Of a DNA stretch of 64,000 nt, positions 1 through 64,000 are shown in pieces (the stretch's first letter is position 1; every line of letters starts with the position of its first letter). Origin of the DNA: Chamaelirium japonicum (taxonomy: Eukaryota > Streptophyta > Magnoliopsida > Liliales > Melanthiaceae); the NCBI GenBank assembly GCA_947650365.1, contig OX393550.1, forward strand, positions 100,777,472 through 100,841,471. Reading direction: 5' to 3'. Both the position numbers and the translations under genes were made by a program. The notes under the pieces were generated by a model, which was not told the origin of the DNA, made no database searches, and saw only the letters and a program-made list of their open reading frames with translations.

Positions 1-2879
1 CCAAACTTATCGGGAGAGTAGGCATATCTGTCAGGAGGGTGATGTTCGCGCGCAGGGTAGTGCCGAACAGGATCAAGATCCGCGACTGGAGAGGAGGAAG
101 CAACAGCACAGACGAGGGAGTACTAGTGTAAACCGACTCGGGAGGAGAAGCAGCAGAGCGACGAACATAGACACGCGTGACAGGTAGTGGTAGTGGTGGT
201 GATGGAGGTGGAAGAGGAGACTTGAGAGGGGAGGGTGGAGGTGGTGAGGGTGGTGGAGACTCAACTGGAGAAGGCACAACCAACGGTGCGGGAGCAAGAT
301 ACGAATGTAAAAGGGGAATGGTGAGAGGTAGTGGAGACGTGGACGGTGATGTAGGCGATGAGGAAAGATCTCAGGACTCGGTGGAAAAGTACAGGACATC
401 CTCGACAAAAGAGACGTGACGAGAGACATAAATCCGGCGAGCCAAGGGATCGTAGTATCGATAGCCCTTGTGTTCCTGACTGAGCCCCAATTGAACACAC
501 CTAACCGATCGAGCAGAGTTTGGTGCGCTCATGTAGAGGGAGGAGGACAAAGCACGTACACCCAAAGGTGCGAAGACGGGAGTAGTCGGGAGATGTGGAG
601 TGAAGTCAATCGTATGGGGTAACCCCAGAGAGGGTGGAGGACGGAGTGATGTTGATAAGGTGAATTGTTGTCAGAACAGCCTCGGCCCAGTAGGAATATG
701 GAATAGAAGCAGACAGAAGTAGAGCACGTGCTGTATCAAGGACATGGTGATGCTTCCGCTCGGCTACGTCGTTATGTTCATGGGTGTGGGGGCACGATTG
801 TTGGTGAATGGTGCCGTGAGTCAGAAAGATCTCATGCATCTCAGAGGAGAGATTCTTGGGCACAATCAGACCTGAAGTTCTTGATATGTCTACCAAACTG
901 GGTATGGATCATGGCGATGAATGTTTGGTAGATATGGGGAATCTCAGAGTGACGGTGCATGAGATAGACCGAGGTGCATTTGGAGTAGTCGTCAATAAAA
1001 CTTATATAATATAAAAAACCAAAAAATAAGGCAACCGGAGCAAGACCCCAACTGTCAGAATGCACTAAATCAAAGGGGTAACAGATTGGGAAGCACTGGC
1101 TGAAAATGGCCAAGCCAGATCTTTGCCAATCTACAACCCGTACAGACAGAGAGAGGAGAGAAGGACACACGACCCAAAGCGCCTGAACGGAAAACGCTTT
1201 TGAGTCGATCACTGGACAAATGATCTAGCCTTCTGTGCCACAAGTCCGCATCAGAGGCGACTGACATAACTGACTCAACAGAAACAGGGAAAACATGGAG
1301 ATGGTCTAGCTGGTAAAGTCTTCCCGTCTTACGGCCTAGCCCAATCCTCCATCCCATCCGCGAATCCTGCACAACACAAGTAGAGGAGGTAAAGGTGACA
1401 GTCAGTCCAGAATCACAGAGAGAATTGATAGAGATCAGATTAATGATAAGAAGAGGAGCATGATGAACATGAGGTAGGGTCAGGTAACCAGTGGAGTCTG
1501 AGGTAGGAGTGATAGATCCACACTGCGGAATAGGTACGAGAGTCCCATCCGCAGTGCGGACCTCCATGTGGGCAGGAGCAGGAGCATAGTCTGTGAGCAC
1601 AGTGGAGTCATAGGTGAGACGATAGGAAGCACCCGAATCAAAAATTCAAGGGACAGCAGTACCAAAGGTGGTGGACAGGCTGTGAGCAGTCGGGGAGCCG
1701 GCGGAGGTTAGGTGACAAAAAAGAAGCTCCTCGAGGCGTTGGAGACGGTCCGGCTCAAGCTGAGAAGGTGCAGTGGTAGCAGTGGGGGACGCCGAAGTCT
1801 CTATAGTAGCAGCAGCGCTACCAAAGTGATGGAAGGACTGACCACGTCCACGACTTCGTCTACCTCGACTTTCGCATTGATCATCACGAGAAGTAGGAAC
1901 CCAGCATGGTGCTCTCTCATCCGGACCCTATCGGGGATTGCGTGGAGGACGTGTGGGACATTCACGCTTCATGTGACCGGGCTCCTTGCAATAATGACAT
2001 AATACAGGCTCGTTGGAGAAGCCGGCTGCCAAGACGTTGTCTAATCCAGGAACATGTGGAGGAGGACGAGTACCCTGAGTCTGAAGGCAAGTCTCCTCAT
2101 CTACCAAGGCGAGCAGGGCATCCTCTAGCCGAGGGAGTGGTTCACGGTGCAAGAGCTTAGTAGCGATGAGAGCGAAGTTCGGCCAAAGCGCTGCTAGGAA
2201 CTGGTATAGATGGCCCTTATCAAGGTAGCGCTGGAAATCCCTAGAGCGTGGGCAAGCACACCGCTCAAGGATCAGAGAGTCTAGCTCATGCCAGTAGGCA
2301 CTCATCAGGCTGAAGAAATCTTGGATCGTACGCTCCCCCTGACGAGCAGACTAAGAGTCACAGATAAGTTGATGCTGACGTGCACCGTCGCGCGGGAGAA
2401 ACCGATCCCGGAGATACTCCCACATCGCGTGCACGCTGTAGGAAGGCGGCCGATGGGATTAAGGAGCAGACGAGCAATAGAGTCCAGGAGATAGGCTCGG
2501 ATGGCCTGATCGTGGTGACACCATGTGAGGGCAGCATCCACGGCTGCTATGGCAGTAGCCATGGCGGCAGCAGCAGCATCAGCAGAGGACTCGGTGCTAG
2601 TGGCGGTGCGACTGGTGATCGAGGAGGCATCCGGAGGCAGGTCATCACCTGTGATGTGACCCCACATATCGCGACTGGAGAGCGTGGCCTCGACGGTGAG
2701 CAACTAATCAGGCCAGTCGTTGGCCGAGGTCAGCAGAAAGGTGATCACTTTCAGCGGTAGAGAGATGGTGACGATGGAAGGCACAGGAGATCGGGGGGTG
2801 CTGCGGGCTGTGGGTCACGACAGGGGGGCTGCGGGCTGCAGGTGATGACAGGGGGGGGGGTGCAGATGGAGACAGGGGG

Positions 2880-3130
2880 CGGCGGGTGAAGGTGGAGGTA
2901 GGGAGGCGGCGGGTGAGGGAGGGAGGCCGGGGGTTGAGCACGGGGTCGGAGGAGGGAGCGGGGGTAGGGGCGCTGCGGGAGGCCGGAGGGAGGGGGGCGC
3001 TGTGGGAGGCCGGAAGGGGGGGTGCTGCGGGAGGCCGGAGGGAGGGGGGGGGGGGGGGGTGCAGCGAGAGGCCGGAGGGAGGTGGGTGGTGCTGCGAGAG
3101 GCCGAAGGAAGCGGGGGGAGGCCGGATGGA
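2880..3130 (-). repeat. G-rich leader minisatellite of Copia A copy 1
   Basis: Imperfect direct repeats with a core like GGAGGCCGGAGGGAGG lie between the primer site and gag. They open proline- or glycine-rich frames on both strands, which I regard as chance readings of the repeat and not genes. Confidence 0.75.
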
Positions 3131-3219
3131 TCAGAGGAGGGAGATCGGAGCCGGAGATGGCTGCTGTTGTCATCGTCGTCATCGTCGGCGCGCGAGAGAA
3201 CCCTAGATCTCTGATACCA

Positions 3220-3358
3220 TGTTAGGAGATGACGGCTAGGGTTTGGAGAGAATGGAATTGTCTCTATTGAGGGACTCAAGCCCTATATATATGTACATGA
3301 ATACACAAGCAACCCGACCCGACTGTACATAAAACCCGACTCGGTATATACATTAACA
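3220..3358 (-). repeat. 5' LTR of Copia A copy 1
   Basis: About 139 bp with TG...CA ends in element orientation, nearly the same as the LTRs at 4404, 21301, 21453 and 30394. Such short LTRs are unusual for an autonomous Copia element. Confidence 0.92.
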
Positions 3359-3668
3359 AAGTCACTACAAGAAAGTCCTAAACCCAGGGAAAAGATAATA
3401 TGAATGTGACTAGTAAAGAAATTGTAAGCAGAGTAGTTGTAATGGATTTTGACTTCTTTCATGTAGTCTAACAGAATTATAGAGAAATTTTCTAGACTAA
3501 CATGATTATCAGGATAATCAATGTTGTACACTGTTTTTTTAATTGATTGAACTGCTCGAAAGCCTTCTTCTAAGGATAAATTCTAGTGTTTACAGTAGTA
3601 AGGCATGTCCTTCCTACTAAGGTTTCTGCCATATGAATTCTTGACCACCTAACAAGTTTTTGGTTTAG
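3359..3668 (+). other. NF-YA intron remnant
   Basis: AT-rich sequence between the Copia A LTR and an NF-YA exon. It ends in a T-rich tract and an AG acceptor at 3667-3668. Nothing else is visible. Confidence 0.6.
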
Positions 3669-3965
3669 ACCACAAGGATTTGGGGGAAGGTCAGAAAACA
3701 CAGCAACATTCTGCTAGCATCTCTCTACAATCATCACCACCTGAATACCAAGGTCATATTGGACTGGGACTTGGTCAATCTGTGGTAGGTTTTATTTTTT
3801 ACCATGCTATTATAATTTTATCATATTTATCATCCCCACATGATTTCTATAAGTTGAAATCATCATATGTTTTGAGTGTTGTAAATGTTGTTGCAGGTTT
3901 TCTCAAATTATTCTTATGTTGATCAGAGTTATGCCCTATTTGCAACTTCTGGAGCCCAAGCAACG
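3669..3965 (+). CDS. NF-YA: NF-YA (CCAAT-binding subunit A), upstream exons
   Basis: Two exons of the A subunit of nuclear factor Y, the heterotrimer that binds CCAAT boxes. Exon 3669-3784 reads HKDLGEGQKTQQHSA... and ends in PEYQGHIGLGLGQSV, the conserved segment of plant NF-YA proteins ahead of the core. It has an AG acceptor at 3667-3668 and a GTAGGT donor at 3785. Exon 3897-3965 (23 codons) reads VFSNYSYVDQSYALFATSGA, matching the plant pattern of a Tyr-rich segment ending in GAQ, with a donor at 3966. The phases join cleanly (116 bp ending on a codon boundary, then 69 bp). The start codon and earlier exon(s) must lie upstream, beyond the Copia copy at 1-3358. The next coding exon is 19.4 kb downstream at 23373. 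Confidence 0.88.
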
Positions 3966-4200
3966 GTTGGTTTCTCTTTGCTTATTTCAACAGCTGATCG
4001 TTTCTTTAAAATAGTATCTTCTAAATGTTTATATCATTGCGAGTAAATATATCATTTTTATGGACTTGATATTTTTGAAGCGTTTTGTTTGTTACCGTTG
4101 GGCGTTGGTAAAGTGTATGTTTCATAAAAGAAGAAAGTAAATTATTACACGAAATAGTTAGAATTATTTTTGTTATGGCTTTTTGACCTATTATTAAATA

Positions 4201-4340
4201 GAATTTTAACTTGTTGGATGACAGAGTTCCAAAATAAATTTAAACTTATTGGATGATAGAGTTCAAAAATAGAATTTAAACTTATTGGACGACAGTTCCA
4301 AAATAAATTTAAATTTATTGGATGGTAGAGTTCTGAAAGT
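4201..4340. repeat. AT-rich tandem repeat in NF-YA intron
   Basis: Four imperfect units of about 36 bp, each containing a version of TTATTGGATGATAGAGTTC. The rest of 3966-4403 is featureless AT-rich intron. Confidence 0.75.
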
Positions 4341-4403
4341 AATGATTCTCATGGAGTCAACCATTTTGTGCATTGACTTTCTTCTCTTATTTTACATTAC
4401 ACT

Positions 4404-4543
4404 TGTTAGGAGATGACGGCTAGAGTTTGGAGAGAATGGAATAGCTCTTCATTAGGGGACCAAGCCCAATATATAAGTACATTATTACATAACGAACCCG
4501 ACCCAACTGTACATAAAACCCGACCCATCTATATACATTAACA
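4404..4543 (-). repeat. 3' LTR of Copia A copy 2
   Basis: 140-bp LTR followed by a purine-rich tract in element orientation (about 4544-4556). Confidence 0.92.
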
Positions 4544-4677
4544 CTCCCCCTCAAACTCACGGTGGATCATATACCGAGAGTTTGCTGATAAAATGCCAGA
4601 AGCGAGCAATTGTCAGGGGCTTCTTGAGGAAGTCAGCAGTCTGCTCCATCGAGTGAATGAATGACAAGAAGATGGTG

Positions 4678-5389
4678 TAAGTGAGAAACTCCTGGCGTAT
4701 CGGAGTTTAACTCAGTTTCGGCGAAGTCGGAGTGCGAAAAGAGGCTTGGAGCGGAGGCTTTGGGCGTGCCCAGAAGAGGGCTGGCGCCTTTGGTGCCAGG
4801 TGTATGGCGCCCAGTCACCGACGAGCACCACCTCCTCTGGTTGGCGCCCTGAGCGCCAATCTCGCGACGGGGTCTACTCTGAGCTACAGGTTGGCGCCCT
4901 GGGCGCTAGGCACGATACGTGCCCGCGTTGGACGCGTTTTTTGCACGGTTTTGTAGGGGTTAAAATAGGGTTTTAACCCTAAACTTTGAAAGGTGGTCAT
5001 TGCGTTTGACGAATCGTTTTAGGGTCTTTCTTCGAGCTTCTCGCTTGTGTTTGAGAGACGAAGAAGATCTTGGATCTTGCGAGGAGATTGATCTCCTTGA
5101 GATCTGGTGGAGCAAGGAAGAAAAAAAGGGTTGTAAACTCCAAGATCTAATTCCATTGCTTCAAGGGCGGTGACCAACACCCGATGAGGTAGGGATTTCC
5201 GAACTGCGTGATCAAATATCTTTGTGTCATGTGGATTGTTTCTTTACTCTATTTTCTCTATGATTATTGGATCGTTCTTTGTGGATTCGATCATTCTCTT
5301 TGGATCGTCGAAGATCCAAAAACCTTAGATCGCTTCCGCGAGCGTGAGGCGGCGGATCGAGACCTCATCTGAGGTGTTCCGCGCCAACA
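4678..5389 (+). repeat. 5' LTR of Copia B
   Basis: About 712 bp, ending GCGCCAACA just before the primer site. The exact left edge is uncertain by about ten bases because this end differs from the 3' LTR. Confidence 0.85.
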
Positions 5390-8300
5390 ACTGGTATCAG
5401 AGCAAAGGTTTTGGAGGGCTTTGCGTCTGATCTGTCAGAGATGTCCGAAGAGAAGACCACCATGGGTAGCATGAAGTTAATCTCAATCCGTTCGACGGGA
5501 AGACCAATTTCACGTTGTGGCAAAGGAAGATGAGGAATATCATGATACATCAAGATCTCCTCATGTACATTATGGGCAAATAGCATGCACCGAAGGAGAC
5601 GACGGCTGAAACCTGGGCGAAAGCCGATTAGAAGGCGATGAGTCCATAGAGCTTCATCTGTCGGATAAAGTCATGTCCAGTTTCATGGAGGAAACATCGG
5701 TTAAAGACATTTGGGATAAGTTGCAGTCGCTGTACATGGGAAAATCCCTCTCGAACAGATTATTCTTGAAGGATGAACTATACGATTTGTGTATGAATGA
5801 AGATGGGGATCTGATGCAACACCTGAACCGGTTCAACTGGTGTATTTTAGATCTTCTGCGGGTCGAGGTGAAGTATGAGAAAGACGACAATTCACTGCTT
5901 TTACTGCAGTCTCTTCCACCGTCTTACAAGCACTTCATGACAACCCTGATGTTCGGCAAGGAGACTCAAGTTTGAGGAGGTTGTCCAGGCGATCATTTCC
6001 CATGCAAAGATGTGCAAGAATACGGGAGAAGATGCGAAGGGTGTGGGACTCGTTGTAAAGAGCTCTCATGAGCACCAAGGCCGATCGAAGGACAGGCATG
6101 CCAGAAGCCAGAGCCGGGATAAGAGCCGTTCGATGTCCAAGGGACGATCGAAGAATCTAAAGTGCTTTTACTGCGGGAAGAAAGGCCACGTCAAGAGACA
6201 TTGCTTCGAGTTGCAAGACGAGACGAAGGAGAAGGGGAAGAAGACGGAGAACTCTGACACAGCGGGTGTCGTTTTGTAGAACGGCGATGCGAGTTGCTCT
6301 TCGTATCTGTAGGTAAATCCTCAGTCAATCCTTGATAGTGGTTGTACGTTCCATATGTGTGCAAACATGGATAGATTCGATACATATGAGGAGAAAAATT
6401 GCGGCGAAGTTCTTATGGGGAACAACGCCTCCTGCAAGGTGGTAGGCATGGAAACAGTTAGATTGAAGATGAATGACGATACGATTCGTTCGCTCGGGAG
6501 CGTAAGACATGTTCCAACTCTCAAGAAGAACTTTATTTCCTTGGGTACTCTGGATGCAAATGGGTACGCTTACTCATCGGGAGATAGGAAGTTTAAGGTT
6601 ACTAAGGGATCACTGGTGGTAATGAGAGGAGAGAGACAGGCGAGCAATCTATACAGATTGTCTGGGAGTACAGTCTTGGGTGGAGCGACAGTCTCCACAA
6701 ACGTCAGTTCAGAGCGAGATCCGGTTTTGCTATGGCATCAGAGGTTGGGCCACATGAGTGAAAATGGGTTGCAGAAACTACACAGAAGGAAGCTGCTGAA
6801 AGGTGTAGGCGAGTGCAAATTGGAGTTGTGCCGATCATGCATCATGGGGAAGCAGTCCAAGGTTTCGTTCAAGTTGGCTTCTACTGAGAAAAGGGCGAAG
6901 GGCGCTCTTGACTACATTCACTCCGATGTTTGGGGACCGGCTCCGACTCGTTCGCATGGTGGAGCACGGTGCTATATCACGTTCCATGATGATTACTCCT
7001 GGAAGGTTTGGGTCTACTTCATGCGTGAGAAATCCGAGGTGTTTGATAAGTTCAAAACTTGGAAGACAGAGGTGGAAAACCTGACGGGGAGGAAGATCAA
7101 GTACTTGAGGAGCGACAACGGAGGTGAATATAAGGATGGAAGGTTCATCAAGTTTTGTCTACAGGAGGGCATTGTCAGGCACTTCACAGTGAAGAAGACC
7201 CCTCAGTAGAATGGCGCTACAGAAAGGATGAACATAACTCTCATGGAGAAAAAGAGGTACATGCGAGTGCATGCAAATCTGCCCGTGTCCTTTTAGGTAG
7301 AGTCGATTAACCATACGTGCTATTTGGTTAATAGATCTCCCTCGAAGCTACTAGAATTCAAGTGTGCCGAGGAGGTATGGTCTGGGAAAGACTTGGATTA
7401 TTCTGCGATAAAGGTGTCCGAATGCAAGGCATTTGCTCTCATCCCGAGCGATGAGAGGAACAGTTGAAGCCAAAGTCGCAGGAGTGCCTGTTCCTGGGCT
7501 TTGAACGAGGTGTGAAGGGCTTCAAGTTGTGGGATCCGAAGAACCGGAAGAAGATCGTCAGCAGAGATATTATCTTTGAAGAGATGATAAGTTCCAGGTG
7601 GGTTCTCAGGAAAAAGAAGGATATGCAGAATGAAGACCCAAAGTTCAAGGCACATTTGGTTGTAAAGGGGTTTGCTCAATGGGAAGGAATTGACTATGAG
7701 GAGATCTTCTCTCCCGTAGTCAAGCATACCTCTATTAGACTGCTACTGGCTCAGGTTGCTCATCATGATATGGAGGTAGAGCAGATAGACGTGAAGATGG
7801 CATTTCTTCACGGGGATCTCGATGAGGAGATCTACATGTCACAACCGGACAGGTTCATTTAAGAAGGTAAGGAGAACCACATGTGCAGACTGAAGAAGTC
7901 GATCTACGGACTCAAGCAGTCACCGAGGCAGTGGTACAAGTGCTTCGACTCGTTTATGGTACCAATCGGTTACTCGAGGGGGATGAATGACTGTTGCATC
8001 TACACTCGCACCTTTGAGGATGGAGAGGATATGACATTGATGCTCTATGTAGACGATATGCTCATTGCATGTCGTGACAAGAGCAAGATAGTCGAACTCA
8101 AAGAGATGCTAAGTAGGGAGTTCGAGATGAAGGATCTCGGGAATACGAGGAAGATTCTCGGCATGGAGATCAGGAGAGACAAAAAGGTCGGGAAGCTCTG
8201 GCTGTCTCAAGGAACCTATATCCAAAAGGTTCTTGAGAGGTTTGAGATAAAGGATGCAAACCTAACCTCTACTCCATTGGCTTCACACTTTGTTCTAGGC

Positions 8301-9047
8301 AAGAGGCAGTGTCCTACGACGGAGAAGGAGATCCAGGACATGCAGAAGACACTATACGCCAGTGCGGTAGGATGTCTTATGTATGCGATGGTTTGCACGA
8401 GGCTGGATCTGGCATAGGCGGTGAGCGTCGTGTCCAGATTCATGTCGAATCCGGGGAAGGTCCATTGGCAGGCGATCAGGTGGATCTTAAGGTACTTGAA
8501 AGGCAGTGCGGACAAAGGGATCTTATTTACCAGGCAAAAGGGAGTGATCAGTATCACGGGATATTCTGATTCAGACTATGCAGTGGATCTTGACGGGAGG
8601 TCTACCATAGGATACGTGTTCACATATGGAGGAGGACCAGTCTGCTGGAGGTCTATGCTACAGTCGGTGACGGTGCTCTCCATTACCGAGGCAGAGTATA
8701 TGGCTGCAAAGGAGGCTATCTGGTTGAAGTGCCTAGCTGGCGAATTGGGACTGAGTCAGAGTTCAGTTACGGTACAGTGCGATAGTCAGAGTGTGATTTG
8801 TTTGGCAAAAAATCTGGTCTTCCATGCAAGGACGAAGCACATCGACATCAGGTATCATAGGATCAGGGACTGACTGGATGATGGTGAGTTCGAGATAAAG
8901 AAGGTTCACATGGATGAGAACGCTTTAGATTTTCTCACGAAGCTAGTTACCAGGGAGAAGTTTGAGCATTGCTCAAGCTTGCTCAAACTTGTCTCCTGCT
9001 AGTGCAGTAGAAAGCACCTCGCCACCTGAGATGCGATGGGGGCGAGT

Positions 9048-9830
9048 TGAAACTCGCCAAGGTGGAGGTTCGTTGGAACGGGAGCATTAACCGAAAGTTC
9101 ACCAGGTGGAGTTTGTCGGAGTTTGGCTCAGTTTCGGCGAAGACGGAGCATGAAAAGAGACTCGGAGCGGAGCCTCTGGGCGTGCCCAGAAGAGGGCTGG
9201 CGCCTTGGGCACCAGGTGTGTCGTGCCTAGTCACTGACGGGCACCACATCCTTTGGTTGGTGCCCTGGGGGCCAGTCTGGGCGCCCAGGGCGCTAATCTA
9301 GCGACGGGGTCTGCTCTGGGCTACAGGTTGGTGCCCTTGGCGGCGCCAGGCACGATACTTGCCCGCGTTGGACGCGTTTTTTGCACGGTTTTGTGGGGGT
9401 TTAAATTGGACTTTAACTCTAAGCTTTGAGAGAGGTGGTCATTGCGTTTGACGGCTCGTTTTAGGTTTTTCTTCGGGCTTCTCGCTTGTGCTTGAGAGAC
9501 TAAGAAGATCTTGGATCTTGCGAGGAGATTGATCTCCTTGAGATCCGGTGGAGCGAGGAAGAAGAAGAGGGTTGTAAACTCCAAGATCTAATTCCATTGC
9601 TTCAAGGGTGGTAACCGACACCCGCAGAGGTAGGGATTTCCGAACTGCGTAATCAAATTTCTTTGTGTCGTGTGGATTGTTTCTTTGCTCTATTTTCTCT
9701 GTGACTGTTGGATTTTTCTTGGTGGATTCGATCATTCTCTTCGAATCGTCAAAGATCCGAAAACCCTAGATCACTTCCGCGAGCGTGAGGCGGCGGATCG
9801 AGACCTCATCTGAGGTGTTCTGCGCCAACA
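9048..9830 (+). repeat. 3' LTR of Copia B
   Basis: About 783 bp, preceded by a purine tract (about 9036-9046) and ending GCGCCAACA at the junction with Copia A RNase H sequence. Confidence 0.85.
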
Positions 9831-12800
9831 TGGCGAACATAGTGACAGTCAATCTCAATATGTTTCGTTCGCTCATGAAAGACCGGGTTGTTAGCAATCT
9901 GTATAGCATTCCGGTTGTCACAAAAGAGAGGAGTGGGCTCAGAGATCACTACTCCCAGTTCTAGAAGGAGGCAGCGAAGCCAGACAATCTCTGCGGTGGT
10001 GGAAGCCATAATCCTGTATTCGGCTTTGGTGTTGGAGCGAGCAACTAACTTATATTTCTTACTACGCTAAGAAATGAGGGAGTCACTAAGAAACACACAG
10101 TAGCCGGTGGTAGAACGGCGAGTAGCAACATCTCCTGCCTAGTCTGCATCGGAGTAGACACGCAGCACTAGCGGAGAGGTGGAAAGGAGAAGCAACTAAT
10201 GGGTGATGGTGCCCCGTAGATAGCGGATGATCCGAAGGACCACTACGTAGTGAACAGAGCGAAGAGCCTGAACAAACTGACTGACAATACCTACAGCATG
10301 AGCAATGTCTGACCTAGTTATAGTGAGATAGACTAGCATCCCAACCAGCCTCTGGTATCTGAAGACGTCCTGGAGAGGCTCACCATCTGTAGAAAGGAGC
10401 TTCAAGTTGAGCTCCATGGGTGTGTTAGTAGTGCGAGAGTCAGTGATAACAGTATGTACAAGGATGTTGGAAATGTATTTCTATTGGGATATCAACAATC
10501 CACGAGCTAACCGAGCAATCTCAAGACCAAGGAAGTAGCGAAGAGAGACTAGATCCTTCATCTCGAACTGACTCAAGAGGTGACACTGAAGGGATGCTAT
10601 GGTAGCACTGTCGTCCCCGGTGATAATCATATCATCCACATACAGAAGCAGAATAGCAAGACCCTGACTGGAGAAGCGAGTGAACAAGGCATAGTTAGAG
10701 TATCGCTCTACAAACCCAGTGACCAGAACTGCACTGTGAAATCGCTCAAACCAAGCACGAGGGACCTGCTTGAGCCCATAGATTTTCCGGCATAGACGAC
10801 AGACGTACCCCGAAGGAGTAGAGATGCCCAGTGGAGGAGCCATATACACCTCTGAGAGGTCACCATGAAGGAAGGCATCCATCTGATAGTGAAGCCACCC
10901 TAGAGCAGCTGCAACAGCTAAAAGGGTACAAACGGTGGTCATCCGAGCAACTAGAGCAAACGTCTCCTCATATTCAATCCCATACTCCTAGGAGAAGCCA
11001 TGAGCAACAAGACGAGCCTTGTGTCGCTTAATGGAACCATCAGGTTGAGTTGCAGCTGATAGGCACCACACCTCAGGGACAAGGAACCAGATCTCAAGTC
11101 TGAGTCCGCTAAAAGGCCTCAAGCTCCACTGTCATGGCCTGTCGCTATTCTAGGTGCAAAACTGTCTCACGGTACGACTGGAGCTCCCGGTAGATATGGA
11201 GAGCAGTAAGAAAGGCCTGGTATAACGGAGAGTAGGAGACAACAGCAGAATATCCAGAGGTGTCAGGAGAAGCAGAGGTAAAAGTAGAGTAGCAAACCTG
11301 TCAAGAAAGTAGCCATATCTGTCAGGAGGGTGTTGTTCGCGTGCAGGGTAGCTCCAAACAGGGCCAGGATCCACAACCAGAGAGGAGGGAGCGACTGCAG
11401 ACGAAGAAGTACCAGTGGAGGCAGTCTTGGTGGGAGTAACTGTGGAGCGCCGAACGTAAACACGCGTGATAGGTGGTAGTGGTTGAGGTGGGGGAGATGG
11501 AGGAGGTGCGGGAGGCATGGTAGGTGGGGGTAGAGGAGGCGGTGAAGAAGGTGGGGGAGTAGACAAAGGGGAGGGCGTAGTAGGGGAAGACGGAGAAAGT
11601 AATGGGAGGGAAAGGAGCAGTGGTAGTGGAGAAGAAAATACAAGCGGCGGTGAAAGAACTTGCGATTCAGTGAAAAAGAACGGGGCATCCTCAACAAAAG
11701 GCGGGAGACACGAATCCGACGAGCCAAGGGATCATAACATCGATAACTTTTGTGCTTCCGACTGAAACCCAAGTGAACACACTTGACAGACTTGGCAGAA
11801 AGTTTATTATACTCATAAGGAGGTAGGAGGACGAAACACGTACACCCAAAGGTACGAAGAAGAGAATAGTTGGGTGGACTGAAGTAGAGACGCTCGTATG
11901 GATTAGTGCCAAAAAAAGAACAGACGATGGAGTAATGTTAATGAGCTGAATATCAGCCATAACAGCTTCAACCCAGTAAGAGTGATGAACCAAAGTAGAG
12001 AGAATGAAAGCTCATGATGTCTGAAGGACATGACGATACTTGCGTTCGGCGACTCCGTTCTGCTCATGGGTGTGGGGACAGGACTGCTGGTAAAGAGTGC
12101 CGTGAGATTGAAGTATCTCACGTATCTCAGAGGAGAGATACTCATTTGCAAAGTCAGATTGAAAGGTCTTGATGCGCCGACCGAATTGGGTATGAAGCAT
12201 AGTGGTGAATATCCGATAAATATGTGGGATCTCAGAATGGTGATGCACAAGATAAACCTAGGTGCATCTCGAGTAATCGTCTATAAAGCTAACATAGTAC
12301 ATAAAACCCAAGAGAGAAACAACAGGCGCAGGACCCCAAATATCATAATGCACTAACTTAAAAAGGGCGGCAGATCGGGAAGCACTAGCAGAAAATAGAA
12401 AAGGTAGATGCGTTGCCAATCTGCAACCCGTACAGACAGAGAGGCGGTAGGACACACGACCCAAAGAGTCCGAATGGAACACGCTTTTTAGTCAATCACT
12501 AGACAAATGACCTAACCTTCTGTGCCACAGGTCAGCATCAGAGGTAACTGACATAACGGACGCAACTGACGAAGGGGAAACATGAAAATGGTCCAGCTGG
12601 TAAAGGCCTGCTTTACGACCCAAACCCATTCCTCTAATCCGTCCGCGAATCCTACACAACACAAGCAGAAGAGGTGAAGGTATAGACAGCCCAGAGTCAC
12701 AAATAGAACTAATAGAAATCAGGTTAATGTTTAGGAGAAGGGCATGATGGACAAAGGGTAAGGCCAGGCGACCAGTGAGATCTGAGATAGTAGTGATGGA

Positions 12801-14439
12801 TCCACACTGCGGAATAGGTACAAGGGTCCTATCCACATTGCGAACCTCCAAATGGGTGGGAGCAAGAGTACAGTCGGTGAGAATAGTAGTCACAGGTAAG
12901 GTGACATTAGGAACTAGAATCGAAGATCTATGGGACAGTAGTACTAGAGATAGCAGACAAACAATGAGCAGGCGAAGAGCCGGTGGAAGAGGTGTCGAAG
13001 AAGTAGCTCCTCGAAGCGCTGAAGACGATCCGGCTCAAGCGGAGGCGGTGCAGTAGTAGCAACAGGAGATACCAGAGTCGCTGTAACAGCGACTGCAGTA
13101 CCACCAAACTGGCAGAAAGGGGGTTGGCCACGTCCATGGCCCCGTCCCTCTCGACCTCCGCATTGGTCGTCACGAGTAGGAGTCCAGCGTGAATCCTGCT
13201 CGTCAGGTCCTCAGCGGGGGTTGCGAGGAGGACGTGTGGGATATTTACGCTTCATGTGACCGGGCTCCTTGCAGTAGTGATAGAAAATAACCCCGTTAGG
13301 AGAGCTGACAGCTAGGGCGTTGTCTGGTTCTAGAGTGGGTGGAGGAGGACGAGTATTCTGAGTCTGAAGGCGAGTCTCCTTGTCGACCAAGGCTAGCAAG
13401 GCATCCTCTAGCCAAGGTAGTGGCTCACGGTCAAGGAGCCGAGCAACAATGAGAGCAAATTCCGACCGAATCGCGGCCAAGAACTGGTGGAGGTGCCCTC
13501 GTCGAGGTAGCGCTTGAAGTCCCTGGAGTGCGGGCAAGCACACCGCTCAGGGATCAGAAAGTCCAGCTCGTGCCAGTAGGCACTCATCAGGCTGAAAAAG
13601 TCATGAATCGTACGCTCCCACATCGCGCATGCCGTAGGGAAGCGACCGATGGGTGCAAGAAGTGGGTGCAAGGTGTGGACGAGCAACAAAATTCAGGAGA
13701 TAGGCCCGGATGACTTGGTTGCCACGTAAGAGCGACCGTGGCAGCAGCAGCAACATGCGACACACCGTTAGCAGCGGTGCTACTGGTGACCGAGGAGGAG
13801 CCGGAGGAGGCATCTGGAGCTGGGTCCTCACCTGTGATGTGACCCCAAAGATCACAGCTGGAGATGACAGCCTCGACGGTGAGCGACCAATTAGGCCAGT
13901 CACTCGCCGAGCATAGCTAAAAGGTGACGGCCTTCAAAGATGGGGTGATCGTAGCAACCGACGACATCAAGGAGAATCAGGAGGGAGACAAGGCGATGCG
14001 GATATGAGGAGGGCGGATGGGGGGGTCGCCGATGATGGAGGAGCGGTGGGTAGGGGAGGCGAGGGGGGCTGCGGGTAGTGGGGGGGATCAGGGAGAGGGG
14101 AGGGGGGGATTGAAGAGGGGACGGTTGCAGGTAGTCGGGGGATAGGGGAGAGGGGAGGGGGGGATCAGAGAGGGACGACTGCGGAGGGGACAACTGCGGT
14201 AAGAGGGGCGGCGGGTAGGGAGGGTGATCAAGTAGGGGGGATCGAAGGGGGAGATTGGGTAGGGGAGATCGGAGGGGGAAATCGGATAAGGGGGGAGGAT
14301 CGGGGAGAGGGATCGATGAGAGAGGGGGGCTGCAGGCAAGGTTTAAAACTCGGGTACCGGTACCGGTATCGGCCGGCGCCGAACCGGTTCGTACCGGTAC
14401 CGGCCGGTTCTGGTTGAACCGGTACCGGCCCCTTTTTTT

Positions 14440-15250
14440 TATTTTTTTTAAATTGTAAAAAAATCTAAAAAAATCTTTAAAAATTCTAAAAAATTAGAAA
14501 ATAAATATAAAAAATTAGAAAATAAATATTAGAGTACTTTAGGCCCTTTAGGGCCCTAGTTTAGGACCTTTAGGTCCTTTAGGCTTAGGGACCGTAGGAG
14601 TTAGTAGAGTTACTTAGGAGTTAGGGTTAGGGCTTAGGAGTTAGAGCCTTAGGCTAGGCTGCTAGGGTTAGTTTTAGGCCTATGAGTCTTATCTTATGTG
14701 ACTTCAGAGTTCAGACTATGACTTATGACTTATGAGTCTTATACTCTTATCTAATGAGTTATGAGTCGACTTATGAGTTATGAGTCTTATGACTTATGAG
14801 TTATGAGTTATGACTTCAAAGTTCAGACTCTCAGAGTTCATACTTTAGAGTTTAGACTTTAGAGTCTTGGATTCATCATTCATCAAGATTCACAACCACC
14901 ACTCCCCGAGGTGTATGATTAAGAATCTTGATGAACTAGTCAACTATTGTCGAATCACCACTCCCCGAGGTGAATGATTGGACAGTAGAGACCTAACTGA
15001 ACCACAAGACTCACAAGTTACAACTTACAACTTACAACTTACAAGTTATAACTCACACCTAACAAGTTACTAATTCCTAATTTCCTATATCCTTTTTCCC
15101 TCCTTCTTTATCCAGGCTTGGGACCGGCCTTGGCGAAGTTAAAAAAGGTTTTTAAAAGGTTTTATAAAACAACCTTTTAAAGTTTTGAAATTTTTTTATT
15201 ATTATAAATTTACAATACAAATTATAGAATAAGTTTCATAATCCAGATTC
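14440..15250. repeat. Left subterminal repeat region of the hAT element
   Basis: Non-coding. It contains runs of short related words: TTAGGCCTTTAGG types at 14530-14680, GACTTATGAGTTATGAGTC types at 14690-14830, and two copies of CACCACTCCCCGAGGTG at 14898-14970. I read it as the 3' flank and subterminal region of the transposon. Confidence 0.6.
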
Positions 15251-15533
15251 CAGACGTGTTCAACACTTCAACTTCCACAAAATACAGATTATCAATATTA
15301 AAATTATTAACTCACCTGGCTGGCTCAGTCGCTCAGATAGTCAGATCAGAAGAATCAGAAGAATCAGAACTCAGAACTCAGAAGTTCCATAGATTATTAT
15401 TGCGATCAGCTTCTTCTTCGTCTTCATTTGGAGTTGGTGCCGAGTAGTGCTACTGGTAGTAAGACCCGTCGGAAGGCCCAGAATAACCGAAGATTGATTG
15501 GCCAATGTCCTGGTCGTGCTGGACACCATAACC

Positions 15534-18477
15534 TTATGCTCCGTAGCCGTAAGATGATGAAGAATCTCCATATGTTCCTTGCGATTCCTCTTGCTCTGGA
15601 AACATCGGCTGATAAGAATCTCGGTAATATGATGATGGTGGACCTAGTGGTGGATCATATCCGTACGAGTATGGTACATATGCAGCTTCATGAACAGTGC
15701 CAGAAGGCCCGGCCCCTGCTCCATCATGTGGTGACAGTGGTGGATGATGTGGATCTGGTGGGGCTGGTGGTCCAGTGACGCCGGTGTACGTGGGAGCACT
15801 AGGAGGTGAAGAAGCTCTCTCATGCTCTCTCATCCGTTGAGATGACTCTCCTCCACCATCACTAGATCCGGAAGGTATACTGCCAAGACTCTCATCTGAA
15901 TCGCTGTTTATCTGCTGCATTGCCTGGCTAACATGTTGAAATCTTCGTTTGCCGCTCCTCAACCTTGCTCCCTCTTGTTCATGTCTTTGCTCCTTGCCTA
16001 ACTCCTTCTCCAACCATGTATTTTCTTGACCGTCAAGAACTGGATCCTCTCTCTCCGTCAACCAAGGGGCTAGAGGGTTATCGTCGTCGAAAATATAATC
16101 CAAATTGATTGGATTATCACCTTGATCCTCTAATCTTCCCTGATCGCGGACCCTCAACCTCATATTGTAATGTACGAAAACTAGTTTATCTAATTTAGAT
16201 GATGACAATCTATTTCTAGTTTTCGTATGAATGAGAGAGAATGTACTCCAGTTTCTCTCGCAGCCCGATGCCGAACATGTCTGACTCAATACTCGGATAG
16301 CAATCTTGCGAAGATCAGGAGCACTTTCACCATGAATGGACCACCAAGTAGCTATAAAATTAGTCAAAAAATAAAACATTCAGTTTGTATTCGTTGATTA
16401 CAATTGGATAATTGTATAATTAAAGTGTTATCAACTTATCGACGTATTACCTGGCTGCATGGTCGAGATAGATGTTCTTGCGTTCTCCGAATCAAAGGAA
16501 CCACGAGCATATCGGAAGATTTCCATTTGCTCCATTGCCTTATTTTGTGCTGCTATGCTAGGCTCCAAGGTTCGGATCACCTCTTTAAGCCCGATCATTA
16601 TTTCTGGGTGTTGTGAAACTTCTACCCTATACTGGTATTGGGGATTTAAGTAAAATCCTATAATATGAAAGAAATAAGTATTGAGTCTAATGACTAATGA
16701 GATTAAAAATTGAAATTGTTAAATAATGAGTATACACTTGACGATAATATTTACCTGCTGCATGCAATGGATGGTGTAGCGTATTCTCCCATCTTTTGTC
16801 GATCAACTTAAAATATTGTTTTTTTGATTTTTCTCCAACCTTTGTCGACTTCTGAATGGCCATCTTAGCTCTGTCCATTGCTTCGTAGATATACCCCATT
16901 GCAGGCTTTTCATCTGAATCTACCAGTCGAAGAACTTGCACTAGAGGTTGGATACACACTATTATCTTGTCAATTTCGACCCAGAGCTCCTTTCCAACAA
17001 CAATATTTTCTACCTCTTTGCCCTCTTCATTAGATGCATATTTTGATTGACACCATGCATCTGAGGTAAACATTTTCCGTAAAGCATCCTTCTGATTAAA
17101 AATGCTCTCCAATGCTATGAAGTGAGTGGCAAAGCGGGTGATTGCTGAACGCAGAAGCTCCCGCTTCCCAGTATACCTCCTCATCAAGTCAACTACCCAG
17201 TTATGGTTGTAAATGAATTTTGTTATTTTTCGAGCTTGTTTTACAACCTTGTCAACATGATCCAATTTGCCTATATCTTTTAGGATCAAGTCGATGCAGT
17301 GTGCGGCACAAGGAGTCCAAAATATAGTCTTCCGTTCCTTCTGTATGATTTGTCCGGCCTTCTTATAGTTAGAGCCATTGTCCGTCACTATTTGGACAAT
17401 ATTATTAGCTCCAACTTCGTCGATAATATTATTCATAAGTCCAGCAAGATATATTGCATCATGCACTTTGGCTGATGCATCGACTGATTTGTAAAATACT
17501 GTACCAATTGAGCAATATACTAGAAAATTAATTATGGATTTTCTAGTAGGGCCACTCTATCCATCGCACATAATTGTGCAACCTTTCTCCTCCCAGGGAG
17601 TTTTAAAACTACTAATATAATCGTTTATTTCGGAGACCTCATCATCTAAAAGTGGCCCAGCAATTTCATATGGGGTAGGGGGAGAAATTCCCGGTCCAAC
17701 CGACTGCAATGTGTCGCACATTTTTTTAAAGTATGGCGACGCGGCTGCATTAGCCGGGATATGATTGAAATGAAAAAATTTGGCCACTGCTTTCTTCACT
17801 TTACTGGCCGCTTGTTTTATTTTTCCAGCTGTTAATTTGGTTTGTTTCTGGCCACGTTCCCTAAACATAAATCCGTCTAGAGGTAACTGCACAGATGTAC
17901 TGCCGCCAGTGCTAGTTTTACCTCCTCTAGCACTAACACTGCTACTACCACCAGGTCCACCTCCACCAGTACTACCACCAATATCACCAGGAAGAAAACG
18001 AGAACTACCACCAGGACCACTCATTGACCATCTACCTCTTTGGTCTCCCCTTCTTTCTCTCATTTCTTGACGACGAGCTTCCTCACGAGAAAGTCTCATT
18101 GCCGTTCTCATCTCCCTATCCTCATCCGGCAACTCTTCAGATGAAGAATCATCAAAACTTTCATCATCTATATCTCTATAACCCCTTACCGACTGACTTT
18201 TGGTAAGGGGTGGTCTTCTAGAAGCAAAAAGTTCAGGAGCAGTACTCTTATCTTTACTTGCTTCTCTAAAAAATTGCTGGAATTGAGACCGTACCTCTAT
18301 TGGAACGTGCTCACAACCAGTCACTTGTCCTTTCTTGCCCGCTAAATGCTCCTTCATTCTTGTGATACCACCATTTATGGTCCGGCCACAGTAGTTGCAT
18401 ATGGCCTTCCGCTTGTTGCCTTCAATTGCCTTGCAATGTAGCCATCCAGCGTCTATCTCTTTCGATTTTGGTGTCAT
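15534..18477 (-). pseudogene. hAT transposase (BED finger, DUF659, hAT dimerisation), one nonsense codon
   Basis: The transposase acts on the element ends. I see three exons on the minus strand: 18477-16755, 16657-16451 and 16351-15534, with GT...AG borders and matching phases, total 915 codons plus stop. N-terminus: BED-type zinc finger (CNYCGRTINGGITRMKEHLA, then C). Next is an acidic and Gly/Ser-rich linker, then the DUF659 and hAT core with MCDG, SGPTRKSIINFLVY, IVTDNGSNYKKAG and PCAAHCIDLIL (the C-x-x-H signature). Exon 3 opens with ATWWSIHGESAPDLRKIA and carries the dimerisation motif SASGCERNWSTF. The tail is Pro/Tyr-rich and ends SSSYGYGA. The only defect I find is TAG at 17554-17556, where hAT proteins have Trp (MCDGW), a single G-to-A change. 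The ATG at 18477 suits the zinc finger start. Confidence 0.88.
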
Positions 18478-18540
18478 TATCTAAGTCAAAAAATAAATAA
18501 GCATTAGCAAATTAGAAAGTAATTGCTCACTTTTGCAGCT

Positions 18541-18680
18541 TTGCTACGTAGAAAGTAGAAAGTAAAAACTATAAAGTTTCGACTTTTAAATGGCTCGAAA
18601 CTCGAAAGTAGAAACTAAAAACTAGAAAGTAAAAAGTAGAAACTAGAAACTAGAAACGTAGAAAGTAGAAACTAGAAAGT
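18541..18680. repeat. Partial extra arm next to the foldback
   Basis: Repeats of the AGTAGAAACTAGAAAGT type plus a GCTCGAAACTCGAAAG segment resemble the right arm of the adjacent foldback in the same orientation. This looks like a shortened duplicate arm. Confidence 0.6.
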
Positions 18681-18685
18681 AGGGC

Positions 18686-19343
18686 CCTCACGTAGATTCG
18701 ACTTTCGAGTTTCGACTTTCGAGCCATTCGAAAGTCGAAACATTTGCAAAAGTGAGCAAAACTGCAAAAGTCGAACCTTTCTAGTTTCTACTTTCTAGTT
18801 TCTAGTTTCTACTTTCTACGTTTCTAGTTTCTACTTTCGAGTTTCTAGTTTCTACTTCTAGTTTCTACTTTCGATTTTCTAGTTTCTACTTTCTAGTTTA
18901 TACTTTCGAGTTTCTAGTTTCTACTTTCGACTTTCGAGTTTATAGTTTCTACTTTCTAGTTTCTACTTTCGAGTTTCGAGTTTCTAGTTTCTCCTTTCTA
19001 GTTTCTACTTTCGAGTTTCTAGTTTCTACTCGAAAGTAGAAACTAGAAACTCGAAAGTAGAAACTAGAAACTCAAAAGTAGACACTAAAAAGTAGAAACT
19101 ATAAACTCGAAAGTCGAAAGTAGAAACTAGAAACTCGAAAGTATAAACTAGAAAGTGAAAACTAGAAAATCGAAAGTAGAAACTAGAAACTAGAAGTAGA
19201 AACTAGAAACTCGAAAGTAGAACTAGAAACTAGAAACGTAGAAAGTAGAAACTAGAAACTAGAAAGTTTCGACTTTTGCAGTTTTGCTCACTTTTGCAAA
19301 AGTTTCGACTTTCGAATGGCTCGAAAGTCGAATCTACGTGAGG
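18686..19343. repeat. Foldback: about 330-bp inverted arms with 4-bp loop
   Basis: The left arm (18686-19030) begins CCTCACGTAGATTCGACTTT and is built of TTTCTAGTTTCTACTTTCGAG units. The right arm (19035-19343) is its reverse complement with small indels and ends CGAATCTACGTGAGG. The loop is CGAA at about 19031-19034. A transcript would fold into a long hairpin. I find no clear target duplication at its borders. Confidence 0.85.
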
Positions 19344-20260
19344 CGTGTCCGTGCTTCCTAGGGGGAAAGTAAGAGGGGAGGCCCTAAAATTACCGACGAA
19401 AAAGAAATGGAAAAACTTGCAACTAAAACAGAGGTGTCCCTCACTATAAATGACCAGCCAAGAAGAAGTAATTGGGAGAAAGCCTGATGGTGATGGTTAT
19501 AAAGATAATATGCAACAAAATGGTGATGGTTATAAAGATAATATGCAACAAAATACTAAACGACTGGGTAGAACATACCAAAATGCCTCACGAACAAAGT
19601 TGCTTACCAAGGCCGTAAAAGGGGTTTATGTTACAACTTACAAGTGAAAAAGATGCAAAAGGAAAATAAGTACTTTATTTAAAAATTCAAAATGCTGCAA
19701 AAAAATGTTTACGACATTCATAGTTTGTGATTTATCAATCAATGTCGATGATGTGATTAAGAGAAAGAAAATGCTAAATAGATTGATAGCATCTTGATCA
19801 CTAAATATGTTTAAACTTTAGCCAGATTTTGTAACACTAGTGCATGCACATACAAGCATAAGCTACGGAGAATCTATAAAAAGAACATACCCAGGTTTAA
19901 GATTTGTTCTTAATAGCTTATTGGATATTACTTATGGTCCAAAACTTTGGACCACATCATGCTGAAAATGATTGTCCTGAAGGAAGACAATACATTATGA
20001 ATTCTCTTTCCTATTCAAGACAGTTCTAAACAAAACCGAGGACAGAAGTGCTGTCATAAGCAATGGTGAACGAAGCTACCTCTTTTAATCCAATGTTTCA
20101 TTATGGATTTAATAGTTGCGCATCCATTTGAGATGCTTCAGGATGTAATTTCGACAATGCAGTTATGCAAGTTTTATATAGAAGGGTCGAGGTCGTCAAA
20201 TAAGGTTCTGTTCAATTTACTATTTTTTTAGAAGATTACTATGCTTACATGTATACTGAA
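19344..20260. other. Unassigned segment inside the hAT element
   Basis: About 0.9 kb upstream of the transposase start. A 33-bp exact direct repeat lies at 19488-19553. No frame exceeds about 65 codons and I recognise nothing. It may be a leader intron or captured host sequence. Confidence 0.4.
19488..19553 (+). repeat. 33-bp exact tandem duplication
   Basis: Two identical copies (19488-19520, 19521-19553). In the plus frame they would read GDGYKDNMQQN twice within a 65-codon frame at 19450-19647, for which I have no evidence of coding. Confidence 0.85.
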
Positions 20261-20329
20261 CTGACTCAAGGCAGTAATCGTTTTACCTTCTTCACTCTTA
20301 AGTTCGTCGCTCGGCCCGCTCGTGCTCGT

Positions 20330-20750
20330 GCCGCTCGTCGTGAGTCTCGTGAGTCGTGACTCGTGAGTCGTGAGTCGTGAGTCGTGACCTCGTCGTCACT
20401 CGTCGGCGTGCGGCTTGTGTCGGTGTGCTGCTCGGCCCGCTCGTCGCCTCTCTTTCTTTCTCTTTCTTTCCTCTCTTCTCTCTTCTCTCTTCTCTCTTCT
20501 CTCTTCTCTCTTTGTTCTTTCTCTCCTCTCTTCTCTCTTCTCTCTTTTCTTTCTCTCCTCTCTTCAGTCTTCTCTCTTTTCTTTCTTTCTCTCCTCTCTT
20601 TCTCTCCTCTCTTTTTTTCTTCTCTTTCTTTCCTCTCTTCTCTCTTCTCTCTTTTTTCTTTCTCTCCTCTCTTCTCTCGTCTCTCTTCTCTCTTCTCTCT
20701 TTTTTCTTTCTCTCCTCTCTTCTCTCTTCTCTCCTCTATTTTCTTGCAAG
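20330..20750. repeat. GTGAGTC repeats and long CT-rich tract in the hAT right end
   Basis: At 20338-20400 are tandem GTGAGTCGTGA words. From 20445 to 20745 the plus strand is almost pure pyrimidine (TCTCTT types). On the minus strand this purine tract would be the 5' leader just downstream of the TATA box. The long Arg/Glu/Lys frame it opens is low complexity and not called a gene. Confidence 0.7.
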
Positions 20751-20793
20751 TTGATGGAAGGTTTTGGAGTTGCAATGGAATGGTTTGGGGGGG

Positions 20794-20801
20794 TTTATAT
20801 A
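20794..20801 (-). promoter_or_regulatory. Putative TATA box of the hAT transposase
   Basis: TATATAAA on the minus strand, about 360 bp inside the right terminus and followed by the purine-rich leader. Position fits a transposase promoter with a long leader to the ATG at 18477; inference only. Confidence 0.45.
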
Positions 20802-21300
20802 GCCTTCAAATCCCCCCCTCCCACTTAAGGAATAAGACTTTTTGGAGGGGCCAAAACTAAAAATGCCACCCCCCCTCCACATGCAAATGCTGGGAAAGCA
20901 TGTTCAGTGGAGGGAGGAATCCAACATAAAAAAATAAAAAAAGTGACCCAAAGCCCACCCACCCCATAATGGCTGTCGGACGGGACTGAACCGGCCGGTA
21001 CCGGTTCGTACCGGCCGGTACCTGCCTGACTCGGCCGGTTCGGTCCGGTACGGGTTGGTACCGGCCGGTTCAGGTCTGTTTCGGTCCCGGGTGCTGGACT
21101 CGGTTCGGCCCGGCCAAATCCGGTACGTACCGGTACCGGCCGAGATTTGAAACCCTGGCTGCAGGTCGCCAGTGAGGGAGGAGCAGGTCGGGGTGTCACC
21201 GGTGAGGGAGGAGGGGGGGACTGTGGGTCGTCGGTGAGAGGTGGGTCGCTGATGTCGTCGTCGCCATCGCAGGAGAAGAAACCCTAGATCTCTGATACCA

Positions 21301-21440
21301 TGTTAGGAGATGACGGCTAGGGTTTGGAGAGAATGAAATAGCTCTTCATTAGGGGACTAAGCCCAATATATAAGTACATTATTACATAACGAACCCGACC
21401 CAATTGTACATAAAACCCGACCCATCTATATACATTAACA
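21301..21440 (-). repeat. 5' LTR of Copia A copy 2
   Basis: 140 bp, bordered on its left by the initiator-Met primer site (minus strand). Differs from its partner at 4404 at four sites. Confidence 0.92.
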
Positions 21441-21452
21441 GCACTTAAACAC

Positions 21453-21592
21453 TGTTAATGTATATAGATGGGTCGGGTTACTTGTACAGTCGGGTCGGGT
21501 TGTATGGTCATACATGTACATATATATTGGGCTTGAGTCCCTCAATAGAGATAATTCCATTCTCTCCAAACCCTAGTCTTCATCTCCTAACA
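21453..21592 (+). repeat. 5' LTR of Copia A copy 4
   Basis: 140 bp, TGTTAATG...CTCCTAACA, the reverse complement of the neighbouring LTR at 21301-21440 apart from scattered differences. Confidence 0.92.
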
Positions 21593-21639
21593 TGGTATCA
21601 GAGCTCTAGGGTTCTCTCGTGCGACGACGGCGACGACGG

Positions 21640-22240
21640 CAGCCCCCCTCCGGCCTCCCTCCACTCGGCAGCCCCTCCTCCGGCCTCCCTCCACCCGGCA
21701 GCCCTCCCCTCCGGCCTTTCCTCCGCCCGGCAGCCCCTCCCCTTCACCCGGCAGTCACCTCCGGCCACTCCTTCACCCGGCAGCCCCCCCTTCGGCCCTA
21801 TCTACACCCCGCAGGCCCCCCCTCCGCCTCCCTCCACCCGACAGCCCCCCCCCCTCCGGCCCCATCTGCACCCCGCAGGTCCCCCCTCCGCCTCCCTCCA
21901 CCTGGCAGCCCCCCCTCCGACCCCATCTGCACCCCGCAGGCCCCCCTCCGCCTCCCTCCACCCAGCAGCCCCCCCTTCCGGCCCCACCTGCACCCCGCCG
22001 GCCCCCCATCCGCCTTCCTCCACCAGGCAGCCCCCCCCTCCAGCCCTATCTGCACCCCGCAGGCCCCCCCTCCGCCTCCCTCCACCCGGCAGCCCCCCCC
22101 TCCGGCCCCATCTGCACCCCGCAGGCCCCCCCCCCTCCGCCTCCCTCCACCCGGCAGGCCCCCCTCCGCCCTCCCCTGCACCCCCGCCCCCTCCTGCACC
22201 CCCCTGAAGCCCCACCGCCCCCTCCTGCACCCCCCCTGAA
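21640..22240 (+). repeat. C-rich leader minisatellite of Copia A copy 4
   Basis: About a dozen units of roughly 45-50 bp built around CTCCGCCTCCCTCCACC and CATCTGCACCCCGCAGG. Both strands are open over much of it (proline-rich or glycine-rich), which follows from composition. Confidence 0.85.
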
Positions 22241-22260
22241 GCCCCATCGCCCCCCCTTCT

Positions 22261-23372
22261 CCTCTGTACGGACTGCCTTAGACCTCCCTTGTGCCGGCTC
22301 GCCCCCGTACTTCAGGGGTATGGCATGTTGCTGCTACTGCCTTAGACCTCCCTTGTGCCGGCGAGCCAGTAGCACCGCTCTCTTATACTATAGTTGAGTG
22401 AAGCCATCTATTCTCAGATTTCTTGGTTTGCTCATGCTGTAACAATTGCCTAATGTCTTTGTTCTTATTTTTTATCAGGTAGATTGATTATTGGCGGTTT
22501 GGCTCATTTTCATAATTGTGAATTGTATAAGGTTGCCTAATCCAGTTATCTTCCTTTAGCCGGTGAAAATCGTATAAGATCCTATTTAACCTACCAAGTT
22601 CTCCCTTTATTCGGGGAAGTTCCTTTTTGTGGCAAGGTGCTAGCTGAAGCAAGGCTGTGACCTGCAGGATTGAGTTGTAGAATAGAATTAAGAGTTTGGT
22701 TTAGTTAGCCGATGTTATGTTAAATATTGGTAATATTATAGTGTGTCACAATCCCTGGCAATGGGTATATGAAGACGTGGAATCCGCTCTCCCATTACCA
22801 ATGTGGGACTATCCGCTCAACAAGAACTACCAGTCCTATTTGTTAAAAGATTATTACACGGACTTTTTTCTTGCGTTGTGTGTCGTCTTTTTTACCAAGA
22901 TCAAGATCCTGTTACTTGTTATTGAAATCAAGCATTGTGAAAAGAGTGACATGTCAAACTTTTTGTGCCCTAGAAAATTTGGACCTATGGATAAAAAATG
23001 AACATTAACAAACTGCTAAAAAATGGAAGACCGGCGTCACTAACCTATGTAACATGATCTTCCTTAGAAAGTATTTGGATTGATCTAACTGAAAAGGAAA
23101 GGATCATTATTCGGTTTTCCTTCCAACTATCATGAAAAACTACATGATTTTATATGGTAAAAACAGGACAGGTACGATAGAAGAAATTACTTGAGGTGAG
23201 TGCTAAAAACATTGTTGTTCGATGTTCTCATTCACAGTTCATGATCTATGATGATTTCTCAATCATGAACTTATTGTAATCTTTATAGGTTTGAGGGGCC
23301 ATAGATTGCAACTGATGGATTAAATTTAGGGTTGGTATGTCATTACTAACGCATATTTTCTTTGCAATGAAG
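22261..23372 (+). other. 3' part of the large NF-YA intron
   Basis: Two copies of ACTGCCTTAGACCTCCCTTG lie at about 22270 and 22338. A short LTR-like remnant with TGTGGGACTATCCGCTCAAC lies at about 22735-22835, similar to the TRIM at 26392. The rest is AT-rich intron ending in the AG acceptor at 23371-23372. Confidence 0.55.
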
Positions 23373-24510
23373 CAAGGACGAGTGCTTCTACCATTGAATA
23401 TTACAGCGGATGGTCCAATTTATGTGAATGCAAAGCAGTATAATGGAATCGTCAGGCGTCGACAGGCTCGCGCTAAGTTAGAGATGAAGAACAGAATGAT
23501 CAAAGTTCGGAAGGTATATGTATCTCATATGTATTATGAAAATCATAATATTGAATACTTTTGCATTTTTTTAAATTAAAAATTATAATTTGGGTGCTTC
23601 AAGGTGCTATTAAACTACGTAATATCCTTAGAAGTCATGGAATTAGAAAGTTCTACTTTAATTATAACTTTTCAACTTAATTTTTTTTTTGCTTGCATAC
23701 TCTAAATTCAACCTTCTCTTTACCTAAAAAGGAAAAAAAACTGAAGTTCTGAATAATACATATATCAACTCAGTGAAAAGAAAATAATGTATGACGTCAA
23801 AGTGGAAAGTATTCAAATCAAGCTAAATGACTACTTCCCTACTGTCATATGCTATGTCAATTTTTCGACAGTGGTATATGTCTAAGGATCATATAACAAG
23901 GATTAAAATGGCCTCTAAATTGTTACTAGAACGAACATTAGGTCTCTCTGATGTACCCGTATCGTAGTTTTGATTTGATTTTTCCCTTTTTTGTAGCCAT
24001 ATTTGCACGAGTCGCGTCACCTCCATGCAATGCGCCGCGCAAGGGGATGCGGCGGCCGCTTCCTGAACACCCAAAAGGAAGTGATCAGACAAGGTGGGAA
24101 CCTAACCCCCCCACCCCGCGTTCGTGCGGGCATTTAGTTGTACTTTTGGTTCTCTTACTATTTCTAATACAGGTCGGGGTCTGCTTAAACCCCCCGGAGC
24201 TATTCTAAAAAAAAAAGGTGGGAGCGGCGGTGGCAAGGCAAGGGGCGCCAGGTCCTCAGTTCATCCCACCACATCTCCAAGTTCCGAGGTCCTGCAGTCC
24301 GATAGCGGGAATCTCAACTCAGGAAGTGGCGGGTCATCGGAGGTGACGAGCATGTACAGCCGGGAAGAAGTCGATCACTTTCAGTTCATCGAGCACCTCC
24401 GCCCGCCTACCTTTCAACCTCTGTCGAACATGATGGACGGAGAGCACGACACAGTCATCCCTTCGAAGTGGGGGGCGGCAGCTGATGGCTGCTATGACCT
24501 GAAAGTATGA
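23373..24510 (+). CDS. NF-YA: NF-YA core and C-terminal exons
   Basis: Exon 23373-23513 encodes the NF-YB/NF-YC interaction helix: [20 protein letters not shown] then [14 protein letters not shown]. Exon 23997-24093 encodes the DNA-binding part [20 protein letters not shown] followed by [12 protein letters not shown], with all signature His/Arg/Gly residues. The intron after VRK is at the site conserved in plant NF-YA genes. The coding sequence resumes after a 117-bp insertion, at 24218 (or 24173 if part of the insertion is exonised), and runs to TGA at 24508-24510, ending [10 protein letters not shown]. The usual QYHG His is Asn here. The frame is otherwise clean, and a miR169 site follows in the 3' UTR, so I expect a working gene if the 19-kb intron is spliced. 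Confidence 0.92.
24100..24216 (+). mobile_element. Short poly(A)-tailed retroposon inserted in NF-YA coding sequence
   Basis: 117 bp flanked by exact 7-bp copies GGTGGGA (24093-24099 and 24217-24223) and ending in ten A residues, as for a SINE or a 5'-truncated LINE-type insertion. I see no convincing pol III A box, so the class is open. The left duplicate supplies a 5' splice site (CAAG|GTGGGA). A pyrimidine tract with CTAAT and CAG at 24170-24172 gives a strong acceptor inside the insert, and AAAAG|GT at 24217 a weaker one. Splicing to either keeps the NF-YA frame. Confidence 0.75.
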
Positions 24511-25160
24511 GGACATAGGCATTGGGGAATGGTGGTTATCCAGATGGAAGCATGTTCAGTGCCCGCAGCCTATCGCGACCCCTTCCCTGAGCTTGCTGCA
24601 ACCAGATGAAAGAGCTGGCCACAGTTTTGGTCGAGGGATCGTCCCTGGCAATCATTTGGTTGTTTTCTGAAGGCAATTCATTCTTGGCTTTTCTGCATTG
24701 AGGTCCTTTCTCATCACTTACACTGACCCTGGAGCTCTAGCAGTTCCTTGTCAGTTATGATGCTGAAAGTGCTCCATGCCTTGTAAAAATTTGAACTTGT
24801 ATGTTATTATTTGAACCAGAGTTAGGGACTGGTTATGTTTGTAACCATGGTATGATTGTTGACATCTAAATGTTTTGGGAGCTTATTTGCCCTGAAGTTC
24901 AAGGTTTAATCCCTTTGGCATCATTGTTGTTGTTGTTCATGAAGTGATCTTTTACCATTTGAGCACTTGGAGCTTGCATGTTTTGTCGTCGTAGATTCTG
25001 TTTTGCGATGATGGTGTGATTAGTAGTTCTTTACTCGTTCGCCTGGTCGGGGAACATTGGAGGGTTGCTCCCTGATCGCATGAGTTGAAACTATATAACC
25101 AACAATGTAGGTCTCTCTATCCACCAACTGGCCTTTTAGATTTGCACAGAGACTTGACAT
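24511..25160 (+). other. NF-YA 3' UTR and downstream
   Basis: Contains the miR169 site at 24670-24690. T-rich sequence follows. No coding potential and no single clear poly(A) signal that I would assign. Confidence 0.6.
24670..24690 (+). promoter_or_regulatory. miR169 target site
   Basis: AAGGCAATTCATTCTTGGCT plus T pairs with the miR169 family (complement of UAGCCAAGGAUGACUUGCC): continuous pairing over the miRNA 5' seed, one G:U pair near the cleavage site and one inner mismatch. It lies about 160 bases after the stop, where plant NF-YA mRNAs are known to carry this site, so the mRNA should be cleaved under miR169 control (drought, nutrient and developmental regulation in other plants). 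Confidence 0.88.
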
Positions 25161-25166
25161 CAGGTT

Positions 25167-25556
25167 GACAGTCAGTCGGAAAATTGTTAACAGTAATTCC
25201 CAGTCACCTTACCTTTACTTTATGTTATCCTGCGAAGAAGCCCAAAGGGTGGACCATGGAAGAAACCCTCCAGGGGAATGCTCGACTATATTAGGGCACA
25301 AGGTCAAGAATATGTACAGGTCAAGAATATGTACGGCCTGCATGAGGTGTGGTCACCTACGGGTAAGAATACCACACACTGTAAAAGACTTATAAAGGGA
25401 AGACATAATTACTCAGTCGGAAAATCTATTGCCAGTCTTTCCCATAGTCACCTTATCTTTACTTTATGTTATCTTGCGAAGAAGCCCCAAGGGCTCACCA
25501 TGGGAGAAAGGGGCATACTCGACCATATTAGGGCACAAGGGCAAGAATATGCACAA
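25167..25556 (+). repeat. Diverged direct duplication
   Basis: A segment at about 25167-25320 (GTCAGTCGGAAAAT to GGGCACAAGGTCAAGAATAT) recurs at about 25415-25550. A shared downstream piece, GTGTGGTCACCTACGGGTAA, occurs at 25347 and again at 26032, beyond a MITE inserted in the second copy. Confidence 0.75.
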
Positions 25557-26009
25557 CAAGGGTTGGTAATTTCGGACCCAACACGAAGTTAGCATGTCTG
25601 GGTTAGAGCTAAACGGGTTCGGGTCGTAAACGGGTCGACACGAAAGACCCGTTTAATAAACGGGTCGGGTCCGGGTTTAGGGTTTGGACACGGTAGACCC
25701 GGGAAGACCCGTTTAAAATTCAACGGGTCGTGTCGGGTCGGATCTACCCATAATCCAATACTGTAATATGTAGTACCAGCGGGTCTATCGGGTCAAGTCG
25801 GGTCGAACCGGACTGGGTCGATCGGGTCAACTGAATAGACCTGTGTGGTAAACGGGTCTAATGGGTCTTATCGGCTCTATCCGTTTATAAACGGTCAGGT
25901 ACGGGTTTAGGATCTAGACACAATTAGTTAAACGGGTCGGGTCCGGGTCTAGAGGTTTTGGACAAGACACGAACCCGACCCGACCCGACCCGACCCGTTG
26001 CCACCCCTA
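25557..26009. mobile_element. GC-rich non-autonomous hAT-like element (MITE)
   Basis: Ends are CAAGGGTTGGTAATTTCGG and, read inward from the right, TAGGGGTGGCAACGGGTCGG, with many ACGGGTCGGGT words inside, a pattern common in plant hAT-type MITEs. The element splits the second copy of the duplication. The flanking duplicate is decayed and cannot be assigned with confidence. Confidence 0.6.
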
Positions 26010-26391
26010 TACAGTACTACGTGTATGATGTGTGGTCACCTACGGGTAAGAGTACCACCACTGTAAAAGACATGTAAAGGGTAGTCATAACTATTCTTAA
26101 CTTATGACTTGGATTATGGTGGTGGAGGTGTAAATTTGAAGAGGGATGAACAGAGGTGATGTCATTTTGTTAGCGGTTGTGAAGCTCAGCTTCCATTCCC
26201 GATGTATGTAAGCTCACGAGGGTGAGGCCTCAAACAAGTTGGTTAAGACGGGGGTAAGTATGGCTAGATATGGCTGGAGAACAGACCTAGATTCGGGTCA
26301 GATATGTCAGGCCTAGCCTAGGTTAAGTGGATCTGGTCCTTTTTGACTCAATTGGTCCATTTTCTTTTTGATAAAGGGAGACAATTACTTG
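26010..26391. other. Non-coding spacer
   Basis: Continuation of the duplicated sequence to about 26100, then unrecognised sequence up to the TRIM. No gene. Confidence 0.5.
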
Positions 26392-26735
26392 TGTTAGATA
26401 CCCTCATATCTTAAAACCCGGGTCGTAAGGGGAGGTCCACGGAGGGTATATAAAGCGGGTGATGGGTGCCTCCCTCACCATGTGGGACTATCCATTAACA
26501 CTCCCTCTCATGTGGTGCACGCGTGGCAAGGATCATCCCACGCAGAGCACGCGTGGCAAGGCATGATCGGTAAGGAGCACCCAGAGCAAGAGCAGAAGCA
26601 TGAGACGGACTAGCTCTGATACCATCTTAGATACCCTCACACCTTAAAACCCGGGTCGTAAGCGGGGGTCCACAGAGGATATATAAAAGCGGGTGATGGG
26701 TGCCTCCCTCACTGATGTGGGACTATCCGTTAACA
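26392..26735 (-). mobile_element. TRIM (miniature LTR retrotransposon)
   Basis: Structurally whole 344-bp element. LTRs are 26392-26500 and 26625-26735 (109 and 111 bp), the 124-bp interior has no coding capacity, and the initiator-Met primer site lies next to the right LTR (minus strand, 26613-26624). A pyrimidine tract beside the left LTR is the polypurine tract in element orientation. A perfect 5-bp target duplication ACTTG is at 26387-26391 and 26736-26740. Each LTR carries a TATATAAA-like box. Confidence 0.9.
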
Positions 26736-26740
26736 ACTTG

Positions 26741-27122
26741 GTTGTTCGATGGGTGCAGGAATGAAAGAAGTGATAACACCCCTAATAAATAGGGGAACTT
26801 TGTGATCCATTCATTTAATAAACTTTAATTGTAATAGGTCCAACAAGTGGTAAAATATCTCATATGTCCTTTCATTAACCATCTAGTTAAACAGGTTTCA
26901 CAACACTATAAAAAAGTTTTTAGAATTCCAAAAAAAAATTGTCGTGTTGTGAAACCCTAACCCTAATTATATACCATATATAGTGAACCCTAGCCCTAAA
27001 ACTAATTCTATACTCTAAATAGTGAACACTAACTTAAACCTAACCCTAATTTACAGTGAAATCTTTAATTGGAGAGGATCTCATGGATAAATTTGGTATT
27101 TAAAAAAAAAAACAACTCATCA
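26741..27122. other. AT-rich spacer with telomere-like words
   Basis: No gene. 26944-27060 holds about three degenerate units of 36-40 bp with AACCCTAACCCTAA and ATAGTGAACCCTAG, resembling short interstitial telomeric motifs. Confidence 0.5.
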
Positions 27123-29929
27123 TCAGAAACGGTTAGACAATGATCTCTTATGTGTACTGTTAGAAGATGACCGGGGAGGAGGGGGCAGCAGCATCAAGCG
27201 AGGGAGTACCAATGTGAACCGACTCTGGAGGAGGAGCTGCAGACCGATGAACATAGACACGAGTAACAGGTGGTGGTGGAGGCGGCAAGGGAGACGGGGG
27301 AGGTGGTGGTGGTGGTGGTGGTGGTGGAGGTGGCGGGGAAGATGGAGGTGGAGTAGGCGTGGATGGGACAACAGAAAACGGGGGTAGAACGGGGATGTGG
27401 AGATGTGATGAAGGTGAGGAGGGTGACGCATAAGGCAAGGAAAGATCCCGAGACTCAGGGAAAAAGTACGTGACATCGTCAACAAAGAAAACGTGATGGG
27501 AGATACGGATCTGGCGAGCCAAGGGATCGTAACAACGATACCCCTTGTGCTCCCGACTGAGCCCCAAGTGAACACACCTAACAGACCTCGCAGAGAGTTT
27601 GGTGCGCTCATGGGGAGGAAGAAGAACGAAGCAAGTGCAGCCAAACGTGCGAAGAAGAGAGTAGTCGGGTGGGCTGGAGTAGAGGCGCTCATATGGGGTG
27701 GCACCGGACAGAGCAGACGACGGAGTGATATTGATGAGGTGGACAGCCGTCATGACAGCTTCAGCCTAGTATGAGTGAGGAACAGATGCAGAGAGAAGCA
27801 AGGCTCGTGCGGTCTCAAGGACATGACGATGCTTGCGTTCGAAAACACCGTTCTGCTCATGGGTGTAGGGACAGGACTGCTGGTGAAGAGTGTCGTGAGA
27901 CTGAAGAATCTCACGTATCTCAGAGGAGAGATACTCCTTGGCACAATCAGACCGAAAGGTCTTGATGCGCCAACCAAACTGAGTGTGTATCATAGTGGTA
28001 AATCTCCTAAAGATATGAGGGACTTCAGACCGATGACGCATAAGATAAACCCAGGTGCACCTAGAATAGTCATCGATAAAACACACATCATACATGAAAC
28101 CCGAAATAGATGCAACAGGAGCAGGACCCCAAATGTCCGAATGTACTAAGTCAAATAAAGCATCAGATTGGGAAGCACTAGCAGAGAATGGAAGAGCTAG
28201 ATGCTTTGCCAGTCTACAACCCGTACAAACAGAGAGGGGGGAGAAGGACGCTCGACCCAAAGCGCCCGAACGGAATACGCTTTTGAGTCGATCACTCGAT
28301 ATATGACTTAACCTTCTGTGCCACAGGTCGGCATCAGAGGTAACAGACATGACAGACGCAACAGGAACGGAAGACACATGTAGATGGTCTAGCTGGTAAA
28401 GTCCTCCTGCTCTACGGCCCAGCCCAATCCTCTGATCTGTCCACGAATCCTGCACAACACAAACAGAAGGGGTGAAGGTGACAATCAGGCCAGAGTCGTA
28501 AAGAGAACTGATAGAGATCAGATTAATGTTAAGACGGGGGGCATGATGAACATGGGGTAGGGTCAGGCGACCAGAAGGGTCAGAGGTAGTAGTGATGGAT
28601 CCACATTGCGGAATAGGGACAAGAGTCCCATCCGCAGTGCGAACCTCTTGGTGGGTGGTAGTGGGAGAACAGTCAGTGAGGACAGTGGAGTCAAAGGTGA
28701 GGTAACAGGAGGCACCCGAATCGAAGATCCATGGAGCAGTAGTACCAGAGGTGGCAGACAAACCATGAGCAGTCGCGGAGCCGGTGGAGGCTAGGTGGCA
28801 AAGAAGGAGCTCCTCGAGGCGCTGAAGACGGTCTGGCTCAGGCTGAGAAGGTACTGTGGTAGCAGTGGGGAGCGTCGAGGCCTCTACAGTAGCCGTTGTA
28901 CCACCAAAGTGGCGGAAGGAGGACGAACCACGTCTGCGGCTCCGTCCACCTCGACCGCCGTGTCGATCGTCGCGGGAAGCTGAAGCCCAGCGTGGGGCTC
29001 TCTCATCCGGACCCCAGCGGGGGTTGCGTGGAGGACGTGTAGAGCATTCACGCTTCATGTGTCCGGGCTCCTTGCAGTAATGACAGAAGACAGCCTCATC
29101 AGAGAACCCGGCCGCCAGGACAGTGTCGGAGCTAGAAGCAAGTGGAGGAGGACGAGCACCCTGAGTCTGAAGGCGGGTCTCCTCATCGACCAAGGCGAGT
29201 AGAGCATCCTCTAGCCGAGGGAGTGGCTCACGGTGCAGGAGCTGAGCAGCGATGAGAGCAAAGTCCGGTCGAAGCGCTACCAGGAACTGGTGCAGGTGGC
29301 CCTCATCGAGGTAGCGCTGGAAATCCCGAGAGCGAGAGCAAGCACACCGCTCCGGAATTAGGGAGTCCAGCTCATGCCAGTATGCACTCATCAGGCTGAA
29401 AAAGTCCTGAATCGTGCGCTCCCCCTGACGTGTAGACTGTGAGTCACAAATAAGCTGATGCCGGCGTGCGCCGCCACGTGGGAGAAACCAGTCCCGGAGA
29501 TACTCCCACATCGCACGCGCTGTAGGAAGGCGATCGATGGGAGCAAGGAGCAGACGAGCAACAGAGTCCAGGAGATAGGCCCGAATGGCCTGATCGTGAT
29601 GTCGCCACGTGAGAGCAGCAGCCGTGGCTGCTGTGGGAGTAGTCGGGACAGTAGAAGTCGCAGTAGAGGACGCGGCACTGCTGGTGACAGAGGAGGAGCC
29701 GGAGAGGACAGCTGGAGGAGGATCATCGCCGGTGATGTGACCCCACAGATCACGACTGGAGAGTGCGACCGATGACAACTGAAAGGCGATCGCCTTCAGC
29801 GGTGGAGAGATCGCAACGACGAACGACAAGGCAGGAGAAGCCATGGAGGAGGCTCAACAGAGGGGGGAACCGGGAGAGGTTATCGGGCGAAGGGAAAGGG
29901 GCGGGTGGGCTGAGGGAAGGGGTGGGAGG

Positions 29930-30290
29930 GCCGGTCGGTGGAGGAAGGGGGGTCGGGGGGTGGAGGAGGGGGGGCCGGGGGGTGGGCAGGTGGAGGAGGG
30001 GGGCCGGGGGGCTGTCGGGTGGAGGAGGGGGCCGGCGGGGTGGTCGGGTAGAGGAGGGGGGTCGGGCGGGTGTAGGAGGGGGGCCGGGCGGGTGGAGAAG
30101 GGGGGCCGGGGGGGTGGGCGGGTGGAGGAGGGGGGGCCGGGGGGCTGTCGGGCAGAGGAGGGGGGCCGGGCGGGTGGAGGAGGGGGGCCGGCGGGGTGGT
30201 CGGGTGGAGGAGGCTGGTCGGGCGGGTGGAAGAAGGGGGGGGGGGGGGGGGGGGCTGCTGATCGGGTGGGTGAGGAGGAGGGGCGGGGGG
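29930..30290 (-). repeat. G-rich leader minisatellite of Copia A copy 3
   Basis: Tandem units of roughly 25-35 bp based on GGGGGGCCGGGCGGGTGGAGG. Contains a run of about 17 G at 30236-30253. Confidence 0.85.
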
Positions 30291-30393
30291 AGCTGCCGAT
30301 CGGGTGAAAAGGAGGCCGGAGGGGAGGTGCTGCCGGAGGGGGAAGACCGTCATCGTCGTCGCCGCGCGAGAGAACCTTAGAGCTCTGATACCA

Positions 30394-30534
30394 TGTTAGG
30401 AGATGATGGCTAGGGTTTGGAGAGGAATGGAATTCTCTCTATTAAGGGACTCAAGCCCAATATATATGTACATGTATGACCATACAACCCGACCCGACTG
30501 TACATGTAACCCGACCCATCTATATACATTAACA
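30394..30534 (-). repeat. 5' LTR of Copia A copy 3
   Basis: 141 bp; closest by eye to the LTR at 21453 (shares the inserted TACATGTATGACCATACAAC block). Confidence 0.9.
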
Positions 30535-31098
30535 TGTACAAATCGTTATACAAGATATCTTTTTATTTAAATTCATTTTGTGGACTTAAATATAAATCAA
30601 TATTATTTGGTAGACTTAATGTAAACCAATACTATTATACTGGAAATACAACTAATTACCATGATCAATTGAAGAGACCGAGGCGGTGAGGCATAACAGT
30701 GGCCATAAAATAAGGGGATCTTGTACCAAAGGAAACTAAGAATCAATATAGGGGAAATCTATACTTTAATAAAAATCGGTGGACGTGTAGTGGCACCCCC
30801 GACTGTTGAGAAAACCCTTCATCTCAATCCTCTCTGGATGCAACGTGGCCACCACGGGAAAACCGGAACCTTTCACCATAGTATTGCCCTTGATAAATTA
30901 GTCACCGGACAACGGTAGAAATCCAAATCAAAAGAGCTTTCACAACAAAAATGAAAGGAGTTGGTCGATCTTGATTGGTCACGAATCTCGTGCCCCCTTA
31001 AAATCGGTCTTGGGAGGGCGTTGGCAATAGGTATACAAAGGCACAAAACTTCCACCCCTGGTCGATGTGGGACTAATCATCTCAACACCCGCCAGCAT
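30535..31098. other. Intergenic, TE remnants
   Basis: No gene. 31010-31090 resembles a short TRIM-type LTR end (GATGTGGGACTAATCATCTC). The rest is not recognised. Confidence 0.45.
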
Positions 31099-31674
31099 TA
31101 GGGGTGGGACTTGGGTAGGTTGAAGGGTTGAAGGGTCTGCCCATGCCCAACCGGACTTGCACAAACCTTAACCCATTTTGTCCGTGTAACCCGGGAAAAT
31201 CGTGGAATCCCAACCTGTGCTTGCCCATTCTAGTTGTTCGAGTTGCTTGGGTTGCCTAATTTGCAAAATAATAAACGGGTTGCCCAATTAGAAATGTTTG
31301 TGCACATAAATAGTTGGTGAAAAAAACCAACAGATTTTTGAATTGCATAAAAAAAAAATCTTTGATTTGCATAACGAAATTATAAAATCCAACTCATATC
31401 CTCACATATTTCAAACGAATTCTTAGCATTCAACATCAAATAGAAAGTCTTTGATTTCTATTAAAAAAAGCTACCAAAGCATTCAACCTCAGCGTGTCAC
31501 TTCCTCGGGTTCCTCGGGTTGGGAACATCAGTGTCCAAACCCGTCCAAATAAAATCGGGTTGATCTTTTTTTGTCCAAATCCGTCCAAGTTTTTAACCAG
31601 CGTTGTCCATATTTATCCATTGTTCGGGTTGGGCGGGTCGGGTTCGGGTCAGACCCGCCCAACTCCCACCCCTA
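31099..31674. mobile_element. Non-autonomous hAT element (MITE), 576 bp
   Basis: Terminal inverted repeats TAGGGGTGGGACTTGGG and TAGGGGTGGGAGTTGGG, with a perfect 8-bp target duplication GCCAGCAT at 31091-31098 and 31675-31682. No coding capacity. CGGGTTGGGCGGG-type words near the ends. Confidence 0.88.
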
Positions 31675-31682
31675 GCCAGCAT

Positions 31683-32093
31683 ACATAGAGCATGTCAACG
31701 GTGACCTATCAGCACGGAGAGGCATTTCAACAGGGATGTATCCGACGCTAGAGAGGACTCTACACGCAGCTTGACCCGATGAACTCACGAGTCACGAGTG
31801 AAGGGTGAATCGCACCTAGCCGTTGATGCAGCCACCCCGGTGGGTGAATCGCAATCAGTTCCAAATTTTTAGCTGCATGTCGTCAACATCCACCGCCAAC
31901 TGTAATCTCGCCTCCAATGGTCAGTGCATCTGAGGGCTGTGAGATGCTTGTTGCGCCACGTCAGCCCCTACAACCGTCGTACCGGAGACTTTCTCCTCCT
32001 CCCTCTCTCGAGTGCTCTCTATTAGAGGGAGAGGCTCGCCTCCCTTCCGGCTAGGGTTTCTGCCCGGCGAGGAAGAAGCGGCGGCGGCGTGCT
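31683..32093 (+). promoter_or_regulatory. LSG1 promoter and 5' UTR
   Basis: The last 110 bp are CT-rich leader with a telo-box-like TAGGGTTT at 32052-32059, frequent in plant ribosome-biogenesis genes. CCACGTCAGC at about 31955 has a bZIP-type ACGT core. I see no strong TATA box. Confidence 0.5.
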
Positions 32094-42190
<10,097 letters not shown>

Positions 42191-44507
42191 GATTCACTCT
42201 ATCTATGATGTGTTTATTGTAAATGATCCTGTCTTTTACCTTGGATGGTTTTCAGTGTTTGTCTGAAGGTTCTGCATCAGCGTTTTTCTTTCCTTGGCGT
42301 GCTTGGTTCATCCATTTAGGGTTTTGATTCTGTTCCGTCCGACACCCAGATCCTCTCGGTGGTGGGTTTTCGAAGCCCCCCCCCCCCCGGGTTTTCGATC
42401 TTGCATCTGGGGAAATGGGTTTAATTTTTCTAATATACCGTATCTGCCCTTCGCCGTATATAAACAAATGAGGTATGTTGATCTCTATCCCTCCCACCCC
42501 CTTTCGCCTCCCAAAACTCTGATGGTTCGGGACGACGGCGGCCGGTTCCTAAGGCTGGTCGGAGCGGCGCGGCTTTCCTTCTTCACCGCATGGTGATGAT
42601 GAATCCGGCTAGTGATCCTCTTGTTCTGTTTTGTGTTTTTGTTTTTTTTTAGCGGTGGAGCGTCTGCTCGCTGGTTTGTGGGGTCTCACCGCCGGTTTCT
42701 GGCGTCTGGGGTGTGTGCCGGAGCGGCGATACTATTGACCCGCCGGTGTACAATTGTTTCTTCGCCTGTTGGCGTCTTGGTTGTTTTGAGGCACATTGCC
42801 TCTCTTACCGCCGGAGTGCGGTGTACGCTTGCGCCAGGCTGTGGCGCCTCCCGGAGGTCCGGTGACCTTCCCCTTTAAAATACTTTTTTTTTTAAAAAAG
42901 TACTAATACCTCAACCATGATATTATGACTTGAATACATAGAGTCCAACGCTTTGGGGGTCACAAATAGGGCGCACAACTTGGGTCGAATAAACCAAAGA
43001 ACCAAACCTGTCCTAAACTGGTAGGGTTGGTTCGGGTATTTTGCAAATCCAGGTTAGTTTGGTTCTCATTATTCCAGGTCAGGTTGGAACTATGCCAAAT
43101 TCGGGTTGGGTCGCGTTTGGACTCAGTAGAACCAAACTACACCGGTTCGGTCCCAGTTTGACCCAAACCCCAACCAACCCAACCCAACCCAACCCGAGTT
43201 GCACCACTAGTTGCACACATCCTGTAAAAATTTAATTTACACCACCTCTTCACCTTGACAAGCTAAAACCAAGCGTAGTTTCAGGCGACCGAACTCCACA
43301 CTATCCACCTTCAGAGTTCAGAATCTTATTAGTATAATTTTTTTACAAAGCAATAAATACAAAATTCTAGCAAATTTATACGAAAATCAAAGTCGGATCC
43401 TACCCGTAGAGGTCGGTATATGCACATCCGCTTCAGCTTCGAAGTCCGATAGCATCCATATTCCCTAAGCTTCCAATAAACCGAAGTCATCCGGCCCGAA
43501 AACCCCATAGAAACCTAGAAAAACTGTATGCACTATCAAAAAATATCTGCACGCTTTGCAATAGAGAACTGCTATTCAGCCATCAGTTTTCCATCTTGAT
43601 CGGGCCATCCTGATGTGGCACCTAATCACACCATTCTTTTTGCCTGGCAATTAAGCCGACTCGACGGCTGTGATCAGCAGCCACAACAATATTTATATAG
43701 CAAGGGACGTCGGTTTTGCGTTGACTAGACAAAAGAGAACAAAAAAACTTACTAGGACAAGCTGACTGGACAAAATTGAACCGAATAGATCTAACCATTT
43801 GTTCAAAAATCAACGCACGATCTCTCCTTGGTTTCAAATCCCAACCCATTTAAACTACACTAAACCCCTAAAATCTCGACCCATTGAAACTGCACTAAAC
43901 CTGACCGTTCATCCCGTGATAGTTGTTCGCATCAACGGCTACAAACCCGCCTGCTGAAGTTTCGGCCGCCCCAAACCATCGGATCGATCTCGGAGGAAAC
44001 CGTTCGAACAAAGACAGCTGTGATTGATTGATATAGGGGGAGGGGGAGTTGGTCGCGCCGAAGGCATTCGCTTCGTACCAATCGGCATGGACGAGGAAAT
44101 TTGTGTCCCTATAAATGTCAGTGTTGTCTTCGAAAATGTTTTATTGCCGAAGGTATTCATGTGTATTGCCGCCGAAGGCAACCCACTACAGTGCAGACAA
44201 GTACGGGCATACACTAGTGTATCTATAAATTATCAAGACCAATGTAGAGACTATACCAAACTAATTTCTATATCCCTATCTTTTTCTCATCTTTTTCTAT
44301 TTTTGCATCTTTGGACAAGCAATTAGTCACACCGAAGTACCATCTACCTGGATGTGAAGTATCACAGCAACTCTCTTAACACTGACAATTGATTGATTTG
44401 GGCATGGGATAAAGACAGGACTAGGATTTTGTTCTCTCTCCTCCATTGGTTTTTAATTGCTAATATTTGTATGCTCCTATTGGATTTTTATGATGCATGC
44501 ACCCATT

Positions 44508-44509
<2 letters not shown>
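42191..44509. other. LSG1 3' UTR and intergenic region
   Basis: 42191-42290 is probable LSG1 3' UTR. C run at 42377-42387. 42960-43215 is rich in AACCCAACCC and GGTTCGG words, resembling a decayed hAT-type MITE, but I find no clear ends. No gene in the rest. Confidence 0.45.

Positions 44510-44556
<47 letters not shown>
44510..44556. repeat. (CT)n microsatellite
   Basis: About 23 CT units. Confidence 0.95.
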
Positions 44557-45261
<705 letters not shown>

Positions 45262-45596
45262 GCTTTCTTTTTGCAATCTATTTTCATTTCTTCTAAATTT
45301 CTACATCAGTTGTTGCAGTATCTACTGCAGGTGTGTTTGACATTGGTTTTGGACGCCTAGTTTCGGGTTAAAACCGGTTCCACTTGCCAAACTGGTTTTG
45401 AAATAAGATATTTGGTGCGTTAGGGTCAAAACCGGTTCCGTTTCTTCTTCCTTTAACTCTTCCACTGTTACAATTAGTATAAGCCTGTACTAAAATCAAT
45501 AAAACCCAGTCCTAATAGCATACCCTCATACTCTTCAAGTAAAATGTACTTTGCAAAATCAACATCTATCTTATACCCTCCATCTTTGTAAAAGTA

Positions 45597-45870
45597 CTAG
45601 TAAGAAAACCAAGCAATGCCCAAAGACAACATCACAACTGTTTGAAGAAGTGTGAAATCTGAAGTGAGTGTGATTCACTTGTTAGAGAGAGAGAAAGAGA
45701 GAGAGAGATTAACATTAAATGCCATTGAATGAAAATTTATCGTCTTTATGGTAGGTTTTTAAATAGATTTAAAAGAGAGCCGCGTTCACACACGGAAGAA
45801 GAATTCTAGCTCTTTAAAAGATGTACACGTGTCACAACACGAGAGAGAGGCTTCCATTTTAGTATATATA
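45597..45870 (-). mobile_element. Helitron-like non-autonomous element, copy 2
   Basis: Tandem partner of the next element. Minus-strand 3' end is GGGCATTGCTTGGTTTTCTT then ACTAG at 45597, with the same interior (CTGAAGTGAGTGTGATTCAC; GAGAGCCGCGTTCACACACG). The hairpin is decayed. The 5' end abuts copy 1 directly. Confidence 0.6.
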
Positions 45871-46173
45871 CTAGTAAGAAACCCGGGCAATGCCCGAATG
45901 TGCTTGATGCACGCCATTTGGCAAAGACGACATCGCAACTATTCGAAGAAGTGTTAAATCTGAAGTGAGTGTGATTCACTTGTAAGAGAGAGAGTGATTA
46001 ACATCAAATGGCCATTAAATGTCATTGAATGAAAATTTATCATCTTTATGGTAGGTTTTTAATTAGATTTAAAAGAGAGCCGTGTTCACACACGAAAGAT
46101 GAATTCTTGCTCTTTAAAGGATGTCCACGTGTCTTGACACGGGAGAGTCTTCCATTTTAGTATATAGTATAGA
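45871..46173 (-). mobile_element. Helitron-like non-autonomous element, copy 1
   Basis: On the minus strand it begins TCTATACTATATACTAAAAT and ends with hairpin CGGGCATTGCCCG (45884-45896), then a short spacer and CTAG at 45871-45874, flanked by A and T. 5' TC, a 3' hairpin about ten bases from CTRR, and A/T flanks are the Helitron signature. No coding capacity (303 bp). Confidence 0.7.
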
Positions 46174-48670
46174 TAGATAGATAACAGCAAACATGAAACT
46201 CGGATTAAAGTTCTTCCTAATCAGAGTGGTGGTCCCAAATCAAAAATATTTATAATTTGAGTATTGCTCTCGTCAAGAAGATAAGATCAAGTTGGATATT
46301 TCAAATACTTGGCGGCTTGGTAATTGGGTGAACAATACTCCACAGTTCCTGCCCGTGGGCTTGCAAGGCAATTAGAGGGCATTAGATGATCAACCCATCA
46401 AGTTCTACCTAGCAAGACCCCAGATCCGAACCTCATCCTATTGATCTTTTCCACTAACCTTTCAATCAAGTCCGCAACAAACTCCATCGATATCTCTCTG
46501 CAGCTTCTCCTCTTCAGTCACCCATCAACGCTTTCATCTGGATTTCAAGTTTTGCCGTGGTCGTGCCCTCAAGGCCAACACATTCATCTACGATGCTTTG
46601 GCGTGGTAGTTCACCCCCTCAAGGACATCTTTGCAACCTCCAGCCCACTTATTCTTATGAGTGTCCAAGTTTTGATGAGGTGGATTATACCTCACATCTC
46701 GTAGTCTTCTGCTCCACTAGCATGCAAGTCGGAATCAGTTCTCAAGCTGAAACAACTTTAACCTCTGGATCTATTAACTAATATCTAAGGGGAAATTCAA
46801 CATTTCAATGTCTCCAATTACTCTTGGATTCTTTAGAAAGCTCAAAACTTTGTTTCTTAAGATGGGTTGAAGCTCCCTAGATTATAGCCAGAAGAGCATT
46901 CCTTCGGGTCAAACGAAACATTACAGTTTTACCACATCAAATTCTTCCACTCATGTGATTGACATAAAGCTTGGGCTTCGAGGATGTTCAAGGGATCACC
47001 TCCCCTAAAAGCTCACTCTGACGAAGCCCGAAGCAGGAGACTGGTAAAGGAAGTGTAGGGTTCATTGGATCCTTTATTTGGAGCGTCCGTACACGATACT
47101 TTCCATATTAGTTACGATATTTCTATAGGATCCTTCATTTTACTTCATTTTTTTTGAAATCTTGAAGGAAACTCGAGGCTTTCCATACTAGATTCTTATT
47201 CATGTATCCAGGTAACATAGAGGTTGATTGTTTTTAATGCGATCCAATTAGCGAGATGGTCTTGTATGGATACCACTTCCATCAACACGATAGAGTTACA
47301 ATCAGCTTGGAAAGGGATTACTACAACTCTACTTACTTTCCATCTCGATCCCTCCAACCAGAAGGAAACTGAAATCCTGGTTATCATTCTCTAAGCGATC
47401 ATTTTCACCCTCCTTGGTAATAGATATATGATCCATGACTAATAACACACACAAATGGCTTCTCTAATATATTTTGAGCAGCAAGTCGATAGCAAGATGG
47501 TCAGGGCCAGGGACTTGATGGCTCGTCCGAAAAATTTCTTAAAGAACAGTTAAACCGCTCATGTGATAACTAGGCTACGACCACTTAAATCTAAGAACTA
47601 ATGTGATTTCTAAAATAAAAGAGAAACCTTCTTCATAAATCATAACCATCAATCTAACCTCCCATTAGTTATACTTGAACCTACCTTGCTTTAACTTACA
47701 ACAGACAATGATTTGGAGCCTAATTCCTTGCCTCAAAATCTATTCGCCAGACCTGATGTGTGAAGCTTCTAAGGACATCAGGCCAATATTTTCAAATTAA
47801 CGCAATAAAATTCCCAAAATCACTCCATTCACCCTAGACACCTAAGGATCACATCGTAGCAATAATCACAAACACAATAGGTTTATTTTACATGATCAAC
47901 AAAAGAGTTTCTGTTATAAAGTTCAAAAATGAATGAAAAGTAGTAGTAAAACAAAATCAAGCCCACCTTAAACTTAACTGATAGATCTTTCTTGATTAAG
48001 TTTTGATTCATCCCAAAGGGTTAGATATTTAGCAGAGTTTTGTCGATCGTTGGCACCAATTGTTTCAGCAACTTGCATATGGTATATTTTAAAACCACGA
48101 AAGGATTGTTTGTACAATAATGAAACCAATAATGCAATCCAATGAAGCCAATAATTCAACATAACATCTTTATTGTAGTCATTCTTAGTATATTTCTCTA
48201 AATCATGCAGAAATTTCATGTAAAATCTTCAACAAATTCTTGCCAATGAAAGGGGAGTACATGCACTCATTGGAATACAAACTTTCCTTCCACTATTAGG
48301 TATAGTAAATCTGATGAAAGTTCTAGTCTAACTGGTTGAAATACCAAATGCTCAAAATTTGGGGAAAATATCACTATACTTCCACTCAAACATGTAACGA
48401 TAGATTGCCGAGACAAAGTACGGTTGAAGACCTACAACAATCTAATCAACTTGACGTATTACTAAGGAAAAGGCCTACACCGCAACAGCAAGAAATGATC
48501 CAAACACATCTGTTAAAAGATATGATCCTAAAACATGTTTTCAATTAATCTCAAATAGTGGAATTTCTACGAATTGGTGATTTCTTGGATGTCCAACCAT
48601 GAAAACAAGATCCAGAAACTTGATTTCGGTATTGGTTCCAATAACTCACCAGACTTTTGGTTTCAGTTGA
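46174..48670. other. Intergenic, nothing recognised
   Basis: 2.5 kb with only short chance frames (longest about 87 codons). No repeats or elements that I can support. Confidence 0.45.
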
Positions 48671-48688
48671 TTTGGTTTGTTACGCGAA

Positions 48689-49157
48689 GCTCTGAAACCA
48701 CTTGACGCAGCAGGGAGTGCAGGCACAAAGCTGATACCACTTGACTCAGCGGCAACGTAGGCACAAAGCTCTGATACCACTTGATGCAGTGGCAATGCAG
48801 GGACGAAGCTTTGAAGCTACAAGCGTAGGCAGAAGCATGAAAGTGGATGAGAAATGGCTTCCCCACAATAGAAGGCCTTAGAATCCATTAGGATGTCTTT
48901 GAATCCACAAGGACGATAACCCTAGAATCCACTTGGGATTCGTGGAATCCACAAAGATAGAAGATAGAACCTATAAATTGTATTCATCATTAAATTGTCT
49001 TATAATGGAGGATTAAAGCCCGTTATATAAGCAACAAACCGAAAAGATTACAACTCTACTACAACCAAGATTAGGACTCATAATCTTAGGAAACTCCGTC
49101 AATTGTAAATTTATTTATGCATCCTAACTTTGCCAAATGACACATACATCCCTAACA
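48689..49157 (-). mobile_element. LTR retrotransposon end: LTR plus triplicated primer-site junction
   Basis: Fossil remnant on the minus strand. The LTR is 48782-49157 (376 bp), TGTTAGGGATGTATGTG...GCATCA in element orientation, with a TTATATAACG promoter-like word, followed by the initiator-Met primer site at 48768-48779. Two further copies of the roughly 40-bp LTR-end/primer-site segment follow (primer-like words at 48729 and 48689-48700). No coding part follows, so the element is truncated there. Confidence 0.75.
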
Positions 49158-50802
49158 AATCATTAAATAATGAAAATGATCTGAAAGATTAAAATAGATC
49201 CATAAAATATCATAAAAATACTGCGACTCATGCTCCAGAACTAGTACAAACAACAGAGTACAAACAACCTGAGACAATAAACGGGAGCGGCAGCTCGGCA
49301 GCAGAGTAACTAGTACGATAGGCTATAGCACATTGAGTTTGTGTTTTCAGCTACAAAATCTTTAAGAAAATTACAAAATATAATATAATTCAGGAAAAAG
49401 TAGAAAATAGTATACTTAAAAAAAAAAAGATTAGGAACAATTTTGTTAAATAATATATAGTATGATGATAAATTTTTGGGTAATTAGTGTGATAATAATC
49501 AGAACATACAAAGTATGTGGTGTCTCTAATATTGGATTTATTGATCAATTAACCGTGAAGTATCACCAACAAATACTAAATCAATTATCATCAATTAAAT
49601 ATTGTCAATATCAATTGTAGCCAAATATGAACCATGATTAGTAATTAGTAATAAGTAACAAATAACAAAAATATTGAAGCAAATTCCTACTCAAAGTTAC
49701 AACTATACCTCATACAATGAGCCAAAACTTCAAAATCCATAAAGAATTAATAAGTACAAAGAGAAGTAAATAAGATGTCCCCTAAGATAAGCAAGGGGGC
49801 ATGACTGAGCTAATGGTAGTCCGGCTCCGGCAGAACTTAAACTATCATTATTCATTAAGATCAGATGCATCGTGAAGGGATGCACGTCTAATGCAATCAA
49901 AATCTCGAGAATAGATTAAGGTGGATGAATAAGGTAGAACGATAGAAGATAATAGAGGAAAGAGAGAGAATGACCAAATCCAGAAGCAAGGTCTCAATTC
50001 ATGAGCAAGGTTGAATCACGAACCCAAAACAAAAAAATAAATAAATCTTAAGCAACAAATTTCTTTTAATCGTAATTCACCAGTTACACGACACCATCTT
50101 AGTATTTAGGCAACTTTCATCTCTACATATCAATTTCTACATTTTCATTTTTTTATTTATCTTTATCTTTAGAGATTAAGAAATGTTGCCATCCAAGTAT
50201 CTTTTCATAGTTGCCATGTGCCCAAATTCCTCGAAATGAGGATTCATTAAAAAAAATTATATCAGCCTCAGAATTTTAGCATCAATTTTTCAACACGACA
50301 AATCCTTGACATTGTCAATATGAATCACCACCAAACTTAGTTTTTTTATCATTCTTTATGCTAAAATGGAGTGATGGCATAAGTTATGGAGCCGTATCAA
50401 CTCATATGGGACATTCTAAATGGCGTGGAGTTACGACGACATCGTGATATAATTTTTTGGATATGTTAGCATGCACCGCTATTAACCTCAATAGTACCCA
50501 CGACGCGACGATGATGACGAATGCAAATACAGTGAAATACTACAATTCACCTCACAATAGCATGTGGTTTTGACTTTCAAGCTACAATTTTCGAGAAAAA
50601 TTCTTCCTACTGTAAAAATCAAATTTTAAATTTCAATACATGTTAATTTTTACACTAGTGATAGTTAGATGATAATTTGATAGTTGATAGTTTATATTGA
50701 CACCTGATAATTGATTGAAGTTTCTACATGAGAGGCACCTTAAATATCTAAAATACATGTTATATTGTAAAGTAGTGCCTAATATTTTTGGCTTATACTA
50801 CT
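49158..50802. other. AT-rich intergenic region
   Basis: No gene or element recognised. Confidence 0.45.
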
Positions 50803-51196
50803 CAGTGTTGTTAAGGCATCGTCTGGGCCTTTTTGAGCCCGATCGCCTACGCCACAGCCTAACGAGCGACCTATATAAAAAAACATTTTTTCTCTTCTTT
50901 TTGTTTCTTTTCCTATCTACGTATGATCCATATACATAAATACAACTTTCTTCGTCTTTCTTCTTACCTATCTATCTATATGTCCTAAGTTAGAATTTGT
51001 ATCATGTTCTTTTACTAGGGTTAATGTTATTGTTTGCTTATGGAATTTTTTTTTCTCTTTGAATTATCTTTCTATAAACATGTGATTTATCCTCTCTAGT
51101 GCTTCTATTTCTCTAATTTTAGGGTTGTCATTTGTCATTTAGGCGTTGACTAGGCCATGTCTCGCCTAGGCAGGCCTTGCCGCCTTGACAACATTG
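50803..51196. mobile_element. Non-autonomous hAT element (MITE), 394 bp
   Basis: Ends CAGTGTTGTTAAGGC and CAATGTTGTCAAGGC (inward from the right), with CGCCTAGGC-type words inside. Flanking 8-mers ATACTACT (50795-50802) and ACACCACT (51197-51204) agree at six of eight positions, a decayed target duplication. No coding capacity. Confidence 0.75.
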
Positions 51197-52073
51197 ACAC
51201 CACTTCTCTAAAATTCTCTCTTTTTTGCTTTTAATTTTTTAACACCAAAACTCATACTGAAACCGTCGAAACACCGGGAGTTGGACCGAAATTGAAAAGG
51301 AGAACCTTATTCTAAGAGATGGTGGCATCTAAGGGGTACTCATTTATGCCAGCTAAAATGATGATTTAGTGGAAGGAGTTAGTGACCTTGGTTTTGCACA
51401 TGATATTGTAAAGAACATTTTAGTCTACATGAAACTTTTTCTGCTGAGAAAATTGTTAATGAAAATGCTTACTTTAATCAAAATTTTCTAATTACTAATC
51501 CTTAGGTGCCAACTTCAAGATATTCTAAGCATAAATTTTAATCTAATAATATGAGAATGTGTATATGATGTTTAAAATAATATCCGTTGATGGATATTTT
51601 TCCTTCGACCATGATTTAAAATTATCTGGAGTCTATTGTACTAGAAATCACACAAACACCCGCACACACACATAAAAAAAAATGCTAATAAGTAAATTGC
51701 ATAACTAGTACTATAAGGACCACAGACCATGCCATTGAAATGTTTCGAATTCATCAAATCCACAATGTACTCGGATCGGACGGAAGGATCCCATCAAGCA
51801 GCAACAACACTGAATCCCAAAAAATTCTCGCAAAACCGCATCCATCGTCGGATTCAAAATGTGTATCGTTCCGGAAAATACAGATCAGTTCTGCAGGTGA
51901 AGGGACCTTAGTCACCTCACTGGTACTCATTCAAAAAAGCCCCCCGCATTGTATAATTTATTACAACTTTTGTAAAGCTCGGATTATCCTAGTGATCTCT
52001 AAGGACCAAGAATCTGATATCCAAGCGATGTAAGGTTGTAAAAAAAAATAGAGGAGAAGGAAGAAATAACCTT
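51197..52073. other. Intergenic and 3' flank of the GCK gene
   Basis: 51930-52073 is probably the 3' UTR of the minus-strand gene. No other feature seen. Confidence 0.45.
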
Positions 52074-52544
52074 CTACTCTTCTGATTCCGGTGCTTCGAC
52101 TGCTTCGGCCATGGCCTTCTCAGCTCGGAGGATGGGCTCATAGTAGTCGGCGTGGGCATCCATGCACTTCTTGAGGAGCGAAGTGATCTCGAAGCACTTG
52201 TCGACGACGTCCTCCCCTGTCTTCTGTGCTTCCTCCACGCAATTCTCCCAGGCGATGAACTCGTCTTTGCAGCCCCCGCCCTTCATGAAGAGACAGAACC
52301 CGCACTCCTCCTCCTCCTCCTCCTGATCATTGGCTCCTTCTCCGCCGCTCCTCTCCGGTTCTCCTCCGACCGCCGCCGTTCCCTCGCCGGCAGAGGGTGG
52401 ATCCGTCCGCTCGGAATCTCCAGGGTTCTGATATTTCGCATCGGATGCAGGAGGAGGAGGTGGTGGTGGTGGTGGTGGGTTGGTGATAGCATCTAAGGTT
52501 CCGGATTGTGGGGTCTCTAAGGGAGAGGAAGCCGAAGAAGACAT
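52074..52544 (-). CDS. GCK-domain protein with twin CX9C motif
   Basis: Single intact exon, 156 codons. Residues 1-75 are low complexity (Ser/Thr, a run of ten Pro, then Gly/Glu-rich acidic stretch). Residues 80-145 form a GCK domain: CGFC, then CKDEFIAWENC and CFEITSLLKKC, each a C-nine residues-C pair, followed by MDAHADYYEPIL. Twin CX9C pairs form a disulfide-locked helical hairpin and in other proteins are oxidised by Mia40 in the mitochondrial intermembrane space; that location is inference here, and GCK proteins in plants are of unknown function. The ATG at 52544 is the first in frame after stops and lies behind a GC-rich leader. Neighbours give no hint of function. Confidence 0.9.
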   Translation of the reverse strand: MSSSASSPLETPQSGTLDAITNPPPPPPPPPPASDAKYQNPGDSERTDPPSAGEGTAAVGGEPERSGGEGANDQEEEEEECGFCLFMKGGGCKDEFIAWENCVEEAQKTGEDVVDKCFEITSLLKKCMDAHADYYEPILRAEKAMAEAVEAPESEE

Positions 52545-52790
52545 GGAGAGCGGTGGGTCGAGCTCGGCGCTTAGGGTTTCCGGCTCTGGGTTCTCGGCGA
52601 CCAGCGGGGCGGGGCGGGGCGGGGCGGGGCGGAGAGGAGAGGGCTGTGTGTACTCTGCGGTGACGGCGGCTCCACCGACTCACCAATGTCTTAAAACCCT
52701 GAACCCAAAATATGTTAAGGCTCCAGTTGACCCCACCCAACCTATCTTTGGCACCCATTTTCAATTGGCGCCTAGCCCCACTTATTAGTA
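52545..52790 (-). promoter_or_regulatory. GCK-gene leader and promoter with (GGGGC)5 and telo-box
   Basis: On the minus strand AAACCCTAA (telo-box) lies at 52571-52579, and five tandem GGGGC units (plus strand) fill 52606-52630. No TATA box at the expected distance. Confidence 0.55.
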
Positions 52791-54277
52791 GGGCCTGAAT
52801 TAGCACCCTTCATTTATCCCAATTCCCAAAATACCCCCATCTCCAGCCAACCTAACCCTCCGGCTCTCGCCGCCCACCGCTGTCGTCGATCTCTTCTTTT
52901 CTCAACCTCCTCTTCATCTTCTTCTTCTTTCCCGTCCAAACTCTATCCCATCCCACCAGTGTCGTTACTCACAGGCCCGATGTTGAAATGCAATGATGAG
53001 TGACACCCACCACCGACATTATCGATCTCCTTCCTCAAAGCGCTCGATAGGCTTTTCATCAATACTTCAATGTTGATGTAGGCTAGTGTCAACCGATGTT
53101 GCAATGTCAATGTCGATCGGAAGACTATGGAGAGCATCAGAGGAGGGAACCGACAATGTCGATGGGTGCCAACTTACACTGTATTTCAAATTTCAATGCA
53201 CCGAGAATAATGCTATTCAATCAGAATGCTTTACATACTCTCTTTACATAATGATGTGGCATCGATAGGCGGGGCTGAGTGTGATTTACTTATCAGGCCT
53301 GGGTGCAACGAACTCTTGTGATCAGGACACGTCAGTCTGTAAAGAGAAAGTGAAAACTTTTTGTTGGATAGTATCTTTTTGGGCACCGTCATCGGTGAGA
53401 TGTGATAGGATTTCAATAGGGAAGAAGAGGAGGAAGGGGGAAGGAGGAGGATAGTGGCGATGGTGGTGGCAACGGAGTGAATGAGGGCTAGGATGACCGG
53501 AGGTAAGGGATGAGGGTATTTTGGGGATAAATTTTAGGTCTGTTGGGAGGCTGTTTGTGGGGTCGGCTATTTACAACATAGTTTTTTCGTGGGGCAACCC
53601 GTAAGTCATATATTCAATATACCTAAAATAATCATATGTAGGGGCAACCCATTAAACCTATAATTTATCTAAGGCTGCCCTGAGATGGAGATTTTCTCAA
53701 TATCCCTATTTTACCCTTTCCTTCTTCCTCCTTCCGCCTTCCTCCTTTCTCCTCCTCTTCTGCCACCATTGTCGGTCCGTGCATGTCGTCACCCGCCCTG
53801 CCTTCCTCCTTTGTGTCCCTCCTCCCTCTTCTTCTCCTCCTCTTCCTCCTTCCTCTTTTCCTTCCTCCTCCATAAGTTTCTATGCATCTCATTCGGTCAT
53901 TGCAAACCGAGTGCTCCTTTTGATCATTTAGCCATTGTAGATCAAGTGCTCCCATAGACCATGCAGCTGTTGGAGGCTGAGTGATAAACGTTGAGCGACT
54001 GCCACTACAATGTACTCGGTCTCCTCGGAAGGAATGGGTTATAGAAGTACTTAACATGAAATGACCGAGTGTAGGAAGAAGAAGGGTAAGGAGTAGAAGG
54101 GAGGGGAGGGGGAAGTGAAAGTGGGAGGGGGAAGAGGAAGATGTAGGAGGAGGAGGAGGAGGAGAAGAAGGAGGAAGAAGAGGAAGGTGAGGAGGGAGGA
54201 GGAAAAGGCGGTCTGCACGAGATCAGTGAAATAGACGAGCAAGGGAGAAAGGGAAGAGTAAGAAGGTGGGCTGCTTA
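52791..54277. other. Intergenic with purine/pyrimidine tracts
   Basis: No gene. 52975-53200 has weak inverted similarity (GATGTTGAAATGCAATGATG against CAAATTTCAATGCA). CT-rich 53700-53875 and GA-rich 54065-54210 are listed separately. Confidence 0.45.
53700..54210. repeat. Opposed pyrimidine and purine tracts
   Basis: About 175 bp of CCTTCCTCCT types (53700-53875) and about 145 bp of GGAGGAGGAAGA types (54065-54210), separated by 190 bp of ordinary sequence. Confidence 0.7.
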
Positions 54278-54521
54278 GGGGGTGTTTGGCATGAGGAACA
54301 GTTGTTTAACTTAAACCTCACCAGGAAGAGGGCATTCCCATCAATTACTATTTCTAGTGTAAATCAAGGGTTCAACGTTCTGGTTGCCATAGAGATGCAC
54401 TAAACGATAAAATATCGTTCCCAACTCCTTTATTCTAGCGGAACAAAAACTATTCGATAGTTTTAAAATAAGGATCTATGAATAAAAACGGGCAATTTCG
54501 AAATGATGCCAAACACCCTCC
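54278..54521. mobile_element. Tourist-type (PIF/Harbinger) MITE, 244 bp
   Basis: Terminal inverted repeats GGGGGTGTTTGGCATGAGG and GGAGGGTGTTTGGCATCAT with target duplication TTA at 54275-54277 and 54522-54524. No coding capacity. Confidence 0.85.
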
Positions 54522-54852
54522 TTATAGAGTCAGGGTTTTCCTTTAGTCGTGAGGTCCTCCTAGCAAAAAAATATTAACTTACAGGTTGCCTTCGATCATG
54601 ACCCACGTTTACTAAAAACAATGATGTATACAGTTGGCCCCATGGTGTCTTTAAATGGAATCAAATGGAATTTTCATGTATACCCCTCGATACTTTCTTA
54701 TTTGTATAAAGACCCCACCTTCACGTCAAGAACCCCTCTCCCAAAAAAACCTAAGTCCTTTTTTGAGGGATAAGGGTTGGAGTGGTTGTGAGTGTTGCTT
54801 GCTTGCATTTAAGATTGGTTCTGTGGGCATCGAAATTAGCCAACGAATAAAA

Positions 54853-57215
54853 CCCGGCCCACGCACAACGATCCGCACATGAAACCTGGCCCATACACAA
54901 CGGCCCACACACAAAGCCCGACCCATGCACAATGACCTGCAAAGAAAAGGGCCAAACCCGACTCAGATGGACACTAGTAGGCCCACCCCATGCAAGTGGG
55001 GCCCACTAGGTTCACCCAAGCCCAAAAGGGGACTGGATGAGCCCACCCAAAAGTGAGGCTCACTAGCCCCTTCATGCAAAACTGTGGCCCTCTCTCCTTG
55101 GGGAGGTGTGGCCGGCCAGAAAAGAAAAAAAGAAAAGGAAATGAAAGAAATCTGCCTTGTGCAGAGAGAGATAGCGTGGACATCTACACAAACCTTGGAT
55201 CCACGTTGATCCCTCGATCCAACGGATAAGATGAGAAGTCATGTCGTCATCGATTAAATGTGCAAAGATGACTCATATCCCAAAACATTGAGCTATATCT
55301 AGCCCATAACCGCTGCTACAAAAAAAGAAATAGATAAATATTGTTTTTCCTTCAAAATGGAAGATAAATCCCAACGGTTATGGGGAGAGATATTCAAGGG
55401 ATTCAAAAATCGCAGTCATATCTCTCCCATCCTCCTCCTTCGCCTATAAATGAATGACTTCAAGGGTCAGAAAAGTCACAAGCTAGAGACATGAAAGCTC
55501 TGCAAAAAAGGAGGCTTACTCTCGATGAGGCTTCACGAGGCATAGGCAAGCACATCCCATGGGAACGGCTTAGCCCACAAAAGTCCTCATCAACATGAAG
55601 ACCTTGCATAAGAGATCAAAACTTCAACTCCGTTCACGAAGACTAAAGATCGGAGAAGAAGACCCGAAGTCGGTGCCACCTCATCGTCTTCAACAAGCCT
55701 TCAACTCTGAAAAAGCTAAAGAAGCTCGGAGAAGAAGATCAAAGCAATGCCACACCTATCGTTTTCGACAAACATCCGCTCCATTTACGAAGAAAAAAGC
55801 TTGGAGAATGATACCCGAAGCGGCGCTATACCTGTCATCTTCAACAAAGCCTTCAACTCCAATTACGCCAAATACACCCAGAGAAGAAGCCAGCGTTATA
55901 ACCGTCGTACAAAAATTAGTGCTATACCCGCCATCTTCAATAACAAAATCGACGCTACAACCACCGTACGAAGATCGGCACTACACCCGCCATCTTCAAT
56001 AATAAAACCGACGCTACAACCGTCGCATGGAGATCGGTGATATACCCATCGTTTTCAACAACAATGTCAACGCTACAACTGTCGCACAAAGATCGATGAT
56101 ACATCTGCTATCTTCAACAACAAAGCCGATGCTACAACCGTCACACGAAAATCAGTGCTACATCCGTTATCTTCAACAACAAAACCAACGCTACAATCAT
56201 CGCACAGAGATCGGTACTACACCCATCGTCATCAAAATAAGCATTCAACTCTGATTACGCCAAATAAGCCCGGAGAAGAAGAAGAAAGCCGATACCACAA
56301 CCGTCACCGCCAAAGTAAAGCCAGGGGAATAAGAAGACTCGGAGAAGTCGCCATTGCCGTTCGAGGTGAAGATCAATCTAAAGCTAAAATCCAAAACCAA
56401 GTAAAGCAAGAGCTACGCCCACGCTAAAGCCACACACGTGCAGCCAAGCAACTACGAAGAATCACGAGTAAAGTAACGCACTTTCTAGCCGATACGACGC
56501 GAAGTCCTGAAGAACGTAACAACCACAAGCCTCTACCTCTTCTATGTTCAAGTGTCAATGCTAGAGCTACACTAAAGCAACGTCGGAGCCAAACACAAGA
56601 AGCAAAAACTAAGACTGAACCAGAAGCCAGAGCAAAGCCAAAATTACGCCCGCGCTAAAGCCAAACACGTGCTAAAGCCAAGCAACTACGAAGGATCACG
56701 AGCAATGCAACTCACTTTCTAGCCGATACGATGCGAAGTCCGGAAGAACGAAAGCACCGCAAGCCTTTACCCCTTCTACGCTCAAGCGCTAACTCCAAAG
56801 CTACGCCGACGCCAGAAGCCAAAGCCGAAGGTGAAAGCAAGATCAACGTTGCGAACCAACGATCGAGGATGCCAAGATCCAGCAAGAGCCGAGGGAGGTG
56901 TGAAGATTGAAGAACTACGCTGAAAGTCCCCTAGCTGAAAAAGCACGAAGTACAGAAGGGATAAAAGCAAAAACTAAACCACTCGACCTCTCAAAAAATT
57001 CAAAACCTTGTAAAGACATTTGTCCTAGGCAATCCATACAGAGCTCTCGCACAAAACAACGTGGAGATGCGGATCAAATGGACCCTCTAGAGGATCTCTC
57101 CCACAACCTCCTGATCAAAACCTTCATTGCACCCGGCTCACCACCCCTGAGTCACCGGAAACTGACTTGTAATCTCCGTGTGCACAATAAAAACAACCCG
57201 TATTTTTTCCACACA
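54853..57215 (+). repeat. LTR-like repeat X with TATA and poly(A) signals
   Basis: About 2.4 kb related to the next repeat through its whole length: a front block of ACCCGGCCCACGCACAAC-type repeats, a GGCCGG block, GATCCCTCGATCCAACGG, TATA box TATAAA at 55445, then a long block of roughly 60-bp units (CGCTACAACCGTCGCA types, 55940-56240), a tail with GAGGATCTCTCCCACAA, and AATAAA at 57186. This is the layout of a long LTR or an old transcribed repeat. Termini are not defined. The frames inside are low complexity. Confidence 0.6.
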
Positions 57216-57449
57216 TACAAGTTCAAAACGCTAATCTTCATAATAAGCCCTAATTTTGAGGGTATTCTCTTGTTAAAGTGACAATAACTCCTCTTCCATG
57301 AAGAGTCGATAGAGCTGATGTTGAATGAGTGAGAAATTGCAAACACATGTGGCGTCCCTGGAGTAATTGTTGGAGCATTCCTCATTTCATATTTTTCTTT
57401 TATTTTTTTGGTCCATCAGACGGCGGTGTAGACACACAAATTGTGTCTA

Positions 57450-57630
57450 ACCCGGACCTGACTCGCATGCACCTATGCGGAGGCAAACCCGACACGCACT
57501 CGGACCCTGACCCGACTTGCATGCACCAATGCGGAGGCAAACCCGACACGCACTCGGACCCCGACATCACTCGCATGCACCGACTCGGAGGCAAACCTGA
57601 CACGCAAACCGGACCCGACCCGCACCAAAC
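57450..57630 (+). repeat. About 53-bp tandem repeat at the front of repeat Y
   Basis: Three copies with the core ATGCGGAGGCAAACCCGACA and CGCACTCGGACCC. Confidence 0.85.
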
Positions 57631-58117
57631 AAGGGGCCGGGTGGGCCCATCCTCAAGTGGGGCCCACCCGGCCCCCCTATAGAATCCGAACCCCTTTAGG
57701 GGGGTGGCCGGCCATGCAAGGAAAAAAGGAAAAGAAAGAAAGAAAGGAAAGAAAAGAAGAAAAAGGAAACAAGCACCGCCATGCGCGGGGGGAGGTTGCG
57801 TATGACGTCTACATAAGCGTGGATCTGTGCCGATCCCTCGATCCGACGGACAAGAAACAAAGTCGGGTCGCCATCGACTTTATGTGCAAGATTCAAATAA
57901 ATTCAAAGAGGATTGAGCCATAATTACTCCGCCAGAAAATGAAGACAAATAAAGGTTTATTCCCCTCTTCAATGGAAGAATAAATCTTGGGTAATTATGG
58001 GAGAGATATTAAAGGAATTCAAATAAATATTCACATATCTCTCCCCTCCCCCCTTCACCTATAAATAGAGGGGGAGGGGGAAGGCTCAAGAGGTCGGATG
58101 GCAAGAAGCGAAGAAGC

Positions 58118-58865
58118 TCTGCAGAGGAGGAGACGCGCCCTTCATCGACCCAAGGCTTCACGAGACGCGGGCAAGCCTATCCCTTCGGGACCGGCTGAGT
58201 CCATTGAAAGCCCTCATCAAAGTGAAGACCCTTGCACAAGAAGATCAAGCCTTCGACTCCGTGCACGAAGAAGAAAGCTTGGAGAAGAAGAAACCTTCAA
58301 CTCCGAAGACGCCAGAAGTAAAGGCCGGAGAAGAAGATCAGAGTGGCATCACCCCGTCGTCTCCAACAACCCTTTAACTCTGAAGACGCCAGAAGCAAAG
58401 GCCGGAGAAGAAGGTCGGAGCGGTATCACCCTGTCGTTTCCAACAAACCTTCGACTCCGACCAAGCCCAAAAGCCCGGAGAAGAAGATTGAAGCGGCAAC
58501 ACCCCGTCGTCTTCAACAAGCATCCGCTCCATTCACGAAGAAGAAAGCTTGAAGAAGGATACCCGAAGCGGCGCTACACCCGTTATCTTCAACAAAGCCT
58601 TCAACTCCGATTACGCCAAATACGCCTGGAGAAGAAGCCGACGCCATAACCGCCGTCAGGTCGGAAGCTGAAGACAAAGCGAATAAGTTCTACAGAGGAG
58701 GAGACGCGTCCTTCATCAACCCAAGGCTTCACGAGGCACGGGCAAGCCTATCCCTTCGGGACCGGCTTAGTCCATTGAAAACCCTCATCAAAGTGAAGAC
58801 CCTTGCACAAGAAGATCAAGCTTTCGACTCCGTGCACGAAGAAGAAAGCTCGGAGAAGAAGAACC
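58118..58865 (+). repeat. Internal direct duplication in repeat Y
   Basis: 58118-58295 and 58697-58865 are close copies (GAGGAGACGCG..CCTTCATC through CACGAAGAAGAAAGCT), so the block downstream of the TATA box is present twice. Confidence 0.85.
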
Positions 58866-59950
58866 CTTCAACTCCGAAGACGCCAAAAGCAAAAGCCGGA
58901 GAAGAATATCAGAGCGGCACCACCCCGTCGTCTCCAACAAGCCTTCAACTCCGATCAAGCCCAAAAGCCCGGAGAAGAAAACCGAAGAGTCATCACCCTG
59001 CCGCCTTCGACAAACGCTCGCTCCATCCTCGAAGAAGAAAGCTTGAAGAGGAATACCCGAAGCGTCGCTACACCCGTCGTCTTCAAAGCGAAGCCGACAC
59101 TGCAACCGTCGCACGGAGATCGGTGCTACCCCCACCGTCTTCAAAGGAATCCTTCGACTCCGATCACGCTAAAGAAGCCCGGAGAAGAAGAGAAGCAAAG
59201 CCGGCGCTATACCCATCGTCTTCAAAGTAAAGCCTTCAACTCCGATCAAGCCAAGGGAGCACGGAGAAGAAGAGAAGTCAAGCCGACGCCATAACCGTCG
59301 AGGAAGCCAGAAGCCTTGAAGAAGTAGTCATCGCTGTTCGAGAAGAAAATCGAGTCGACGCCGAAGCAAAAGCCTCGGTAAAGCCCGCGCCAAAGCAACG
59401 CAAGTGCCAAAGCCAAGCAACCACGCCGGTCACGAGCAAAAGCACCGCACGCTCTAGCCGATACGACGCGAAGTCCGGAAGAACGAAAGCATCGCAAGTC
59501 TCTCCTGTCTACATTCAAGTGCAAGCGCCAAAGCAAGAGCCAGAGCCACGCCAAAGCCAAGCCAAAGCCGACACCAAAAGCACGATCGACGCCGCAAACC
59601 GACGATCAAGGACGCCGTGCTCAAGCAAGGATCGAGGAAGACACAAAGACCGAAGAACAAAACCGAAAACCCCCTAGCCGAGAAAGCGCGAAGCACGGAA
59701 GGGACAAAAGCAACGGCGGATATTCCTTAGCCTCTCAAAAACCCTCACCATGTAAAGACCTCTGTCCTGGGCAACCCCTTCAGAGCTCTCGCATGAATAC
59801 CACGTGGAGACGCGGATCAAAGAGACCCTCCAGAGGATCTCTCCCACAATTTTCTGATCAATATTCGCTGCACCCGGCTCACCACTCCCAAGTCCCCAGG
59901 TCCCGGCACTCTGTAATCTTCGTGTGTTTGCAATAAAGACGACCCGGATC

Positions 59951-62519
59951 TTTTTCTGCGCATATAGGCAGTCACTTGATCATGACCTTTAGATCCTCAT
60001 ACACAAGGGCATGAAGGGTCAGGGGGAACGTAGTCCCCTAGTATCCCCTTGTGCCGAACTATCTAGTCACATGGTCCATCCAGTGGGCCGCACTATTTGT
60101 CATCCGAACAATTAGCAAGAAAACAGCAGGGACCAAGCCCAAACAACCAAAAAAAATACATTATACTATGGATGACCCACCACCGGCTGCCAGAAAGCAG
60201 CCACCATGGGCTGATCTGCCATACCTGGCCAGAAGATCCACCGGAAATCGGATGGACAACCGAACCGTGCACCGGTCCGCCGAGCCAAGCCGCATCCACC
60301 GCACCACATCAAGATCAGGAGCCGCCACACACATGCCGAGGCGAGGTCCACCGAACCTATTCAAGGCCATCGCTTCGAGCCAGATTGAGCCACCACAGCA
60401 CTTTGGAGATAGGGGGAACCGCCGAATCTAAGAGGAACTGACACCGGAAGAGCACCCAAAATTAAAAGGGGGGAAGAGGATGTACAAATCCCCAAAAGAA
60501 ACCGACCAAAAGGGGGATAAAATCAAGACTTACACCTTATCAGAGCGGAGGGGAACGGATCCGTCTGGATTTGACCTCGCCGATGACACCGGGGGAGACC
60601 AAGGCCACTCAAACCCTAGCCACCCCTAGCTGAACCCAAAGGGGAAAGGTCCCAGCCCGTGACACCACAAAATTTTTAGCTTATGTATTGTTCTCCCGGG
60701 TTCGATTCCCTTGGGAACTCTTCATGTAGTGTTGCGGCTTCTTCATCTAGTGCAGCTTTTCTTTGTGGGTCCCTTTTGTGGCGATGGTGGCGACTTCGTA
60801 GCTATGACGCCCATTCTTTCCTTCTTGAATTAAAATGATCCTACAGGCACCAAAACTATAGAGGAAGGATATTGGACAGTGCGACCATTGTTTCATTCGG
60901 AATCGACTCCGCTCGAGTCGGTACTTTCTTCAAGTCTTACGAGCCAGGCCTTGGATGCGCTGCTCTCTAACGCTTCAATATCCTTACACTGGCAGTGTAT
61001 GTAGCCTGTAGAAATTTCAAACATCTTGATCCGCACCGTTGAAGCATTAGCGTAGACTCCTTCTTCACCATTCATTTCTATTTAGGGCTATATATGTTGT
61101 CAATGAAAGTTTTTTCATGTCTTAACAACTTCCATCAATGTTATTCAGTAACTAAGACCATTCAAATTCAGTACTTGCATTATCCTTCCCACAGCTACCA
61201 ATCGATTTCCGATGAAATCTGCTCGAACCTAATCATTCCTGGTAAGTAACAGCAACAACTGGAACGAAAGAATACATCGGTAGCATCGAGATTCTAACAA
61301 GATTTGATTACATAAACATACGTAGGGTTTCCCTCGAGGCATCGGACACCATAATAAGAGAGCTTTGATTTCCATACTCATCAATTTTGTTACGACCGAT
61401 AAAATCTCTTCTCCGGTGACCACCTCGATAGCTACAGGTTTGCTCACAGAATATCATGGCCGCTTTCGAGAAAAGCATCTGCTGCTGAATCCAAGTCATT
61501 GGGAAGGAAGACCCTACAAGATGAAGTCTTGAGTGAAGATGTTATCTGCAAATAGAATCTCTAACGAAAAAAAGAAATTATTAAATTTAAAAAAAAACTA
61601 GAGCATGAAAGGATATGCATGTGTAGGAGAGAGTTCCTACGAATTCGAAACGAATCCTGAAGCTGGAAGCACTATATCTTGTTCATTCAAATACAACCGA
61701 TAATCGTCCTCGTAAAATATTAGGTTTGGCGAAAAACTTGATTTCTGTGCAGGGTGCATGATATTCTGCCATAACAAAGGTTTTTAAGTTGTGATATAAG
61801 AGAAGTTATGGTAAAGTTCCCCAACTCATTCCACCATTGTCCATATCCAAGTCCACCCGAAAGAAGAAAAAAAAAACGACATATTTCGCGAAACATTGTA
61901 AAGTTCCCCGACTGTGAACTTGCCCTCAACCTTCCAAGACTGAGGTTATTGAAAAGTTCCCCGATATTTCGCAAAATATGCATTTTGGTGTATTGAAAAG
62001 GTGAAATGTTACATGAAATTTCACAAAATATTTCGATTTTTGTACATTGGTTCAAGTCATAACCCATCAAGATGGGGACAACTATAAAAAAGATTGACAA
62101 TAATTATTCAACCGACTGTGAGCTTGCCCTCAACCTTCTAAGACTGGTGTCAAAAATCTGACAGAGGCAACTTGACAAGAGAGGGGAGTACCGACAAGCC
62201 CAAAAGTCCAGTTGACGGATAGGGAGCAAGTAGTTGATATTTGATCGGTTGGGTTCAATATTCTTCCCTAGTAGGGCAGTTACAAGGGACTAAAGATCAG
62301 TTGGGTTCAATATTATACGCATGGGGATCTCTTCCCTAGTTGATATTTGCCCTACTAAAACTCATCTCCTGTAAGTGGATCTCATCCACACACCTGATCT
62401 AACCACACCATAGTGGACTAGTGGATTTATGCATTTCATGCACTTGTGTTTATGAGTTTTAGTGATGTATGCTTAGTTGGTGTCGGACATCCTTGAATAG
62501 TCATGTAGAACACACCAAT
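59951..62519. other. Intergenic, unclassified repeats
   Basis: 60050-60660 is GC-rich and reads on the minus strand like the front of a retroposon, but I cannot class it. A tRNA-like B box GGTTCGATTCCC is at 60699-60710. Two copies of CTTGCCCTCAACCTTC with CGACTGTGA ahead lie at about 61909 and 62114. No gene. Confidence 0.45.
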
Positions 62520-63900
62520 CCCAACAAAGCCATGGCTCGTGGCCTATGGATTCTCACAAAGATATGGATTAGACTATGAAGAAACAATCCCTCTAGCTGC
62601 CAAGATGACATCAACCCGAGTCATATTATCATTAGCAGCAAGCAAAGGGTGGAAACTTTGGCAACTAGATGTGAAAATGACTTTCTATATGGTGAGATTG
62701 ATAGTGATTTATATGGAGCAACCACCAGGGTTCAAGTCCAAAAAACATCCCAATTGTGTATGCAAAATTGCAAACTCAAGAATGCGCTTTATAGACTCAA
62801 GCAAGCACCACGGGATGGTACAGTAAAATATCAGAATACCTTATGTTTTGTGGTTATGTTTCTTCAAACTCTAATGCTAGTATGTTTATAAGCTGAACTC
62901 GGATATTCATGTCATAGTTTTATTATATGTAAATGATATGATAATTACCGGTGACGATGATATAGAAGTTGCAAGGCTTAGAGAAGATCTTGCAATTCAA
63001 TTTGAGATGAAGAATATCGGAGTGCGTAATCATTTTTTAGGCTTAGAGGTGACAAGGTGCAAAGAAGGCCTATTTCTGTCTAAAAAACAATATGCAAAGA
63101 AACTTATTAAAAGTTAGACATAACTAGTTGCAAGCTATGGCAACTCCTATAGAGCTAAATCTCAAATTAAAGAATGAAGGAAGAGAGTTAAAAGATGCAT
63201 TTGTGTATCGACTGCTTGTTAAGAGTTTGCTTTACTTGACTATCACGAGACCCGACATATGTTATGTTGTGGGTATCGTTAGTCAATTCATGCAAGCACC
63301 TCAGAAGCCTCATCTCAACACTACAAAAAGAATTATTCGATATTTATCTAATAATGTCACATATGGTCTACTGTACAAAAAGGATGCATATTTCACTCTT
63401 AGTGGCTTCACGGATGTTGATTGGGCAAGAGATCCATCTACTCGACTTTCTACTTCTGGCTATGTATTTATGGTCGGGTCGGCTGTCATATCATGGTGTA
63501 GCAAGAAGCAAGTAACAAGTAACAGTAGCATTATCTAGCACAGTAGCTTTAATACAATGCTGCCACACTTGCCGCTAAAGAGTGTACTTGGTTAAGGAGA
63601 CTTATTGGAGACATCTCACACAATTGATAAACCTGTGGAGATTCAACATGACAATCCAACTGCTATCCCACTAGCATCAAATCCAGTATATCATGCAAGG
63701 ACAAAACAAATAGAGGTCCATCATCACTTTATTCGGGAGAAGGTACTCGAAGAAGAAATCAATTTGGTCGGAGTAAGCACTTAATACCAGGTGGCGGATA
63801 TTTTCACAAAAGCATTTCCCAGGTAAAGTTTGAAGAATTTAGAACTCGATGGGGCATGGTATCTCAAGTTAGCACAAAGTGTTGAAATAATTGTGCTAAC
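62520..63900 (+). mobile_element. Copia retrotransposon fragment, family C (RT to 3' LTR start)
   Basis: Fossil plus-strand Copia: reverse transcriptase (YGLDYEET, WQLDVK, LKQAPR; about 62530-63110), connection and RNase H (about 63130-63780), polypurine area and probable 3' LTR start TGTTGAAATAATTGTGC at 63880. The 5' half is missing; broken at about five places. The LTR is interrupted at 63901. Confidence 0.85.
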
Positions 63901-64000
63901 CAGTGTTCTAAGTATCGTTACCGTTGTTGATATCGCCAAGTTGTCCGGAGGAAAAATCAGAGATAAATCGCTATTTATCGCCAAATATCGCTAAAAATTA
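63901..64000. mobile_element. Possible hAT-type element entering the window
   Basis: Starts CAGTGTTCTAAGTATCG directly within the Copia C LTR, with ATCGCTA words (ATCGCCAAATATCGCTAAA). CAGTGTT ends resemble the MITE at 50803. The other end is off-window, so this is tentative. Confidence 0.4.

Follow-up and report, generated by a model that had tools for sequence, protein, structure and literature searches.

The window analysed here, a 64,000-nucleotide stretch of the Chamaelirium japonicum genome (C2:100777472-100841471, in an assembly of 1.52 Gb and 3253 contigs), carries all but the first coding exon of an NF-YA gene on its forward strand, to which the features below belong unless noted. 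The exon borders are our own reading rather than an annotation. Coding exon 1, which contains the ATG, falls outside the window on its upstream side (C2:100775888-100776170) and is homologous to a frame upstream of the sister gene on contig C4. Exons 2 (3669-3784) and 3 (3897-3965) are open frames recognized by homology to the same C4 gene, exon 2 being three codons shorter than that of its sister, and exon 4 (23373-23513) encodes the first part of the CBFB_NFYA domain (PF02045, E 3.3e-12) and was matched in the genome search. The last coding exon is divided by an insert. Its first part (23997-24093) completes the DNA-binding domain (when spliced, the last exon matches PF02045 at E 2.3e-9), and its second part (24218-24510) runs open to a TGA stop codon.

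Downstream of the stop codon, the 3′ UTR contains a 21-base stretch (24670-24690) that is the same at 21 of 21 positions in the C4 gene, and the core of which is also present in four of the six other NF-YA loci searched. We take this stretch to be a miR169 target. A literature search combining NF-YA, miR169 and transposon insertion, judged by titles and the beginnings of abstracts, returned nothing on point.

The surroundings of these exons are rich in repeats. The intron at 3966-23372 spans about 19 kb, against some 4 kb for its counterpart in the sister gene on C4. Judging from the look of their frames, we assume that 6313-7209 within it is a copia-like polyprotein fragment and that 15534-18480 (minus strand) is a hAT-transposase-like gene in pieces. 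The same intron holds heptamer arrays at 18597-19265 (GAAACTA, TTTCTAG and then ACTAGAA, the last two of which look complementary by eye), as well as pyrimidine-rich tandem arrays at 20448-22254, in which a 48-bp TC-rich unit is followed by a 62-bp C-rich unit present in roughly 7-9 copies. Beyond the gene, a 695-aa open frame on the minus strand (27766-29853) presumably represents a copia gag-protease-integrase-like region.

Origin of the insert

The insert itself occupies 117 bp (24100-24216), ends in ten A's and is bracketed by exact copies of GGTGGGA (24093-24099 and 24217-24223). Counting the final two tail A's as target bases lengthens the duplicate to the 9 bp AAGGTGGGA (24091-24099 and 24215-24223). 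A poly(A)-ended insert between exact 7-bp duplicates had been proposed in a sequence-only reading of this DNA, and its coordinates, lengths and frames are borne out here. Inverted repeats of at least 7 bp were absent from 24087-24230, and Rfam returned no structured RNA in 23900-24400 at E values up to 1. Within the insert, a near-repeat is present at 24103-24112 and 24186-24195 (TAACCCCCCC and TAAACCCCCC), one unit of which falls in the part of the insert that lies outside most of the LINE alignments described below.

Several lines of evidence identify the insert as the tail of a LINE. A genome-wide DNA search with the insert returned two further sites that resemble its 3′ part at 82% and 78% (E 2.6e-9 and 1.1e-7), and pattern searches added copies at C9:36178453 and C326:6536. 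In pairwise alignment, the insert follows the 3′ ends of five decayed elements (C1:82296628, C9:60821145, C9:36178453, C2:59081227 and C326:6536) from approximately base 34 (base 25 in one case) to the poly(A), while its first ~33 nt match no LINE copy in four of the five alignments. The nearest copy, C1:82296628, has a zf-RVT domain upstream (Pfam on its frame, E 6.8e-17). Across five LINE pieces scanned with Pfam, zf-RVT was found in two (one of them weak, E 0.013) and nothing in the other three, the reverse transcriptase domain itself being found in none. A SIWLERN.RIF-like motif, which we take to be typical of plant LINE ORF2 ends, lies upstream in three of the five copies (C1:82296628, C2:59081227 and C9:36178453), and C9:60821145 has only a doubtful version of it (the scan covered the four aligned copies on C1, C2 and C9). 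With a related LINE as query, 49 matches were obtained; in 18 of them, counting the query's own, the match reaches to no more than 8 bases from the query's 3′ terminus, as expected of 5′-truncated LINE copies.

The insert also has the anatomy of target-primed reverse transcription, namely a poly(A) of ten A's, a target duplicate of 7-9 bp and 5′ truncation, with only 117 bp present. Because its 3′ part matches genomic LINE 3′ ends, and because the C4 sister gene has no insert at this position, a chance resemblance does not explain it, and we regard the sequence as almost certainly a LINE insertion, specifically a truncated LINE tail as judged from its anatomy. Of the sequence-only reading's designation, “transposon-born” is upheld for the insert, whereas “introner-like” is not supported, the insert being a LINE's truncated tail rather than one of an intron-generating family. 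The exact tail pattern gave 13 rows corresponding to four distinct places in 1.52 Gb, including that of the window (the reversed control gave 1), although for repeats these counts and those of the DNA search are lower bounds.

Among the other LINE copies, one (L003) shows a 10-bp repeat 491 bp apart, which may be its own target duplicate; in the remaining copies just 7-8 bp repeats, or none, were seen. The two nearest LINE copies lie antisense and, by eye, adjoin apparent gene exons. An attempt to date the insert through a close source copy failed, as the best copy is only 82% alike. As a separate observation, bases 1000-1129 of the LINE query L047 recur as a 130-bp piece (75-78%) at 13 further sites, and five of these lie ~230-250 kb from contig starts (C5, C6, C7, C31 and C44), which suggests that this piece rides in another repeat.

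The insert-free sister gene and constraint on NF-YA

Searching the genome with PF02045 yielded 16 matches to exons, spread over eight loci. Each of the 16 matches covers one half of the domain and none joins the two, so that no intronless retrocopy was found by this route. The last exon is open past the position of the insert in seven of the seven other NF-YA loci; only that of the C4 sister is close enough to be aligned across the site, and it is free of the insert. Two of the loci, at C1:72.59 Mb (L011/L016) and on C315 (L010/L017), are almost identical to each other and may represent a single gene in two haplotypes, perhaps unmerged in the assembly. This pair is counted among the seven of seven and also contributes to the 12 donors and the 12 acceptors used for comparison below.

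Excluding exon 1, comparison with the C4 gene gave a Ka/Ks of 0.173 over the 141 codons before the insert (Ks 0.58) and of 0.147 over the 93 aligned codons after it (Ks 0.75; bootstrap 0.07-0.30). On the strength of these ratios and the identical 3′ UTR stretch, the sequences indicate that the gene was constrained through most of the period following the duplication. A comparison of paralogues reports on the whole of that period (Ks 0.65), and the insertion may be younger than most of it. We also considered a pseudogene, a reading that is not supported, as 332 codons are open and constrained.

Candidate splice sites and competing outcomes

The frame joined from ATG to TGA allows three outcomes. 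With the 124 nt from 24094 to 24217 removed it comprises 332 open codons; with the internal CAG as acceptor it comprises 347; and with the insert retained it stops after 249. The first two are the in-frame candidate splice outcomes proposed in the sequence-only reading, and both hold: removal of 24094-24217 restores the codons CAA GGT GGG AGC, and removal of 24094-24172 keeps the frame and adds 15 codons. The in-frame TAG that the third outcome would reach (24135-24137) was absent from that reading.

With respect to the donor, the left duplicate contains the candidate 5′ splice site AAG|GTGGGA (24093|24094), which is strong as judged by pairing with U1. Measured as the duplex energy with the U1 5′ end, the site AAG|GTGGGAAC reaches -8.8 kcal/mol, the best of the exon's 28 GTs (tied by its own right-hand copy), and a value that two of the 12 real NF-YA donors attain, as do 1.2% of the 6752 GTs across the window. 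Among AGGT sites only, 7.6% of 488 pair as well with U1. The pairing includes two G-U wobbles, and the site departs from the usual A at +3 and +4.

Acceptors were described by the U and pyrimidine fractions over the preceding 20 bases. The internal CAG at 24170-24172, preceded by a pyrimidine tract, has U 0.55 and pyrimidine 0.75, within the range of the 12 real NF-YA acceptors (U 0.45-0.70, pyrimidine 0.45-0.85), whereas the values for the AG that closes the poly(A), U 0.20 and pyrimidine 0.35, are lower than those of any of the 12. That a stronger acceptor lies inside the insert was part of the original claim and stands; the CTAAT offered in its support does not, since its distance to the AG, only ~5 nt, is shorter than expected of a branch point. 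The nearest alternative by eye is CTTAC (24154-24158), ~15 nt from the AG, and the branch point is accordingly the weak part of the candidate 79-nt intron. At 51% A+T, compared with 41% in the exon flanks, this intron would also be only modestly A+T-rich for a plant.

The acceptor motif is shared by other members of the LINE family. The exact sequence CTAATACAGG is present in three of the six other copies compared (L002, L003 and L065) and a TAG version, CTAATATAGG, in L022, while the CAG is missing in the remaining two, where L047 reads CTAACACAAG and L042 reads CTAATAATGG. In these sequences, the site is common in the family and is not fixed.

Taken together, these observations lead us to favour, at about even chances, a candidate intron at 24094-24172 that ends with the LINE's own CAG. 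It is preferred because the internal CAG resembles real acceptors, the AG after the poly(A) falls below all 12 of them, and two other AGs precede the latter. According to this model, a LINE transcript would have been reverse-transcribed into the last exon of NF-YA, with the last 117 bp alone copied and the target AAGGTGGGA duplicated, as the anatomy suggests. The left target duplicate would then provide the 5′ splice site AAG|GTGGGA, and the LINE tail would supply both the pyrimidine tract and the 3′ splice site (TTCTCTTACTATTTCTAATACAG|GT), a motif common to several other copies. The 45 nt of LINE that follow (24173-24217) would be kept in frame, giving NF-YA 15 additional residues just after its DNA-binding domain, including three lysines encoded by the poly(A) tail. 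Both the splicing and the choice of acceptor are what we infer from these signals. In terms of protein structure, the best PDB match (Arabidopsis NF-YA6, 6r2v) aligns up to query residue 142 and the junction follows residue 141, so the added residues would directly follow the structured DNA-binding part, with the C-terminal region remaining in frame.

The main rival to the 79-nt intron is that the insert is retained, or that the transcript is polyadenylated early, yielding an NF-YA of 249 residues from a recent and possibly still polymorphic damaging allele. We judge this to be a tentative possibility, appreciable but on the doubtful side. The unspliced frame would stop at residue 249, 13 codons past the junction, leaving the DNA-binding domain intact and removing the last 96 residues, and the C4 sister gene could cover such a loss. 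In Arabidopsis, seven new ONSEN insertions led to partial exonization with early termination or new starts (PMC12112155). The perfect duplicate and unbroken run of ten A's fit a recent event, yet the nearest LINE copy found is 82% alike and gives no sign of a very recent source. Retention is further opposed by a strong donor and an acceptor of normal appearance, which are correctly ordered and in frame, and by a downstream frame that is intact and whose divergence is constrained.

Exact removal of the insert (24094-24217), with both splice sites drawn from the duplicated AGGT and the protein left unchanged, appears improbable to us. It would restore the original codons and corresponds to a published model of intron gain, as outlined in a review (PMC3443670). 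Its acceptor in the right duplicate, AAAAG|GT, is however weak: AAAAAAAAAAG has no pyrimidine tract and consists of ten A's and a G, and its use would require passing over two AGs that lie nearer (24171-24172 and 24198-24199). The junction at the internal CAG is far better, and precise removal is less likely. We hold it very unlikely indeed that the insert is an introner, that is, one copy of an intron-making transposon family spreading in the genome. The donor derived from the target duplicate and the clean fit to the frame would suit such an element, although a target duplicate is a feature common to LINEs too. However, each copy recovered is a LINE 3′ end, and at least three of the five aligned have remnants of coding sequence upstream; the exact tail pattern was matched at the four places given above, a lower bound; no inverted ends of 7 bp or more were seen, such DNA-transposon signs being present in most introner families though not in every one; and no second copy was seen as a coding-sequence intron among the copies found. 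An introner family was rejected on copy number and LINE homology.

Landing places and known transposon-born introns

How readily such an insertion would be tolerated was gauged by placing this fragment, in sense orientation, at 329 exon positions in turn and accepting donors of -7 kcal/mol or better. The unspliced frame was open at none of the 329. Bypass in frame via the CAG was available at 19 of them (5.8%), whereas, varying with the length of the duplicate, 4 to 9 (1.2 to 2.7%) allowed the exact route; with the fragment in antisense, the exact route was available at 2 to 8 of 329 and the CAG route at none. The observed landing place permits both routes, which hints that it reflects the survival of a tolerable insertion. 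Roughly 6% of random landings would be as good by the CAG route, and chance may account for it.

Introns born from transposable elements are already known, and the NF-YA insert is a candidate new member of this class. In the rice catalase gene CatA, a p-SINE1-like intron was reportedly described by Iwamoto (1998, 1999) as a plant retroposon thought to have turned into an intron of a conserved gene. That case involves a SINE whose splicing is reportedly established, in contrast to the truncated LINE tail and candidate splicing of NF-YA. Giroux (1994) is said to have described a Ds-made intron in maize, in which a transposon in coding sequence is removed as an intron with the help of duplicated target bases; Ds is a DNA transposon, whereas the NF-YA insert is a retroposon. 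Among the open-licence papers that the literature searches returned, there was neither a LINE-born plant intron nor a plant LINE tail with its own acceptor.

The review mentioned above counts transposon insertion among seven purported ways in which introns are gained, describes AGGT acting as donor and acceptor, and cites indirect evidence from Oryza, Zea and others, with no in vivo demonstration at the review's date (PMC3443670). Introners have donors that can come from the target duplicate, can carry the acceptor themselves and, in some instances, add codons (12 bp in Aureococcus); 59.2% of 130 introner families have target duplicates, inverted repeats or both, read there as DNA transposition (PMC9860276). 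The NF-YA insert is like these in its 5′ splice site from the duplicate, its carried 3′ splice site and its potential added codons, but introners form many-copy families and the NF-YA insert is a single LINE fragment (PMC9860276). ONSEN insertions in Arabidopsis, one exonic insertion included, are spliced out as new introns (PMC12112155). The likeness is that of an exonic retrotransposon serving as an intron, here as a candidate only; ONSEN is a full-length LTR element followed in cDNA reads (PMC12112155), whereas the NF-YA insert is a 117-bp LINE tail known from genomic sequence.

A broader and more speculative view, which we consider unlikely, is that this LINE family carries half an intron ready made in its 3′ tail, of which NF-YA would be a caught example. 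Several copies have a candidate 3′ splice site ~34 nt before the poly(A), and a short truncated copy landing in sense at an exonic AGGT could become an intron at once, with the duplicated target as its donor. If this were true, each such event would add a short lysine-ended peptide, and in NF-YA the product would be an altered transcription factor. For the question of how introns arise, this locus offers the element, the duplicate, the insert-free sister gene and the two candidate splice sites together in readable form.
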